Shown piece after piece: positions 1 to 64,000 of a DNA stretch of 64,000 nucleotides. How positions within the stretch are numbered: the first letter of the stretch is position 1; every line of letters begins with the position of its first letter. The translations under genes were made by a program, and so were the position numbers. The notes beneath the pieces are model-generated. The model did not search any database, was not told where the DNA came from, and saw only the letters and a list, made by a program, of their open reading frames with translations. Source of the stretch: Sneathiella sedimenti. Lineage in GTDB: Bacteria; Pseudomonadota; Alphaproteobacteria; Sneathiellales; Sneathiellaceae. The stretch lies in contig NZ_JAFLNC010000003.1 in assembly GCF_017313765.1 (NCBI RefSeq), positions 310,001-374,000 of the forward strand. Reading direction: 5' to 3'.

Positions 1-933
1 CGGGAGATAGTATTTTGCGAGCATCAGATGTTGCGCCGCATCCACGTCTGCCTGTCGGACAGGATTTTCAGCACAGAACGGCAGACTGGTTGCCGGGGTC
101 AGTTTGTCGAATGTGTAAAGCGGTCGCAGTCCCACCTTTGAAGCAATTTCGGTCACTCTTGCTGTTTGCTCAAGATAGAGAGGTTTCCACTCATCGACGC
201 GGCTTAACCGGTCAATTTGAAACGCGCAGGCAATGTCTGACACTTTCCCGTTATTGATCCAGTGCTTCTTTTCGGTCGCACTGATGGGCCCGTAGTTCAA
301 AAGATTGTAAATTGACTCCATTTCGTCCCTTGGCGACAGAACCAATCCTCCTTCACCGGCGCCGTAAGGCTTCGTGTGATGCAGGCTGAAGCTTTGATAC
401 GGCCAGTCAGGAAGCTTTTCATTGAGCCCCGCCGCATTGTCGATCACCATGAATTTTTTATGTTTCCTGGCGAATTTGATAAATGGATCAAAATCGTGCC
501 ATGCGCCGAAAGGGTTGGTGAGGATGAAGCCATCAAAGTTGGCCATGCCAAATTCTTCAAGCGACGCCAGACTCAGTATTCCCTCCTCCGTGCAATCAAC
601 AAAGTGCATATCGTTGAAATAGCCACGTCCCAGATTGTTGAAGCTGAAAGAACTGCCGACCCAGCGGATCGGTTTGTCAAATTTGATTTCGAGAAATCTC
701 GCCAATGCTTCCAGACCGATACCCCCATTTGCACATGGCGTTATGGCAAGATCGGCAGAAAGATTAAAATGCTTATTATACTTGTCTGCGAGCAGGTGAT
801 AAAGCGGCCCTCGGTTCGCCCACATATTGGTTTTTATGCACTGCTCGAGAAGCTTCTCAACATAAGCCATGTCCGGCCGTTTGTTCTCTACAAATGGCAT
901 TTTTGCATTGTTATCAGATAATTTCACAATCAT
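1..933 (-). CDS. DegT/DnrJ/EryC1-like PLP aminotransferase (partial)
   Basis: A reading frame of about 310 codons opens at ATG 933 and runs off the left edge without a stop, so the C-terminus is missing. The fold resembles the DegT/DnrJ/EryC1/StrS sugar aminotransferases. An N-terminal segment is followed by the cofactor aspartate in VIDNAAG (about residue 165), then HHTKPYGAGEGG, where Lys188 is the expected PLP lysine before the family GEGG turn. Such enzymes transaminate keto-sugars for surface polysaccharides or natural products. The actual substrate cannot be told from the sequence, and the neighbours further left lie outside the window. The start is the first ATG of the frame; the ribosome-binding site is weak. 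Confidence 0.75.
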   Translation of the reverse strand, partial: MIVKLSDNNAKMPFVENKRPDMAYVEKLLEQCIKTNMWANRGPLYHLLADKYNKHFNLSADLAITPCANGGIGLEALARFLEIKFDKPIRWVGSSFSFNNLGRGYFNDMHFVDCTEEGILSLASLEEFGMANFDGFILTNPFGAWHDFDPFIKFARKHKKFMVIDNAAGLNEKLPDWPYQSFSLHHTKPYGAGEGGLVLSPRDEMESIYNLLNYGPISATEKKHWINNGKVSDIACAFQIDRLSRVDEWKPLYLEQTARVTEIASKVGLRPLYTFDKLTPATSLPFCAENPVRQADVDAAQHLMLAKYYLP

Positions 934-974
934 ATGGCCTTAAATTCGGAATATTTTCGATACTTGGATGAATG

Positions 975-1016
975 TTCAACTTTTACGTAATTTTATCATA
1001 AACGATAAAAGTTGAA
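975..1016. promoter_or_regulatory. Overlapping inverted repeats in divergent intergenic region
   Basis: The 11-base arm TTCAACTTTTA (975-985) is exactly complementary to TAAAAGTTGAA (1006-1016). Between them TTTTATC (991-997) is complementary to GATAAAA (1004-1010), which shares bases with the right outer arm. The site lies 42-83 bp upstream of the leftward aminotransferase start and about 210 bp upstream of the EamA gene. It could be an operator or a pair of alternative RNA hairpins. The rest of the 934-1224 gap is AT-rich with nothing else recognisable. Confidence 0.45.
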
Positions 1017-1224
1017 TTTTCTGTTTACCAATCAAAAAAAGCGATTACGGGAGATGCTACTATTAGTATAGTGCGTGAAACCATATGCAATTAAAATAAT
1101 GTACTGCGAACCAACTCTATGAACCGGGCATTCTGTGCAAATGGAAAAATAGTCTATCATTTCATAGAGGGAGCCGCCAATATAACAAAATTGCAAAAAA
1201 TAACAATCGGACGGAGAAGCCGCA

Positions 1225-2127
1225 ATGAGCAATGATTCCGTTGACTCGAAGAGTAGTGGAATAAAGAGCGGTGATCTTTTCTTAATCGGCGCTGTTCTTG
1301 CGTGGGGTATTAATTTCCCGATCGCGAAATATGCCTTGGATTTCATGGATCCGATTACTTTTTCGGCCACACGTTATCTTGCGGCAAGTCTTCTTCTATT
1401 TGGAATTCTCCTTTTCAAAAATGCAGCAATTCGAATTTCGGTCAAAGAGGCGGGGATGCTTGTCATCATTGGCTTGTTGAGCGTCGCCCTGTTTCAGGGC
1501 GGATGGGCGTACGGTCTCAGTCTGACATCCGCATCAAAAGCCTCCGTCTTGATCACGACGTCGCCCATTTTTGGGGCTTTGATTGCCGCAACGATGGGGA
1601 ACCGACCCAGTACCAAAGCTTGGATCGGCATACTTCTGTCCTTCCTCGGTGTCGCTGTCGTAATTAATAACAGCCTGACAGAAATTACATTTAGTGCCGG
1701 CACGATAGTTGGGGACATGCTGATTGTCGGCGCATCGATGATGTGGGCGCTTTATACATATGTCTCCGGTCCCCTTGTCGCCAAGCGCGGGCCTCTGCTG
1801 GTAACTGCCTGGGCGACGTTATTCGGATCAATAATATTGAACCTGATCGGGAGTCCCAACCTTATCGAGCAGAACTGGGCTGGTATTTCGACGCTGGGCT
1901 GGCTGAGCTGGGCGTCTACCGCTATTTTCGGTGCCGCTCTCGCTTTCGTCTGGTATTGTGCAGGAATAGCTCGCCTCGGCATTACCAAGGGGATGGTGTA
2001 CAGCTTTTTCATCCCCGTTGTCGCCATCTTGAGCTCTGTTATCCTGCTCGATGAAGTGATTACAATAATTCAGATATTTGGCGCCGCAATTGTGCTGTTG
2101 GGGGTTAAGCTGACCCGGTCCGACTAA
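1225..2127 (+). CDS. EamA/DMT-family transporter
   Basis: A 300-residue inner-membrane protein built from two EamA repeats of about five transmembrane helices each, the usual length and layout of RhaT/YdcZ-like drug/metabolite transporters. The N-terminal helix carries GAVLAWGINFPIAKYAL, the typical first-helix signature, and a second copy begins near residue 150 (IVGASMMWALYTYVSG). Members export amino acids, metabolites or drugs; no substrate can be inferred here. The ATG at 1225 follows a GGAG ribosome-binding site. The stop codon interlocks with that of convergent glpD over 4 bp. Confidence 0.88.
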   Translation: MSNDSVDSKSSGIKSGDLFLIGAVLAWGINFPIAKYALDFMDPITFSATRYLAASLLLFGILLFKNAAIRISVKEAGMLVIIGLLSVALFQGGWAYGLSLTSASKASVLITTSPIFGALIAATMGNRPSTKAWIGILLSFLGVAVVINNSLTEITFSAGTIVGDMLIVGASMMWALYTYVSGPLVAKRGPLLVTAWATLFGSIILNLIGSPNLIEQNWAGISTLGWLSWASTAIFGAALAFVWYCAGIARLGITKGMVYSFFIPVVAILSSVILLDEVITIIQIFGAAIVLLGVKLTRSD

Positions 2128-3626
2128 TCTCCGCTTGCTGCCATCATCCAGCTATTGAGGGCGGTAATCTGTTTTTTCGTCATGCCGATCCCAATTTTGC
2201 TTCTACGCCACAGGATATCATCGGCCGTTCTCGCCCATTCATGGTCCATCAGATATCGCACCTCTTTCTCGAACAGGCCGCAGCCGAAATCGGTGCCCAG
2301 ATCGGCGATACTTGACGCTTTTTCCAAGAGGTCAAACAGGCGTGTGCCATAAGCGCGTAACATGCGTTCTGATTGGCCGCGCTCCAGGAATGGGTAGCTA
2401 TCACGAACTTTCGAGAGGAGGTCCGGAAATCCGTCCATGGGAAAATCACCGCCTGGGAGCGGTGCTTTCAGGGTCCAGTCCCCGCTTTTTCGCCCAAGCT
2501 TCTGCTCCGCTAATTCGAGGACTGCTTCCGCAAGGCGGCGATAAGTGGTTATTTTGCCGCCAAATATATTCAGAAGGGGCGCGGTTTCCTCATCCGATTG
2601 CCATTGCAAGACATAATCGCGGGTCGCTTCCTGCGCTTTGGTAGCGCCATCGTCGAAAAGCGGCCTCACGGCAGAATAAGTCCAGACAACGTCTTTCTGT
2701 TGAACCGGCTTCTCAAAATACTCACTCGCCGCGCCACAGAGGTAGGAAATTTCCGCGTCACTGATCTCTACATTCTCAGGATCCCCGTCATAATCCTGGT
2801 CAGTCGTTCCAACTAATGTGTAGTCGTTCTCATAAGGAATGGCGAAAATGATGCGGTCGTCCGCGTTCTGGAATATGTAACATCTGTCATGCTCATAAAG
2901 TTTCGGGACAACAATATGACTCCCCTGAACCAGGCGAACGTTGGGAGAGGTCGGTGAGTGGGATGCGGCCTGAATAATGTTGTCGACCCAGGGGCCCGCG
3001 GCATTAATGATCATTCGCGCTGATCTGGTTGTGGTTTGGCCGCTCGCTGTATCCTGTGTTGTGACATGCCAGAGCCCGTCCTTATGGGCGGCAGCAATAC
3101 ATTTTGTGCGTGTTTCAATGATCGCGCCGCGAGCGGCGGCATCCATCGCATTCAGGACAACCAGGCGTGAATCGTTCACCCAGCAGTCGGAATATTCGAA
3201 ACCATTTGAAAATTCCTCCTTTAACGGATTCCCGGGAATATCTTTATGGAGATTGAGCGATTTTGACGCGGGCAGCTTCTTCCTGCCACCAAGATGGTCA
3301 TAAAAAAATAACCCGAGCCTTAGAAGCCAGGCGGGCCTCAGGCCCTTGTGATGAGGCAAAATAAAACGCAGAGGCCAGATAATATGTGGCGCATTGGCCC
3401 AAAGTATCTCTCTCTCCTGAAGAGCCTTTCGGACCAGTCGGAACTCATAATGCTCCAGATAGCGGAGGCCGCCATGAATGAGTTTTGTCGATCCTGAAGA
3501 GGTGCCGCTGGCAAGGTCATTCATTTCGCAAAGGGCGACGGAGTAACCTCGGCCTGCCGCATCGCGGGCTACTCCGCAGCCATTAATGCCTCCGCCGATT
3601 ACGAAAATGTCAAAATCTGCCGTCAT
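2124..3626 (-). CDS. glpD: Aerobic glycerol-3-phosphate dehydrogenase
   Basis: A 500-residue FAD enzyme that oxidises sn-glycerol 3-phosphate to dihydroxyacetone phosphate at the inner membrane and passes electrons to quinone. The N-terminal dinucleotide motif GGGINGCG (residues 11-18), the segment SGSTKLIHGGLRYLE and a C-terminal accessory domain match GlpD over its normal length. I place the start at ATG 3626 (MTADFD), just before the FAD strand and after a GGGAAAG-like ribosome-binding site. An upstream start at 3671 would add an unlikely 15-residue leader. The gene lies 119 bp downstream of glpR on the same strand. It probably forms one glycerol regulon with glpR and with glpK at 7599-9098. 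Confidence 0.95.
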   Translation of the reverse strand: MTADFDIFVIGGGINGCGVARDAAGRGYSVALCEMNDLASGTSSGSTKLIHGGLRYLEHYEFRLVRKALQEREILWANAPHIIWPLRFILPHHKGLRPAWLLRLGLFFYDHLGGRKKLPASKSLNLHKDIPGNPLKEEFSNGFEYSDCWVNDSRLVVLNAMDAAARGAIIETRTKCIAAAHKDGLWHVTTQDTASGQTTTRSARMIINAAGPWVDNIIQAASHSPTSPNVRLVQGSHIVVPKLYEHDRCYIFQNADDRIIFAIPYENDYTLVGTTDQDYDGDPENVEISDAEISYLCGAASEYFEKPVQQKDVVWTYSAVRPLFDDGATKAQEATRDYVLQWQSDEETAPLLNIFGGKITTYRRLAEAVLELAEQKLGRKSGDWTLKAPLPGGDFPMDGFPDLLSKVRDSYPFLERGQSERMLRAYGTRLFDLLEKASSIADLGTDFGCGLFEKEVRYLMDHEWARTADDILWRRSKIGIGMTKKQITALNSWMMAASGD

Positions 3627-3705
3627 AATCCAAAGCTTTCCCGAACTGCAATTTTGCAACTTTACCGCCAACAGCGAAGATTTATATCGTATAAATGAAA
3701 ATAAA

Positions 3706-3745
3706 AGGAAAATATTTTCCTGAAGTTATTTTCGTTTTATGAAAG
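3706..3745. promoter_or_regulatory. Candidate GlpR operator region upstream of glpD
   Basis: The glpR-glpD gap contains a perfect 16-base palindrome, AGGAAAATATTTTCCT (3706-3721). Just after it is TTTTCGTTTTATGAAAG (3729-3745), which resembles the TTTCG/CGAAA half-sites of DeoR-family GlpR operators. It lies about 80-120 bp upstream of the glpD start and immediately after the glpR stop. Binding by GlpR is inferred from position and family. Confidence 0.45.
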
Positions 3746-4510
3746 CTAGGGGGCAACCTCGATGACCCGGACATCCCCGTCGGCACATATGCGACGGATT
3801 GATGGCTTGGTTACGCGGTCGGTTACCAGCGTGTCGACCTGCGCCATTTGTGCGATTACGACTGGGGCCCGTCGGTCAAATTTAGTGGAATCAGCGACAA
3901 GTACGACATGGCGGGCGTTAGAGATGATCGCCTGGGCAACCTTGACTTCGCGAAAATCAAAATCAAGCAGCGAGCCGTCCGGATCAATCGCCGACGTGCC
4001 AATGACGGCATAATCGACACGAAACTGATTGATGAAATCTATGGCGGCTTCGCCGACAATGCCCCCGTCGGACGGGCGAACAACGCCACCCGCGATGGCT
4101 ACCTCGAACGATGGATACAGGCGTAAGCTGTTGGCTACGTTGATATTATTTGTTACCACCATCAGCCTTGTGTGATTAACCAGGGCTTGCCCCACGGCCT
4201 CTGTTGTGGTTCCGATATTAATGAAAAGAGAAGAATGATCGGGAATTAGCTTGGCCGTCGCTTCCCCGATGGCGGCCTTTTCTTTCGCTGCAATTTGCCG
4301 CCTAGATTCATACTCGACATTTTCCCGGGCTTCCGGAAAGACGGCGCCGCCGTGGAGCCGGACCAGGATATTATTGGAACATAGGCTGTTCAGATCCATT
4401 CGAATGGTTTGGGGGGTGATGTTGAAATGCGCCGCCAGTTCATCGACCTGCACGCGTCCCTGTGTTTTTGCTAGCTCGACAATTTCGGCCTGACGGGTGG
4501 TCAAATGCAT
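3746..4510 (-). CDS. glpR: DeoR-family glycerol-3-phosphate regulon repressor
   Basis: A 254-residue DeoR-family repressor. Residues 1-57 form the winged HTH, starting TTRQAEIVELAKTQGRVQV and ending in RLHGGAVF. The DeoR C-terminal effector domain follows, with the family signature around IGTTTEAVGQAL (sugar-phosphate pocket) and the central IAGGVVRPSDGGIVG segment. Position next to glpD, with glpK nearby, supports GlpR responding to glycerol 3-phosphate. The start at 4510 follows a good GAGGAG ribosome-binding site. The gene is divergent from tupB across a 233 bp gap in which I see no clear operator or riboswitch. Confidence 0.9.
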   Translation of the reverse strand: MHLTTRQAEIVELAKTQGRVQVDELAAHFNITPQTIRMDLNSLCSNNILVRLHGGAVFPEARENVEYESRRQIAAKEKAAIGEATAKLIPDHSSLFINIGTTTEAVGQALVNHTRLMVVTNNINVANSLRLYPSFEVAIAGGVVRPSDGGIVGEAAIDFINQFRVDYAVIGTSAIDPDGSLLDFDFREVKVAQAIISNARHVVLVADSTKFDRRAPVVIAQMAQVDTLVTDRVTKPSIRRICADGDVRVIEVAP

Positions 4511-4743
4511 TTATTATTCTCCTCTTTTCTGGCGAGTATACTGACTTTAGTGCGCCAGTTGGAAAGAAAAATATTCTCGATTGGTATTGAATTCCGATTA
4601 CTCGACGCGGATTAGTTGCGTCGTTCTGACGAGTGGCGTATTCATCTTTTGGAGCGTCGCTTCCAAGTAAGACAAGCGAGCAGGCGTTCGGGAGAATAAG
4701 AAGGTGACAATAAGATTTCCGGAACATCTAGAGCCAAATCAGT

Positions 4744-5448
4744 ATGAATGATCTCTTGGCAGGATTGCAATCGGCATTCGGGTTGATAATTCATCTGGAT
4801 CACGATCTGGTTGAAATTTCCCTCAGGTCCTTACAGGTGACCTTGTCGGCCGTTTTCATATCCGCGGCTATTGGGTTGCCGTTTGGGGCGTGGCTCTCCG
4901 TGACCCGTTTCAGGTACCGTCGGTTCGCGATCGCCTTGTTGAACGCCTTGATGGGGCTTCCACCTGTTGTCGTCGGATTATTCGTGTATATCCTGCTCTC
5001 TCGCTCCGGTCCGTTCGGGGTTCTTGATCTTCTGTTTACACCAACTGCAATGATAATTGCCCAGGTGATCATAGTGACACCTATCATTGCATCCATTGCT
5101 CATCAATCGATGCGTGAACTGTGGTTTCTCTATCATGATCTGCTCATCTCAATCAAAACGACAAAATGGCAGCGCATGCAGGCATTACTTTGGGATGGTC
5201 GACGCAGCCTTCTGACCGCGACGCTTACCGGGTTCGGACGCGGGATCGGGGAGATCGGGGCAATCATGATTGTCGGGGGTAATATTGATCATCTCACCCG
5301 GGTCCTGACGACAGCAATCGCGCTTGAGGTTGGAAAGGGAGACTTTCCCCTCGCGCTCGGGCTTGGCATCATTCTGATTTCCATCGCGATCCTGATAAAT
5401 CTCTCGATCCATGTTCTCTCCCGAACTGAACGGGAGGGGACATGGTAG
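4744..5448 (+). CDS. tupB: Tungstate ABC transporter permease
   Basis: A 234-residue permease with five to six membrane helices and the inner-membrane EAA-type loop (GFGRGIGEIGAIMIVGGN) that docks the ATPase. The motif MGLPPVVVGLFVY is characteristic of the TupB/molybdate-type permease family. With the downstream ATPase and binding protein it forms a complete tungstate importer. The order here is permease, ATPase, binding protein. The start ATG at 4744 has only a weak upstream ribosome-binding site. The 3' end overlaps tupC by 7 bp. Confidence 0.9.
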   Translation: MNDLLAGLQSAFGLIIHLDHDLVEISLRSLQVTLSAVFISAAIGLPFGAWLSVTRFRYRRFAIALLNALMGLPPVVVGLFVYILLSRSGPFGVLDLLFTPTAMIIAQVIIVTPIIASIAHQSMRELWFLYHDLLISIKTTKWQRMQALLWDGRRSLLTATLTGFGRGIGEIGAIMIVGGNIDHLTRVLTTAIALEVGKGDFPLALGLGIILISIAILINLSIHVLSRTEREGTW

Positions 5449-6158
5449 AGACTATTCTGCCCGTAGAACTGCAGAACGCCATTGTACGAAAGGGGACAAA
5501 GGACATAATTGGCCCCCTCAACCTGACTTTCGGGGGAAAGGGCTGCAGTATAGTTATCGGGCCCAATGGCGCCGGAAAAACCACTTTGCTGCGGTTGCTG
5601 CATGGTCTGGAGCGGACGACGAGCGGCACGGTTAGGTGGGCAGCAAGAAAAGGCGACACTTATAGCCGACAATCCTTCGTCTTTCAGGCACCTGTTGTCT
5701 TGCGTCGCTCGGGTATAGAGAATATTGCCTATCCGCTTTATGTCCGGGGTGTTGTAAAAAAGGCCGCGCGCGCCGAGGCGGAAAAATGGATTGGCGATAT
5801 TGGTCTTCGCGATGTGGGGAATAACGATGCATCGGTATTATCCGGTGGGGAAAAGCAGAAGCTGGCCATGGCCCGGGCGCTTATCACCAAACCGGAGGTA
5901 TTATTTCTTGATGAGCCAACCGCAAATCTTGATGGAGCGGCGACCCTGGAGATTGAAGGGCTGATCCGTGCTGCAGTTGAGGCAGGGACGCGCGTCATTA
6001 TGGCAACCCATGATTTTGGTCAGGCACGGCGCCTCGCAACAGAAATTTTGTTTATGTATCATGGAAAGGTTCATGAACGCGCCACCGCAGATACCTTCTT
6101 CGACGATCCGCAATCGGAAGAAGCAAGAAAATTTTTAAGGGGAGATCTTTTGGTATGA
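5442..6158 (+). CDS. tupC: Tungstate ABC transporter ATP-binding protein
   Basis: A 238-residue ABC ATPase. Walker A GPNGAGKTT is near residue 40, the signature LSGGEKQKLAMARAL near residue 132, Walker B VLFLDEPT near 150, and the switch histidine lies in MATHDFGQ. It energises uptake through TupB. Overlaps of 7 bp with tupB and 4 bp (ATGA) with tupA indicate translational coupling. The ATPase alone would not reveal the substrate; the assignment comes from the TupA-like partner. Confidence 0.9.
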   Translation: MVETILPVELQNAIVRKGTKDIIGPLNLTFGGKGCSIVIGPNGAGKTTLLRLLHGLERTTSGTVRWAARKGDTYSRQSFVFQAPVVLRRSGIENIAYPLYVRGVVKKAARAEAEKWIGDIGLRDVGNNDASVLSGGEKQKLAMARALITKPEVLFLDEPTANLDGAATLEIEGLIRAAVEAGTRVIMATHDFGQARRLATEILFMYHGKVHERATADTFFDDPQSEEARKFLRGDLLV

Positions 6159-6982
6159 AATTCAGGTTCTGTTTCGCGGCGTTCGCTCTGTTGGCGCTGG
6201 CCAACGCAAACGCATTTGCCGATGACATGAAAATGGCCGTGACAACGTCGTTTCATAACTCCGGCCTGTCGAACATCCTGATCCCCGCGATCAAGAAAGA
6301 TACAGGGATAGACGTGTATTTACTCGTGGTCGGAACCGGGCAGGCGCTCAAGCTCGGGCGCGCCGGGGACGTGGATGCGGTACTTGTTCATTCGCGGTGG
6401 GCGGAAGAGGAATTTGTGAGGGAGGGATATGGGACGCATCGGCGGGAGATTATGTACAATGATTTTGTTCTGATCGGCCCCAGGTCAGATGAAGCCGGCA
6501 TTGCGAATGCCAAGTCGGCGGCCGAGGCCCTCACGGCGATTGCAGACAGGAACGCGATATTTGTGAGCCGTGGTGATGATAGCGGCACTCATCGCAAGGA
6601 GCGGGCTCTTTGGACGGCGGCGGGGTTGGATCCTGAGAAGTTTAAGGGGACCTGGTATCGGGCCAGTGGTTCCGGGATGGGCGCAACGCTCAATACCGCG
6701 AGCGGAATGAATGGTTATGTTTTTGCGGATCGGGCAAGCTGGCTCAACTTCAAGAACAAGGGAGATCTAGTCTTGTTGTTCTCCGGCGATCCTGTTCTTT
6801 TCAATCAATATGCTTACCTGCCGGTCAATCCGCAGAAGCATCCCCATGTAAAAAAGGAACTGGCGACAAAGCTGGAACAATGGCTGGTTAGCCCAAAAGC
6901 GCAAAAAATGATCGGCGATTACGAGATTGCCGGGGAACGGCTCTTCACGCCAAACGCCGGTACCCTGGATAGCGACAGCTAA
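6155..6982 (+). CDS. tupA: Tungstate-binding periplasmic protein
   Basis: A 275-residue binding protein with a Sec signal peptide (cleavage expected after about residue 22, NAFA-DD). The anion-binding landmarks of TupA are present: VTTSFHNSGL, VVGTGQALKLGRAGDVDAVLVH and the segment MYNDFVLIGPRSDEAGI. TupA proteins bind tungstate very tightly in the periplasm. Tungsten would serve a W-dependent oxidoreductase such as a formate dehydrogenase, none of which is in this window. The stop codon interlocks with that of the convergent isomerase gene. Confidence 0.9.
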   Translation: MKFRFCFAAFALLALANANAFADDMKMAVTTSFHNSGLSNILIPAIKKDTGIDVYLLVVGTGQALKLGRAGDVDAVLVHSRWAEEEFVREGYGTHRREIMYNDFVLIGPRSDEAGIANAKSAAEALTAIADRNAIFVSRGDDSGTHRKERALWTAAGLDPEKFKGTWYRASGSGMGATLNTASGMNGYVFADRASWLNFKNKGDLVLLFSGDPVLFNQYAYLPVNPQKHPHVKKELATKLEQWLVSPKAQKMIGDYEIAGERLFTPNAGTLDSDS

Positions 6983-7578
6983 ACACCAAGAGTGTGGGCC
7001 ATAACCTCGAGATGGTCCTGCCCATAAAACATATCGCCATCAACAAAATAGGTGGGGGAGCCAAAGAGCGACTGTTTTATGGCTTCCTCGGTATTCTGTT
7101 GATAGATTCTTCGCACGTCATCCGATGTCGCCGCCTTTAGTAGCGGTTCCGCATCGACGTCGGCTCTTTCCCCTATTTTTCGAAGGTCATCAGGATCATC
7201 CAGGTCGAAATCTTCGGCCCAATGCGCGCGCAGCATCTCGTGGGAGAGTCTGTCGATGTTAAGTCCCTGAACCAATCCGGCGATAAGCATACAGTTGGAA
7301 AGCGTGATGTCGTGATGGTGATGGGTTGGTGTCCCTTTCAGGACCGGGATGCCCCTAAACTCTGCCCAGCGTATGATTTCTCTTCCAAAAAAATAATTAT
7401 TATGGGCGTCGGACCGATTTCCGAACGCCGGTGCTCCTGAGGCTTCTATAAGTTTGCGCAAATCAAAAGGGCGATGGTCAATCCTGCGTTTTGCGGCTTT
7501 GGCGATCCGCAACAATTCAGCATGCCCGAGGTAGGCATAGGCAGAGTAACCAGCATAGTAGTATTCTATTGTCGACAT
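6979..7578 (-). CDS. 2-hydroxychromene-2-carboxylate isomerase family (DsbA/GST-kappa fold)
   Basis: A 199-residue protein of the NahD/GST-kappa branch of the DsbA fold. It has the N-terminal active-site region YSAYAYLGH with the family serine, an FDLRKLIEASG segment, and the C-terminal cis-proline stretch FGSPTYFVDGDMFYGQDHL. NahD uses glutathione to isomerise 2-hydroxychromene-2-carboxylate in naphthalene catabolism, but many homologues act on unknown substrates. No naphthalene genes are nearby. It sits 20 bp behind glpK and is probably cotranscribed. I start it at ATG 7578, because a longer frame to 7854 would run through the glpK 3' end. Confidence 0.85.
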   Translation of the reverse strand: MSTIEYYYAGYSAYAYLGHAELLRIAKAAKRRIDHRPFDLRKLIEASGAPAFGNRSDAHNNYFFGREIIRWAEFRGIPVLKGTPTHHHHDITLSNCMLIAGLVQGLNIDRLSHEMLRAHWAEDFDLDDPDDLRKIGERADVDAEPLLKAATSDDVRRIYQQNTEEAIKQSLFGSPTYFVDGDMFYGQDHLEVMAHTLGV

Positions 7579-7598
7579 TGTGGTTTCCCTTATCAGCT

Positions 7599-9098
7599 TT
7601 ATTTTATCGAATAGCTGGTTAATGTACGCCGAACTGCATCCTGCCATTTGGCATAGGCGGCGTCCCGTTCCTGGGGGGCGATTGTCGGCGAAAAGCGCTT
7701 GTCCCGATGCCAACTTTCGGAAAACTCGTCGATAGGGGGGTAAAAACCTGTCTGCAGGCCTGCAAGATAGGCGGCGCCAAGCGCGGTGGTTTCTGTTGTC
7801 GCGGGACGATCGACTGGTGCGCCCAAGATATCGGCGAGACGCTGCATCGTCCATTCTGAGGCAACCATTCCGCCATCGACCCGCAATACAGTTTCATGGT
7901 TATCTGTGAAATCGTCATGCATGGCCGTGAGCAGGTCACGCGTTTGAAAGCAGACGCTCTCCAGTGCGGCACGCGCGAATTCCTTCGGACCGGCGGCGCG
8001 GGTCAGCCCGAATATGGCGCCCCGGCAATCCGCATCCCAATAGGGCGCGCCAATCCCGACAAAAGCCGGCACTATAATAACCTGCTGACCGGGATCCGCA
8101 TGTTCCGCGAGTTCACCTGATTGGGAAGCATTTTCGATGATGCCCAGACCGTCACGCAGCCATTGCACCGCGGCACCAGCAACGAAGATAGAGCCCTCTA
8201 GTGCATAGGTTGGCTTCCCATTCAGTTGATAGGCTATCGTCGTTAAAAGCTTGTTGTTGGATTTGACAGGTGTTTCTCCCGTGTTCAGCAGGGCGAAGCA
8301 TCCGGTCCCATAGGTTGACTTCATCATGCCGGGCTTGAAACAGGCCTGACCCACGGTCGCCGCCTGCTGATCCCCGGCGATCGCCGCGATTTTGGTTGAC
8401 CCACCCAGAATATCAGGGTCCAGCATCCCAAAGTCTGCGGCGCAATCCCGGACATCCGGCAAAAGGGATTTAGGAATATTAAGAATGTCCAGAAGTTCGT
8501 CGGACCATTCACCTAGGTGAATGTCGTAGATTAATGTACGGCTGGCGTTGGTTGCGTCGGTCGCATGAACCTTGCCACCTGTCAGCCGCCAGAGAAGAAA
8601 GCTATCGATCGTCCCGAACGCGAGCCGGCCTTTTTCCGCGGCCTCGCGCGCGCCCGCTACATTGTCGAGAAGCCAGGCGATCTTCGTGCCGGAGAAATAG
8701 GGATCGAGCAGCAGGCCGGTTTTCTCTGTGAAGGATGGCTCCAATCCTTCTTGCTTCAATTTGCTACAGAAATCCGCCGTTCGCCGGTCCTGCCAGACAA
8801 TGGCGTTATGAATTGGCTTGCCGGTTTCGCGGTCCCAGACCACGGTAGTTTCTCGCTGGTTGGTGATACCTATGCCCGCAACCTTGCTGATTGTTACCTC
8901 TGCCTTAGCCAGCGCTTCCTTTGCCGTCGCAACGGTGGTACTCCAGATTTCCTCCGGGTCATGCTCAACCCACCCCGACGCTGGAAAATGTTGCTTAAAT
9001 TCCTGCTGGCCGATGGCAACGGGTCGGTAATCTTTATCGAAGAGGATGGCCCGGCTCGATGTCGTGCCCTGATCAATGGCGAGGATATATCCTGTCAT
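7599..9098 (-). CDS. glpK: Glycerol kinase
   Basis: A 499-residue FGGY kinase that phosphorylates glycerol to sn-glycerol 3-phosphate in the cytoplasm, feeding GlpD. Landmarks are the phosphate-binding start [33 protein letters not shown]-like [15 protein letters not shown] and the FGGY signature region around [16 protein letters not shown]. Length matches the family. The gene follows ligB by 92 bp on the same strand, so some readthrough from the aromatic operon is possible. glpD and glpR are about 3 kb away beyond the tup operon. No glycerol facilitator gene is in the window. Confidence 0.95.
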
Positions 9099-9127
9099 CT
9101 TGTGATTCGTCCGTTACATAGTCGCAA

Positions 9128-9143
9128 ATTCCCTGAAGGGAAT
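9128..9143. promoter_or_regulatory. Inverted repeat upstream of glpK
   Basis: ATTCCCTGAAGGGAAT is a perfect 6-bp stem with a four-base spacer, 30 bp upstream of the glpK start and 48 bp after the ligB stop. It may be an operator or a small hairpin between the aromatic operon and glpK. There is no U-run, so a classical terminator is unlikely. Confidence 0.35.
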
Positions 9144-9190
9144 ATTGACATGCGCGAACGGGATAGACCAGCCCGTTTTAACTCCGTCCG

Positions 9191-10039
9191 TCAGACAGCC
9201 TCATTTTCAAACAAGATTACACCGGCGGCCGTGTTGGAAATCGGGATATGATAATTGCGGGACAGCTCCCGAATGTTATCGCCAAGGGCACCACGCATAA
9301 TCAACCACATGATCATTTCCACTCCCTGCGGTCCCACAATCTCAGCCAGTTCATAGTTGGAATATTTAAGCAGCCATTCGGGCTCGTCCTTTAGCTTTTC
9401 CAGGAATTCCGTGTCGAATTCCCGGTTAGTATGGCCGGCGCGTTCCCCGTCGAGTTGATGTGAAAGGCCTCCTGTCCCCAGGATGACAACATCCAAATCT
9501 TTATCATAGGACGCTACGGCCTTACCGATTGCCTCCCCAAGCTTGAGACAGCGGCGTGCCGTGGGGAAGGGATACTGCACCACGTTCACGCAGAGCGGGA
9601 TGACCTTCACCTGATCGCGTTGTTCCTGTTTCGGCCACATGAGGGACATAGGCACAGTGAATCCATGATCCACCAGCATTTCCTGACACATGGTAATATC
9701 AAACTCATCATGAATCAGGCTGTCGATTATATGCCAGGAAAACTCGGGATCTCCCTGAAAAGGATCAAGCGGCTTCAGGCCCCATCCTTCATCGGCATTC
9801 TGGTACTCAGCCGCAGCGCCAATGGCGAAGGTTGGCATGGTATCGAGAAAGAAGTTCAAGCCATGGTCATTGTAAACGAGGATTGCTACGTCGGGCTTCT
9901 TCTCCTCCATCCAGTTCCAGACGGGTTTATATCCGTCGAAAAAGGGGGCCCAATAAGGGTCTGATATCAGGCCTTGCTCTATTGCGTTGCCAATTGCCGG
10001 AACATGAGAGCTGCCAACACCGCCGATTAATCTAGCCAT
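9191..10039 (-). CDS. ligB: Protocatechuate 4,5-dioxygenase beta subunit
   Basis: A 282-residue catalytic subunit of the type II extradiol dioxygenase. With LigA it opens protocatechuate between C4 and C5 to 4-carboxy-2-hydroxymuconate-6-semialdehyde. The Fe(II) ligands and catalytic residues known for LigB are visible: His12 in GSSHVPAIG, His in VYNDHGLNFF, His in GTGGLSHQLDGERAG, and Glu in VGPQGVEMIMW. The start is ATG 10039, behind GGAGAGA. It overlaps the end of ligA by 8 bp, which fits stoichiometric coupling of the two subunits. Confidence 0.94.
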   Translation of the reverse strand: MARLIGGVGSSHVPAIGNAIEQGLISDPYWAPFFDGYKPVWNWMEEKKPDVAILVYNDHGLNFFLDTMPTFAIGAAAEYQNADEGWGLKPLDPFQGDPEFSWHIIDSLIHDEFDITMCQEMLVDHGFTVPMSLMWPKQEQRDQVKVIPLCVNVVQYPFPTARRCLKLGEAIGKAVASYDKDLDVVILGTGGLSHQLDGERAGHTNREFDTEFLEKLKDEPEWLLKYSNYELAEIVGPQGVEMIMWLIMRGALGDNIRELSRNYHIPISNTAAGVILFENEAV

Positions 10040-10397
10040 TTTTCGTCTCTCCTGCGGCCAGTAGCTTGGCCTTGAATTCCTCGAGGCTGATGCCTGCCTG
10101 CTGCGCGCCAATGTCTTGCATGTTGAGGCCGAACATTCCGGTCAGTTTCGCGAGATAGTATATATTGCCGCCAAGGTTCAGAAGGGCGAGCACGTTACGT
10201 TTCTTGACAGCGTCGCGTTGCTCATCCGTCAGGCCATATTTTGTGCAGTAGCCGTCTTCGTCCGCTTTGAAGGCGTCCCGGTTTTCCGCCTTGTTGAAGG
10301 AAAAGCACATTTTGTTGAGCGCATATCCCTTCATAGCCATGCGGCCCTCAAAGACCATTGTGCCGGGAATGGGCTTCTTGCCTGCCAGGCTTTTCAT
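10032..10397 (-). CDS. ligA: Protocatechuate 4,5-dioxygenase alpha subunit
   Basis: A 121-residue LigA-family small subunit that packs over the LigB active site and closes it. Typical features are the N-terminal PIPGTMVFEGR segment, LNKMCFSFNKAENRDAF and the helical region GNIYYLAKLTGMFGLNMQDIGAQQAG. Full length for the family. It lies between ligI (13 bp gap) and ligB (8 bp overlap) within the galB-to-ligB operon. Confidence 0.93.
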   Translation of the reverse strand: MKSLAGKKPIPGTMVFEGRMAMKGYALNKMCFSFNKAENRDAFKADEDGYCTKYGLTDEQRDAVKKRNVLALLNLGGNIYYLAKLTGMFGLNMQDIGAQQAGISLEEFKAKLLAAGETKNG

Positions 10398-10410
10398 TGG
10401 GTGTCTCCCT

Positions 10411-11298
10411 TCAAGACGGGCTTGTTTCTTCCGGCCAGTAAAGCCGCAAGGGATTATCGATCAGCAGTCGCTGTTGCGCGTCCTTTGTGACGGCTATTCT
10501 TGGGATTACGTCGACCAGAATTCCTTCATCAGGTACATGGGATTTCATGTTCGGGTGCGGCCAGTCCGTTCCCCAGAGGACACGGTCCGGGAACCGTTCC
10601 ACAAGATATTTGGCAAATGGAATTACATCATCATACGGTGGTCCAGCCACGGTCAACCGCTCCGGGCAGCTTACCTTGGTCCAGAAATTCTCATTTTCTT
10701 CGAGCAGATTTACAAACCGCTGAAAGTCTGGATGATCGACGCCCTTGGTGGCGTCCGGGCGCCCCATATGATCAACAACAACCGTGGTGGGCAGCTGTTT
10801 CAGGAACGGGACCAGCTCTTCAAGATCCGGCGCCTCGAAATAAACGACAATATGCCAACCAAGTTTCGCGATACGATCGGCAATGCCAAGAAAAACTTCT
10901 TTCGGGGTCGCATCTACCAGCCTTTTCACAAAGTTGAAGCGCACAGCCCGTACACCCGCCGCGTCCATGTTTGTGAGTTCTGCATCTGTTATATCGGGGC
11001 CAACAACGGCAACGCCGCGTGCGAGCCCACCCGAAGATTTCAGGGCATCTACAAGAGCATCATTGTTCCGGCCATGACAGGAGGCCTGTACAATGACATT
11101 GCGGGAAAAGCCGAGATAATCCCGAAGCTCAAACAGCTTGGCTTTGGGTGCGTCGCACGGGGTGTACTTCCGCTCTGGCGCATAAAGAAACCTGTCCGCA
11201 GGTCCAAAGACATGGCAATGGGCGTCAACCGCGCCTTTCGGCACCTTGAACTTGGGTCTAGATGGATTGGGGTGAAAGGGCAGGTAATCCGGGTCCAT
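10411..11298 (-). CDS. ligI: 2-pyrone-4,6-dicarboxylate hydrolase
   Basis: A 295-residue amidohydrolase-superfamily enzyme that opens 2-pyrone-4,6-dicarboxylate to 4-oxalomesaconate (or its keto/enol form) in the protocatechuate 4,5-cleavage route. It carries the N-terminal HxH of the TIM barrel (VDAHCHVFGPADRF) and the late motif RVLWGTDWPHPN with the catalytic aspartate. LigI-type members act without a bound metal. Start ATG 11298 (MDPDYLPFHP) follows AAGGAAG; a longer frame to 11385 would overlap galD. It lies 10 bp downstream of galD. Confidence 0.93.
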   Translation of the reverse strand: MDPDYLPFHPNPSRPKFKVPKGAVDAHCHVFGPADRFLYAPERKYTPCDAPKAKLFELRDYLGFSRNVIVQASCHGRNNDALVDALKSSGGLARGVAVVGPDITDAELTNMDAAGVRAVRFNFVKRLVDATPKEVFLGIADRIAKLGWHIVVYFEAPDLEELVPFLKQLPTTVVVDHMGRPDATKGVDHPDFQRFVNLLEENENFWTKVSCPERLTVAGPPYDDVIPFAKYLVERFPDRVLWGTDWPHPNMKSHVPDEGILVDVIPRIAVTKDAQQRLLIDNPLRLYWPEETSPS

Positions 11299-11308
11299 TT
11301 TTTCTTCC

Positions 11309-12364
11309 TTATTGGGCGAAGATAACGCCATCAAATAACTTGCGGGCTGTCCGTAAGATGGCCGCGCTCTCAACTCCGCCCACATTATCCATTTCCAGAA
11401 CTACAGTCGTCTCACCGATAGGATGCTCGATTTTAAGCTCCTTCCGTCTGCCATTGGGAATGACGGCCAGTTCCGCAGCTGGGGAGCCTTCAAGTGCGGC
11501 CGCGGTCGCGACTGTTACCGCGCCCAGAACGCCGATAGAGGCATGGCAACGGTGCGGAATAAAAGTCCGGGTAGAGATTGCCCCGCCGGAGAGCGGCTTG
11601 CTGACCATGCACATTTTCGGAACTGTCTTGTTTATCACATCGCCCAAATTCATCTTTGGACCTGCTTGCAGGCGAATGGCTTCCAGACGTTCTTTAAGCG
11701 GCTCGTTTGCTTCGAGCTCCTCCCGTGTTTCTCGGCCTGTGATCCCCATGTCTGACGCGCGCATAACCACCGAGGGCATGCCGTTGTCGATCATTGTCAC
11801 CTCGACACCGTTGATTACATCGCAGGCATTTCCTGTTGGTAGAAGTGCGCCGCATGTAGAGCCGGCAGTCTCTGTGAACGTGATCGGGATGGGGGCGGCG
11901 CTGCCGGGCACGCCATCAATCGTCGCCGTCCCCGCATAGGAAACACGCCCGTTAGGTGTCGGGATCCGTGCAATTGCTGTTTGACCCGTATTTTCCATAT
12001 AGATGGTCACGTCTGTATCGTCGCCCTTAACCTTGACCAAGCCCCGTTCAATTGCAAATGGGCCGACCCCAGCAAGGATATTGCCGCAATTTTGGGCGTC
12101 CGTAACAATTGGCTGATCGACCATCACCTGCAAAAAAAGATAGTCAACGTCAACACCATCGCGCGTCGAGGGGCGAATGACTGCGACCTTGGAGGTCAAC
12201 GGGTCCGCACCTCCCATCCCGTCAATTTGCCGCAAGTCAGGGGAACCCATAACGCTGAGCAGAAAAGCATCGCGTTCGGATTTGCCAGACGGTAAGTCGC
12301 TTTCCAGAAAATAGCCCCCCTTCGACGTCCCGCCGCGCATCCATATGCAGGGGGCGCTAGACAT
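11309..12364 (-). CDS. galD: 4-oxalomesaconate tautomerase (PrpF family)
   Basis: A 351-residue PrpF-fold isomerase. The N-terminus contains [12 protein letters not shown] and the paired-domain cysteine regions [18 protein letters not shown] and [12 protein letters not shown], as in GalD of Pseudomonas putida (called LigU for the related Sphingobium isomerase). It would interconvert 4-oxalomesaconate tautomers or double-bond isomers before hydration by GalB. It overlaps ligK by 8 bp. Without genetics I cannot separate the GalD reaction (keto-enol) from the LigU reaction (double-bond shift). Confidence 0.88.
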
Positions 12365-13028
12365 ATTTCAGGCCCTTCTCTGCAAGCCGTTCACGCATCT
12401 TGTACATATCAAGGCCCAATTCTCCGGCCGCCAGTCGCTTGCGCTTCTCTTCTTCGTTGGCTATGCGGGCCTCCGCTTTGTCGGCTACGTTGGCAGCTTC
12501 TTCCCGCTGGACAACACAGACTCCATCATCATCGGCGACAATCACATCGCCCGGATTGACGAGGGCGCCGGCGCAAACGATGGGGATATTGACCGACCCC
12601 AAGGTCTCCTTCACCGTTCCTTCGGCGCAAACTGCTTTTGACCAGACCGGGAACTTCATTGCAGTGAGATCGCGGATATCCCGGACGCCTGCGTCGATGA
12701 TCAATCCGACCCCGCCTCGTGCCTGCATGGAGGTTGCCAGGAGATCGCCAAAATAGCCGGCATCCGACGGGGAGGTGGGAGCCAGAACAAGAATATCGCC
12801 CGGTTTTACCTGCTCGATCGCGACATGGACCATCCAGTTGTCCGCCGGCGGAGCGGATATGGTAACTGCGGAGGCGGCAATAGATGCTCCGGAATATATC
12901 GGCCGCATGTAGGAGGCAAGGAGACCTTTTCTGCCTTGCGCCTCATGCACGGTGGCGACGCCGCACTTCGCAAGTCGCGAGATCACCTCGGCATCGGCCC
13001 GTTTTATATTCTGTACAACAACAGCCAT
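12357..13028 (-). CDS. ligK: 4-carboxy-4-hydroxy-2-oxoadipate aldolase / oxaloacetate decarboxylase
   Basis: A 223-residue RraA-fold class II aldolase that splits 4-carboxy-4-hydroxy-2-oxoadipate into pyruvate and oxaloacetate and can decarboxylate oxaloacetate. Visible features are [14 protein letters not shown] near the N-terminus and the metal/substrate loop [10 protein letters not shown] with the conserved Arg-Asp pair. The ATG at 13028 overlaps the galB stop. A GTG one codon upstream (13031) gives a GTGA overlap and is an equal alternative. This is the last carbon-cleavage step of the pathway. Confidence 0.93.
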
Positions 13029-13765
13029 CACAGTTCATCCACGGTACGCGGATAGATCGACTGGAACCCCTCAGCATATCGTGCCGGTCGCCCGCCCGCC
13101 TGACCGCCGGAGTTGCGCCGGAAATGATTGCCACGGTTTTCGGCTACATTTGTGTAGTAATCCCAAAGATGTTCCTGTCCCTGCATGCATTCGATGGCAG
13201 CACGCTTCTTGTCCCAGACGGACGTGATATCAAGGAAGACATCGGGCTTCCATCCCATCTGCTCGGTCTGGTGCGGTTCGAACAGGTAGAGCTGCGGGGC
13301 GCCCAGAACTTTCTCTCCCGGGTTATGACCCCAGGCCTGCGCAATCATCCGGCATTCCATGGCCAGCGTGGTCGCAAAGCTGTGATCTGTATTGTAGGGG
13401 TCATACTGCGAGTGGCTCAGCATGAAATTCGGTTGAACTTTACGGATCAGGTCAACCACTTTGAACTTATCGTCACGCGTCACTTCCAGCGGATAGTCAC
13501 CGAGGTCAAAAAATACGATATCATGGGCGTCCAGCGCCTTTGCGGCATTCTCCGCCTCGATACGGCGCGCTTTCTTCACGGCCTCGAGCGTCGTACCGCC
13601 TTCCTGCTTCCAAAGTTTCGCGCTTTCTCCGCGCTCCCCGAAAGAGAGGCAGGCAATTGTCACGTCATAGCCTTTTTCCTCGTGCAAGGCGATGGCCCCA
13701 GCGCAACGCCAGACGAAATCGGCGGCGTGGGCGCTGATAACAAGTGCCGTTTTATTCTCTGACAT
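13028..13765 (-). CDS. galB: 4-oxalomesaconate hydratase (PIG-L family)
   Basis: A 245-residue PIG-L/LmbE-fold protein. Zinc ligands of the fold are seen as HAAD (usually HPDD) in [18 protein letters not shown] and as the histidine in YNTDHSFAT. HxAD followed by FVWR is typical of GalB, which hydrates 4-oxalomesaconate to 4-carboxy-4-hydroxy-2-oxoadipate. It replaces the unrelated amidohydrolase LigJ of Sphingobium. First gene of the leftward operon galB-ligK-galD-ligI-ligA-ligB, divergent from the LysR gene. Confidence 0.9.
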
Positions 13766-13869
13766 TTTCTGCTCCTAACTTGCGAACGTTTGTCCGATCG
13801 TTCTTCTGCTTCTCTTTGTACCATCTTCCTGTTGGGGCGAATTTTCTATTTCAAATTCACATTCATGAT

Positions 13870-13913
13870 ATAATTTTTTCCTATAGCCAGATGCTCTATG
13901 AGGAAAATATTAT
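13870..13913. promoter_or_regulatory. Imperfect inverted repeat before the LysR gene
   Basis: ATAATTTTTTCCTATAG (13870-13886) is nearly complementary to CTATGAGGAAAATATTAT (13896-13913) across a 9-base loop. The right arm contains GAGGAAAA, the only purine-rich ribosome-binding candidate before the ATG at 13920. A hairpin could mask it, or the repeat could be a DNA operator in the galB/LysR divergent promoter. A half-site TTCAAAT lies at 13850-13856. Confidence 0.45.
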
Positions 13914-13919
13914 AGCGAC

Positions 13920-15137
13920 ATGGATAATATGGCACCAAATCTCCGGCACTTGCGTGCCTTTTGTCTGGTGGCGGCGCATCAGAGCATCAGCCGTGCGTCG
14001 GAAGAGGTATTTCTCTCTCAGCCAGCGATCACACAGGCGATTGCAAAGATTGAATTAGCGTTGGGGGTTGAACTTTTTACCCGCCGGACAGACGGCGTTT
14101 TTATTACCGATGCGGGTAGGCTTTTTTTAGTGCGGGCGACGCGCGCACAGGAATTTATCCAAGCTGGAATTGTGGAAGCGCGCCGCATCGCGCAAGTAAA
14201 AAGCGGGGACGGCTTCGAAAACCTCGGCCATCTGGTTACCGGTGTACAGCTGCGCGCCCTGATTGCCATCGCGAATACGGGTAATTTCAGTCTCGCGGCG
14301 AAGCGCGTCGGTATTTCTCAACCCTCCCTCTATCGTGCGGCAAGGGATCTCGAACGTCTCTCGGGAATGGCCTTCTTTCGTAAAAGTGGCCAGGGTATTG
14401 AACTTACCCCCGCGGCTGAAGCCTGTGCGCGCCACGCAAAGCTTGCTTTTGCGGAACTCACGCAAGGGTATATGGAAATTGCAGAGTACAAGGGGATCGA
14501 TAGCGGACGGATTGTTATCGGCACGATGCCGCTCGCCCGGACCTATATTTTGCCGACGGCTATAAACCGTATTTTGGATGCCCGTCCCGGCGTTAAGATC
14601 AGTGTTATCGATGGTCGATATGAAGATCTGCTGCATGGCCTGCGATACAGTGAAATAGATATTCTGATCGGTGCGTTACGCAATCCGCCACCGATTGATG
14701 ATGTTGTCGAAGAAACAATGCTAGAGGACGAACTCGCGCTAATTGTTCGCGCAGGCCACCCTCTTACACACAAGAAAAAGATCACGATCGATGAACTTGC
14801 CGCCTATCCCTGGATTACACCGCGAGAAGGATCCCCGACGCGGATCAAGTTTGAGGAACTCTTTTCACGTCGACAGTGTTCCGCCCCCGAAAGCCAGATA
14901 GAGGCCAGTTCTCTTGTGTTGATCAGAGGCCTCCTTCTCGAAAGTGACCGGATTACAATTCTCTCCGCCCATCAGACTAGGCATGAGCGGGAGCAAGGCT
15001 TGCTGGTGCAGATACCTTTTGATCTTGGAAATACCCGACGGCCTATTGGATTAACGACACGGCAAGACTGGCATCCGACGAAAACGCAGGCGGAATTTGT
15101 CGAGGCCCTTCGGTCGGTGGGACGTAGTCTCGCCTAG
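13920..15137 (+). CDS. LysR-type regulator with two tandem HTH domains
   Basis: A 405-residue LysR-family protein, about 100 residues longer than normal. The extra length is a second DNA-binding domain. The first HTH spans about residues 6-63 (LRHLRAFCLVAAHQSISRAS, then FLSQPAITQAIAKIE). The second spans about 108-165 (QLRALIAIANTGNFSLAAKR, then GISQPSLYRAARDLE). The effector domain begins near residue 195 (GRIVIGTMPLARTYILP). It is divergent from galB and upstream of the ligC operon, so it is the obvious activator of this PCA 4,5-cleavage cluster, probably responding to PCA or a pathway intermediate. Start ATG 13920; Met4 is possible. Confidence 0.9.
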   Translation: MDNMAPNLRHLRAFCLVAAHQSISRASEEVFLSQPAITQAIAKIELALGVELFTRRTDGVFITDAGRLFLVRATRAQEFIQAGIVEARRIAQVKSGDGFENLGHLVTGVQLRALIAIANTGNFSLAAKRVGISQPSLYRAARDLERLSGMAFFRKSGQGIELTPAAEACARHAKLAFAELTQGYMEIAEYKGIDSGRIVIGTMPLARTYILPTAINRILDARPGVKISVIDGRYEDLLHGLRYSEIDILIGALRNPPPIDDVVEETMLEDELALIVRAGHPLTHKKKITIDELAAYPWITPREGSPTRIKFEELFSRRQCSAPESQIEASSLVLIRGLLLESDRITILSAHQTRHEREQGLLVQIPFDLGNTRRPIGLTTRQDWHPTKTQAEFVEALRSVGRSLA

Positions 15138-15154
15138 ATTATCCATGGCCGGTT

Positions 15155-15169
15155 ATTCAATATTTGAAT
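15155..15169. promoter_or_regulatory. LysR-type operator candidate (interrupted palindrome)
   Basis: ATTCAATATTTGAAT is a perfect interrupted palindrome of the T-N11-A kind bound by LysR-type regulators. It lies 86-100 bp upstream of the DUF1932 dehydrogenase start. Its half-site recurs as TTCAAAT at 13850-13856 in the galB/LysR intergenic region, consistent with one regulator acting on both promoters. Confidence 0.45.
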
Positions 15170-15176
15170 GAGGGGG

Positions 15177-15226
15177 CTGACTTTTTTAATTTCCTGAAAG
15201 CCTTCAGGACGGGTAGGAAAAGTCAG
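15177..15226 (+). promoter_or_regulatory. Nested hairpin in leader of the DUF1932-ligC operon
   Basis: CTGACTTTT (15177-15185) pairs perfectly with AAAAGTCAG (15218-15226), enclosing a second perfect hairpin TCCTGAA/TTCAGGA (15192-15198 and 15203-15209) with a four-base loop. The structure ends 28 bases before the operon start at 15255. It is not followed by a U-run, so it is more likely a leader structure or operator than a terminator. Confidence 0.4.
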
Positions 15227-15254
15227 TGCGCAGTACAGGATCGGAATAGTCACA

Positions 15255-16169
15255 ATGCAGGATAGCTATCAGATTGCCTTCGTTGGATTTGGCGAGGCCG
15301 CCATGGCCTTTGTTAAAGGGTGGCGGGAACACGGTGAATTATCTCTGCGCGCATTCGATGTGAAAACGCAGAATCCTGATACTGCTATTGCTTCGGCAAA
15401 GCGTGAAGATTATGCAACCCACCTGGTTGGAGGAGAGGACAGCCTTTCGACGGCGCTGAAGGGAGCGTCTGTTGTATTCTCCCTTGTGACTGCGGACCAG
15501 GCGCATGCAGCCGCACGGGCCACAGCACCTCATATGGAACGGGGGAGCCTCTTTTTGGATTGCAATTCCTGCGCCCCCGGAACGAAACGCCGCTCGGCAA
15601 AATGTATTGAAAACGCGGGCGGTCGCTACGTTGATGTGGCGGTCATGTCTCCGGTATACCCGAAATTGCATAAAACACCGCTGTTGATTTCCGGACCTCA
15701 TACGAAAGCCGCAATGGCAGTATTTGACTATCTTCAAATGAGTGCGAAGGTGATGGACGGAGACGTGGGGCGTGCGTCTTCAGTGAAAATGGTTCGGAGT
15801 ATCATGATGAAAGGACTGGAGGCGCTCTTCGCTGAATGTGTTCTGGCGGGTCGGCAGGCAGGGGTGGATAAAGAGGTGCTGGCGTCCCTTGATGTGACTT
15901 ATCCTGGCTTTAACTTCACAGATCGCGCCAGCTACAGTTTTGAGCGAATGACAGCTCACGGCAAACGGCGCGCGGAAGAAATGAAAGAGGTTGCGTTGAC
16001 CATCGAGGAACTGGGCCTTCCAAATGACATGGCGCATGCAATAGTCAACTGGCAATCACGCATAGGTAATCTCGGAATGACCGCCGGTGAAGATAACTAT
16101 CAGAAGCGGGCGGATGCGTTGCTTGCGCGGTTCAATAAAAACACTGGGAAAATGGAGACGGAAGAATGA
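15255..16169 (+). CDS. 6-phosphogluconate-dehydrogenase-like NAD-binding protein (DUF1932)
   Basis: A 304-residue beta-hydroxyacid-dehydrogenase relative. The Rossmann start IAFVGFGEAAMAF is followed by the family segment DCNSCAPGTKRRSA and a C-terminal DUF1932 helical domain (KMVRSIMMKGLEALFAECVL). The conserved lysine of the family sits in SSVKMVRS. The gene overlaps ligC by 4 bp and so belongs to the PCA 4,5-cleavage operon. The pathway already has LigC as its semialdehyde dehydrogenase, so the role here is unknown. It may reduce or oxidise a side intermediate. Confidence 0.85.
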   Translation: MQDSYQIAFVGFGEAAMAFVKGWREHGELSLRAFDVKTQNPDTAIASAKREDYATHLVGGEDSLSTALKGASVVFSLVTADQAHAAARATAPHMERGSLFLDCNSCAPGTKRRSAKCIENAGGRYVDVAVMSPVYPKLHKTPLLISGPHTKAAMAVFDYLQMSAKVMDGDVGRASSVKMVRSIMMKGLEALFAECVLAGRQAGVDKEVLASLDVTYPGFNFTDRASYSFERMTAHGKRRAEEMKEVALTIEELGLPNDMAHAIVNWQSRIGNLGMTAGEDNYQKRADALLARFNKNTGKMETEE

Positions 16170-17113
16170 GAGTTTGTGTTGCCGGTGCAGCCGGTGCCTT
16201 TGGACAAAAGCACCTCGACGCCATTAGCAAGATCGAGGGCGTGCAAGTGACCTCAATCGTTGGCAGGGAAGCGGAGAGTACGAAAGCGGCGGCCGAAGTG
16301 CGCAGGATCGGACATTGGACGCTTGATCTTGCCGAAAGCCTGTCACGTGATGATGTGGATAGCGTGATACTATCGACCCCGACGCAAATGCATGCGGCCC
16401 AGGCCATTCAATGTCTGCAGGCGGGAAAGCATGTGCTCGTCGAGATTCCCATGGCGGACAATCTTGCGGATTCCCGACGGCTCGTTGCGGTTCAGCAGGA
16501 AACGGGTCTGGTCGCAATGGCGGGGCATGTTAGGCGCTTTAACCCCAGCCATCAATGGATCCATAACAAGATCAAGGCCGGGGAATTGTCCCTGCAGCAG
16601 CTTGATGTGCAGACCTACTTTTTCCGCCGGACTAATACCAATGCGCTTGGAAAGCCCAGAAGCTGGACAGATCATTTGCTCTGGCATCACGCCTGTCATA
16701 CTGTCGACCTCTTCCAGTATCAAACCGGTGCCACGGCGGCACAGGTCTATGGGTTACAAGGACCGCACCATCCGGAGCTTGGCATTGCCCTGGATATGAG
16801 TATCGGAATGAAGGCACCCTCCGGTGCGCTGTGCACCTTGTCTCTTTCCTTCAATAACGACGGTCCTCTCGGGACCTTCTTCCGCTATATCTGCGACAAC
16901 GGGACATATATTGCTCGCTATGATGATCTGGTGGACGGCTATGAAAACCCGATTGACCTGTCGGATGTCGCGATTTCCAACAATGGTATTGAACTGATTG
17001 ACCGGGAATTCTTCTCTGCTATTCAGGAAGGGCGTGAACCCAACAGCTCCGTGGCGCAATGTCTTCCAGCGATGGAAACCCTGGATCGTATCGAAAAATG
17101 CTTCATTGACTAG
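16166..17113 (+). CDS. ligC: 4-carboxy-2-hydroxymuconate-6-semialdehyde dehydrogenase
   Basis: A 315-residue Gfo/Idh/MocA-family oxidoreductase. The N-terminal NAD(P) fold begins VCVAGAAGAFGQKH, and the family EKP motif appears as VEIPMADN after GKHVL. The substrate domain contains SWTDHLLWHHACHTVDLFQYQ. This matches LigC, which oxidises the cyclic hemiacetal of the LigAB product to 2-pyrone-4,6-dicarboxylate. Overlap with the upstream gene is 4 bp (ATGA). LigC is split from ligAB onto the opposite strand, so coordinated control by the LysR protein is expected. Confidence 0.92.
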   Translation: MRVCVAGAAGAFGQKHLDAISKIEGVQVTSIVGREAESTKAAAEVRRIGHWTLDLAESLSRDDVDSVILSTPTQMHAAQAIQCLQAGKHVLVEIPMADNLADSRRLVAVQQETGLVAMAGHVRRFNPSHQWIHNKIKAGELSLQQLDVQTYFFRRTNTNALGKPRSWTDHLLWHHACHTVDLFQYQTGATAAQVYGLQGPHHPELGIALDMSIGMKAPSGALCTLSLSFNNDGPLGTFFRYICDNGTYIARYDDLVDGYENPIDLSDVAISNNGIELIDREFFSAIQEGREPNSSVAQCLPAMETLDRIEKCFID

Positions 17114-17154
17114 GTTTGTTTGGTTGACTTCCCAAACGAGACATGACGCAATGG

Positions 17155-17180
17155 CCGACGTTTCATTCTGCAAACGTCGG
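17155..17180 (+). promoter_or_regulatory. Perfect 9-bp hairpin just upstream of the MFS gene
   Basis: CCGACGTTT (17155-17163) is exactly complementary to AAACGTCGG (17172-17180) with an 8-base loop. It ends 8 bases before the MFS start codon and lies where the ribosome-binding site should be. It is not followed by a run of T, so it may modulate translation or mRNA processing between ligC and the transporter gene. Confidence 0.4.
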
Positions 17181-17188
17181 TCTCATCT

Positions 17189-18406
17189 ATGTTGCGTCTT
17201 AGAGGCACCCTGCCTTTTGTCCGTCAGGAATGGCGGTTCCTACTCTTTGGCTTGCTTTTAGCTTTCTGGTCCGGTCCCGGCCAGACCTATGTCATTTCGG
17301 TCATTGGCGGACATATCCGTGCGGATTTTGATCTCACCAATGGTGAGTTTGGCACGATCTATACTGTCGCGACCCTTGTATGTGCGGCAATGCTCTGGAA
17401 AGCGGGGCCACTTGTTGACCGGTTGCCTCTCAAAAGCTTTGTGCTGAAGGTCGGGGTCCTCATGGTGGCTGCGACAATGGCTTTCGGGTTTATCCAGGGG
17501 CCGGTGACGCTTTTCTTCGGGATCATTGCTGTCCGATTTATGGGCCAGGGAATGATGACGCATATCGCGCTGACCTCAATGGCGAGGCGGTATGAAGCGG
17601 AACGTGGCCGGGCCGTCGCCATTGCCGCACTTGGTTTTCCTCTGGGTGAAGCTCTGTTTCCGCCGCTCATTGTGTTGGCGCTCGGCTTTGTTGACTGGCG
17701 CCTGATCTGGCCGGCAATGGCAGTCCTGGCAGCCTTTACCCTATTGCCGGTCGCGCCCTTGCTAATACGTCATACCAGTCATCAGGACGGTGCTGGTGCT
17801 GCGGTCCTTCGGGCCGCTGATGAAGATGCCAAGCATTGGACTCGCGCGGAAATGCTTCGTGATAAGAGATTTTATCTTCTTATGCCGACGGCTATGGCGC
17901 CTGCGGCGATAATCACGGGCCTCTTCTTCCATCAGGTGTACTTTATTGGGCTTAAAGGATGGAGTTTCGAAGTCTGGAGCTTGTCATTCGCGATTTTCGC
18001 GTTGGCATCGTTAATTGGCGGTGTGGCGTCGGGATTTCTCGTGGATTTGTTTCGGGCCAGACGGCTCGTCCCCTTCATCCTGATCCCATTGTCCGTGGGC
18101 ATTTTGATTTTTGCCTATGCTCCGACGCAGATCTTCGCCGTTGTTGTAATGTTCTGCCTTGGCTTTGGCGCAGGCGGGACAAATCCTGTGCTTTCTTCAC
18201 TTTGGCCGGAAATATACGGGACACAGCATCTCGGTGCCATTCGCTCCGTTGCGACAGTTGTGATGGTTTTTGGCTCTGCCCTTGGCCCCGTATTCATGGG
18301 CTTGGCGTTGGATGCGTCCCTATCCATTGAATTTATTGCTATTGTCTCTGTCGTAATCGTCATTATTTCTGCGCTGCTTGCCAAAATTGCGCTTCGTTCG
18401 AGATAA
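17189..18406 (+). CDS. MFS transporter, possibly for an aromatic acid
   Basis: A 405-residue major facilitator protein with about 12 membrane helices, a cytoplasmic loop near residues 195-225, and an MFS-type loop around RFMGQGMMTHIALTSMARRYEAERGRA. It lies 75 bp after ligC on the same strand and is probably part of the operon. Uptake of protocatechuate or a related acid is inferred only from that position. The sequence does not show the motifs that would fix it as an aromatic acid/H+ symporter of PcaK type. Confidence 0.82.
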   Translation: MLRLRGTLPFVRQEWRFLLFGLLLAFWSGPGQTYVISVIGGHIRADFDLTNGEFGTIYTVATLVCAAMLWKAGPLVDRLPLKSFVLKVGVLMVAATMAFGFIQGPVTLFFGIIAVRFMGQGMMTHIALTSMARRYEAERGRAVAIAALGFPLGEALFPPLIVLALGFVDWRLIWPAMAVLAAFTLLPVAPLLIRHTSHQDGAGAAVLRAADEDAKHWTRAEMLRDKRFYLLMPTAMAPAAIITGLFFHQVYFIGLKGWSFEVWSLSFAIFALASLIGGVASGFLVDLFRARRLVPFILIPLSVGILIFAYAPTQIFAVVVMFCLGFGAGGTNPVLSSLWPEIYGTQHLGAIRSVATVVMVFGSALGPVFMGLALDASLSIEFIAIVSVVIVIISALLAKIALRSR

Positions 18407-18664
18407 GGCCTGGCGACGTCAATTTACTATAGCGCCGACGTTTGTCTGAACAGGATATTCCCAGTCCGAATTGAGTTATTTAAAATTTTATTAATTTTCT
18501 TGCTTTATCCCCCGTTTAGGGGATGTGGCAGGCCGCCGGATCGTAGTAGGTTTCCCCCATAGTTGAGAAAATTAAAGACAGACTGGCCTGGTTTGGCTAT
18601 TTTTTTAAAGGGTTAGCTGATTCGGCATAGCCGCGGCAACGTAAAGTGAGTGGAGTAGGGCAAA
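18407..18664. other. Intergenic leader of the VWA/RTX gene
   Basis: A 258 bp AT-rich gap. It contains a hairpin ATCCCC/GGGGAT (18507-18512 and 18519-18524, six-base loop) and ends in a GGAG/TAGGG-rich ribosome-binding region before ATG 18665. No promoter could be assigned with confidence. Confidence 0.35.
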
Positions 18665-21307
18665 ATGGCGACGTCTAACGGTAATAGCGGTAGCGGCACC
18701 GAAAAATCAACAGGGGCCGAGGTTATCATTGAGGCAACTCCGGGAAAAACGATTAAATTACCAGTTGAGTCCCTGGCAAGTATCCAGTTCGTACAGGACG
18801 GCGGTAACTTGCTTGTCGTACCGGTTGACGGCGGAAATACATATTTGCTTCAGGACTTCCTGACGTTCGGCACGACCGAAAATCCCCCTAACATTGAGCT
18901 GGAAAATGGTGACGTCCTCGAAATCGGGGAAATTACGCCTCTGGTTCAAGGCTTTTCCGTCGCGGATATAAATCCTCAGGCGGGTGATGACAACAGCGAT
19001 GGCGGCGGCGCGAACTTCCGGCCCTTTACAGACGGCAGCATTGGCGACCCGCTGGGAATTTCTGATCTACTTGCCCCGACAGAACTCGCATTTTCCCGCG
19101 AAGAAGAAGAAGAAATTATCGGGGAGAATGAGGATTCCTCCTCCACGAGGACGCCGACAGATGACCCTGGCGGGATAATTACATTGAATTTCTCCACTCC
19201 TATTGGAGGCGCCGCTCCCGCAGCGGGGGGATATGAAGACTGGCAGCCCAATCAGAATGTTGGGGACACTACCGAAACGCCGATGCAGATGTTGGTAGAG
19301 TTTACGCCGGAAACGGACGAGGAACTGACATCCATAGATATTTCCGGATTTCCGGCAGGCACGCGGTTTTTCGTTGGTGGATCGGCGGCAGGCGATGAAG
19401 TAGACGTGACAAGCGGGAGCTATTCAGTTCTGGCTGCGGGCGGTGTTCTGCCCGCGATGTATTTACTCCCGCCTGCAAATAGCGATGCGGACATTGTTCT
19501 TACCGTACTTGCTAATTTTGTTAATGGCACGGGTGACACAGGAACGTCAGAAGTTACCGGTACAGCAGTGATTGATGCGGTTGCTGATGCACCCACGATA
19601 TCCGGTGGTGATGCCAGCGGTGACGAGAATACGGCGATTGCGATACCTGAAATCACAGCGGCGCTACAGGATACGGACGGATCCGAAACACTCGCTGTGT
19701 CAATCGGCGGTGTCCCGGTAGGGGCAACACTGTCTGATGGTGTGAACAGTTTTACGGGGGACGGCTCTGACGCAGATGTTACAGGATGGGACCTTGCCGC
19801 GCTAACCATCACACCGCCAACAGATGATGATGCAGATTTCACATTGACGGTGACGGCGACCGCGACCGAAGCGGCAACAGTTGCCGACGGTGGTGAACTG
19901 ACTGAAGCCAATAATACGGCAAGCAGTACCTTTTCGGTTAATGTTACAGTCAATGACGTTCCTCCGGCCGATGATGGTCCGACAGCAGTTGACGATGGCC
20001 CCTTTGTCAAGGTGGAAGCCCCAGACATTCATGCTGTCTTTGTGATTGATACCTCCGGGAGCATGGACTGGAATGAATTGTCATTGATGGAGGCGGCGCT
20101 CAAAAATCTGGCAACGACATTGTTTGAGCAAAACCCGGACGGCACAGCGATTACCTTGATCGATTTCGATGAAACAGCCCGGTTTATCGGTGGAGGGACT
20201 TTTACAACGCTGGAATCTGTCTTGGATGCTTTGGATCCCCTGGATGCTTGGAGTGGCGGTAATACCAACTATGAGGATGCACTCAACCTCACACGCACGG
20301 TAGATTTTGTTCCAGGGTATGATCAGGCGATTTACTTTATTTCTGACGGGCAGCCGACAATAGGTGATACCCAAGCAGGTATAGATAGCTTTAACGACTG
20401 GGTAACGAATGACCTTAACAATGCCAAGGTTTACTCTGTCGGTCTCGGCGGCGATGCGGAAAATAGTGCGTATCTGGGCCAGATCGATAATACCCCGGAC
20501 GACAATAATCTCGACCCGGCTGCAGGCGATCCGTATCTCTATGTGGAAAGCCCTGAAGAACTATCCGCGAGCCTTCAGCCCGCTGATGCCTGGGTGACAG
20601 GGAATGTCCTTGATAATGACATTCTTGGAAGCGATCCACTGGCCGATATCCCGATTGTTTCGTTCACTTATAATGGTGTGACGTATGATTTGTCGTCGAC
20701 GTCGGGTCCTGGCGTCTTTGTTGACGGAAACGTTGTCGCCATTGACACTGAATTCGGTGTGTTTGAATTGAATTTTGAAACCGGTGAATATGCCTATCAG
20801 GTTCAATCCGATGTCGCCGATTTCGAAACGGAGGCGTTCAGCTACACCATTTCTGATGATGACGGATCGACAAGTTCCGCTGTTCTCACCATCACTATTG
20901 CGCCGGACAATGCCTTTACCGGAACGGCTGCGTCTGAGGTGATCAGCGGGGGTGACGCAAATGATTATATTCTTGGTGCCGGCGGAGATGATACGCTTTC
21001 CGGCGGGGACGGGGATGACCGGTTTGTCTATCAAAACGCCGGTGTTGACGGCAATGATGTGATTGAAGATTTTGGCGCTAACGGGGATGCGGATGTCATC
21101 GACCTGACAGCGCTATTTGATCAATTGGGCATTGCTGCTGCAGACCGCGCAGATCATGTTGTTTTCTCGGAAGCGGGGGGCGATACAACGATTACGGTTA
21201 CGGATGCCGCGGATTCCGAAATCGCCGGATTCTCGATTGTCGTGGAAAATGCGTCGCTCAACAGCTCCGATATCACAAATGGGAAAATAGTCGTCGACGA
21301 AAGTTAG
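18665..21307 (+). CDS. Large secreted VWA and RTX-type adhesin-like protein
   Basis: An 880-residue acidic, repeat-rich protein with no Sec signal peptide. Residues 1-100 form an N-terminal domain often seen on type I secreted adhesins. Residues 190-440 hold Ig-like or cadherin-like repeats. Residues 455-640 form a von Willebrand A domain with the MIDAS motif DTSGS (462-466). Residues 640-755 are another VCBS/Ig-like domain (FELNFETGEYAYQV, FSYTISDDDGS). Residues 773-787 carry calcium-binding GGDDTLSGGDGDD repeats, and the last 90 residues look like a type I secretion signal. It is probably exported to the surface for adhesion or aggregation. No ABC/HlyD/TolC export genes are next to it. Confidence 0.88.
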   Translation: MATSNGNSGSGTEKSTGAEVIIEATPGKTIKLPVESLASIQFVQDGGNLLVVPVDGGNTYLLQDFLTFGTTENPPNIELENGDVLEIGEITPLVQGFSVADINPQAGDDNSDGGGANFRPFTDGSIGDPLGISDLLAPTELAFSREEEEEIIGENEDSSSTRTPTDDPGGIITLNFSTPIGGAAPAAGGYEDWQPNQNVGDTTETPMQMLVEFTPETDEELTSIDISGFPAGTRFFVGGSAAGDEVDVTSGSYSVLAAGGVLPAMYLLPPANSDADIVLTVLANFVNGTGDTGTSEVTGTAVIDAVADAPTISGGDASGDENTAIAIPEITAALQDTDGSETLAVSIGGVPVGATLSDGVNSFTGDGSDADVTGWDLAALTITPPTDDDADFTLTVTATATEAATVADGGELTEANNTASSTFSVNVTVNDVPPADDGPTAVDDGPFVKVEAPDIHAVFVIDTSGSMDWNELSLMEAALKNLATTLFEQNPDGTAITLIDFDETARFIGGGTFTTLESVLDALDPLDAWSGGNTNYEDALNLTRTVDFVPGYDQAIYFISDGQPTIGDTQAGIDSFNDWVTNDLNNAKVYSVGLGGDAENSAYLGQIDNTPDDNNLDPAAGDPYLYVESPEELSASLQPADAWVTGNVLDNDILGSDPLADIPIVSFTYNGVTYDLSSTSGPGVFVDGNVVAIDTEFGVFELNFETGEYAYQVQSDVADFETEAFSYTISDDDGSTSSAVLTITIAPDNAFTGTAASEVISGGDANDYILGAGGDDTLSGGDGDDRFVYQNAGVDGNDVIEDFGANGDADVIDLTALFDQLGIAAADRADHVVFSEAGGDTTITVTDAADSEIAGFSIVVENASLNSSDITNGKIVVDES

Positions 21308-21327
21308 TTCGTTGCTGACAGGAGGGA

Positions 21328-21360
21328 AAAGGCCGCATTTTTTGCGGCCTTTTTCTTTTG
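21328..21360 (+). terminator. Rho-independent terminator after the VWA/RTX gene
   Basis: AAGGCCGCA (21330-21338) pairs with TGCGGCCTT (21344-21352) around a five-T loop and is followed by TTTCTTTT. It lies 21 bp after the stop of the large secreted protein and isolates it from the next gene. Confidence 0.9.
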
Positions 21361-21451
21361 CTGCTTGGGTTAAATGACTGGAAGCCTTGAATCGCTTCCC
21401 GTAGTATAACCGCACCCGAGCGGGGTTTTTCGAGTAATCAGGGGGCGTATA

Positions 21452-21997
21452 TTGGCTAAAGTAAAATATTTTCTCGGCGTCATGGCAATCGTGATGGTAA
21501 TGCCCATCATCGTGAACGCTAAGGATCTTTCGATTTCTGCATTCAAGGGGGATTGGCGCGGAAATGCCATTTCGGAAAGTAATGTCAGTGTCACTTTTCC
21601 GATTACCAGCCGGGATATCGATGTCAGCATCAAACCAGATGAAAATGGCGATTTTAGTATTACCTGGCGCACACTTCTGCGGCAGAAAGGGGTGCCTGAT
21701 AGTCCCAAAGAGTCCCTGAAGGAAACCACCTTGACTTTCGTCAAGACAGATAGTCCGAATGTCTGGAAGGACAGCACCGGCGGAAATGTCTACGCCGGTG
21801 ACAACATAGCCTGGGCACGGTTAAAAAAGCAGACCTTGACTGTCTATATCATGGCGATCAGCGAAACGGGTGATTATGACATGCAGGTTTACAAACGCAC
21901 GTTGAATGGCGTTAATATGGAGCTTGATTTCACCGCTATTCGCGATGGCGTCATACGCCGGACGGCGAAGGGGCGGCTTACCCTCAACAATTACTAG
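21452..21997 (+). CDS. Exported hypothetical protein
   Basis: A 181-residue protein whose family I do not recognise. The first 23 residues form a hydrophobic signal peptide ending in IVNAKD. The rest is predicted beta-rich (GDWRGNAISESNVSVTFPI, DVSIKPDENGDFSITWRT), like a small lipocalin-like or lipid-binding periplasmic domain. The frame begins with TTG at 21452 behind AGGGGG; an ATG at 21482 would shorten the signal peptide and lacks a ribosome-binding site. It follows a terminator, so it has its own promoter, and it converges on the ScfR-like gene with a 15 bp gap. Confidence 0.65.
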   Translation: MAKVKYFLGVMAIVMVMPIIVNAKDLSISAFKGDWRGNAISESNVSVTFPITSRDIDVSIKPDENGDFSITWRTLLRQKGVPDSPKESLKETTLTFVKTDSPNVWKDSTGGNVYAGDNIAWARLKKQTLTVYIMAISETGDYDMQVYKRTLNGVNMELDFTAIRDGVIRRTAKGRLTLNNY

Positions 21998-22012
21998 GCT
22001 TTTCCATTAAGG

Positions 22013-23629
22013 CTAGAAATCTCCAATGCCGGGCGAGATATTGCGTTTTTGCGGCGTACCCTGGCGGGTTTGTGGCGGTGGTGGCGCCGCGCGTTGTGCG
22101 CAGTTTGATCGTTCGCAAAGCCGACAGGTTATGCCGACAGGCATAACGGTTTTTGGCGCCGCAAGGTTAAGGCCATCGGCATAAATCAGTCGGTGTGCTT
22201 CTGCAATGTCGCAACCGATACTGATGGCGTAATGCCGTTTAGGCTGGGCATACCCGAGGCTGGGCTTGGTGACGGTGCGCGCGATGGAAAAGAAGCGTTG
22301 GCCATCGGGCATCTCGGAAATTTGCGGGCATAGGGCGCCGGGTGTTAAAAATGCGGCATGTAGTACCCAACGCGGGCAGGAATTGCCATATCGCGGGATG
22401 CGCAACCCTGACGCACTGAACCTTTTAGAGATATTGCCGGCCACATCACTTCGGATCAGATGAAAGGGAACACCGCTGCTGCCGGGTTTCATCAAGGTCG
22501 TCAACCGATGGCAAATTTGCTCAAAGCTGCCATCGAACTGCTGTTGCAACAACTCAATGTCATACCGCAGGTCTTCAGCCGATTTAAAAAACACATCATA
22601 TGGAAACAGAAAGGCGCCCGCGAAGTAATTTGAGAGCGCAGCTATACCCTTTTGCTTCGCCGCTTCTGTCGGGAGTTCCGGGGCGTTTACAAGGTCCTCA
22701 AATAGAGGAGTAAAGTTGAGCTGGCCGCACAGAAGGGCAAGATGAAACTTGACACTCGATTGAGGCAGAGATTTAGAGAGTACGAGTAAGTGATTTTTTT
22801 CGTCATAAAGAGTTGCTTCAGTATTGTGGCTGTCTCTTGAGGCAAACTCGATCTGAATGCCATGTTTCTCCTGCAGGTACTCCATCATCATGGGGGGTGT
22901 CAGGAGATTATGTTCATTGAAGGTGGCGCGAAATTCTGCCGCTGCCTGCTCTATCGGGTCAAAATAGTTATTCCGGGCCTGAATAAAATCGGAAACGGCC
23001 TCATTTGGCGATGGCGCCCAGGATTTTCCGGTCAAGCTGCCATCCCCGACGACGCCAAGCATTTCATTCACCGTATCATTGAGGGCTTCGCTGTCCTTTA
23101 GGGCGATCTGGAGAAATTCTTTTCGCTCTTTCGGGCCAAGATCATCATTGTCATGCACGATTTCGGTCGACGACATGATTGACGTCACGAGTGTCCGCAA
23201 CCGAAAGGATGAGCCGGCGAAAAGAAAATCCTGTGAAAGCCGCTCGCTCAGTAACTGCAAATCCGTTTGCGCAGCTTTAAACGCATCATATGCTTTCTTG
23301 AAAGCTGAACTGAGGGCAGGCGCATCTGCTGCCATTTCCGCAATTTCCTCATCCGTAAATTCATCCTCGGCAAACAGCGGGTCTTTCAGAGCGTCCGTAA
23401 TCTCACCAATCAGATGTCCTTCTTCCTGCGGCGAGAAGACTTGCGGGTCAACTTTCAGAATCTTGCTTAAATGCAGCAGTAACGGGACTGTAATGCTGCG
23501 CCTGTTATGTTCCAGCAAATTTAGATAGCTTGCAGAGATACCAAGCCGGTCGGCCAGTTCTACCTGGGTTATGTTTCTTTCTTTGCGCAATCTCCGTAAA
23601 CGATTGCCAAGCAGAGGTGATTTCGCCAT
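22013..23629 (-). CDS. ScfR/RamB-type short-chain fatty acyl-CoA regulator (XRE + M78-like + DUF2083)
   Basis: A 538-residue cytoplasmic regulator. Residues 8-64 form an XRE HTH (RRLRKERNITQVELADRLGI). A central ImmA/IrrE-like domain spans about 240-330. It lacks the zinc HExxH, showing KFHLALLCGQLNF in that place, so it is not a peptidase. The C-terminal DUF2083 domain ends in the cysteine cluster CRLCERSNCAQRA. Relatives include ScfR and the glyoxylate/acetate regulator RamB and the methylcitrate regulator MccR, which sense short-chain acyl metabolites. It is divergent from an ABC transporter operon that ends in acs. I use ATG 23629; a TTG lies one codon upstream. Confidence 0.88.
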   Translation of the reverse strand: MAKSPLLGNRLRRLRKERNITQVELADRLGISASYLNLLEHNRRSITVPLLLHLSKILKVDPQVFSPQEEGHLIGEITDALKDPLFAEDEFTDEEIAEMAADAPALSSAFKKAYDAFKAAQTDLQLLSERLSQDFLFAGSSFRLRTLVTSIMSSTEIVHDNDDLGPKERKEFLQIALKDSEALNDTVNEMLGVVGDGSLTGKSWAPSPNEAVSDFIQARNNYFDPIEQAAAEFRATFNEHNLLTPPMMMEYLQEKHGIQIEFASRDSHNTEATLYDEKNHLLVLSKSLPQSSVKFHLALLCGQLNFTPLFEDLVNAPELPTEAAKQKGIAALSNYFAGAFLFPYDVFFKSAEDLRYDIELLQQQFDGSFEQICHRLTTLMKPGSSGVPFHLIRSDVAGNISKRFSASGLRIPRYGNSCPRWVLHAAFLTPGALCPQISEMPDGQRFFSIARTVTKPSLGYAQPKRHYAISIGCDIAEAHRLIYADGLNLAAPKTVMPVGITCRLCERSNCAQRAAPPPPQTRQGTPQKRNISPGIGDF

Positions 23630-23644
23630 CAAGATATCCGAAAG

Positions 23645-23753
23645 TTTACAAAATTTTACAAATTTACAATTTAAATTAGTAATTATTTACATAAAAAAGT
23701 GATGTTTTACAAGGTTTTGTTGGGAAAAATGGCAAAAATGTGAAACTTTTACA
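23645..23753. promoter_or_regulatory. Array of TTTACA repeats between regulator and ABC operon
   Basis: Six copies of TTTACA in the same orientation start at 23645, 23655, 23663, 23686, 23706 and 23748, within the 204 bp divergent gap. The first two continue as TTTACAAA. They are likely operator units for the neighbouring XRE/DUF2083 regulator, which would then control itself and the transporter. This is inferred from repetition and position. Confidence 0.5.
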
Positions 23754-23833
23754 CGGCAGGGAGAGGTTTGCGTTGAAAAATATAACTCAGACATCTTGCC
23801 GGGGATGATCCACTTGAACATGGGAGACAATTC

Positions 23834-25186
23834 ATGAGCGATATCAAAAAACCAGGCATGTCGCGCCGCGGCCTTCTCAAGGCTGGCGCAGTTGGTGGCC
23901 TGGTCGCCGCTACTCCAAGCTTCTTTATCAAAGATGCCTGGGCGCAAGAATTCCGTAACAATCCGAAAAATTCAGGCGAACTCAAGCTTGGCTTTAACGT
24001 ACCACAATCAGGCCCTTATGCGGATGAAGGGGCGGATGAACTTCGCGCCTACATGCTGGCCGTTAAGCATCTGAATGGTGAAGGTGACGGTGGTATGCTG
24101 AACACATTCAAGCCATCCATGCTGACCGGTAACGGTGTTCTTGGCAAAAAAGTGACCTACTCTACTGGCGATACGCAGACGAAGTCTGATGCCGCACGCG
24201 CGTCGGCAAAACGCATGATCGAGAAAGATGGCGTGCTGATGGTGACCGGCGGGTCTTCCTCTGGTGTGGCTATCGCGGTGCAATCCCTCTGCCAGGAACA
24301 GGGCATCATTTTTATGGCGGGTCTGACCCATTCCAACGATACCACGGGTAAAGACAAGCGCCGCTATGGTTTCCGCCACTTCTTCAATGCCTATATGTCC
24401 GGGGCCGCACTGGCACCGGTGCTGAATAAAGAATATGGATCCGATCGCCGGGCCTATCACTTGACAGCGGACTATACCTGGGGCTGGACACAGGAGGAAT
24501 CCATCAAGAACTCCACCGAAGCACTTGGCTGGGAAACCGTCAATACGGTCAAGACGCCTGTCGGCGCTGGTGACTTCTCGCAATATATCACGCCGGTTCT
24601 CAATTCAGGTGCGGACGTTCTTATCCTCAACCACTACGGTAAGGATATGGTCAACTCACTGAGCCAGGCCGTACAGTTCGGCTTGCGTGAAAAACAGGCC
24701 AACGGCAAGAATTTTGAAATTGTTGTGCCGCTCTTTTCGCGTCTGATGGCGCAAGGTGCAGGCGATGCGATCAAGGGTATTCTTGGAACAACGAACTGGA
24801 ATTGGTCCTTACAGGATGAAGGATCACAGGCGTTTGTTCAGTCTTTCGGTGCGGAATATGGGGCACCGCCGTCAATGGCAGCCCATACCTGCTATGTCCA
24901 GACATTGCTTTATGCAAACGCCTGCGAGATGGCTGGTACATTCTATCCGCCGGAAGTCATCAAGCAGCTTGAGGGCTTCAATTTTGACGGCATGGGCAAC
25001 GGCCCGACACTTTATCGTGCAGAAGATCATCAATGCTTCAAGGATGTTCTTGTGGTGCGCGGTAACGAAAACCCGAGTAGTCAATTCGACCTCCTGAAGG
25101 TGGTTGATATTACCCCGCGGGCCCAGGTTGAGTATGACTGGACCATTTTCGGCGGATCTCTTGGTCCGTATGAAGTAAAAATGTAG
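23834..25186 (+). CDS. Liv-type ABC transporter substrate-binding protein (Tat-exported)
   Basis: A 450-residue type I periplasmic binding protein of the amide/branched-chain amino acid/urea class. The leader MSRRGLLKAGAVGGL with a twin-arginine motif and a DAWAQ-E cleavage site indicates Tat export. The mature part starts GELKLGFNVPQSGPYADEG and contains TGGSSSGVAIAVQSLCQEQ. It feeds the two permeases and two ATPases that follow. The operon ends next to acetyl-CoA synthetase and faces a short-chain acyl regulator, so a short-chain carboxylate or amide is a plausible ligand. Leucine or urea cannot be ruled out. The start follows GGGAGAC. Confidence 0.88.
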   Translation: MSDIKKPGMSRRGLLKAGAVGGLVAATPSFFIKDAWAQEFRNNPKNSGELKLGFNVPQSGPYADEGADELRAYMLAVKHLNGEGDGGMLNTFKPSMLTGNGVLGKKVTYSTGDTQTKSDAARASAKRMIEKDGVLMVTGGSSSGVAIAVQSLCQEQGIIFMAGLTHSNDTTGKDKRRYGFRHFFNAYMSGAALAPVLNKEYGSDRRAYHLTADYTWGWTQEESIKNSTEALGWETVNTVKTPVGAGDFSQYITPVLNSGADVLILNHYGKDMVNSLSQAVQFGLREKQANGKNFEIVVPLFSRLMAQGAGDAIKGILGTTNWNWSLQDEGSQAFVQSFGAEYGAPPSMAAHTCYVQTLLYANACEMAGTFYPPEVIKQLEGFNFDGMGNGPTLYRAEDHQCFKDVLVVRGNENPSSQFDLLKVVDITPRAQVEYDWTIFGGSLGPYEVKM

Positions 25187-25200
25187 TTTCTATTACCGCA

Positions 25201-25245
25201 CGCGGGTTGGCAGATGTCGGGAGGGCAGCCAACCCGCGAACTTTT
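25201..25245 (+). promoter_or_regulatory. Strong hairpin after the binding-protein gene
   Basis: CGCGGGTTGGC (25201-25211) and GCCAACCCGCG (25228-25238) form a perfect 11-bp GC-rich stem, 15 bp after the binding-protein stop, followed by AACTTTTGC. Such hairpins protect the upstream message or partly terminate, giving more binding protein than membrane components. Confidence 0.65.
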
Positions 25246-25296
25246 GCAATGGATTAGCCGGCAATAAAACTTGCGGGATTGTTTGGGGTAGGTTTC

Positions 25297-26313
25297 ATGG
25301 ATGCCATTTTTATTCAAATATTAAATGGACTGGATAAAGGGGCGGCTTACGCCCTGATTGCGCTTGGCTTGACACTGGTGTTCGGAACATTGGGAATTGT
25401 GAATTTTGCCCATGGCGCATTGTTTATGCTTGGAGCATTTTGCGCCGTTACCTTTCAGAAGCTTGTCACTTTATCGGTTAAGGTTCGTGATGAAGGGATT
25501 ACGGCGTTCGTTGCCTACAAGGAGCAGCCTTACCTCGAAACCTGGTTTGGCGACACTGGTCGGATAATTATTGATTATTCCGTCCCACTTTCCATCATGC
25601 TGGCCATCCCATTCATGTTGCTGGTCGGCTATGTCATGGAGCGGGGACTGATCAAGCATTTCTACAAGCGTCCTCATGCAGAGCAAATTCTGGTTACCTT
25701 TGGCCTTGCAATCGTTATTCAGGAAATCATCAAGGCTTATTTTGGCGCCAACCCGATACCGCAGCCCGCGCCTGAAATTCTGGCGGGCAGCGCGAATGTT
25801 GGCTCCTGGGTCGGGCTTGGCAATAACCTCGTCTATCCGTGGTGGCGCCTTATCTACCTCTGCTTTTCCGGTGCGGTCATTTTCGCGGTGTTCGCGTTCT
25901 TGCAGTTCACCACCTATGGCATGGTGGTCCGCGCCGGGATGCGCGATCGCGAAACCGTCGGGATTCTCGGCATCAATATTGAGCGTCGCTTTACTATCGT
26001 TTTTGCCATCGCCGCCGTCGTCGCCGGTGTCGCCGGCGTAATGTACACGCCAATCCTTCCGCCTGATTATCATCTTGGTATGGAGTTTCTGGTGCTTTCC
26101 TTCGTTGTTGTGGTCGTCGGCGGCATGGGGTCGCTAGGGGGGGCGGTGTTTGCCGGTTTCCTGCTGGGTGTTGTGCAGTCTTTTGCCTCTATGAATGAAG
26201 TAAAGGAGATTTTTCCGGGGATCGACCAGATCATTTTATATCTCGTCGCTGTTGTAATCTTACTGGTCTTGCCACGTGGGCTTATGGGCCGGGCTGGAGT
26301 TATGGATGACTGA
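25297..26313 (+). CDS. LivH-type ABC transporter permease
   Basis: A 338-residue inner-membrane permease with eight to nine helices. It opens with [25 protein letters not shown], the LivH signature, followed by [16 protein letters not shown]. The segment between residues 60 and 100 is longer and more polar than in E. coli LivH. I start at ATG 25297 after GGGGTAGG; an in-frame TTG at 25279 is less likely. It overlaps the next permease by 8 bp. Confidence 0.9.
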
Positions 26314-27463
26314 TACCAAGAAGCCGCTACTTAATGACACATTTATCGTGATCATTTTTGCCGCCGCCATCTTGGCGATGCCGATCTGGCTGGATCCTAT
26401 TGGCGGCAACTATCCGGACCTGCTGCAGAAATTTGCCATTTACGGAATTTTCGCCATTGGCTTTAATATCCTTTTCGGTCTGACCGGATATCTTTCTTTC
26501 GGTCACGCAGCTTTTCTCGGTGTCGGGTCGTATGCCGCTGTCTGGTCGTTCAAGCTGTTGACGATGAACGTCATTCCGGCCGTTATTTTTGGCGTCCTGT
26601 TCGCAGGAATTCTTGCGGCGGTTATCGGCTTTCTAAGCCTGCGCCGATCGGGCATTTACTTCTCAATCCTCACGCTGGCCTTTGCCCAGATGTCCTATAA
26701 TCTCGCCTATTCAGTACTAACGCCGATTACAAACGGGGAAACGGGGCTGCAATTGGCCCGATCCGATCCACGCATCCTGGATCACCTGTTCTCAGACAGC
26801 CAGGCATCGGCGGGACTACCGAGCACGGACTTGTTCGGCGAAACGATGAGCGGTTATCCCGGCTTTTATTTCTGTGCCGTTCTGTTGATTATCTGTTTTT
26901 ACATCTCCATGCGGATATTCCGCTCTCCTTTTGGCCTGATGCTGAAAGGGATCAAGTCCAACCAGAACCGAATGAAATATACGGGCCTGAACACACGCCC
27001 CTACATGCTGACGGCGTTCATAATCTCCGGCATGTATGCCGGGTTGGCGGGGAGCCTGCTTGCGGTCACGGATCCATTGGCCGGCGCTGAAAGAATGCAA
27101 TGGACTGCCTCGGGTGAAGTCGTGTTGATGACAATTCTCGGCGGCGCCGGCACGCTTGTCGGGCCGATGCTGGGCGCAGGCTTGATCAAGTATTTTGAAA
27201 ATATCTTCTCTGCCTTCGATGACAATGTGCTTGCACAGGCCTTCTCCTTCCTGCCCGACAGCGTCGTCGAGTTTGTCGTGCCGGTGGTGGGCCTATTTGT
27301 CGGCAGTGGTTGGCATCTGACTTTGGGCCTGTTGTTTATGGTCATTGTGATATTCCTGCCCGGCGGGCTCGTGGAAGGATTCCGCCGTGTCGTCAATTAT
27401 TTCAGGTCAGGTGGAAACGCGAAGCAACAATCCGTGGAAGCGCAAAATCAGGCTGGCGAGTAA
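26306..27463 (+). CDS. LivM-type ABC transporter permease
   Basis: A 385-residue LivM-like permease with about ten helices. The family segment [28 protein letters not shown] and the C-terminal loop [20 protein letters not shown] are present, with a polar inserted loop around residues 150-185. The start ATG 26306 lies inside the end of the preceding gene. It pairs with the LivH-type subunit to form the channel. Confidence 0.9.
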
Positions 27464-27474
27464 AAGGAAATATC

Positions 27475-28233
27475 ATGGGCGATCTCGTTCTTCATCTGGA
27501 TAATATCAATAAAAGCTTTGGCGGCCTCAGTGCTCTGTCCGATGTCAATCTGCATGTGGAGGAAGGGACGACGCATGCCATCATTGGCCCCAACGGAGCG
27601 GGAAAATCAACGCTTCTGAATGTTTGTATCGGCCGGCTGAAGCCGGATACAGGGAAAGTGACCTTTGCGGGTGAGGTTCTAACCGGCAGGCAACCGCATG
27701 AAATTGCCCAGCTTGGCGTTGCCCGAGTTTTTCAGACGCCAGAGATTTTTCAGGAAATGACGCTGCTTGAGAATGTAATGATTCCGGCTCTTTCCCATCG
27801 CGACGGGGCTTTTCGGCTGAACGCAACTGAACTTCTAAGCAAGCAGGGGGAAGTCCGCGAAGAGGCAGAACATATCCTTGAAGATGTCGGGTTAAAGGAC
27901 ATGATGATGGTCGAGGCGGCAAGCTTAAGCCGGGGTGACAAGCGCAGGCTGGAGCTCGGCATGTGTCTTATCTTGCGGCCACGTCTTTTGCTGCTCGACG
28001 AGCCGACTGCAGGCATGGCACGCCATGACACCAACCAGACCATTGAACTGTTAAAGAAGATCAAGTCTCGCGGGATGACAAAAGTGATTATTGAGCACGA
28101 CATGCATGTTGTCTTCAGTCTTGCGGACAAGGTCAGTGTGTTGGCGCGCGGACAGATTATAGCAGGCGGAGATCCGCAGAGTGTACGTGAGGATCCGAAG
28201 GTCAAGGAAGCGTATTTGGGAGGGACCACTTAA
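27475..28233 (+). CDS. LivG-type ABC transporter ATP-binding protein
   Basis: A 252-residue ABC ATPase. Walker A is GPNGAGKST (residues 37-45), the signature is degenerate, LSRGDKRRLELGMCL rather than LSGGQ, and Walker B is LLLLDEPTAGM with an H-loop in IIEHDMHVV. The AGM sequence and C-terminal YLGG are typical of LivG. It ends in a one-base TAATG overlap with the next ATPase. Confidence 0.9.
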   Translation: MGDLVLHLDNINKSFGGLSALSDVNLHVEEGTTHAIIGPNGAGKSTLLNVCIGRLKPDTGKVTFAGEVLTGRQPHEIAQLGVARVFQTPEIFQEMTLLENVMIPALSHRDGAFRLNATELLSKQGEVREEAEHILEDVGLKDMMMVEAASLSRGDKRRLELGMCLILRPRLLLLDEPTAGMARHDTNQTIELLKKIKSRGMTKVIIEHDMHVVFSLADKVSVLARGQIIAGGDPQSVREDPKVKEAYLGGTT

Positions 28234-28958
28234 TGTCTGAGACCTCAGAAGCAATGCCATATTTCAGTGTAAAGGATATTCACGCCTATTATGGTGAATC
28301 CTACATTGTGCAAGGGGTTTCCTTCGACGTTGAAGAGGGGGATATCGTTGCGTTGCTGGGGCGGAATGGTGCCGGAAAAACATCTACATTGCGGGCGCTT
28401 GCCCGCGTCGACAGCCCCTCTTTGAAGCGCGGAGAGATCTATCTTAATGGTAAGGCGATTCATCCCCTCAAGGCATATCAAGCCGCGCAAGCAGGTGTCC
28501 AGCTTGTTCCGGAAGACCGCCGCATTATTGGCGGGCTGACGGTGGAGGAGAATTTATTGCTTTCCCAGGTAGCGGAACCGAAAGGGTGGGAAATAGAGCG
28601 TATTTATGACCATTTCCCGCGTCTTGGCGAAAGACGGAACCAGGATGCCGTTACTATGTCTGGTGGAGAGCAGCAGATGCTGGCAGTTGCCAGAGCGCTT
28701 GCGCGTGATGTGAAATTGTTGTTTCTTGATGAACCCTATGAAGGCCTCGCGCCGGTCATTGTTCAGGAAATCGAGAAAATTCTACTCGAAGTTAAAAACC
28801 TCGGGATTACCACGATTATTGTTGAACAGAATGCAGTTGCGGCGTTACAGCTTGCCGACAAGGCGCTCATCCTGGACATGGGGCAAATTGCCTTTCGCGG
28901 CACCGCGCAGCAAGTGCTGGAAGACCAGGAATTGCGGCATGAATATCTCGCGATTTGA
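28233..28958 (+). CDS. LivF-type ABC transporter ATP-binding protein
   Basis: A 241-residue ABC ATPase with Walker A GRNGAGKTST, the signature MSGGEQQMLAVARAL, Walker B LLFLDEPYEGLAP and the C-terminal EYLAI of LivF proteins. VPEDRRIIGGLTVEENL is the usual LivF Q-loop neighbourhood. It completes a five-gene Liv-type importer. The DEPYEGLAP form is typical of LivF/UrtE-like subunits and does not define the substrate. Confidence 0.9.
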   Translation: MSETSEAMPYFSVKDIHAYYGESYIVQGVSFDVEEGDIVALLGRNGAGKTSTLRALARVDSPSLKRGEIYLNGKAIHPLKAYQAAQAGVQLVPEDRRIIGGLTVEENLLLSQVAEPKGWEIERIYDHFPRLGERRNQDAVTMSGGEQQMLAVARALARDVKLLFLDEPYEGLAPVIVQEIEKILLEVKNLGITTIIVEQNAVAALQLADKALILDMGQIAFRGTAQQVLEDQELRHEYLAI

Positions 28959-29088
28959 CGGCGGAAATTCAGTATTTTCTGACATTTAGGTTGTATTTAG
29001 ATGGAGACGAACGCATAAATATCCTGTCACATACTGCCGAAAATTAAACATTGAAAAAACTGTATGTTGGGTGAAAGGACTTAGTAGG

Positions 29089-31029
29089 ATGTCAGCAAAG
29101 GATCTATATCCCGTACCTCAGGAACTTGCAAAGACAGCTTGGGCCGATAAGACGAGTTATCAGGCGATGTACCGTGCGTCGGTTGAAGATCCCGATGCTT
29201 TCTGGGGCGAGCATGGAAAGCGGATTGACTGGATTAAACCCTACACCAAAGTGAAAGATGTTTCCTTTGCAAAGGACGACCTGCATATCAAATGGTTTTA
29301 TGACGGGACCTTGAACGTCAGCTACAACTGTCTTGATCGTCACCTTGAAACGCGTGGCGATAGTCCCGCCATTATCTGGGAGGGGGACGATCCAAATGAC
29401 GATAAAACCCTGACGTATCGCGAATTGCATGCCGAGGTATGCAAGTTTGCCAATGTGCTCAAGGCTCAAGGCATCAAAAAAGGGGACCGCGTGACCCTGT
29501 ATATGCCGATGATCGTCGAGGCCGCGGTTGCCATGCTCGCCTGTACACGCATCGGTGCCATTCATTCGATCGTGTTCGGCGGATTTTCCCCAGATGCTCT
29601 GGCCGGTCGAATTAGGGATTGCAAATCGAATTGCGTGATTACCGCGGATGAAGGAGTTCGCGGAGGGCGGCCGATACCCCTCAAGGCCAATACGGATGCG
29701 GCGCTGGCGGATTGCCCCGACTGCACGACATGTATTGTTGTCAAGCGCACTGGCGGGACTATTAACTGGGTCGACGGCCGAGACGTCTGGTACCACGAGG
29801 CAATGGACAAGGTCGATGCCGTTTGCCCGCCCGAGGAAATGAACGCGGAAGATCCACTTTTTATTCTGTATACCTCCGGGTCTACTGGCCAGCCGAAGGG
29901 CGTGTTGCACACAACGGGTGGCTATATCGTCTACGCGGCCATGACTCACCGGTACGTGTTTGACTACCACGATGGCGATATTTACTGGTGTACAGCCGAT
30001 GTCGGCTGGGTAACAGGTCATAGCTATATCATTTACGGACCCCTTGCGAATGGCGCAACGACCTTGATGTTTGAAGGGGTGCCGAACTATCCGACGGTCT
30101 CCCGCTTCTGGGAGGTATGCGACAAACACAACGTCAATATTTTCTATACGGCGCCGACAGCGATCCGCGCCTTAATGCGTGACGGTGATGAACCGGTCAA
30201 GAAGACATCCCGCAAATCGCTGCGGTTGCTGGGGTCTGTCGGTGAGCCAATTAATCCGGAAGCCTGGCGTTGGTATTATGATGTCGTTGGGGAGGGGCGC
30301 TGCCCGATCGTCGATACCTGGTGGCAGACGGAGACAGGCGGTATTCTGATCTCGCCGCTGCCAGGCGCTATGGACTTGAAGCCAGGCTCCGCCACACTTC
30401 CATTCTTTGGAATAGAACCCGTAATGGTCGATACCGAGGGCGCTGTTCTGGAGGGGCCCTGCGAAGGTATGCTGTGTATCAAGGATAGCTGGCCCGGACA
30501 AATGCGAACAGTGTATGGCGACCATGAACGCTTTGTTCAGACCTATTTCAGCAATTTCTCCGGTCTCTATTTTAGTGGTGATGGGGCGAGACGGGATGAA
30601 GACGGTTACTATTGGATTACAGGTCGCGTTGACGACGTGATTAATGTCTCCGGTCACCGGATGGGGACGGCCGAGGTTGAGAGCGCGCTTGTTGCACATG
30701 AACTGGTGGCGGAAGCGGCCGTTGTAGGATATCCACATGATATCAAGGGGCAGGGGATATATGCCTATGTCACCTTGACCGCAGGGGTTGCCCCGTCAGA
30801 GGAATTGCGCGCCGAATTGGTCAAGTGGGTCCGTAATGAAATTGGTCCCATTGCCACACCGGATCTGATTCAGTGGGCCCCCGGCCTTCCTAAAACTCGC
30901 TCGGGCAAGATCATGCGACGTATCTTGCGTAAAGTGGCCGAGAATGACTATGCCAGTCTCGGCGACACGTCAACATTGGCAGAGCCCGCGGTAGTTGAAG
31001 AACTGATCGAAAACAGGATGAACAAGTAA
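29089..31029 (+). CDS. acs: Acetyl-CoA synthetase
   Basis: A 646-residue AMP-forming acetate-CoA ligase, the normal length. It converts acetate, ATP and CoA to acetyl-CoA by way of acetyl-AMP. The ATP loop [11 protein letters not shown], the substrate/adenine region [11 protein letters not shown] and the A10 motif [11 protein letters not shown] are present. Lys607 is the residue usually controlled by acetylation. The start is ATG 29089 behind AAAGGAC, not the GTG at 29071. It lies 130 bp after the Liv-type transporter and upstream of a CrbS-like kinase, a family known to control acs in Vibrio and Pseudomonas. Confidence 0.96.
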
Positions 31030-31213
31030 CGCAGCAAACCTGTCCGCCTGTTCCTGCGAGATTGACCAATGACAATATCCTAATAAATGGAGTAATATTG
31101 TTCAGCAGGGAACCGAAGAATGAGGGTGCCGACACAGAAGAGCTTCATAAGGAGCCGGGTAATGTCGTCAGCCTATATACGTTCTCGAGATCATCTAGGG
31201 AGCAAACGGGAGC

Positions 31214-31603
31214 ATGACTCATACAGTGCTTGTGGTGGAAGACGAGCCGAATATCGTACTGTCTTTACAATTTATTTTGAGGCAAGCCGGGTTTACTGTG
31301 CGGGTGGCGCGCGATGGGGAACAGGCACTGCGGGCCGTTGAGGACTATGTGCCCGATCTGGTGATATTGGATATTATGCTGCCCAAGCAGGACGGTTTTG
31401 CGGTTTGTGAAGCCATCAGAGCGAATGCGGCCTGTGCGAATGTAAAAATTATCATGCTGTCGGCAAAAAGCCGGGAAGCAGACAAGGAAAGAGCGGTCGC
31501 GCTCGGCGCGGATGAATTTGTTACAAAGCCTTTTTCCACGCGTGCCCTTGGCAAGATGGTGAAGGAAATTGTGGCACCGGCGAACACGTCATTAGCACGC
31601 TAA
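31214..31603 (+). CDS. Stand-alone response regulator receiver
   Basis: A 129-residue CheY-like receiver with no output domain. The acidic pocket is Glu9-Asp10, the phosphoacceptor Asp53 (VILDIMLP), the conserved Ser83 and Lys105 (FVTKPFS). It lies between acs and the SLC5-histidine kinase gene, so it is the likely phosphoacceptor of that kinase. In CrbSR systems the partner CrbR carries a LuxR-type HTH. Here that domain is missing, so the output must go through another protein. The start ATG follows GGGAGC. Confidence 0.92.
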   Translation: MTHTVLVVEDEPNIVLSLQFILRQAGFTVRVARDGEQALRAVEDYVPDLVILDIMLPKQDGFAVCEAIRANAACANVKIIMLSAKSREADKERAVALGADEFVTKPFSTRALGKMVKEIVAPANTSLAR

Positions 31604-31648
31604 GTAAATCTGAAGTTCGGGTTTTGACCATTTGACGGGTGAGGTTGG

Positions 31649-31918
31649 ATGATAAGGACAGGGCGAAAAAAGGAATGGTCAGTTCTTCTGTTCGTCGCCT
31701 GTCTTGTCGCCCTCCTGCCGCCGGTTATTGCCCTGTTTGATAGCTCTATCCGTGTATTTGGCATCCCTCTCAGCTATCTGTTCGTGTTTGGAGTCTGGGC
31801 TTTCGCAATCGCCATGACGGCGTTGGGCGCAAGGCGGGGACCCGAGAAGGCGATCGGACCGCCAGAAGCGGAAAGGGGAGGGCCCAGCTCGACTGACCCC
31901 GGCCGGGGAAAACAGTAA
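31649..31918 (+). CDS. Small two-helix membrane protein preceding an SSS transporter
   Basis: An 89-residue protein with two hydrophobic helices (about 13-32 and 40-60) and a polar, proline-rich tail. Its length, the FGIPLSYLFVFGVW segment and its place directly before a sodium:solute symporter recall the small partner subunits (DUF3311/DUF485-like) found upstream of SLC5 transporters such as ActP. A one-base TAATG overlap couples it to the next gene. I expect it to help assembly or function of the SLC5-kinase; this is inference. Confidence 0.7.
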   Translation: MIRTGRKKEWSVLLFVACLVALLPPVIALFDSSIRVFGIPLSYLFVFGVWAFAIAMTALGARRGPEKAIGPPEAERGGPSSTDPGRGKQ

Positions 31919-34668
31919 TGTCTGGCGGATTGGTCCTCACTGTTTCCATTCTCTATCTGGGGCTCCTTTTCGCCATCGCCCAATTTGTCGACCTTCAGTC
32001 TGCGAAGGGACGCCAGCTAACCAGAAACCCCTTTATCTATACCTTATCGATCGGCGTTTATTGTACTTCCTGGACATTTTACGGCAGTGTCGGGCTTGCC
32101 GCCACGGAAGGGCTTGGATTCCTGCCGATATATCTTGGTCCGACGCTGGTTTTTGTCCTCTGGTCTGTCGTCTGGGTTAAGATTATCCGTATTTGTAAGG
32201 TGCATCGGATAACGTCGATTGCGGATTTTATCGCCTCACGTTACGGCAAGCAGGCGAAATTGGGCGGTTTGGTAACGATCATCGCTGTGGTCGGCACTAT
32301 GCCCTATATTTCGCTTCAGCTAAAATCCATCGCAACCAGCTTTAGAATCCTCGTCAGCTCTTCGGAAACGGCAATTTTGCATGCCCCGAACGAAGCCATC
32401 TTCTTCATCGATACAACGCTGATCGTGGCTATTGCGCTTGCGCTTTTTGCTATTCTTTTCGGGACACGCCATATCGACGCAAGCGAACATCATGAGGGGC
32501 TGGTCGCTGCAATCGCCTTTGAATCCGTGGTCAAGCTGGTCACTTTTCTGGCTGTCGGATTCTTCGTCACCTTTGGTCTTTACAACGGATTCGCAGACCT
32601 TTTCTCAACGGCCGCGGATAGGGGGCTGGATTCGCTTTTCACGGTTTCCAAGGATAATGACTACAGTGTGTGGATGACAATGACCGTGCTATCCATGGCG
32701 GCAATCATCTGTCTGCCCCGGCAGTTTTATATGACAGCCGTGGAGAATCCGGATGAATCATTTCTCCGCAAGGCAACCTGGTTGTTTCCACTCTATCTGC
32801 TGGTCATTAATATATTTGTCTTACCAATCGCGCTCGCAGGTCGATTGTCGTTTGGCGGCGCCTCGGCCGATGCGGATATGTTTATGCTGACCGTGCCGCT
32901 TTTTCATGACCAGGCGTTTTTGGCGCTCATCGCCTTCATTGGCGGATTGTCAGCGGCAACGTCAATGGTCATCGTCGCCTCGATCGCACTGGCGACGATG
33001 GTGTGCAATGACCTTATCATGCCGCTGCTATTGCGCTGGCGTGGCCTCAATATCAACAAGAATGATGACCTGACCGGGTTACTGCTCACCATCCGGCGGG
33101 TTAGTATTCTTCTCATTCTGATCCTTGGTTATGTTTATTATCTGATCGCGAGTGAGTCATACTCTCTCGTTACCATAGGCCTTGTCTCCTTTGCGGCGGC
33201 GGCACAGTTCGCGCCAGCCATCATAGGCGGCATTTTCTGGAAAGGGGCATCCTATCGGGGGGCAATGACCGGTCTCGCACTTGGTTTTATCGTCTGGCTA
33301 TACACATTGCTGCTCCCGTCGTTTGCCCAGTCAGGATGGCTTCCAATTAGCTTTATAGAACAGGGACCTTATAGCATTTCACTTTTAAAGCCCTATGCGC
33401 TTTTCGGTATGGAAGGGTTTGATCGTCTGACCCATGCCTTGTTCTGGAGCATGTTTTTTAACATCGGGGCATACTGGATCGTCTCCCTGGTGTCTCACCA
33501 AACCGCGATTGAACGAATTCAGGGAACGTTGTTTGTCGATGTTTTCGGGCATACAGATGATGAGCGCGACAGCCGTTACTGGCGTGGTTCTGCGACGGTC
33601 GCGGACTTGCAGCAACTCGTGGGTCGATTTGTCGGGGTGCAGCGGGCGGCACAGGCATTCGCGGATTTCGCAGCTGAGCGGGACATTAATTTACGTAAAA
33701 GTCATTCCGCTGATGCCGCCTTGCTCGACTTTGCGGAGAAAATGCTGGCCGGCGCCATCGGCTCCGCAACGGCCCGGGTGATGGTAGGCTCTGTAGTGAA
33801 AGGTGAGATCGTTGGACTCGAAGAGGTGTATCGTATTCTTGATGAAACCAGTCAGGTTATTGAATACAGCCATCGGCTAGAGCAGAAATCAGCAGAACTG
33901 GAGCGGGCGACGGCCCAGCTCCGTAACGCCAACGAGCGACTGAAAGAGCTTGATTCCTTGAAGGATCACTTTCTCTCCATGGTGAGTCACGAACTCCGGA
34001 CCCCCCTGACGTCACTTCGCGCATTTGGCGAAATATTGATAGATAATCCAGAGGTATCACCGGAGGAACGAGAACGGTTTCTGAATGTCATTATCAAGGA
34101 AAGCTCACGCCTGACCCGGCTAATTGACCAGCTCCTTGATCTCGCCCGCATGGAAGCCGGACAGATGGACTGGTCGCTGGACACAGTCGATATCGCGGCC
34201 ACAATACGCGAGGCAATGGCAACGCTTGCCGGTCTGATCAAGGAAAATGAAGTCGAGGTGGAAACGCGAATTCCCGAGGATTTACCATTGGTGCGGGCGG
34301 ATCGCGACCAACTTATCCAGGTGGTCATTAATCTCGTTTCAAACGCCATTAAGTTCTGTGACAAGGAAAATGGTCATATCGACCTCTCGGTATCCGCAGG
34401 AGACGATATGTTGAAGGTGAGTGTTGCCGATAACGGAAAAGGAATTGCGGAGAATATGATGGAGCATATTTTCGAAAAGTTCCATCAGTCGATTGGACGC
34501 GATGAAGACAAACCGCAAGGATCAGGGCTCGGCCTTGCCATTTGCCGGGAGATTGTTTCGTTCTTGGGCGGTCATATTTGGGTCACGAACAAGCATGAGG
34601 GCGGAGCTGTCTTTGCCTTCACCGTCCCTCGCGCCGATCGTCAGGATATGAGGCTCTCTGCCGAATAG
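31918..34668 (+). CDS. SLC5 symporter-STAC-histidine kinase fusion (CrbS-like)
   Basis: A 916-residue membrane sensor. Residues 1-530 form a 13-helix sodium:solute symporter module. A STAC-type linker follows at about 545-640 (ATVADLQQLVGRFVGVQRAA), then a coiled coil, a HisKA domain with phospho-accepting His691 in MVSHELRTPLTS, and a C-terminal HATPase (N box NLVSNAIKFCDK, G1 DNGKGI, G2 GSGLGLAI). No PAS domain separates STAC and HisKA. CrbS and CbrA share this layout; CrbS controls acs in response to acetate. Its position two genes after acs supports a CrbS-like role, with the receiver at 31214 as partner. Confidence 0.92.
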   Translation: MSGGLVLTVSILYLGLLFAIAQFVDLQSAKGRQLTRNPFIYTLSIGVYCTSWTFYGSVGLAATEGLGFLPIYLGPTLVFVLWSVVWVKIIRICKVHRITSIADFIASRYGKQAKLGGLVTIIAVVGTMPYISLQLKSIATSFRILVSSSETAILHAPNEAIFFIDTTLIVAIALALFAILFGTRHIDASEHHEGLVAAIAFESVVKLVTFLAVGFFVTFGLYNGFADLFSTAADRGLDSLFTVSKDNDYSVWMTMTVLSMAAIICLPRQFYMTAVENPDESFLRKATWLFPLYLLVINIFVLPIALAGRLSFGGASADADMFMLTVPLFHDQAFLALIAFIGGLSAATSMVIVASIALATMVCNDLIMPLLLRWRGLNINKNDDLTGLLLTIRRVSILLILILGYVYYLIASESYSLVTIGLVSFAAAAQFAPAIIGGIFWKGASYRGAMTGLALGFIVWLYTLLLPSFAQSGWLPISFIEQGPYSISLLKPYALFGMEGFDRLTHALFWSMFFNIGAYWIVSLVSHQTAIERIQGTLFVDVFGHTDDERDSRYWRGSATVADLQQLVGRFVGVQRAAQAFADFAAERDINLRKSHSADAALLDFAEKMLAGAIGSATARVMVGSVVKGEIVGLEEVYRILDETSQVIEYSHRLEQKSAELERATAQLRNANERLKELDSLKDHFLSMVSHELRTPLTSLRAFGEILIDNPEVSPEERERFLNVIIKESSRLTRLIDQLLDLARMEAGQMDWSLDTVDIAATIREAMATLAGLIKENEVEVETRIPEDLPLVRADRDQLIQVVINLVSNAIKFCDKENGHIDLSVSAGDDMLKVSVADNGKGIAENMMEHIFEKFHQSIGRDEDKPQGSGLGLAICREIVSFLGGHIWVTNKHEGGAVFAFTVPRADRQDMRLSAE

Positions 34669-34672
34669 AAAC

Positions 34673-35452
34673 TCATGTATTGGCCCTGTAGATCATGATA
34701 AAGCCGATTAGGCAAACCAGGCCCAGAACAATTTTCTTAAAGGTTTTCTGATCAATCAGGTGACGTACCTTGGTTCCCGCCCACATCCCGGCGAAGAGTG
34801 GCCCCAGGCCGATGAGGCTGTAGGCAATTTCCGTGGGTTTTAGAAAATTCATGCTTTGCAGGCTGAGCAACAGGAAAATGCTGCCACCAAATAGCATGAC
34901 GCTGACCGCCGCGATGAACTTTTCCTTCTCCAGGCCAAGCGCAATAAAGAAAAAGACCGGCAACGTCCCAAAAAGCGTTGTTATGCCCCCGATTATACCG
35001 GCTGCGAGACCAACCGTTGGGCCAGAAATTCTCTCGTGCGATCCCAGAAAGGAGAAGGAAACGCCAAAATATTCCAGCCCTGAAATTAGGATCAGGAAAC
35101 TGCCAACCGCGATAAGAAGATACTTCGTGTCGACAGTAGAGAGCATGAACACGCCGATCGGTAATCCAATAAACAATCCCAGCAGCAGTCGCCAGTGCCG
35201 TGCGATCGATGTCTTGATATGACCTGACACGATCATCTGAACAAAATTGGTGATAACCATTGGCAACGTCATTATGGCAACCGCCGCAGGCAAGGACATA
35301 AAAAAGACGATAATAGGCACCGCGATAGTTGGCAGGCCAAATGCGGAAATGCCCTTAACAAATCCCCCAAGTGCAAAGGCAATGCAGACGACAAGCAGAT
35401 GGAAAAGATTGAATTCAGGAAGATATTGGGTGATCATGGCTAGGGGCCGCAT
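34673..35452 (-). CDS. TauE/SafE-family membrane transporter
   Basis: A 259-residue inner-membrane protein of the sulfite-exporter TauE/SafE family with about eight helices and two repeated halves. FALGGFVKGISAFGLPTIAVPI near the N-terminus and GIIGGITTLFGTLPVFFF in the second half are the duplicated family motifs. Members move sulfite, sulfoacetate or other organosulfur anions; no sulfur genes are nearby. Two ATG starts (35452 and 35437) are possible, neither with a good ribosome-binding site. It converges on the kinase gene with a 4 bp gap. Confidence 0.85.
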   Translation of the reverse strand: MRPLAMITQYLPEFNLFHLLVVCIAFALGGFVKGISAFGLPTIAVPIIVFFMSLPAAVAIMTLPMVITNFVQMIVSGHIKTSIARHWRLLLGLFIGLPIGVFMLSTVDTKYLLIAVGSFLILISGLEYFGVSFSFLGSHERISGPTVGLAAGIIGGITTLFGTLPVFFFIALGLEKEKFIAAVSVMLFGGSIFLLLSLQSMNFLKPTEIAYSLIGLGPLFAGMWAGTKVRHLIDQKTFKKIVLGLVCLIGFIMIYRANT

Positions 35453-35585
35453 TCAAAACAAAAAAATCCAGTCAGGGTGGAAATCAATCCTGACAGTTTC
35501 AGAAAACTAAGGACCATAAAAACGCATCGCCGCCAACCACTTTGTTGCATTGTCGACGATATAACCTCTAGTTCGGAGAAAAATC

Positions 35586-36590
35586 TTGAAAGTTTGGGTA
35601 ATAAGCGGAGACGGCGGAATCGACGGCCTGCAAATGATCGAGCGGGATGTCCCGAAACCCGGCCCTGGAGAAATCCTGGTACGCCTGAAGGCAAACTCCA
35701 TCAACTACCGCGACCTTGCGACCATAAAAAACGCCGGTGCGCGGGGGATCAAGGGACAGAGAATTCCAAATTCTGACGGCGCGGGCATTGTTGAAGAGGT
35801 CGGGCCGGGTGTGACAGCTTTCGCGGCAGGCGATCGGGTCGTCGGAACTTTTTTCCAGAACTGGCTTAGCGGATCGATCCATGACGGTGTAATGCCAAGT
35901 GCGCTGGGCGGCCCGATTGATGGGCTGTTGTGCGAATATGCGCTGCTAAAGGAATGGGGCGCGCTTCATGTGCCAGCCCATCTATCCTTTGAGGAAGCGG
36001 CGACATTGCCCTGCGCTGGTCTTACGGCTTGGCATTGCCTGATCGATGGCGGAAAGGCGCGGGCAGGGCAAACAGCCCTCCTTCTGGGCACGGGCGGGGT
36101 CTCCATTTTCGCGCAACAGATTGCCAATGCCTCCGGTATCCGGACCATTCTGACCTCCAGCAGTGACGAGAAACTCGCTCGGGCGCAATCACTTGGGGCC
36201 GATGTGCTGATTAACTATCGAAATCACCCGAACTGGGAAGAGAAGGTAATGGAGGCAACCGACGGCCAGGGCGTTGATCTGGTGGTTGAGGTTGGCGGCG
36301 CGGGAACGCTTGAAAAATCCGTTGCGTCGGCGCGTGTCGGCGGGCGCATTTCACTGGTTGGCGTGTTGACGGGCGGTCAGATGGACCCGACGTCCATAAT
36401 GCGGAAATCCATCACTCTTCAGGGGATATATGTCGGTCCCCGTGATATGTTCGAGCGAATGAACGCGGCTTTAGTACAAAATAAAATTCACCCTGTCATT
36501 GACGCCTCGGTTGAATTCAAAGATGCGAAAGAGGCATATCGGATGATGGAAAAGGCCGGCCATTTCGGAAAGATCGTAGTTACCATTTAA
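35586..36590 (+). CDS. Zinc-free MDR oxidoreductase (quinone reductase-like)
   Basis: A 334-residue medium-chain dehydrogenase/reductase. The N-terminal catalytic domain has SINYRDLATIKN with no catalytic-zinc cysteine, so it is of the quinone-oxidoreductase type. The NAD(P) domain follows with LLLGTGGVSIFAQQIA and VDLVVEVGGAGTLEKS. It probably reduces an enone, quinone or related carbonyl with NAD(P)H. Translation seems to begin at TTG 35586 behind a well-spaced GGAG. It leads a possible three-gene operon with the FAH-family enzyme (29 bp gap) and the serine hydrolase (32 bp gap). Confidence 0.85.
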   Translation: MKVWVISGDGGIDGLQMIERDVPKPGPGEILVRLKANSINYRDLATIKNAGARGIKGQRIPNSDGAGIVEEVGPGVTAFAAGDRVVGTFFQNWLSGSIHDGVMPSALGGPIDGLLCEYALLKEWGALHVPAHLSFEEAATLPCAGLTAWHCLIDGGKARAGQTALLLGTGGVSIFAQQIANASGIRTILTSSSDEKLARAQSLGADVLINYRNHPNWEEKVMEATDGQGVDLVVEVGGAGTLEKSVASARVGGRISLVGVLTGGQMDPTSIMRKSITLQGIYVGPRDMFERMNAALVQNKIHPVIDASVEFKDAKEAYRMMEKAGHFGKIVVTI

Positions 36591-36619
36591 GTGCGCATAG
36601 AACGCAACAGGAGAAAATT

Positions 36620-37465
36620 ATGAAGTTAGTAAGATTTGGTGAATTTGGCGCGGAGAAGCCCGGTATCCTTGACGAGCAAGGCAACATCCGGGACCTGTCC
36701 GGAATAATCCCCGATATTTCCGGCGACGTTCTCACTGATGAGGGGCTGGCTAAATTAAAAGGTCTGGACTTGAATACGCTGCCGACAGTCGTGGGAACCC
36801 CGCGAATTGGTCCATGCGTCGGGAGTATCGGAAAATTCGCCTGTATTGGCCTTAACTACTCAGATCACGCGGCTGAGGCCGGCCAGCCCGTGCCGAAGGA
36901 GCCCATTCTTTTCATGAAGGCGACATCGGCCGTTTGCGGTCCCAATGATGATGTTGAGATTCCGCGCGGTTCGAAAAAAACGGATTGGGAGGTTGAACTT
37001 GCGGTCGTCATCGGCAAGCGCGCCAAATATGTGACGGAGGAGGAGGCCCTCGATCATGTCGCGGGATATTGCGTGGCCAATGATGTCTCCGAGCGTGAAT
37101 TTCAATCAGAGCGCGGTGGTCAGTGGACGAAGGGAAAGAGCCACGATACCTTCGGCCCTCTCGGTCCATGGCTGGTAACACGCGATGAAGTGCCGGATCC
37201 GCAGGCGCTTAATCTTTGGCTGGATGTCGATGGCGTCCGCCGACAGGATGGCAGTACAGCGACCATGATCTTCAGCGTCGCAAAGATTATTTCCTATCTG
37301 AGCCAATTCATGACGTTGAATGTTGGTGATGTCATTTCCACAGGCACACCACCTGGCGTTGGCATGGGGCAAAAGCCAAATCCGATATTCCTCAAGCCGG
37401 GGCAGGAAATGAAGCTGGGTGTAGAGGGGCTGGGCACACAGCTGCAGAAAACCATTCAGGCTTAA
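36620..37465 (+). CDS. Fumarylacetoacetate hydrolase-family protein
   Basis: A 281-residue FAH-fold enzyme. The metal site is visible as DWEVELAVVIGK and CVANDVSERE (Glu, Glu, Asp pattern), and the core starts FACIGLNYSDHAAEAG. Relatives include acylpyruvase, oxaloacetate decarboxylase/tautomerase, 2-hydroxyhepta-2,4-diene-dioate isomerase and enzymes annotated as ureidoglycolate lyase. The purine cluster has its own AllA, so that name is doubtful here. The neighbours suggest breakdown of an unidentified carbonyl or ring-opened compound. ATG start behind an AGGAG site. Confidence 0.87.
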   Translation: MKLVRFGEFGAEKPGILDEQGNIRDLSGIIPDISGDVLTDEGLAKLKGLDLNTLPTVVGTPRIGPCVGSIGKFACIGLNYSDHAAEAGQPVPKEPILFMKATSAVCGPNDDVEIPRGSKKTDWEVELAVVIGKRAKYVTEEEALDHVAGYCVANDVSEREFQSERGGQWTKGKSHDTFGPLGPWLVTRDEVPDPQALNLWLDVDGVRRQDGSTATMIFSVAKIISYLSQFMTLNVGDVISTGTPPGVGMGQKPNPIFLKPGQEMKLGVEGLGTQLQKTIQA

Positions 37466-37497
37466 ATCATCGGAACTCTGGAAAAGGAACGCTTATC

Positions 37498-38715
37498 GTG
37501 AAACCCGTTCATCAACCCGAAAGTCTTGGATTTGATCCCAAGCGTCTTGAGTATATCACCGATTGGATGAAGCGTTACGTGGACGGTGGGAAGCTCGCGG
37601 GGACTCAAACGCTGATAGCCCGCAGTGGTAAAATTGCCTATCACCAGTCAATTGGGCAGGCGGATCGAGAAAGCGGCCTCCCCTGGAAGAATGACACCAT
37701 GGCGCGGTTCTACTCGATGACCAAGCCAATCACGTCAGTGGCCCTGATGATGTTGTACGAAAAGGGGCTGTTTCATCTGGACGATCCGCTGGAAGAGTTT
37801 ATTCCGGCTTTCAAGAACATGCAGGTACTCAGGCCACAGGCACGCAGCATTGAGGATACTGAACCGGCGAAGGCCAAGATAACCGTTCACAACCTGCTGA
37901 CCCATATGTCTGGCATGACATATGGGTTCAATGAAGGCGTCCTCGGTAAGCATTACGACGCCAGCAAGATGGATTTTGGCCCGACACGAGGAAGCCTGGA
38001 AAGCCAGATCGAGAAATTGGCGGAGATGCCCCTTCAGTTCAACCCCGGGACGCGCTGGAATTATGGCGTGTCAACCGACGTCGTCGGTCGCCTGGTGGAG
38101 ATTATTTCGGGACAGGACCTGAAATCATACTTCCATGACAATATTTTCTCACCGCTTGGCATGGTCGATACGGATTTCGGGATTCCAAAAGAGAAGATCA
38201 ACCGTTATGCCACTGCCTACGGTGCGGACGAGACAGGCGCCCTCATGGTGATGGATCCGGCCGGGAAAAGTGCATTTCGTAAAGAGAACGTCGCCTGTTA
38301 TTCCGGCGGCGGTGGGTTGATCTCGACCGCCTCGGATTATCTTAAATTCGCGGAGATGCTCCGCTGCCGTGGCGCCTACGACGGTGGACAGCTATTAGGG
38401 CCCCGTACAGTTGATTTCATGATGGAAAATCATCTCGATGGCGACCTCGCCCAATATGGCCAGGCGGTTTTCTCGGAGGTATCATTTGTAGGCGTCGGCT
38501 TTGGGCTTGGCGGTTGGGTGATGATGGATCCGCCCTTGTCGCAGATGATGGGATCACCTGGGGATTTTGGCTGGGGCGGCATGGCGAGTACTGTATTCTG
38601 GGTCGATCCGATGGAAGATATGACAGTTTTGTTCCTTACCCAGTTCATACCGAGCAGCCATTATCCATTGCGAAAAGAACTACGGTCTCTGGTCTATCAG
38701 GCAATGGTGGATTAG
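37498..38715 (+). CDS. Class C beta-lactamase-fold serine hydrolase (EstB-like)
   Basis: A 405-residue serine hydrolase. The SxxK nucleophile motif is Ser73-Met-Thr-Lys76 in FYSMTKPITS. The Tyr of the YxN equivalent is in RWNYGVSTDVVGRL, and the late FGWGGMASTVFWVDP supplies the tryptophan typical of family VIII esterases. No signal peptide is seen, so a cytoplasmic esterase or lactonase is more likely than a periplasmic beta-lactamase. The start is GTG 37498 with AAAAGGA upstream. It follows the FAH-family gene closely. Confidence 0.87.
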   Translation: MKPVHQPESLGFDPKRLEYITDWMKRYVDGGKLAGTQTLIARSGKIAYHQSIGQADRESGLPWKNDTMARFYSMTKPITSVALMMLYEKGLFHLDDPLEEFIPAFKNMQVLRPQARSIEDTEPAKAKITVHNLLTHMSGMTYGFNEGVLGKHYDASKMDFGPTRGSLESQIEKLAEMPLQFNPGTRWNYGVSTDVVGRLVEIISGQDLKSYFHDNIFSPLGMVDTDFGIPKEKINRYATAYGADETGALMVMDPAGKSAFRKENVACYSGGGGLISTASDYLKFAEMLRCRGAYDGGQLLGPRTVDFMMENHLDGDLAQYGQAVFSEVSFVGVGFGLGGWVMMDPPLSQMMGSPGDFGWGGMASTVFWVDPMEDMTVLFLTQFIPSSHYPLRKELRSLVYQAMVD

Positions 38716-38839
38716 GCGCGTCCGATGTCGCAAATCTGAAATAAAAATGCAAAATTAGCGTCACTAATTGGCCATTTAGTCGCAACAAACATTTGAGATG
38801 TTCTCCTTAATTTCTCGAAAGAGTGTTTAGGAGTTTGTC

Positions 38840-39676
38840 TTGGAACCGTTACGATTTAATAATCTGGAGCTTCGGTTGGCCCGCAATGCGGCTGACCTGG
38901 ACGCAGCCCAGGCTTTACGTTATCGCATTTTCTACGAGGAAATGGGCGCTAAACCGTCAGTTCTCTGCCGGGAACAATCGCGGGACATGGACCGGTTCGA
39001 TGAGTTTTGCGATCATTTGCTCGTGATCGATCTTGAGAAAGGAACCGAGGGTGCCCCTTATGTCGTCGGAACCTATCGCTTCCTCCGCAGCAGTGTTGCA
39101 AAGAAAAAGGGTGGTTTCTATTCAGAGTCTGAATTTGACCTTTGCAACCTGACGCTCTTTCCCGGCGAGATCATGGAACTGGGCCGGTCCTGCATCGATG
39201 CGGCCTATCGCCGGCGTGGTGCGATGCAGCTTTTATGGCGCGGAATTGCAAGTTATATCCATCTTCACAATGTTCAGATAATGTTCGGTTGTGGCAGTAT
39301 TCACGGCACGGATTTGAAGGAACAGGCGCGGGTCCTTTCCTATCTGCATCATTTCCACAAGGCGCCGGGGCATCTTCGCCCCCGTGCGCTGGAAGAACAT
39401 TATATCCCGATGAAGATGATGAAGCGCAAGGAAGTTGATATCGAGCTTGCCCAGCGTGAGTTGCCGCCCCTTTTGAAGGGATATCTCCGCCTAGGTGGGT
39501 ATATCGGAGACGGCGCGGTCATCGACCATGAATTCAATACAATTGATGTATGTGTGATTGTGGAAACCGAGAATGTAACAAGCAAATATATCCGCCATTT
39601 CTCACGTGACAGACGGGAGAGTGAAAAACCGCTAGCCTCCGTTGCAACGGGAAATCCGGTTCAAATCTATTCCTAA
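38840..39676 (+). CDS. olsB: Ornithine N-acyltransferase (ornithine lipid synthesis)
   Basis: A 278-residue GNAT-fold N-acyltransferase of the OlsB type, which transfers a 3-hydroxyacyl chain from acyl carrier protein to ornithine to make lyso-ornithine lipid. Conserved features are YRIFYEEMGA, the ELGRSCIDAAYRRRGAMQLLW block, FGCGSIHGTD and the C-terminal LPPLLKGYLRLGGYIGDGAV. Translation starts at TTG 38840 with TAGGAG eight bases upstream; no suitable ATG lies near. The second-step enzyme OlsA is not adjacent. The 3' end interlocks with puuD on the other strand. Confidence 0.88.
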   Translation: MEPLRFNNLELRLARNAADLDAAQALRYRIFYEEMGAKPSVLCREQSRDMDRFDEFCDHLLVIDLEKGTEGAPYVVGTYRFLRSSVAKKKGGFYSESEFDLCNLTLFPGEIMELGRSCIDAAYRRRGAMQLLWRGIASYIHLHNVQIMFGCGSIHGTDLKEQARVLSYLHHFHKAPGHLRPRALEEHYIPMKMMKRKEVDIELAQRELPPLLKGYLRLGGYIGDGAVIDHEFNTIDVCVIVETENVTSKYIRHFSRDRRESEKPLASVATGNPVQIYS

Positions 39677-40872
39677 TCCGTCGAGGCACCCTGTGCAATC
39701 CACCAGCCAATAAGCTTGCGTTCCTCATCTGTCATCTGGGTGAGATTGCCGAGCGGCATGGTTTTCGTATCGACGGTTTGCTGTTTGATCCGGGTCTTCT
39801 CGCGCGCGATTTGCGCAGCTGTTTCCAGCCGGACACCTTTCGGCGGGCTTTCGAAATCCTTGTTTGCCGGCTTGGCCGCATGGCAACTGGTACAGCGTTC
39901 ATGAATAATGGTTTCTACCGCAGAGAAAGATATCTTTTCGGTTGGCACGCTTTCCGGCTTTGGCGCCGCTGCATAGGCAATGGCGAAAAAAAGTACAAAG
40001 GCGATGGGGAGCAGGATAAAGCCCTGCTTCGCCTTGCCCTGGTTTTTCATGTTGAAATAATGCCTGACCAATACTCCGACCAGAGAGATTCCTGCGAGCA
40101 ACAACCAGCCATATGAGCTCCCATAGGTCATCGGGTAGTGGTTGCTGATCATGATAAACAGGACCGGCAGGGTGAAATAATTGTTGTGTAGGGATCTTTG
40201 CTTCGCCCGGAGACCATAAACAGGATCGGGGGCCTCTCCCTTTTTTGCGGCAGTGACAAGGGCAACCTGTCCCGGAATGATGATTATCAGGACATTCGCC
40301 ACCATGATTGTCCCCATGATCGCGCCGACATGGATATAGGCGCCGCGGCCGCTGAAAACCTGGGATAGTCCATAGGCCGCGAAGGTGAGCAGGGCAAACA
40401 GGACCAGACCGAAGATCATCTGGTTGTTGATCAAGGGGGACTTGCAGAGCTGATCATAGATGATCCAGCCGCCCGCGATGGAACCCACGCCAATCAGGAT
40501 TGCCGCATCGGTGGAAATATCGGCAATATTCCTGTCGATGAGATAAATGTCTGCGCCGAAGTAATAGAGGATTGTCAGCAGGATAAAGCCGCTGATCCAA
40601 GTAAAGTAAGCTTCATATTTGAACCAATGAAGTCTCTCCGGGATTTCAGGGGGCGCCAGTCGGTACTTCTGTACTTCATAAAACCCGCCGCCATGCACCG
40701 CCCAAAGCTCGCCGCCGACACCTGCCTTGTCCTTATATCCGTCCTTTTCCGGTGGCGTAAGGTTCATGTCCAGCCAGACAAAGTAAAAGGAGGCCCCGAT
40801 CCAGGCAATACCGGTAATCATATGAATCCAGCGGATAGCGAGTTGAAACCATTCCATCAATTCTATTTCCAT
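39673..40872 (-). CDS. puuD: Membrane urate oxidase with C-terminal cytochrome c
   Basis: A 399-residue protein of the PuuD family, which oxidises urate to 5-hydroxyisourate at the membrane. About eight helices make up residues 1-300, starting with FQLAIRWIHMITGIAWIGASFYF. A cytochrome c domain follows with the haem motif CTSCH (about residues 327-331) and the likely distal Met in TKTMPLGNLTQMTDEE. Electrons probably go to the respiratory chain rather than directly to oxygen. It is the last gene of the leftward purine operon. ATG 40872 follows GGGGGAG closely. Confidence 0.93.
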   Translation of the reverse strand: MEIELMEWFQLAIRWIHMITGIAWIGASFYFVWLDMNLTPPEKDGYKDKAGVGGELWAVHGGGFYEVQKYRLAPPEIPERLHWFKYEAYFTWISGFILLTILYYFGADIYLIDRNIADISTDAAILIGVGSIAGGWIIYDQLCKSPLINNQMIFGLVLFALLTFAAYGLSQVFSGRGAYIHVGAIMGTIMVANVLIIIIPGQVALVTAAKKGEAPDPVYGLRAKQRSLHNNYFTLPVLFIMISNHYPMTYGSSYGWLLLAGISLVGVLVRHYFNMKNQGKAKQGFILLPIAFVLFFAIAYAAAPKPESVPTEKISFSAVETIIHERCTSCHAAKPANKDFESPPKGVRLETAAQIAREKTRIKQQTVDTKTMPLGNLTQMTDEERKLIGWWIAQGASTD

Positions 40873-40881
40873 CAACTCCCC

Positions 40882-42129
40882 CTATGATATCCCGTTGTGA
40901 TGGGTGGTTTTCCCTTGTTTGCTGGGTATCGCGTTGCCGGCGATGAGGCGGCGATATGCGGTGACGATTTGAGCCGCTGCATAGTTTACTTCAGCTACCG
41001 TGGTCGGCTGGCCAATCCCGAGCCGAATGGTCCCCGCAATATCGATTGAGTTTTGTCCCATCGCCCTTAGGACATGGGAGGGCTCACCGGACGTCGAGCT
41101 ACAAGCCGATCCTGTACTAAGCGCGAGATCAGGAAGTTCATGCAGAAGATCTTCCGCCTCAATCCCTTTGAATGTCAGGCTGACGCAGCCGGGTATATGC
41201 GGTGCCTCTTCTCCATTTAACTCAATTGCATTACCCAACTCGGCTTCAAGACGCTGAATGAGCCGTGCGCGAAGACCCTGTAAATGCTCCCGCGCATTTG
41301 ATCGATATTCCCTGATTAACCGGCAGGCCTCTCCCAAACCGGTGCAAAGAGCCGTCGGGAGCGTACCCGGTCGGATCGATCGCTGTTGTGCGCCGCCATG
41401 AAGCAGAGGAGTGATTTCTGTTCCGTCCCGCACATACAGGGCGCCAATGCCCATCGGTCCATATAGTTTATGGGCCGACAGGCTGAGGAGAGATATGTTC
41501 ATTGCGCGTACGTCAATTTTCTCAGTTGCAAGCGCCTGCACCGCGTCCGTATGAAAGAGAATTCGCCGCTCTTTACAGATTTGGCCGATAGCGCTGAGGT
41601 TCTGGCAGACACCGGTTTCGTTATTGGCCGCCATAATGGAAATCAGGATCGTTTCCGGTCGTATGGCGGACATTAGATCATCAAGGTTGATCAGCCCGTT
41701 TTTGTCGACCGGCTGCAATGTTACCGTGACATTCTCCTGCGCGGCGAGATGGTCAAGCGGTTGAAGGACAGATTCATGTTCCGTTTGACCTGAAATAATA
41801 TGGCGCGGCCCAGTCCGGGCTCTGGCGATACCGAGAAGCGCGAGATTGTTCGCTTCTGTCGCTCCGGCAGTAAAAATAATCTCATGCGGTCGCGCATTGA
41901 TCAACGCCGCAACATGGTCCTGTGCCTCTTCAATCTTGCGCCTGCCCTGATGCCCGAAGCGGTGAGTGCTGCTATGCGGGTTGCCGGTGAAATCTTGCAG
42001 GCAATCTGTCATGACCTTTTCGATCCGGTGATCAAGTGGCGTGGAGGCCTGATAATCCAGGTAGATTGGAAGGGTCAGAGTCTCGCCTTCAAACATCACT
42101 TGTCGGCGGTCTGTTGTCCGGCTGGCCAT
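40882..42129 (-). CDS. IscS/NifS-like cysteine desulfurase for the xanthine dehydrogenase cluster
   Basis: A 415-residue class V aminotransferase-fold enzyme that removes sulfur from cysteine. The PLP lysine is Lys221 in SLSAHKLYGPMGIG, and the persulfide loop carries its cysteine in STGSACSSTSGEPSH. It lies between the adenine deaminase and puuD genes with gaps of 3 and 9 bp and is far from any isc or suf genes. In Rhodobacter capsulatus, NifS4 with XdhC supplies the terminal sulfur of the molybdenum cofactor for xanthine dehydrogenase. The same role is likely here. A later start at 42096 is possible. Confidence 0.87.
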   Translation of the reverse strand: MASRTTDRRQVMFEGETLTLPIYLDYQASTPLDHRIEKVMTDCLQDFTGNPHSSTHRFGHQGRRKIEEAQDHVAALINARPHEIIFTAGATEANNLALLGIARARTGPRHIISGQTEHESVLQPLDHLAAQENVTVTLQPVDKNGLINLDDLMSAIRPETILISIMAANNETGVCQNLSAIGQICKERRILFHTDAVQALATEKIDVRAMNISLLSLSAHKLYGPMGIGALYVRDGTEITPLLHGGAQQRSIRPGTLPTALCTGLGEACRLIREYRSNAREHLQGLRARLIQRLEAELGNAIELNGEEAPHIPGCVSLTFKGIEAEDLLHELPDLALSTGSACSSTSGEPSHVLRAMGQNSIDIAGTIRLGIGQPTTVAEVNYAAAQIVTAYRRLIAGNAIPSKQGKTTHHNGIS

Positions 42130-42132
42130 GAC

Positions 42133-43158
<1,026 letters not shown>

Positions 43159-43176
43159 CTACTAGTGGAAATATAT

Positions 43177-43205
43177 CCCCGCCGAAATTACCGAACTCGG
43201 CGGGG
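43177..43205. promoter_or_regulatory. Hairpin between binding-protein and adenine deaminase genes
   Basis: CCCCGCCGA (43177-43185) pairs exactly with TCGGCGGGG (43197-43205). It lies 22 bp after the stop of the BMP-family binding protein. On the minus strand it is followed by an AT-rich but not pure-U stretch. It probably acts as a 3' stabiliser or partial terminator for the binding-protein message. Confidence 0.6.
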
Positions 43206-43226
43206 ACACGGGACTCTTAACAGAAG

Positions 43227-44303
43227 TTATTTCGGTAATTTTCCGTCAACGCCTTCTACGTACCAGTTCAGTCCGAGAAGGGTTCCATCGTCTAGCGCTT
43301 CCCCTTCTTTCGCACCAACAGATCCGTCCTGCTTGTTAAACGGACCGGCAAAAGGTACGATTGACCCATCTTCAATACCTTTTCTGGTTTCTTCAGCAAG
43401 GGCAATGACATCAGCGGGGATCGCTTCGTTATAAGGTGCGAGTTCCACCATGCCGGACTTCAAGCCACCCCAAGTGTCTTCTGATTTCCAGGTGCCGTCG
43501 AGTGCGGCTTTGGTGCGGGCAACATAGTATCCGTCCCAGTTATCGATAATCGCCGTCAATTGTGCCTTAGGAGCAAATTTGGCCATATCTGACGCCTGGC
43601 CGACAGCCCATACGCCACGGTTTTCGGCAACCTGAAGCGGTGCCGGGCTGTCCGTGTGCTGCAAGATGATATCCGCACCCTGGTCAATCAGGGCCTTGGC
43701 AGCATCGCCTTCCTTGCCTGGGTCATACCAGGTGTTTACCCAGGCGACCTTCACGGTGACATCCGGGTTTACGCTGCGCGCGGCGAGGGTCATGGCGTTG
43801 ATGCCGCGAACAACCTCCGGGATGGGGAAGGAACCGACATAACCAATGACGTTGGATTTGGTCATTTTGCCGGCGATTTTTCCAACCACATAGCGTCCTT
43901 CATAGAAGCGCGCGGAATATGTGCTGACGTTATCGGCTCGCTTATAGCCGGTGGCATGCTCGAACTTCACATCCGGGAATTGTTTGGCGACTTTGAGGGT
44001 CGGATTCATGAAGCCAAAAGAAGTCGTGAAAATCAGTTTATAGCCATCTGCAGCCATTTGGCGAATGACCGGCTCGCTGCTTGATTCCTTGACGCTCTCG
44101 ACATAGCTGGTTTTGACTTTGTCGCCGAATTCATTTTGAACGGCTTGTCTGCCAAGTTCATGGCGGTATGTCCAGCCATGGTCACCAATCGGACCGACAT
44201 AGATAAATCCGACTTTATCTTCTGCGGCTGCCGTCCCACCCATAAGTAATCCGCCGGCCAATGCGACTGCACTGACGAGGCCTGAGAATTGTTTTCGTGT
44301 CAT
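43227..44303 (-). CDS. BMP-family nucleoside/purine-binding lipoprotein-like protein
   Basis: A 358-residue periplasmic binding protein of the BMP/PnrA (Med) class with a signal peptide (LAGGLLMGGTAAAED). The mature start KVGFIYVGPIGDHGWTYRHE is characteristic. BMP proteins bind purine nucleosides or nucleobases. No lipobox cysteine is visible, so it is probably soluble in the periplasm. Together with two permeases and a double ATPase it forms an importer placed inside the purine-degradation operon, which indicates a purine ligand. Confidence 0.88.
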   Translation of the reverse strand: MTRKQFSGLVSAVALAGGLLMGGTAAAEDKVGFIYVGPIGDHGWTYRHELGRQAVQNEFGDKVKTSYVESVKESSSEPVIRQMAADGYKLIFTTSFGFMNPTLKVAKQFPDVKFEHATGYKRADNVSTYSARFYEGRYVVGKIAGKMTKSNVIGYVGSFPIPEVVRGINAMTLAARSVNPDVTVKVAWVNTWYDPGKEGDAAKALIDQGADIILQHTDSPAPLQVAENRGVWAVGQASDMAKFAPKAQLTAIIDNWDGYYVARTKAALDGTWKSEDTWGGLKSGMVELAPYNEAIPADVIALAEETRKGIEDGSIVPFAGPFNKQDGSVGAKEGEALDDGTLLGLNWYVEGVDGKLPK

Positions 44304-44337
44304 AACTTTCTCCTTCTTGAACAGAAATTATTCGCTC

Positions 44338-45267
44338 TTACGCCGCCGGATGAAAAATCTTGCCTATGCAAGCCGGCGCATGTTTTCGAATGCGGGATTC
44401 GTCTTTCGATATCAGGACGAGAACAAGTATTGTCGCCAAATACGGCAGCATCGAAAGGACTTGTGAGGGTACGTTAAGTCCGGCGGCCTGTGCGTGCAAC
44501 TGCAAAATCGTGATGCCGCCAAACATATAGGCGCCAACCAGCACCAGGCCGGGTTTCCATGTCGCAAAGACGATCAGGGCAAGGGCGATCCAGCCCCGTC
44601 CCGCGGTCATATTCTCTGCCCACATCGGCGTGTAGGCGAGTGATAGATACGCGCCGCCAATGCCCGACATCGCCCCCCCGAACATCACCGCCAGATATCG
44701 AATGGCAATAACCGGATACCCGATTGAATGTGCGGCATCATGAGAATCACCAACGGCCCGCAAGATCAGCCCGGCCTTGGTTTTGTAAAGGAGCCAGCTT
44801 ACAAGGGCGACCATGACGAAAGACAGGTACACCAAGACGTCCTGGCCAAATATGATGGGGCCGATAAAGGGGAGGTCGGACAAGCCCGTGATGTTGAGCT
44901 TGCTCAAGGCGGCAATTGGTTCGCCGACAAATTCCTGCCCCATCAACGCGCTCAAACCCACACCAAACAAGGTGAGCGCCAGGCCAGTTGCGACCTGGTT
45001 CGCCATGAGCGAAAGGGTGAGCACCCCGAAAAGAAATGCCATAATTGCGCCGGCCAGAGCCGCCGCACCGACGGCGAGGAAATAGTTGCCGGTTACGAGT
45101 GCCGTGATAAATCCACTGACGGCACCGACCAGCATCATCCCCTCAACCCCGAGGTTGAGGACCCCCGATTTTTCCGTCACAAGTTCCCCGATCCCGGCGA
45201 AAACAAGAGGAGTCGCCGCCGTAATGACAGTGAGGATAATCGGAACGACCCAATCAAATCCACTCAT
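44338..45267 (-). CDS. Purine/nucleoside ABC transporter permease (YufQ-like)
   Basis: A 309-residue permease of the BPD_transp_2 family with eight to nine helices. The N-terminal block TPLVFAGIGELVTEKSGVLNLGVEGMMLVGA is the family signature. It pairs with the permease encoded just upstream (4 bp overlap, ATGA) and forms the membrane channel of the BMP-type importer. The cytoplasmic C-terminus is short. Confidence 0.9.
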   Translation of the reverse strand: MSGFDWVVPIILTVITAATPLVFAGIGELVTEKSGVLNLGVEGMMLVGAVSGFITALVTGNYFLAVGAAALAGAIMAFLFGVLTLSLMANQVATGLALTLFGVGLSALMGQEFVGEPIAALSKLNITGLSDLPFIGPIIFGQDVLVYLSFVMVALVSWLLYKTKAGLILRAVGDSHDAAHSIGYPVIAIRYLAVMFGGAMSGIGGAYLSLAYTPMWAENMTAGRGWIALALIVFATWKPGLVLVGAYMFGGITILQLHAQAAGLNVPSQVLSMLPYLATILVLVLISKDESRIRKHAPACIGKIFHPAA

Positions 45268-46343
45268 TGTGACGTTACCTTTCTTGCTATATTCAGACGG
45301 AACCGGTAATGGACGAGGACATCGCAGGCAAGCAGGAAAAACAGCACCATTCCCTGAAACACGCCGGTTACAGCAACCGGCAGACCAAGGTTAATTTGTG
45401 CGGTCTCGCCGCCGAGATAGGTGAGGGCCATGAGGAGGCCCGCGAAGAAAATCCCGACCGGATGAAGACGCCCGAGAAATGCCACGATAATTGCCGTAAA
45501 GCCATAACCCGGAGATATGGACGGGACGACCTGTCCAATTGGGCCGCTGACTTCGGAAAGGCCGGCGATACCTGACAGGGCACCGGCAAAAAGAAGGGTA
45601 AACCAGATGATTTTTTTCCGGCTAAAGCCGGCATAACCGCCTGCGCGGGGAGCTTCACCAATGACCTTGACTTGAAAACCAATCAGGGTGCGTGCCATCA
45701 TGATCCAAGCGCCGAATACAGCGAGAAGCGCCATAAGGGTGCCAAAATGCATTCTGGTGCCTGATATCAGTATAGGCATGCTGGCGCTGTCGCTGAAAGT
45801 CTCGGACTCTGGAAAGTTGAAGCCTGCAGGATCCCGCCACGGGCCGTGAATCAGCAACGAAAGTATCAGCAGTGCCACATAGACCAGCATCAGGCTGGTC
45901 AGGATTTCATTTGCATTGAATCGTGTTTTGAAGAATGCCGGTATGGCGGCCCAGGCGGCACCTCCCAACGCTCCCATAACTATCATCGCCGGCAAAAGAA
46001 AAATGCTGTCAGTTTCCGGGAAGTAGATAAACAGGCTGCTGCCGACGATGGCGCCCATCGTCAATTGACCTTCAGCGCCGATATTCCAGACATTGGCGCG
46101 GAAACCGACAGACAGGCCGATAGCACATAAAATCAGCGGGGTGGCCTTTACGAATAATTCAGAGAATTCGTACTTGGTATCGAGTGGAGCGATGAAGAAC
46201 TGGTACAGCGCCTCAATCGGGTTAACGCCGAGAGATTCAAACAGGACTATACTGCTCAGCACCGTCAGGACGAGGGCGATGATCGGGGTCAAATAGACCA
46301 TCGTTTTGGAGTACTCAGCCCGTTTTTCAATCTTAAGCAACAT
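45264..46343 (-). CDS. Purine/nucleoside ABC transporter permease (YufP-like)
   Basis: A 359-residue permease of the BPD_transp_2 family. AIGLSVGFRANVWNIGAEGQLTMGAIVG is the typical channel motif and FPESETFSDSASMP is a periplasmic loop. I use ATG 46343 (MLLKIEKRAE); a GTG at 46364 would add seven residues and overlap the ATPase further. The gene overlaps the ATPase stop by 11 bp and the next permease by 4 bp. Confidence 0.88.
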   Translation of the reverse strand: MLLKIEKRAEYSKTMVYLTPIIALVLTVLSSIVLFESLGVNPIEALYQFFIAPLDTKYEFSELFVKATPLILCAIGLSVGFRANVWNIGAEGQLTMGAIVGSSLFIYFPETDSIFLLPAMIVMGALGGAAWAAIPAFFKTRFNANEILTSLMLVYVALLILSLLIHGPWRDPAGFNFPESETFSDSASMPILISGTRMHFGTLMALLAVFGAWIMMARTLIGFQVKVIGEAPRAGGYAGFSRKKIIWFTLLFAGALSGIAGLSEVSGPIGQVVPSISPGYGFTAIIVAFLGRLHPVGIFFAGLLMALTYLGGETAQINLGLPVAVTGVFQGMVLFFLLACDVLVHYRFRLNIARKVTSQ

Positions 46344-47886
46344 CGGCGGCCCCCGCAGTTTCACCCATACCGTGAGTGCCTCCCATAAGCAGTCCTATTT
46401 CTTCTATCGTTATCTCGTTCAACTCCCGACCGACGGACAGGCGGCCTTCCGCGATAACAGCAATACGGTCGCTAATCGCGAAGAGTTCATCGAGATCCTG
46501 GCTCACGACGAGCACGGCCGCACCCGCCTCGGCTAGATCGATAAGCGTTTGGTGAATGAAGGCGGCGGCTCCGGCATCCACGCCCCAGGTCGGGTGGGCA
46601 ACAATCAATATCCCAGGTTTTTGCAGGACTTCGCGGCCGACAATAAATTTCTGCAAGTTTCCGCCGGAAAGGCTGCTGGCGGTATGATGTATACCGGGCG
46701 TTCGTACATCGAATTCTTTCACGATCTCTGACGCATATTCGGCGGTGCTACTATTATTGATAAAGCCGCCGTTTAACAGTGCCATACGGCTATAACCGCT
46801 CAAGAAGGCATTCTCTGTCAGAAGCATTTCGGGCACGGAACCGTGGCCAAGCCTATCTTCAGGAACAAACGCGAGCCCGAGATCGCGACGCGGGTTCGGA
46901 CCAAGCCGGCCGATTGGTTTCCCATCGAGCATAATGGTATCCGGGTTTCGGCAAATCGTCTCCCCACTCAAGGCGGAGAGAAGTTCAATCTGGCCATTAC
47001 CCGCAACGCCTGCGATGCCAAAAATTTCACCGCTGCGGACATCGAAGTTGATGGCGTTGAGATTGACGCCGAATTCAACATCCGCGTCGATCGACAGGTC
47101 CCGGACTTTTAACCGGATCGGCCCACCGTTAGCTGTTTCATGATGCTCAGGTGCCCTCAGGTTGGTCCCGATCATCATTTCAGCAAGGCTTTTCGCCGTC
47201 TCCTTGGTCGGGTCGCATTCACTGATATATTTACCGCCGCGCAGGATGGTCGCCTTATGGCAGAGCTCTTTTATTTCATCGAGTTTGTGGCTGATGTAGA
47301 GAATGGACACGCCTTCACCAGACAGTCGCCTGAGCGTTTCAAACATCTTCTCGGCCTCCTGCGGGGTGAGGACTGACGTTGGCTCGTCCATGATCAGGAG
47401 TTTTGGCTTTTGCAACAGGCAGCGAACGATCTCAATGCGTTGTTTCTCACCGACGGAGAGCGTATGGACTTGCCGGTTCGGTTCAAGCGGCAGCCCGTAA
47501 CTGTTGGATACTTCGATAATATCCCGCTCCAGGATCTTCATGTCCTGGCGGCCGGACATGCCAAGTGCGATATTTTCGGTGACTGTCATTGCCTCGAATA
47601 GGGAAAAATGCTGAAAGACCATCCCAATACCAATTTTCCGGGCGGTATGAGGGTTTGGAATGGTTACAGGAGAGCCGGCCCAGATAATCTCCCCTTCATC
47701 TGCCTGCAGGACGCCATAGATGGTTTTAACAAGCGTGCTTTTCCCCGCGCCATTCTCACCGAGTAGTGCGTGAATTTCGCCCGGCATGATTTTAAGATCG
47801 ATATGATCGTTGGCAAGGCAACCGGGATAGGCCTTTGTTATTCCCCGCAGTTCGAGTTGCGGAGTTCCCCCCTCGTTCCCATTCAT
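46333..47886 (-). CDS. Double ABC ATPase of the BMP-type importer (YufO-like)
   Basis: A 517-residue protein with two fused ABC domains. The first has Walker A GENGAGKST and the signature LSVGEKQRIEIVRCLL. The second has a degenerate Walker A (GVAGNGQIE), the signature LSGGNLQKFIVGRE, and an altered Walker B, ILIVAHPTWGVD with His in place of the usual Glu. One site is therefore probably non-hydrolytic, as in sugar/nucleoside class ATPases. It energises purine or nucleoside import. It begins 78 bp after xdhC and overlaps the next permease gene. Confidence 0.9.
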   Translation of the reverse strand: MNGNEGGTPQLELRGITKAYPGCLANDHIDLKIMPGEIHALLGENGAGKSTLVKTIYGVLQADEGEIIWAGSPVTIPNPHTARKIGIGMVFQHFSLFEAMTVTENIALGMSGRQDMKILERDIIEVSNSYGLPLEPNRQVHTLSVGEKQRIEIVRCLLQKPKLLIMDEPTSVLTPQEAEKMFETLRRLSGEGVSILYISHKLDEIKELCHKATILRGGKYISECDPTKETAKSLAEMMIGTNLRAPEHHETANGGPIRLKVRDLSIDADVEFGVNLNAINFDVRSGEIFGIAGVAGNGQIELLSALSGETICRNPDTIMLDGKPIGRLGPNPRRDLGLAFVPEDRLGHGSVPEMLLTENAFLSGYSRMALLNGGFINNSSTAEYASEIVKEFDVRTPGIHHTASSLSGGNLQKFIVGREVLQKPGILIVAHPTWGVDAGAAAFIHQTLIDLAEAGAAVLVVSQDLDELFAISDRIAVIAEGRLSVGRELNEITIEEIGLLMGGTHGMGETAGAADVA

Positions 47887-47964
47887 TTTGCTATCCCCGA
47901 AATTGCACCCTCTCCTTCACTATTGCCATATCTTCCGTTGTTGTTGCTATCTGGTAAAGCTTTT

Positions 47965-49026
47965 TCAGTTTGAGTTATGGACTTCATCCCAGCGGCGGGG
48001 AGATTTGCTGTCCTTTTTCTGGTAGTGCCGACGCAAAATATCCGCTGAAACACTAAGCGCGATTTCAGCCGGGCGTTTCCCCTCTTGCCCCGGCAGCCCG
48101 ATTGGGCAGGTTATCCTGGAAATTGCGGAAGGGCTGAAGCCTCTTACCGCCAGCCGCTTTTCAAATTTTGATTTTTTTGTTCTTGAGCCGATCAGCCCAA
48201 TAAACGCGGCATCATCTCTGGAGGACAGCAGCTTCTCGCAGATTTCAAGATCGAGTTGATGACTATGTGTCATAACGATGAAATAGCTTCCCGTTGGGCT
48301 GTCGGGAATGGCGCTAACACTGTTCTCTGTGACAACCATGGCTACGTTTTTTGGAGTATTCTCTGGAAACTCGGACGCGCGGGAATCAATCCAGGTGATC
48401 TGGCAGGGAAGGGGCGCAAGCGCTGTAGCCAATGCCCGTCCAACGTGGCCCGCACCGAAGATCGTGACATGAAACTCGGTATCCAGAAGGGACTGGACGA
48501 GAGTAAATGTCTTGTAGACTGAGTTCCTGTTTTCAACGATTTCCGATCCCGGTGAGGCGAGTCTTCGTTCAATTGCCGCTTGAAGCGGTTTATCGAGGTA
48601 GGTCAGGCTGTCGCTCGCCCGGACAATTTGTTGGCGGCATTCGGACAATGACCAGTGCGATAAAATAACAGAATTCTCATTATCAATAATTAACCGGTTA
48701 AATATTGATAATGCTGTTTCGTCGGCAAGTTTGTTCAGTAATAACTCAACATAACCGCCGCAGCATTGCGCGAGCTCAGGCCCGAGCGGCAGCTCATAGA
48801 TATCCGAAAACTTGGTCTCCCTGCCAAGAAGGTCGCGGGCCTTTTCAATAGCAATATATTCAAGTCGTCCACCGCCAATGGTCCCAATGCATTTGGTTGC
48901 TGTTATCAGCATATTCGAACCGGTGTCGCGCGGGGTTGACCCCTTGATCCGTCCGACGGTGACAAGGACCGCTGGGCCATCGAGAGTCGGCTCATAGCCA
49001 GCTCGTATTTCCGACCAGTTGCTCAT
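47965..49026 (-). CDS. xdhC: Xanthine dehydrogenase accessory protein XdhC
   Basis: A 353-residue XdhC/CoxI-family chaperone. The N-terminal motif GRIKGSTPRDTGSNMLIT with KCIGTIGGGRLE is diagnostic, and a Rossmann-like C-terminal half starts FHVTIFGAGHVGRALATAL. XdhC binds molybdenum cofactor, helps its sulfuration and inserts it into XdhB. It overlaps xdhB by 4 bp (ATGA), and a cysteine desulfurase gene lies downstream in the same operon. Confidence 0.93.
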   Translation of the reverse strand: MSNWSEIRAGYEPTLDGPAVLVTVGRIKGSTPRDTGSNMLITATKCIGTIGGGRLEYIAIEKARDLLGRETKFSDIYELPLGPELAQCCGGYVELLLNKLADETALSIFNRLIIDNENSVILSHWSLSECRQQIVRASDSLTYLDKPLQAAIERRLASPGSEIVENRNSVYKTFTLVQSLLDTEFHVTIFGAGHVGRALATALAPLPCQITWIDSRASEFPENTPKNVAMVVTENSVSAIPDSPTGSYFIVMTHSHQLDLEICEKLLSSRDDAAFIGLIGSRTKKSKFEKRLAVRGFSPSAISRITCPIGLPGQEGKRPAEIALSVSADILRRHYQKKDSKSPRRWDEVHNSN

Positions 49027-51377
49027 TGGGCGGCTTCCGTAAGTTTGTTTGACCGTGCGGTTTCTGATATTTTTTGAATGGCCATCAGGACCTTTTCCGG
49101 CGTCGCCGGGGCATCCAGTTCCGGATAGAGGCGATAGTCGGCGATGCTGGAAATCGCGTCTGCAATCGCATTAAAGGCTGAGATGGCGAGCATCAGGGGC
49201 GGCTCGCCCACCGCCTTGGAGCGGAAAATGGTTTCTTCGACATTCTCGCCTCGTTCAAAAATCTTCATATTGAATTTGGCCGGGCGATCACTGCAGGCAG
49301 GGATTTTATAGGTCGACGGCGCATGTGTTTTGAGGATGCCCTTATCATCGTAATAGAGTTCTTCTGTCGTCAGCCAACCCATCCCCTGGATATAGCCACC
49401 TTCAATCTGGCCAAGATCAACTGCCGGGTTCAGGCTTTTACCGGTATCGTGAAGTATATCTACCGCGACAACCTTGTTTTCCCCCGTAAGGGTATCAATC
49501 ACCACTTCAGAAACAGCGGCGCCATAAGCAAAATAATAGAAGGGACGTCCGCTAAAGGTTTCCGCATCATAATGAATTTTCGGTGTCCGGTAGTAACCTG
49601 TGGCGGAGAGAGAAATCCGGCTCATATAAGCCATCTGCACTAGGTCCCGGAAGGAAATAACCTGATTTCCGACACGGATACGGTTCGGCAGGAAAGTAAC
49701 ATCAGACAGTTTCGCGCCGTAATATTCAGCTGCGAACCGGGAGAGGCGCTCCTTAATCTCTAAAGCGGCAGCTTCTGCCGCTTTGCCGTTGATATCCGCG
49801 CCTGAAGATGCGGCCGTCGCCGATGTGTTTGGAACCTTGTCCGTCCGTGTCGCGGTGATTTTTACCCGCTCAATATCAATCTGGAGAACCTCTGCGACTA
49901 CCTGGGCGACCTTGATATAGAGACCCTGTCCCATTTCCGTTCCGCCATGATTAATCATCACGCTGCCGTCCGTGTAGACATGAAGTAATGCGCCGGCCTG
50001 ATTAAGATGGGTAGCCGTAAAGGAGATGCCGAATTTTACCGGGGTGAGGGCAATTCCTTTCTTAAGGTAAGGGCTGGTCTCGTTAAAGGTACGGATAGCG
50101 CGCCGGCGCGCCGCGTAGTCGGAACTTTTTTCTAGCTCAGCTATAATTTCCGGAGCGACATTGTCTTCGACAGTCATTTGGTATGGCGTGACATTGCGGG
50201 TTTTTTTGCCATAGAGGTTGATCTTGCGAACGTCAATTGGGTCCTTGCCAAGATAGCAGGCGATGGCGTCCATCATACGCTCTGGAGCCAGCATCCCCTG
50301 CGGGCCGCCGAAGCCGCGAAAAGCAGTGTTGGATACGGTGTGAGTCTTGCAGCGATGGGAGATAATCGTCACATTCTCGAAATAGTAACAATTGTCCGCA
50401 TGGAACATAGCCCGGTCATTGATGGAGCCGGATAAATCTACGGATCGACCGCAGCGGGAGGCAAAGATAAATTCCGCCCCGCTGACGCGCCCTTTATCAT
50501 CAAATCCCATTTCAACGGTCACAACGAAGTCGTGCCGCTTGCCGGTCATGATCATGTCATCGTCCCGGTCCAGGCGAAGTTTCGCAGGCCGGCCGGTTAG
50601 TTTTGTCGTCAGGCCCGCGATGGCTGCAAACCACGCACCCTGGGTCTCTTTGCCGCCGAAACCGCCGCCCATGCGCCGAACCTCAACAGTGACGGCGTGA
50701 TCCGGCAGGTCGAGGAACTTTGCGACATTGTGCTGCACTTCCGTCGGATGCTGGGTGGAAGAGTAGACAAAAATATCTTCATCTTCACCCGGCAGGGTAA
50801 GGGCGACATGACCCTCCAGATAGAAATGATCTTGCCCGCCAATGTCGAACCGCTGCGTAAGGCGATGCTTTGCCGCCTTTATCGCCGCCGTCGCATCGCC
50901 CCGCCTTATTTCCCGTGTTGGCAGGACAAAAGACTTTTCGGCCATCGCCTGTTCGACGGTGACAATTGCCGGTAATTCTTCATAGTCGATAACAGCTAAT
51001 TTGGCGGCTGCCCGGGCCTGATCGATAGTTTCGGCGGCAACGGCAAAAAGTGATTGCCCCGCATATTCGACGATATCTTCTGCAAATACCGGATCGTCAC
51101 CGGCAATGGGGGACGCGTCATTGACGCCGGGCACATCTTCCGCGGTCATAACGGCGACAACGCCGGGTGCCTGCCGAACTGCCGAGACATCCAGTTTCAG
51201 AATTCTTGCATGCGCTTTTTCACTCTGGGCAATATAGAGATGCAGCAGGTCCTTTGGTTCCGGGATATCATCTATGTAGAGCGCTTCTCCCGTCACCTGT
51301 TTTGCGGCACTATCATGGTGTCTGGGAGCATGAACGGCACCGCGGATAATGTTTCGGCTGAGTGGCGGATTACGCAT
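49023..51377 (-). CDS. xdhB: Xanthine dehydrogenase, molybdopterin subunit
   Basis: A 784-residue molybdenum-cofactor subunit that oxidises hypoxanthine to xanthine and xanthine to urate. Cofactor and active-site regions include RRMGGGFGGKETQG, RGFGGPQGMLAPE, GGTEMGQGLYIKVAQ and the catalytic glutamate in AVGEPPLML near the C-terminus. The length is normal for XdhB. The start is ATG 51377 behind GGAGGG, inside the end of xdhA (8 bp overlap); a longer frame to 51485 is a read-in of xdhA sequence. It works with XdhA as a heterotetramer in the cytoplasm. Confidence 0.95.
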   Translation of the reverse strand: MRNPPLSRNIIRGAVHAPRHHDSAAKQVTGEALYIDDIPEPKDLLHLYIAQSEKAHARILKLDVSAVRQAPGVVAVMTAEDVPGVNDASPIAGDDPVFAEDIVEYAGQSLFAVAAETIDQARAAAKLAVIDYEELPAIVTVEQAMAEKSFVLPTREIRRGDATAAIKAAKHRLTQRFDIGGQDHFYLEGHVALTLPGEDEDIFVYSSTQHPTEVQHNVAKFLDLPDHAVTVEVRRMGGGFGGKETQGAWFAAIAGLTTKLTGRPAKLRLDRDDDMIMTGKRHDFVVTVEMGFDDKGRVSGAEFIFASRCGRSVDLSGSINDRAMFHADNCYYFENVTIISHRCKTHTVSNTAFRGFGGPQGMLAPERMMDAIACYLGKDPIDVRKINLYGKKTRNVTPYQMTVEDNVAPEIIAELEKSSDYAARRRAIRTFNETSPYLKKGIALTPVKFGISFTATHLNQAGALLHVYTDGSVMINHGGTEMGQGLYIKVAQVVAEVLQIDIERVKITATRTDKVPNTSATAASSGADINGKAAEAAALEIKERLSRFAAEYYGAKLSDVTFLPNRIRVGNQVISFRDLVQMAYMSRISLSATGYYRTPKIHYDAETFSGRPFYYFAYGAAVSEVVIDTLTGENKVVAVDILHDTGKSLNPAVDLGQIEGGYIQGMGWLTTEELYYDDKGILKTHAPSTYKIPACSDRPAKFNMKIFERGENVEETIFRSKAVGEPPLMLAISAFNAIADAISSIADYRLYPELDAPATPEKVLMAIQKISETARSNKLTEAAQ

Positions 51378-52857
51378 AGGCCAACCCTCCTTCACCAACC
51401 AGTCGCGTCGCAATATCCGGCGTGACCGTTTCGATATAGAATTTTCGAAGCAGGTTCTGTGCCGCAAGCATCCTGTACTGTTCACTCGCCCGCATGTCCG
51501 TCAGGGGATGGTAATCCTCAGTCATGGAGGCCACTGCGTTTGAAATTGTCGTTTCGTCCCAGACCTGTCCGATAATTGCTTCTTCCGTTTTGCGTGCGCG
51601 TTTCGGGGTGGCCGCCATGCCGCCGTAGCAAATGCGGATATCGTCGACGACATCCCCTTTCAAGGTAAGGTTAAAGGCGGCACAAACCGCTGAAATATCC
51701 TGGTCGAAGCGTTTGGATATTTTATAGGTTGCAAATTTGCTGCCCGTCTCGGGAAGGGGCAATGTAACAGCGGCAACAAATTCCCCGGGGTTCAGGTCCT
51801 GTTTGCCATAGTCGATAAAGAAATTCTCAAGCGGTATGTCGCGCCGACCATCTTTTGAGCGTAAATGAAGCTGAGCCCCCAGAGCTATCAGCGCAGGCGG
51901 TGTGTCACCAATAGGCGACCCATTGGCAATATTGCCGCCAATTGTGCCGCTGTTGCGGATCTGTGTGGACGCGATGCGGCGGATCAGTTCCCCGAAGTCT
52001 GGATATAACTCGGCAAGGGGTGCCCAGGCGTCGCTATAGGTAACACCCGCGCCGATTTTTAATCCGCCTTGCTGCGTGTTGATGGTTTTGAGCTCTCGAA
52101 TTTGCCCGAGGTAGATTACGGTCGCTAAATCACGATGCTGTTTTGTTACCCAAAGGCCCACATCCGTGGCCCCAGCCAGAAGCGTCGCCTGCGGATAGCG
52201 GGCAAGAATCTCGACCAGTTCATCGGTTGTTTTCGGCGCAAAATAGGTGCGATCTTGCCACGTCAGTTGAAGTCCGGCTTCCTTCTCGAGGGCCGCGAGC
52301 AGGGCGATCGTGTTCGCTTCTGTTGCATGAAACTTGTCCTTGGCGTTGGATTGAGCAACCGTTATCGCTGCCTCGACGATTGTTCCGTATCCTGTGCAGC
52401 GACACAGGTTTCCCGCCAAAACATCGTTGATATGTAGTCTATCGACTTTCGGGTTGGAGTGCATTTCTGCAAACAGCGACATAACGAAACCCGGGGTGCA
52501 AAAGCCGCATTGCGTACCATTGGCCTCAACCATGGCCTGTTGTACAGGATGCAGGGTGCCGTCTTTTGCCTTCAGGTCCTCGACGGTGATAAGTTCCTTG
52601 CCATCGAGGGTGGGCAGGAACTGGATGCAGGCATTGACGGCCTGATAGCGGAGTTTTCCTTCCACCAACTCCCCAAGTACGACGGTACAGGCCCCGCAAT
52701 CGCCTTCGGCGCATCCCTCTTTAGTGCCAGTCAGCGCCTGGTTATAGCGAAGATAGTTCAGTACTGTCATCGTCGGGTCAATATTCTCCAACGTGACAAT
52801 TTCACCCTTGTGAATGTATTTGATCTTCTGGCGCATAAGGAACGTCCGATCGTGCAT
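51370..52857 (-). CDS. xdhA: Xanthine dehydrogenase, FeS/FAD subunit
   Basis: A 495-residue subunit. The N-terminal plant-type 2Fe-2S domain has CAEGDCGACTVV. The second 2Fe-2S domain has QCGFCTPGFVMS and CRCTGYGTI. The FAD domain begins near residue 190 and contains LLAGATDVGLWVTKQ and IASTQIRNSGTIGGNIANGSP. It transfers electrons from XdhB to NAD. Two starts are possible, 52857 and ATG 52836 (MRQKIKYIH); neither has a strong ribosome-binding site. It follows uraH by about 30 bp. Confidence 0.95.
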   Translation of the reverse strand: MHDRTFLMRQKIKYIHKGEIVTLENIDPTMTVLNYLRYNQALTGTKEGCAEGDCGACTVVLGELVEGKLRYQAVNACIQFLPTLDGKELITVEDLKAKDGTLHPVQQAMVEANGTQCGFCTPGFVMSLFAEMHSNPKVDRLHINDVLAGNLCRCTGYGTIVEAAITVAQSNAKDKFHATEANTIALLAALEKEAGLQLTWQDRTYFAPKTTDELVEILARYPQATLLAGATDVGLWVTKQHRDLATVIYLGQIRELKTINTQQGGLKIGAGVTYSDAWAPLAELYPDFGELIRRIASTQIRNSGTIGGNIANGSPIGDTPPALIALGAQLHLRSKDGRRDIPLENFFIDYGKQDLNPGEFVAAVTLPLPETGSKFATYKISKRFDQDISAVCAAFNLTLKGDVVDDIRICYGGMAATPKRARKTEEAIIGQVWDETTISNAVASMTEDYHPLTDMRASEQYRMLAAQNLLRKFYIETVTPDIATRLVGEGGLAYA

Positions 52858-52888
52858 TATATCATCATATCATATCATTCCGAGGACC

Positions 52889-53242
52889 TTAACTTCCCCG
52901 ATAGGTGGAGTAGCCAAAAGGCGAAATAAGTAGGGGTACGTGGTAATGCTCCTCCGCGTCGGCAATTCCAAAGCGAAGAACAACTTCATCGAAAAATTTG
53001 GGGTTCGGCAGGACGAGACCGCTCTGATCGAAATAAGGTCCTACATGGAAATGAAGTTCATACTGCCCTTGAGAAAATGAGTCTCCCTCCAGGAGGGGCT
53101 CATCGCATCGGCCGTCGGCATTTGTGCGCCTGGTTTCGATCAAGGTCCACTGATTATCCGTTTGCCGGAAAAGTTCAATCTGAATTCCTTCTCCGGGTGC
53201 GCCGGCGGTTGTATCCAGAACATGCGTTGTCAGTTTGCCCAT
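52889..53242 (-). CDS. uraH: 5-hydroxyisourate hydrolase
   Basis: A 117-residue transthyretin-like protein. The N-terminus MGKLTTHVLDTTAGAPG and the C-terminal SPFGYSTYRGS are the two signatures of hydroxyisourate hydrolase; the YRGS end separates it from true transthyretin. It hydrolyses the PuuD product 5-hydroxyisourate to OHCU. It is the first gene of the long leftward purine operon, divergent from the GntR regulator. Confidence 0.95.
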   Translation of the reverse strand: MGKLTTHVLDTTAGAPGEGIQIELFRQTDNQWTLIETRRTNADGRCDEPLLEGDSFSQGQYELHFHVGPYFDQSGLVLPNPKFFDEVVLRFGIADAEEHYHVPLLISPFGYSTYRGS

Positions 53243-53332
53243 AGCTGCCCTTAAAGAATGCTCCCTGTCCCAGCTCTCCCAAGGGGACGGTCAAAATTCT
53301 GCATTACACAATTCAGATTGTCCACATAATTT

Positions 53333-53374
53333 ATTATTTTTGTATACAATAATTTAAAGTATTGTATAAATAAT
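53333..53374. promoter_or_regulatory. GntR-type operator candidate in uraH/GntR gap
   Basis: TTGTATACAA (53340-53349) is a perfect palindrome of the kind bound by FadR-subfamily GntR proteins. A second half-site, TATTGTATAAATAAT (53360-53374), is inverted relative to the first, forming a larger repeat with the arm at 53333-53351. It lies 91-133 bp upstream of uraH and 32-73 bp upstream of the GntR start. It could control both arms of the purine regulon. Confidence 0.6.
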
Positions 53375-53405
53375 GTGAGGGAATATAAAAGTTTAAGGAA
53401 GATTC

Positions 53406-54161
53406 ATGAGCCGGACTGCCCCAACAGCCGCCTTGAACCGAGGAAGTAGAGCCTCTCCCAAGGTTTCGCAGAATGACTTTATATATGAGGAGATGCTGGA
53501 TGCCATTCTTGAGCAAAGACTGGCCCCTGGCACCAAGCTTTCCGAGGACACATTAGGCGAAATATTCGGCGTCAGCCGGACGGTGATCCGCACGGTCCTG
53601 CAACGGCTCGCCCATGAGCGGATTGTCCGAATTCAACCCAACCGGGGAGCCTTCGTCTCAGAACCGTCGCCAGAAGAAGCACGAGAGGTCCTGCAGGCCC
53701 GACGCCTGATTGAGGAAGGAATTATTCGCGGAGCCGTCCGCAACCAGTCTCCAGAAGACATCCAGGAGCTCAATCAGTCTGTTGCCGCGGAGCGCCACAG
53801 TCTGGAAAACGGGGATCATGAGGCCTGGGTTCGATTGTCGGGGGATTTTCATTTGAAGCTGGCGGAAATTGCACGGAACCAAACGCTATCGGCTTTTTTG
53901 AGGGAGCTCGTTTCGCGGACGTCCCTGATCATCGTCCAGTATCAGAAAGGGGCGGTTTCGCCCTGTAGCTGCGATGAACATTCAGAGATAATTGAGGCCA
54001 TTGCCGCGCGTGACGAAAATCGCGCAATTACGCTGATGAATACTCATTTGCAGGCGTGTGAAGATCAACTCAATTTGTGTGAAAATGACACCAAGGCCGA
54101 CCTCTACTCGATCTTTGCCAAGCCTACCAGAAAGACCGGAAAATCCAGGGGCGCGAAATGA
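53406..54161 (+). CDS. GntR-family (FCD) regulator of purine catabolism
   Basis: A 251-residue FadR-subfamily regulator. Residues 25-90 form the winged HTH (LAPGTKLSEDTLGEIFGVSR, TVLQRLAHERIV). An FCD ligand domain occupies residues 100-225, with metal-site residues in SGDFHLKLAEIA, CDEHSEIIEAI and NTHLQACEDQL. It is cotranscribed with puuE (4 bp overlap) and divergent from uraH, so it most likely represses or activates both operons in response to a purine breakdown product such as urate or allantoin. The ligand is inferred. Confidence 0.9.
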   Translation: MSRTAPTAALNRGSRASPKVSQNDFIYEEMLDAILEQRLAPGTKLSEDTLGEIFGVSRTVIRTVLQRLAHERIVRIQPNRGAFVSEPSPEEAREVLQARRLIEEGIIRGAVRNQSPEDIQELNQSVAAERHSLENGDHEAWVRLSGDFHLKLAEIARNQTLSAFLRELVSRTSLIIVQYQKGAVSPCSCDEHSEIIEAIAARDENRAITLMNTHLQACEDQLNLCENDTKADLYSIFAKPTRKTGKSRGAK

Positions 54162-55090
54162 GTGAACGACAGGATTATCCGCGTGATCTGATTGGCTATG
54201 GTGGGACGCCGCCCGATCCGAAATGGCCGGGAAAGGCGCGAATAGCGGTTCAGTTTGTCCTCAATTATGAAGAGGGCGGCGAAAACTGTATCCTGCACGG
54301 GGACGATGCATCAGAATCATTTCTTTCCGAGATTATCGGGGCTGTGCCACTTCAGGGAAAGCGGCACATCAGCATGGAATCGCTTTATGAATATGGCAGC
54401 CGCACCGGTGTCTGGCGGATCCTTAACTTATTTAAAAAATATGATATCCCGTTAACCGTTTTTGGTGTCGCCATGGCGCTGGAGCGAAACCCCGACGTTA
54501 CCCGCGCGTTCGTTGATCTTGGCCATGAGATTTGTAGCCACGGCTATCGCTGGATCAACTATCAGGATGTGCCGGAAGCGGTCGAGCGCGCACATATGCA
54601 AAAAGCGATTGAGATTATCGAGCGATTGACGGGCAAGCGCCCGTTGGGGTGGTATACCGGCCGGACCAGCCAGAATACCCGCCGCCTTGTCTCGGAAGAG
54701 GGGGGCTTTCTCTATGATGCGGATGCCTATGACGATGATCTGCCTTACTGGAATTATGAGGGCGGACGCCCCCAGTTGATAATCCCCTATACACTCGATG
54801 CAAATGACATGCGGTTTGCGTCCTTGCAGGGGTTTAACAGCGGTGATCAGTTTTACGCCTATCTGAAGGATAGTTTTGACACCCTTTATGAGGAGGGAGC
54901 GACAAGTCCGAAAATGATGTCTGTCGGGCTGCATTGCCGAATTGTTGGCAGGCCGGGACGCATCGCGGCGCTCAAACGCTTTATCGAATATGCACGTGGC
55001 CATGACGATGTCTGGTTTTGCCGGCGGATCGATATCGCCCGGCACTGGCATGAATACCATCCTCCTGCTTCGGAAAAGGCTCAGTCGTGA
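54158..55090 (+). CDS. puuE: Allantoinase, polysaccharide-deacetylase type
   Basis: A 310-residue NodB-fold enzyme that hydrolyses allantoin to allantoate. It has the PuuE start YPRDLIGYGGTPPDPKWPG, YGSRTGVWRILNLFKKYD, and the segment GWYTGRTSQNTRRLV. This family is unrelated to the amidohydrolase allantoinase AllB. The gene overlaps its neighbours by 4 bp on each side (GntR and uraD), so it is translationally coupled in the gntR-puuE-uraD operon. Confidence 0.93.
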   Translation: MSERQDYPRDLIGYGGTPPDPKWPGKARIAVQFVLNYEEGGENCILHGDDASESFLSEIIGAVPLQGKRHISMESLYEYGSRTGVWRILNLFKKYDIPLTVFGVAMALERNPDVTRAFVDLGHEICSHGYRWINYQDVPEAVERAHMQKAIEIIERLTGKRPLGWYTGRTSQNTRRLVSEEGGFLYDADAYDDDLPYWNYEGGRPQLIIPYTLDANDMRFASLQGFNSGDQFYAYLKDSFDTLYEEGATSPKMMSVGLHCRIVGRPGRIAALKRFIEYARGHDDVWFCRRIDIARHWHEYHPPASEKAQS

Positions 55091-55599
55091 CCAAATTTAA
55101 ATCATTGCCTAGTAAAATGAACAGTGTTCAATTTATTGGGAAATTCGGGGGCGTTTATGAGCATTCCCCTTGGGTGGCGGAGCGCGCCTGGGTCCACGGC
55201 ATTACCGAAAAGCATGATGAGATAGAAGAGTTGGCGGATTTGATGGCGAGGATTGTAGCGGATGCGGATGAATTGGAAAAACACACGCTCATCAAGGCGC
55301 ATCCGGACCTAGCGGGAAAGGCTGCCGTAAAGGGGGAATTGACCGCGGCGTCAACATCGGAGCAGGCAGGCGCGGGGCTGGACAATTGCACGGCGGAGGA
55401 ATTCGCGATATTTCAGGATTATAACGCAGCCTATAAGAAAAAATTCGGATTTCCCTTTATCATGGCGGTAAAAAATAGTGATCGTCGAAAGATTCTGGCC
55501 GGGTTCGAAGCACGGCTTCAAAACTCGGTAGAGGAGGAATTTGCCACGGCGCTCGCGGAAATCGACAAGATTGCCCGGTTTCGCCTGGCGGAGCTTTAA
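55087..55599 (+). CDS. uraD: OHCU decarboxylase
   Basis: A 170-residue helical enzyme that decarboxylates 2-oxo-4-hydroxy-4-carboxy-5-ureidoimidazoline to (S)-allantoin. The catalytic histidine lies in LIKAHPDLAGKAAV, with the conserved Glu in NCTAEEFAIFQDYN and KKFGFPFIMAVK following. The length is normal for bacterial UraD. It starts with GTG at 55087, inside the puuE stop region, and completes the UraH-UraD pair with uraH encoded on the opposite strand. Confidence 0.93.
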   Translation: MTKFKSLPSKMNSVQFIGKFGGVYEHSPWVAERAWVHGITEKHDEIEELADLMARIVADADELEKHTLIKAHPDLAGKAAVKGELTAASTSEQAGAGLDNCTAEEFAIFQDYNAAYKKKFGFPFIMAVKNSDRRKILAGFEARLQNSVEEEFATALAEIDKIARFRLAEL

Positions 55600-55634
55600 G
55601 TATTTCGGTCCCCGGATCGCAGATGGAGAGATGA

Positions 55635-56648
55635 ATGAGTTCGCCAACCGCAGATAATGCCAGTTTCCTCCGGAAGCATGTTGATCTTGCGTCGCCGCGC
55701 CTTGGCGCGGAAGTGACGTTTGCAACGGATGATTTCTTCGCTGACAAATCCCGGCTTATAGATCCGGCGCCGGCGGTTTTCATTGCTGATAAGTATGATG
55801 AAAACGGGAAATGGATGGATGGCTGGGAAAGCCGCCGCAAGCGCGGGGAGGGCTATGATTACTGTATTGTCCGCCTGGGTCTTCCCGGCATAATTCATGG
55901 TGTCGATATTGATACCAGCCATTTTACGGGAAATTTCCCGCCGTCGGCGTCAATTGATGCCTGTCTTGTTGAGGACGAGCCGGACCCGAATACGAAATGG
56001 ACCGAAATTCTCCCTGCCGTCGGCCTTAAAGGGAACAGCCATCATATTCATGAGGTGTCGGATGGGCGGACCTGGAGCCATTTACGGCTTAACATCTATC
56101 CGGACGGTGGTGTTGCCCGTCTTCGTGTCTATGGGCAAGTCCAGTGTAACTGGGATTTGCGTGATCCTGAAGAACTGGTTGATCTTGCGGCGCTGGTCAA
56201 CGGCGGGCGGGGAATCGCGGCGAGCGATCAGCATTACGGCACACCGTCGCAAATTCTGGCACCGGGGCGCGGCATTAATATGGGGGACGGCTGGGAAACT
56301 CGCCGACGGCGGGAACCTGGCAATGACTGGGCATTGATCGGCCTTGGTCATCCGGGCGTCATTTCAAAAATCGAGGTGGATACTGCGCATTTCAAGGGTA
56401 ACTATCCGGACCGCTGTTCAATTCAGGCCGCCATGGTAACCGGTGGCACAGAGGAATCTCTGGTCACGCAAAGCATGTTCTGGAAAACACTCCTGCCGGA
56501 ACAGAAGCTTGAAATGGATGCCATTCACAGTTTTGAAAAAGAGGTGGTCGACATCGGCCCGGTCAGTCACGTTCGGCTCAACATCATTCCCGATGGAGGG
56601 ATCAGCCGCCTTAGGCTGTTCGGTCGACTAAAGAGGGATGCGAAATGA
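55635..56648 (+). CDS. alc: Allantoicase
   Basis: A 337-residue protein with two allantoicase jelly-roll repeats. [23 protein letters not shown] near residue 60 is echoed by [23 protein letters not shown] near residue 220, and [19 protein letters not shown] ends the second repeat. It hydrolyses allantoate to ureidoglycolate and urea. ATG 55635 follows GGAGAG. It overlaps allA by 4 bp, so the two consecutive steps are coupled. Confidence 0.94.
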
Positions 56649-57133
56649 CCCTCAAGATACAACCATTGACGAGGGAGGCGTTTGCGCCCTTTGGCGATGT
56701 GATCCAGACGGACGGTGCGGAAAATTTTCTGATTAATGAGGGATCAACAATCCGTTTTCACGATCTCGCGAATATTGAAACAGATCCCGAGGGAAAAGTT
56801 CTCGTGAATATCTTTCGGGCCAGTCCCCTCGACTATCCGCTTGCCATTCGTTTGGTGGAGCGACATCCGAAAGGCAGCCAGGCCTTTGTTCCGTTGAATA
56901 ACCGGCCCTATCTTGTGCTTGTCGCACCGAAAGGGGAGTCAGTGCGGCCGGAGGATATACGGGTGTTCATGGCAAAAGGCCATCAGGGCGTTAATTATCA
57001 TGCCGGCACTTGGCATCATCCTGTCCTCGCATTGGAAGAGGTAAGTGATTTTCTGGTGATTGACAGGGGCGGGGCAGGAAATAATTGTGATGAGTTCTAC
57101 TTCGAGGACCCGAACCTGATCCTTGCCCTATAA
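56645..57133 (+). CDS. allA: Ureidoglycolate lyase
   Basis: A 162-residue cupin-like AllA-family enzyme that splits ureidoglycolate into glyoxylate and urea. [18 protein letters not shown] at the N-terminus, [13 protein letters not shown] and [14 protein letters not shown] are family signatures. It ends the pathway encoded in the window. The released urea would need a urease or urea amidolyase, which is not present here. The 3' end overlaps the convergent GNAT gene by 6 bp. Confidence 0.93.
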
Positions 57134-57874
57134 TTTGCTCCGGTAGTGGTAGTGGTAAAGTACCTCGCGAAAACCCACGCGGCTCCAAAAATCACGCCCA
57201 GACCTATTTTCTGTCACGACCTGTAGATACGCCCGAGCGATGCCTGCGTTCTTAGCGCACTGGAGCATATGGCGGGCAATTCGTGCGGCAAAACCTCGAC
57301 GGCGAAAGTTCGGATGGGTCGCGAACTCAAAAAGTCCGAGGTAATCCTTCGATTGAACCCCCATCCCGCAGGCTACGATCTCCTTTCCGCGTAGTATCGC
57401 GATGGCCTGAATGTCGAGTTGGATCAGGGACAGCATTTCCCTGAAGACGGCCTGTTGCGCCGTGTTCTGCCCGGTAAGTGCAGCAACGCCTTTCATCCAG
57501 AATTCCGAATTGGCGTCATAAGTGACAAGATCACTGCCGGAATCGGAACTGTAGGAATCGTCGATTGTCTGTACGCGCACTTCCGTCTCGCCAAATAAGC
57601 CGTAGTTTCGCTCCGCCAGCAACGGGTCAAGGCCGTCATCCGCGAGCGGGGTCAGACGGAAGTGACTGGGTTGTCTCTCTTTCGCATAGGCCGCTTCGCA
57701 GTAATCGATTTTTTCTTGGATCGGCAGTTCGCCACGCGATACAACATTGACCGAATTGGCCCGACGTGTATGGTTCCGGGCAAAACGAAGATGCCAGCCG
57801 TCATAGATTTCTGTTCTAAGTGCGGGGATGGCGGAAAGGGAGTGGGCTTCTATTTCAGCGATCCGATGTATCAT
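57128..57874 (-). CDS. GNAT-family N-acetyltransferase
   Basis: A 248-residue protein with a GNAT domain in its C-terminal half. The acetyl-CoA loop is seen in EFATHPNFRRRGFAARIARHML, followed by ARAYLQVVTENRSGRDFWSRVGF. The N-terminal half (about residues 1-120) is a related but degenerate GNAT-like or lead domain. The substrate is unknown. It is convergent with allA and not obviously linked to purine breakdown. Confidence 0.85.
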   Translation of the reverse strand: MIHRIAEIEAHSLSAIPALRTEIYDGWHLRFARNHTRRANSVNVVSRGELPIQEKIDYCEAAYAKERQPSHFRLTPLADDGLDPLLAERNYGLFGETEVRVQTIDDSYSSDSGSDLVTYDANSEFWMKGVAALTGQNTAQQAVFREMLSLIQLDIQAIAILRGKEIVACGMGVQSKDYLGLFEFATHPNFRRRGFAARIARHMLQCAKNAGIARAYLQVVTENRSGRDFWSRVGFREVLYHYHYRSKL

Positions 57875-57961
57875 AATGCATCATTGAAACTTAATTGAGT
57901 TCGTATTCCTAAGAGGGCCGGGAATTATCTCCCATACTGCCACAGGAGCATTGGTCTGCCC

Positions 57962-60085
57962 ATGGGTTCTTTATTTAAGCCGTTGAAGAATCGCCTGATG
58001 ACGGTTTGTATAATCTCTATGATCCTGATCACTTTCCTGTTTATGCGGTTTGTTGATCTCCGGCCCGAAGTCTCGCCCGATTTCTTTTTTGGCTCGAATG
58101 ATCCGGAGCTCGCCCAGGCTGCAGCCATTCATGATCTGTTTCCATCTGATGAATTCCTGATGTTCAGTGTCGGGGCACGCGATATTTTCTCACCCCGATA
58201 TTATGATCGGCTTTTGAGCTTTTCGGAAGATCTCGCCAAGATCGCCGGGATAAGCCGTGTAGTGAGTGTTGCCACAGGGCCTGAGAATGTGAAAGCCGCA
58301 AGCAAAAGCCCGTTCTGGCGACCGCTTCTCATCAGCGACGATAACAGCGCCACGTTGATAATTGCGTTTATTGACTCGAATGCGTCTCCAGACCTGATTC
58401 TGGAGGTGGAGGCTACGTCTGCACTTTTCAGCGATGGCGAGGTATTTGATATTCGGATCTCGGGGATGCCATATATTGTCGAGCAGATCCGCCGAAGTCT
58501 GGTCTATGATCTTAAAATCTTCAGCACGGCATCTCTTGTCATTTTTGCGATCATCCTGTTGATGGTTTTCCGGTCGCCGGTGATCGCCCTTGGCGCCTGC
58601 GCGAGTGGCATTACAGCGATTTTTCTGACATTGCTGATATTACAGGGGCTTGGCCAGTCAATTGGTATTCTGACGGCAAATCTTGCGATTATTGTCTTTG
58701 TCCTTGTCCAGTCGCAGGTAATTTATCTGACGGCGAATTGGCGACAACTTTGTGAGAGCGAGGGCGTCGGTGCGGTGCGTCGTGCGGTATTCCAGACTTT
58801 TCGAGCATCATTCTGGTGCATGGTGACAACGCTGCTTGGTTTTGCAACGCTGGTAAGTGTGGCGGCGGAACCATTGCGTCAGCTCGGGACAGGAGGTGTC
58901 GTCGGGGCAATCGTCGCGCTGCTAAGCTGCTATCTGCTTTACCCCGTTTTCCTGCTCTTCGCGGTAAGGCGGCAGCCAGAGGTTAAGGTATCACGCGACG
59001 CGGGAAACAAGAAATTGGCGCGTGGATTTCAATACGGAATTGGTTTCTGCCTGATATTGATCGCCTTGGCGACGGTGCCGGGGCTGTTCCGCCTGAACAC
59101 CGACCCGAGCCTTCTCTCCTATTTTGAGGAAGGATCCGATCTTCATGAAGGGCTCGCCTTCGTCGATAGAAACGGCGGCAGTAGCCCCCTCAAGCTCGTT
59201 GTCCGGCTGAAAGAGGGCGGGCGTTTGGACACGGAATCCGGATATGAGGCCATGTGGCGTTTGCATAACGATCTTCTGGCTGAGAAAAATGTCGGAACGG
59301 TCATTTCGCTGCCTGCGCTATTGGCCGAGGCGAACTCCCATCCGCTAGCCTTCCTGTTGCCATGGCGGGAAATTGTGAGCCTCTTGTCACTGGGCATTAA
59401 CGATAACGTTGTGAACAGTTTCCTGAATGAAGACAGGGATCAGGTACTCTATGTGCTCAGGATGAAGGAAACCTCACGGGTAGAGCCACGCAACGAGGTT
59501 ACAGAACGGCTCCAAGGTATCGTCACAGCCGCAGGGTTTGAGACGACTCTTGTTGGAGGGGTTTACATGTTGCAGGGGCGGCTTTCCGATCTGGTGACGC
59601 GTAGTCTCCTCACCGGAATTTCTATGTTGCTTCTGCTTTTTGGAATGATCGCGTGGATGGTTAGTCGTAATTGGCGGATCGCAGCAGCGATGACTGTCAC
59701 GGCGGCGCTGATTCCTGTCACGCTGTTGGGGAGCGCGTCCTTGTTCGGAATACCGGTGGATATCGTATCCGCGCCTGCTGTCAGCGTGTGCTTCGGTATC
59801 GCCGTTGATGCGCTGATACATCTGGCGCTGGCGCTTCGACGAAACGGATATCCAGCAAAAGGGGAGGCGGCGATTGATAACGCGTTACGGGACCAGTATT
59901 TGGGAATCGTTACGTCCAGCGGAATTATTGCGACCGGTTTCATGATCTTTTCGATTTCTGCTTTTCCGCCGACTGCTCGCTTCGGCGGGGAGATTGTACT
60001 TGGCGCCCTCTTTGCGGGCGTGGCGGCGCTCACCTTGTTTCCCATGTTGGCCAGGCTGTTTGTAACTTCGTTGAGGTCTGCATGA
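57962..60085 (+). CDS. MMPL/RND-superfamily exporter (HAE3-like)
   Basis: A 707-residue inner-membrane protein with two repeats, each a first helix, a large periplasmic loop and a five-helix bundle. The loops lie at about 35-175 and 375-530. Membrane motifs include LANLAIIVFVLVQSQVIYL in the first half and AVSVCFGIAVDALIHLALAL in the second; the latter holds the conserved Asp of the proton relay region. Relatives move lipids, hopanoids or hydrophobic compounds without a membrane-fusion partner, and none is encoded nearby. It overlaps hrpB by 4 bp. Confidence 0.87.
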   Translation: MGSLFKPLKNRLMTVCIISMILITFLFMRFVDLRPEVSPDFFFGSNDPELAQAAAIHDLFPSDEFLMFSVGARDIFSPRYYDRLLSFSEDLAKIAGISRVVSVATGPENVKAASKSPFWRPLLISDDNSATLIIAFIDSNASPDLILEVEATSALFSDGEVFDIRISGMPYIVEQIRRSLVYDLKIFSTASLVIFAIILLMVFRSPVIALGACASGITAIFLTLLILQGLGQSIGILTANLAIIVFVLVQSQVIYLTANWRQLCESEGVGAVRRAVFQTFRASFWCMVTTLLGFATLVSVAAEPLRQLGTGGVVGAIVALLSCYLLYPVFLLFAVRRQPEVKVSRDAGNKKLARGFQYGIGFCLILIALATVPGLFRLNTDPSLLSYFEEGSDLHEGLAFVDRNGGSSPLKLVVRLKEGGRLDTESGYEAMWRLHNDLLAEKNVGTVISLPALLAEANSHPLAFLLPWREIVSLLSLGINDNVVNSFLNEDRDQVLYVLRMKETSRVEPRNEVTERLQGIVTAAGFETTLVGGVYMLQGRLSDLVTRSLLTGISMLLLLFGMIAWMVSRNWRIAAAMTVTAALIPVTLLGSASLFGIPVDIVSAPAVSVCFGIAVDALIHLALALRRNGYPAKGEAAIDNALRDQYLGIVTSSGIIATGFMIFSISAFPPTARFGGEIVLGALFAGVAALTLFPMLARLFVTSLRSA

Positions 60086-62601
60086 CCGTCGATTTTACTA
60101 GAACCGGTTTGCCGGTTGTCGGTATTCTGGAAGATATCGCATCGGCATTTAAATCCGCGCCGTCCGCAATTCTGCAAGCCGCCCCCGGTGCGGGTAAAAC
60201 AACACTGGTGCCGCTATATCTGCTGCAAATGGGACTGATTGGCGATCAAAAAATTATCATGCTGGAGCCCCGCCGTCTTGCTGCTCGCGCCGCTGCACGC
60301 CGGATGGCAGACCTTCTTGGTGAGGACGTTGGCCAAACCGTCGGGTATCGCGTACGCCTTGACAGTCAGGTCAGTCGCCAGACCCGGATTGAAGTGGTGA
60401 CGGAAGGTATTCTGACGCGCCGGTTGCAGGCCGATCCGGAACTCTCGGGCGTGGGTCTCATAATATTTGACGAATTCCACGAACGTAGCCTGCAAACCGA
60501 TCTTGGACTGGTTCTTGTGAGGCAGGTACAGGAAATCCTGCGGGATGACTTAAAGTTACTGCTGATGTCTGCCACGATAGAGGGAGTCCGTCTTTCCAAT
60601 GCGTTGGGCGGTGCTCCGATCATTAAAAGCGATGGCCGCCAATTCCCGGTCGAGACACGATTTCTACCGCGCCCCTCCCCGAAACGGATTGAACACACAG
60701 CAGCCGCAGTGGTGGAGCAGGCGGTTCAGGAGGAGACGGGCGATATTCTTGTTTTCCTGCCCGGGGCAGGTGAAATCACGCGAACAGAAAAGCTGCTTAT
60801 GGGGTCGGAGAATTTGCCTGATACTATGATATTGCCGCTCTATGGCAATCTTCCCGCCAGGGATCAGGACCGTGCCATTTTGCCAGATCCTGACGGTAAG
60901 CGGAAAATTGTCCTGTCGACGGATATTGCCGAAACCAGCCTTACCATAGAAGGCGTGCGGATTGTCATCGATGCTGGGTTGGCCCGTAATCCTGTCTTTG
61001 ATCCAAATAGTGGTATGACGGCGTTGTCGACCCGGCGGGTCAGCCGCGCGTCTGCTGATCAACGGCGGGGACGTGCGGGTCGGCAAGGGCCGGGAATCTG
61101 TTATCGCCTCTGGACAGCGGCCGAGGATCGGGGCCTCGTCGAATTTGCCTCGCCTGAAATCATGAATGCGGACTTAAGTTCCCTCGTCCTTGAACTTGTT
61201 AATTGGGGTGTACAGGATGTCAATGAACTTGCCTGGATGGATGCACCGCCACCGGGTCCCTATGCGCAAGGACGGGACATGCTCGTGGCGCTTGGTGCCC
61301 TAGATGACGCCGGGAAAATTACAGGGCTGGGACGCGAAATCGTTAAGTTCCCGCTTCATCCACGACTCGCCGGTATGCTATTGCGTGCCCGGGAGATAGG
61401 GGCGGAAAGTATTGCTGCTGATATCGCGGCACTGCTATCGGAACGGGATATACTGCGCCGCGATCGGGAGTTTCCGAACTCGGACATTCGGGCACGGCTG
61501 GATATTCTCCATGCAGCGAGAAAACACAAAGGCAAAAGCGGAGGATTTGGTTCTGTCCAGCAGATCTTGCGTGTGCGTAACGATCTCGCCCGGCGGCTTT
61601 CCGTCAAGGAGGGCGTGCAGGATAACAGCTTTATTGGGCAATTACTTGCGTTTGCCTATCCGGATCGCATTGGTGAGTTGCGAGAGGGAAGTGAGTTGCA
61701 GTATCGCCTTTCCGGAGGTCGTGGTGCCCGCCTTGCAGAGAACGACCGGCTGCAAGGAGAGCCGTATCTTGTCATTGCCGAGCTGGACGGAAAAGGGCGC
61801 GAGGCGCGGATCGATCTTGCCGCACCGATTTCCATTGCGGACATAGAGGCAAACTTCGTCGACCAGATTGTCTCAACCCGCCGTGTTTATTGGGATGAGA
61901 AAAAAGCGCGGGTTGTGGCCGTGACAGAACGAAAGTTGGGGGCGTTAGTGCTGGCGAGTCGCCGTATCAAGGACCCGGCCCCTGAGGAAATTGAGACAGC
62001 CTTGTTGAATGCGTTAAGAGGCAAGGAGTTAAAAGAGCTTCCCTGGAATTCCGACAGTCTTTCGCTCATTGAGCGCGTTAATTTCGCGAAATATAACGAC
62101 CCGGATGGAGGGTGGCCAGACTTGTCACTTTCTGAACTGGAAAAAACGCTTGAAAACTGGCTTTTGCCCTACCTGGCGGGGTTAGGTTCTCTCGCGGATC
62201 TGCAGCGTCTTAATCTATTGGATGTCTTGAAAAATCTAATGAGTTGGGAGCAGCAAACGCGTCTGGATACCTTTGCCCCCGCGACGATCACGGTGCCGAG
62301 CGGGTCTCATATCCGCCTTGATTATTCAAACCCGGAGATGCCTGTTCTTGCCGTGCGCCTCCAGGAAATTTTTGGATTGGACAATGTTCCGAAGGTAGCA
62401 GATGGGCGTGTTGCCGTGTCCGTTCATTTGCTTTCCCCGGCGCGACGACCGGTTCAGATCACTCAGGACTTGGCAAGTTTCTGGCGAAATACCTATACGG
62501 ACGTGAAGAAGGACTTGAAAGGTCGCTATCCGAAGCACTACTGGCCGGACGATCCCATGCAGGCGGAGGCCACGCGTCGTGTGAAGCCCCGCAAGGGGTA
62601 G
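60082..62601 (+). CDS. hrpB: ATP-dependent helicase HrpB
   Basis: An 839-residue DEAH-type helicase of the HrpB family. Walker A is APGAGKTTLVPL (about residues 34-45), motif II is DEFH rather than DEAH (about residue 130, IIFDEFHERSLQTDLGL), motif III is LMSATI, and motif VI is QRRGRAGRQGPG. The HrpB-specific C-terminal domain ends in RYPKHYWPDDPMQAEATRR. The cellular role of HrpB is poorly defined. The start ATG overlaps the exporter gene stop (ATGA). Confidence 0.94.
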   Translation: MTVDFTRTGLPVVGILEDIASAFKSAPSAILQAAPGAGKTTLVPLYLLQMGLIGDQKIIMLEPRRLAARAAARRMADLLGEDVGQTVGYRVRLDSQVSRQTRIEVVTEGILTRRLQADPELSGVGLIIFDEFHERSLQTDLGLVLVRQVQEILRDDLKLLLMSATIEGVRLSNALGGAPIIKSDGRQFPVETRFLPRPSPKRIEHTAAAVVEQAVQEETGDILVFLPGAGEITRTEKLLMGSENLPDTMILPLYGNLPARDQDRAILPDPDGKRKIVLSTDIAETSLTIEGVRIVIDAGLARNPVFDPNSGMTALSTRRVSRASADQRRGRAGRQGPGICYRLWTAAEDRGLVEFASPEIMNADLSSLVLELVNWGVQDVNELAWMDAPPPGPYAQGRDMLVALGALDDAGKITGLGREIVKFPLHPRLAGMLLRAREIGAESIAADIAALLSERDILRRDREFPNSDIRARLDILHAARKHKGKSGGFGSVQQILRVRNDLARRLSVKEGVQDNSFIGQLLAFAYPDRIGELREGSELQYRLSGGRGARLAENDRLQGEPYLVIAELDGKGREARIDLAAPISIADIEANFVDQIVSTRRVYWDEKKARVVAVTERKLGALVLASRRIKDPAPEEIETALLNALRGKELKELPWNSDSLSLIERVNFAKYNDPDGGWPDLSLSELEKTLENWLLPYLAGLGSLADLQRLNLLDVLKNLMSWEQQTRLDTFAPATITVPSGSHIRLDYSNPEMPVLAVRLQEIFGLDNVPKVADGRVAVSVHLLSPARRPVQITQDLASFWRNTYTDVKKDLKGRYPKHYWPDDPMQAEATRRVKPRKG

Positions 62602-62613
62602 CGGCGCAGTTAG

Positions 62614-63402
62614 TCAGATAGCAGCGAGACAGGCGATCAGGATAAAGACTTCCGAAATCTGTTGAATGGCACCCAATACATCGCCCGTTTGCCCGCCGAT
62701 CTGGCGTTTTGCAATCATTCCCATCAAACTGGCGCCGACTATCCCGGCCATAAGGGCGATTGCGCCGAGTTGAGGCCCGAGTATGAAGATGGCGACGAGA
62801 ACGCAAATAACCGTTGAAGCCAGTGGGGCCATCATGTCCGGGCGGCCGGCGCCATGCCCCAGCCCATCTACGCGCGCCGCGGGCAGGAGATAGAGTGCCC
62901 AGGTTATTAATCCTCGGCTGAGCGATGCCGCGACGACGATAAAGGCAAATCCGAGCAGCGGATCGGGCATGCTGCCTAGAACCGAAATTTTAAGGCCAAT
63001 AACCAGAATAAGAGCGACAACCGCATAGGTTCCAACACGGCTATCCCGCATAATGGCAAGCTTTTTCTGCTTGTCGGTACCGCCGCCGAAACCGTCAACA
63101 ACATCGCCAATCGCATCCTCATGAAGGGCGCCCGTCACTACTATCTGGGCGGCAATGGCAAGAATGGCAGAGACATGGAGCGGCAACCCCATATAGGCCG
63201 CAAGGAGATAAACCGTTCCTGTCACTCCGCCGACTATCAGGCCGATCAGCGCAAAGGCTCGGCAGGCAGACTTAAGCGCGGTCATATCGAAGGTGAAGCC
63301 CGGCTGTATAGGCAGACGCGTCAGAAAGATCAGACCTACCATAAAGTCCTGGATCCAGCCGCCTTTGTAAGCCGAGGGTTTGTTGGAGTGTGGGTCGGTC
63401 AT
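62614..63402 (-). CDS. cobS: Adenosylcobinamide-GDP ribazoletransferase
   Basis: A 262-residue membrane enzyme that joins adenosylcobinamide-GDP and alpha-ribazole to finish cobalamin. The N-terminal GLIFLTRLPI, the cytoplasmic substrate loop GALHEDAIGDVVDGFGGGTDKQKKLAIMRDSRVG and RGLITWALYLLPAARVDGLG are family signatures; about six helices are visible. It is separated from cobU by 6 bp on the same strand and converges on hrpB. Confidence 0.94.
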   Translation of the reverse strand: MTDPHSNKPSAYKGGWIQDFMVGLIFLTRLPIQPGFTFDMTALKSACRAFALIGLIVGGVTGTVYLLAAYMGLPLHVSAILAIAAQIVVTGALHEDAIGDVVDGFGGGTDKQKKLAIMRDSRVGTYAVVALILVIGLKISVLGSMPDPLLGFAFIVVAASLSRGLITWALYLLPAARVDGLGHGAGRPDMMAPLASTVICVLVAIFILGPQLGAIALMAGIVGASLMGMIAKRQIGGQTGDVLGAIQQISEVFILIACLAAI

Positions 63403-63408
63403 TTATGT

Positions 63409-63921
63409 CTATTTCAATTTCTGCGGAATACCGGCGGTAATAAAATAAACCTCTTCTGCAATTTCCGCTACCTGTTGATGAAGGCGTCCCGCATGATCAC
63501 GGAAGGCCCGCGCAAGTGCATTGTCAGGGACGATACCTTGGCCAACCTCGTTTGAGACGAGTACCACTGGACCGGTAAGTTTTTGCAGTCTAGCGATCAG
63601 CTTCTTGAATTCCTCCTCGACGGGTTGGCCACTTGCCATGAGGTTGCTGAGCCAGAGGGTCAAACAGTCCACAAGGATAACCCGATCTTTTGCTGAATGC
63701 TTCGCCAACGCGTCACAGAGATTGAGAGGTTCCTCAATAGTCGTCCAACCGTTCCCCCGGTCTTCTTGATGTCGCGCAATGCGGTTTTCCATTTCGCTGT
63801 CGAAGGCCTGTGCCGTCGCCAGGTAAAGGCGCGGATATCCGGTTTCCTTTACCAGATTTTCTGCAAAGTGGCTTTTGCCTGATCGGGCGCCGCCAAGAAT
63901 AAGGGTGACTTTGCCGGACAT
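63409..63921 (-). CDS. cobU: Adenosylcobinamide kinase/guanylyltransferase
   Basis: A 170-residue bifunctional enzyme that phosphorylates adenosylcobinamide and then transfers GMP to it, supplying CobS. The P-loop is GGARSGKS (residues 10-17). ARHQEDRGNGWTTIEEP carries the guanylylated histidine region, and VDCLTLWLSNLM and VSNEVGQGIVPDN follow. The start is ATG 63921 behind GGAGGT; a TTG at 63936 would overlap the upstream gene. It is cotranscribed with cobS. Confidence 0.93.
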   Translation of the reverse strand: MSGKVTLILGGARSGKSHFAENLVKETGYPRLYLATAQAFDSEMENRIARHQEDRGNGWTTIEEPLNLCDALAKHSAKDRVILVDCLTLWLSNLMASGQPVEEEFKKLIARLQKLTGPVVLVSNEVGQGIVPDNALARAFRDHAGRLHQQVAEIAEEVYFITAGIPQKLK

Positions 63922-63922
63922 G

Positions 63923-64000
63923 TTACCTCCGATCAATCAGATGAATGAACGACCCGGCGACAGAGCCAACAATCGCCCCAACGGAACCGAGATCTTTCCC
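63923..64000 (-). CDS. C-terminal end of an upstream gene, possibly diacylglycerol kinase (partial)
   Basis: Twenty-five codons enter from the right edge and stop at TAA 63925-63923, one base before the cobU start codon. The sequence GKDLGSVGAIVGSVAGSF followed by a short basic end resembles the last helix of DgkA-type diacylglycerol kinases (KDMGSAAV in E. coli). So short a piece cannot prove the family. The spacing suggests it shares a transcript with cobU and cobS. Confidence 0.4.
   Translation of the reverse strand, partial: GKDLGSVGAIVGSVAGSFIHLIDRR

Follow-up and report, generated by a model that had tools for sequence, protein, structure and literature searches.

A receiver-only transporter-kinase module in Sneathiella sedimenti and a candidate output in a ScfR regulator with a DHp-like hairpin

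The signal of a transporter-like histidine kinase and its stand-alone receiver in Sneathiella sedimenti probably leaves through a nearby regulator of the ScfR family, in which we identified a hairpin that, on strong evidence from sequence and predicted fold, is homologous to the DHp of the kinase itself. By sequence comparison, the kinase falls into a short clade of SLC5-STAC kinases, distinct from that of CrbS, and is not an odd CrbS. The wiring of this module is found in many bacteria, and no description of it was found in the literature searched, a search outside which most subscription papers lay. The genes concerned (called from the first start codon) lie in a window of 64,000 nucleotides, positions 310,001 to 374,000 of contig NZ_JAFLNC010000003.1, in a genome of 3.58 Mb (completeness 100):

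22013..23632, minus strand: ScfR/RamB-family regulator, 539 residues, with HTH_3, DHp-like hairpin, IrrE/M78-like and ScfRs domains
23051..23233, minus strand: predicted DHp (HisKA)-like hairpin in the ScfR (residues 134-194), with Phe143 at the position of kinase His691 and with Arg146 and Thr150 kept
23645..23711, plus strand: cluster of TTTACAAA-like boxes in the divergent ScfR/ABC promoter; a spacing of 31-32 bp is preferred across loci
23834..28958, plus strand: HAAT-type ABC transporter operon (binding protein, two permeases, two ATPases), divergent from the ScfR gene
29071..31029, plus strand: acs, acetate-CoA ligase (TIGR02188, 1047 bits against a cut-off of 725)
31214..31603, plus strand: stand-alone receiver, 129 residues, with Asp10, Asp53 (31370-31372), Ser83 and Lys105 (31526-31528), without an output domain
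31649..31918, plus strand: CbrX-like hydrophobic protein, 89 residues, putative two-helix hairpin (by homology)
31918..34668, plus strand: short-clade SLC5-STAC-HisKA-HATPase histidine kinase, 916 residues, His691 at 33988-33990, without PAS domain or fused receiver
33598..33798, plus strand: predicted STAC-like four-helix bundle, kinase residues 561-627 (AlphaFold and alignment)

The ABC genes, acs, the receiver, the small protein and the kinase run in one direction from the ScfR/ABC promoter with no gap larger than about 185 bp, the receiver gene starting some 0.2 kb behind acs; the proximity of kinase and acs noted in a first-pass annotation of this DNA is thus borne out. In homologous loci the HAAT-type operon is a conserved partner of the kinase-receiver-ScfR module. 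The ScfR gene itself lies on the other strand, about 8 kb upstream of the receiver and kinase genes, and does not share an operon with the receiver.

The transporter-kinase and its receiver partner

Pfam recognizes HisKA (1e-19) and HATPase_c (4e-29) in the kinase, and its SSF model gives no match to the transporter half. The SLC5 half was found through a PDB histidine kinase chain, 10ed_A (606 residues; E = 1e-71 over residues 7-471), which we take to be cryo-EM CbrA, and is also supported by a fold comparison with SGLT2 (8hb0). AlphaFold predicts a four-helix bundle at the place where STAC is expected, followed by a single long helix that leads into the DHp, and all 56 CrbS/RpuS-type kinases can be aligned with the window kinase in this region. 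These results confirm the order characteristic of SLC5/STAC histidine kinases (SLC5, then STAC, then HisKA-HATPase) that the first-pass annotation had read here. His691 is invariant in the 38 kinases compared.

The same annotation had called the kinase CrbS-like, a label that did not survive comparison. We read 80 named homologous loci, chosen for similarity, and about 100 more from class and phylum samples, the phylum sample being read at a hand-picked spread of places. The kinases fall into two groups, one short (about 900 residues) and one long (1100-1340 residues), which differ in the gap between STAC and the core (about 13 residues versus 112-286, the latter holding PAS) and in the extension after the core (0-55 versus 136-174, the latter a fused receiver); a long-clade kinase from Pseudomonas, for example, contains PAS_7 and Response_reg. 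Trees of the sensor and of the core both split the two groups completely, each clade being monophyletic. Like the window kinase, CrbS/CrbR (MxtR/ErdR) and RpuS/RpuR have an SLC5-STAC sensor fused to HisKA-HATPase, and linkage to acs is common to CrbS/R and the window locus. However, CrbS and RpuS kinases combine PAS, a fused receiver and a LuxR-type regulator, whereas the short clade has a stand-alone receiver and a small membrane subunit instead, and the window kinase contains neither PAS nor a C-terminal receiver. In Sinorhizobium, CrbS and RpuS are both hybrid kinases with LuxR partners (PMC9100948), which is the architecture of the long clade.

The receiver is a single Response_reg domain (PF00072, 7e-30, residues 5-116 of 129), as the first-pass annotation had described it, with Asp53 and Lys105 in place and no DNA-binding domain. 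None of 116 homologous receivers departs from Asp10, Asp53 and Lys105, and the survey of receiver length that had been proposed gave a median of 127 residues. A receiver-ScfR fusion, considered as a direct link between the two, was not seen in the loci read, and apparently long receivers proved to be over-long ORF starts. By a rule-based count, a stand-alone same-strand receiver adjoins 112 of 122 short kinases and none of the 56 long ones, near 35 of which LuxR-type genes are found. Since one of the 122 is CbrA and three more receivers are hidden in over-long ORFs (four loci also lie near a contig end), the fair count is 115 of 121. Given this count and the invariant residues, receiver-only pairing is the rule of the short clade, and not the anomaly of one locus for which it had been taken.

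No receiver-LuxR protein (CrbR) was found across the whole genome, which has two GerE (LuxR-type) domains only, both in proteins that lack a receiver and that we read from their sequences as AroM-like. The idea of a CrbR elsewhere as the true partner, raised by the first-pass annotation against its own reading, was rejected on this ground. The genome does have 31 receiver matches and two Hpt matches, the parts needed for a longer phosphorelay in which the receiver would pass phosphate to a separate Hpt protein and thence to a DNA-binding regulator elsewhere in the genome. Such a route seems very unlikely, as no DNA-binding response regulator recurs beside the module in the loci read, whereas the hairpin-bearing ScfR does.

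Between receiver and kinase lies the 89-residue membrane protein, which the first-pass annotation did not mention. Its stop codon overlaps the kinase start as TAATG, making translational coupling of the two likely. Every short-clade locus has this protein except two, both of which start at a contig end, and it is absent from the 56 long-clade loci; the best outside match of its profile is Pseudomonas CbrX (E = 0.003; hhalign P = 6e-6). CbrX, well conserved within Pseudomonas and Azotobacter (PMC6591292), is a helical-hairpin membrane peptide encoded by an overlapping upstream gene; in the structure of CbrA it is bound to the transporter domain (PMC13022988). In this regard, the locus resembles CbrA/CbrX/CbrB of Pseudomonas, which likewise couples an SLC5-type kinase without a fused receiver to an overlapping upstream gene for a hairpin peptide. 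Unlike the window kinase, CbrA has a PAS domain and pairs with a sigma-54 regulator, with no ScfR involved; at the window locus the neighbour is the 129-residue receiver only, not an NtrC-type regulator such as CbrB.

The DHp-like hairpin of the ScfR regulator

The window regulator has the PF09856 domain, the HTH and the M78-like domain of ScfR proteins, and its fold matches that of PrpR (TM up to 0.87 by target length). When the kinase was compared with its own genome, the weakest accepted match (E = 1e-5) was this gene, which does not encode a kinase. ScfR residues 134-194 align to kinase residues 682-742 with the LRT..TS core kept and with Phe143 at the position of His691. The aligned stretch sits between the HTH and the putative acyl-CoA-binding half, and AlphaFold predicts two helices there (136-161 and 167-195) with a short loop between them; in PrpR, the region between HTH and IrrE-like domain is a shorter linker that is invisible in the crystal (PMC6765138). 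The HTH, IrrE/M78-like and ScfRs domains are thus common to the window regulator and to the ScfR family at large (RamB, PrpR, PccR), whereas unlinked members of the family lack the hairpin.

Of the 70 ScfRs from such loci, 67 contain the hairpin according to a profile of short-clade DHp domains, with scores reaching 74 bits; the remaining three are second, unlinked ScfR genes that do not adjoin the receiver. In a class-wide survey, 19 of 22 ScfRs with a hairpin lie by a receiver or short-clade kinase, against none of 43 without one, counts that come from related genomes and are not independent. The three other hairpin ScfRs are one at a contig end, one duplicate of a linked gene and one in a genome with its kinase elsewhere. 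This survey shares genomes with the set of 70 (its 43 negatives are new), and 18 kinases caught through their own DHp were excluded from the ScfR counts.

Could the hairpin resemble a DHp merely as a generic coiled coil, unrelated to the kinase? It is short and helical, and the window copy is weak: at 35 bits it is among the weaker hairpins, and its Pfam HisKA score (E = 0.0015) falls below the cut-off. Nevertheless, we regard this explanation as exceedingly improbable, because the alignment extends over 60 residues and retains the LRT..TS core, and because Pfam HisKA, which reports 26 of 39 ScfRs at E up to 1 (best 4e-10), passes its cut-off in one locus (L142). Against the PDB, the ScfR profile finds HK853 (2e-6), the kinase of the classic kinase-receiver complex, and DivL (1e-4). 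Shuffled hairpins never reach the scores of the real ones (0 of 6,700 above 11 bits), and DHp-less ScfRs give no score against the kinase-DHp profile. Furthermore, the best match of the hairpin is a short-clade kinase in 67 of 67 cases, with median scores of 50 bits against the short clade, 28 against other kinases and 21 against the long clade (of which fewer are in the set). The case for homology to the kinase's own DHp supports the guess of the first-pass annotation that a ScfR-type regulator might be the way out for the signal.

As far as catalysis is concerned, the phosphoacceptor His is kept in 61 of the 67 hairpins. Phe takes its place in the other six, which come from the window and from the genomes nearest to it, those of Sneathiella and its close kin. 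The Glu at +1, which in HisKA proteins serves autophosphorylation, is mostly lost, while the +4 position, where Thr, Ser or Asn serves HisKA phosphatases, holds one of these three in 66 of 67. Hairpin ScfRs have no ATP-binding domain, and a DHp of this kind can accept or return phosphate or bind a receiver, although it cannot make phosphate itself. The ScfR gene adjoins the receiver on the same strand in 53 loci.

A proposed route from receiver to regulator

Taken together, we think it fairly likely that the kinase acts on the receiver and the receiver on the ScfR, by phosphotransfer in most relatives and by docking of the DivK-DivL kind in Sneathiella, a reading that draws on sequence, predicted structure and analogy. 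The locus would then be a carboxylate/acyl-sensing relay on a separate branch of SLC5-STAC kinases. The transporter-like domain, probably together with the CbrX-like subunit, may sense or move a small substrate and so set the activity of the kinase core. The kinase would phosphorylate the receiver at Asp53, as the conserved catalytic residues and the strict pairing suggest, and the phosphorylated receiver would engage the DHp-like hairpin between the DNA-binding and acyl-CoA-binding halves of the ScfR. In most relatives, with His kept and the +1 Glu usually lost, this step would probably be phosphotransfer or back-transfer between receiver and ScfR; in Sneathiella, with Phe for His, it would probably be phospho-specific docking, as of DivK~P on DivL. 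The ScfR may in this way read two inputs, the substrate through the relay and acyl-CoA directly (on the presumption that the window protein binds it), and would act at the TTTACAAA boxes in the promoters of its own gene and of the ABC transporter, downstream of which, on the ABC strand, lie acs and the kinase operon.

The docking branch of this proposal has a precedent in Caulobacter, where a stand-alone receiver, DivK, is read by a DHp with an aromatic residue in place of His, much as we propose for receiver and ScfR here. In DivL, the DHp that binds DivK~P has Tyr where the His would be; a variant with Phe there retains its preference for phosphorylated DivK, and binding is disrupted when the Arg at +3 or the Thr at +7 is changed (PMC4211667). 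The window ScfR has Arg146 and Thr150 at these two places, in addition to a DHp-like sequence and predicted fold with a non-His residue. On the strength of this precedent and of these residues, with Phe in place of His, docking is favoured in the window and a relay in other genera. The two systems differ in that DivL is a pseudokinase acting on CckA, while the window DHp lies within a DNA-binding metabolite sensor and its His is kept in most relatives.

Boxes of the TTTACAAA type occur in the divergent ScfR/ABC intergenic region of most loci, mostly in one orientation, and the 9-mer ATTTACAAA is present in 27 of 48 such regions where 0.3 would be expected. The preferred spacing is 31-32 bp; known ScfR sites each consist of two near-identical boxes (PMC10370305). 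The genome has three sites with a pair of boxes at the preferred spacing, and of these the ScfR/ABC site alone is intergenic, the other two lying inside other ORFs. Boxes of the TTTGCAAA type were also considered and rejected, being rare in the ScfR promoter where TTTACAAA is enriched.

Several observations count against the proposed relay. No clusters of TTTACAAA boxes were found before acs or the receiver gene, the ScfR gene of Sneathiella is 8 kb from the receiver, its hairpin is weak and without His, and some alphaproteobacterial, betaproteobacterial, gammaproteobacterial and Bacteroidota loci have kinase and receiver with no visible ScfR. Loci of this last kind would suit a different explanation, in which the receiver serves the kinase as a phosphate sink or for feedback, in effect as a detached CrbS-type receiver, and the ScfR answers to acyl-CoA only, its hairpin being a dimerisation relic. 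In Vibrio cholerae, acsA expression rose when the receiver of CrbS was deleted, and a role as a sink has been suggested there (PMC5436829); relatives of ScfR, moreover, bind CoA esters directly (PMC10370305). We nonetheless consider a sink unlikely: a relic would not be expected to keep its phosphoacceptor His in so many hairpins, nor to occur solely in ScfRs linked to a short-clade kinase, and the kinase would be left without an output, no other DNA-binding partner having been found near it.

Alternatively, the hairpin may act on the receiver rather than the reverse, draining receiver~P as a phosphatase or sequestering it as a decoy; ScfR with acyl-CoA bound would then switch off the kinase pathway. 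In favour of this are the near-universal Thr, Ser or Asn at +4 and the frequent loss of the +1 Glu. This, too, strikes us as rather improbable, in view of the Phe that replaces His in Sneathiella and of the final target of the receiver, which the explanation still leaves missing.

Related modules and wider implications

The link between receiver, kinase and ScfR has a single antecedent in the literature we searched (most subscription literature excepted): the Paracoccus ScfR homologues Pden_1785 and Pden_2985 lie with, among others, a two-component system (PMC10370305). Beyond that remark we found no description there of a DHp in a ScfR or of a receiver-ScfR link.

In loci of beta- and gammaproteobacteria, and in some of alphaproteobacteria, the gene after the receiver encodes a protein with a membrane-PAS-pseudo-DHp part fused to an RNase_T exonuclease. 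This protein is the direct neighbour of 31 receivers, and its pseudo-DHp mostly has Glu in place of His. It is a candidate for a second DHp-bearing output, one that fits the same scheme more weakly than ScfR does. Acyl-CoA synthetase genes are also part of the betaproteobacterial and Bacteroidota loci, and a link to short-chain acyl activation is therefore recurrent. One tentative, and admittedly broader, possibility is that a metabolite-sensing transcription factor captured a kinase DHp, so that a stand-alone receiver could pass phosphate to, or dock on, a DNA-binding protein; the receivers of this clade may then be shuttles to DHp-bearing outputs, ScfR in the alphaproteobacteria and the PAS/pseudo-kinase-exonuclease elsewhere.

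For only a minority of stand-alone receivers is it understood how they reach their targets. In the present case the sequence allows one to be proposed, namely a transcription factor that contains a DHp domain derived from a kinase. The module to which it belongs is spread over many alphaproteobacterial families. The transporter-kinases separate into two kinds with different outputs, and the CbrX-type subunit extends far beyond Pseudomonas. Finally, the presence of His in most genera and of Phe in Sneathiella offers a natural series in which relay and docking may be tested against one another.

LuxR-type regulators and box cluster of the genome

Only two LuxR-type HTHs occur in the whole Sneathiella genome (L011:1468-2382 and L012:1483-2394, both in stretches from that genome). 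Both are fused to AroM-like domains, and this combination is an unusual kind of regulator.

TTTACAAA-like boxes are densely clustered at window 23645-23711, which is the genome's only intergenic site with two such boxes at this spacing. Other genes around the module's gene cluster include the following.

18665-21307, upstream of the gene cluster: protein of 880 aa carrying both a vWA domain and an RTX calcium-binding repeat
34673-35452: TauE/SafE-family transporter gene, convergent with the kinase gene

Among the loci compared, a TauE/SafE-family transporter lies by the kinase in Sneathiella-type loci only.

Module variants in other genomes

At L336:1109-2755, a ScfR bearing the DHp (HisKA-like hairpin) has its own receiver adjoining, on a different contig from that genome's kinase-receiver pair (L123). 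In three Bacteroidota loci (L058, L059, and L066), the genes for small subunit, kinase and receiver stand in this order, and two acyl-CoA synthetase genes come after them; neither ScfR nor the exonuclease was found within the stretch in view.

Exonuclease-fused pseudo-DHp proteins

In many loci, the receiver is adjoined by a DnaQ/RNase_T exonuclease fused to a membrane-PAS-pseudo-DHp part, in which Glu mostly replaces the DHp His.

Examples of membrane-PAS-pseudo-DHp-exonuclease proteins (comparison stretches)
L051:7617-9671
L039:13164-15323
L142:2708-4819

PP_0353 of P. putida, part of the MxtR/ErdR regulon, may be a relative of this protein. At L039, the run of the fusion gene continues (15325-21105): next come the genes for a DUF294/CBS nucleotidyltransferase and for an ActP-like symporter, which together are an acetate-type set.
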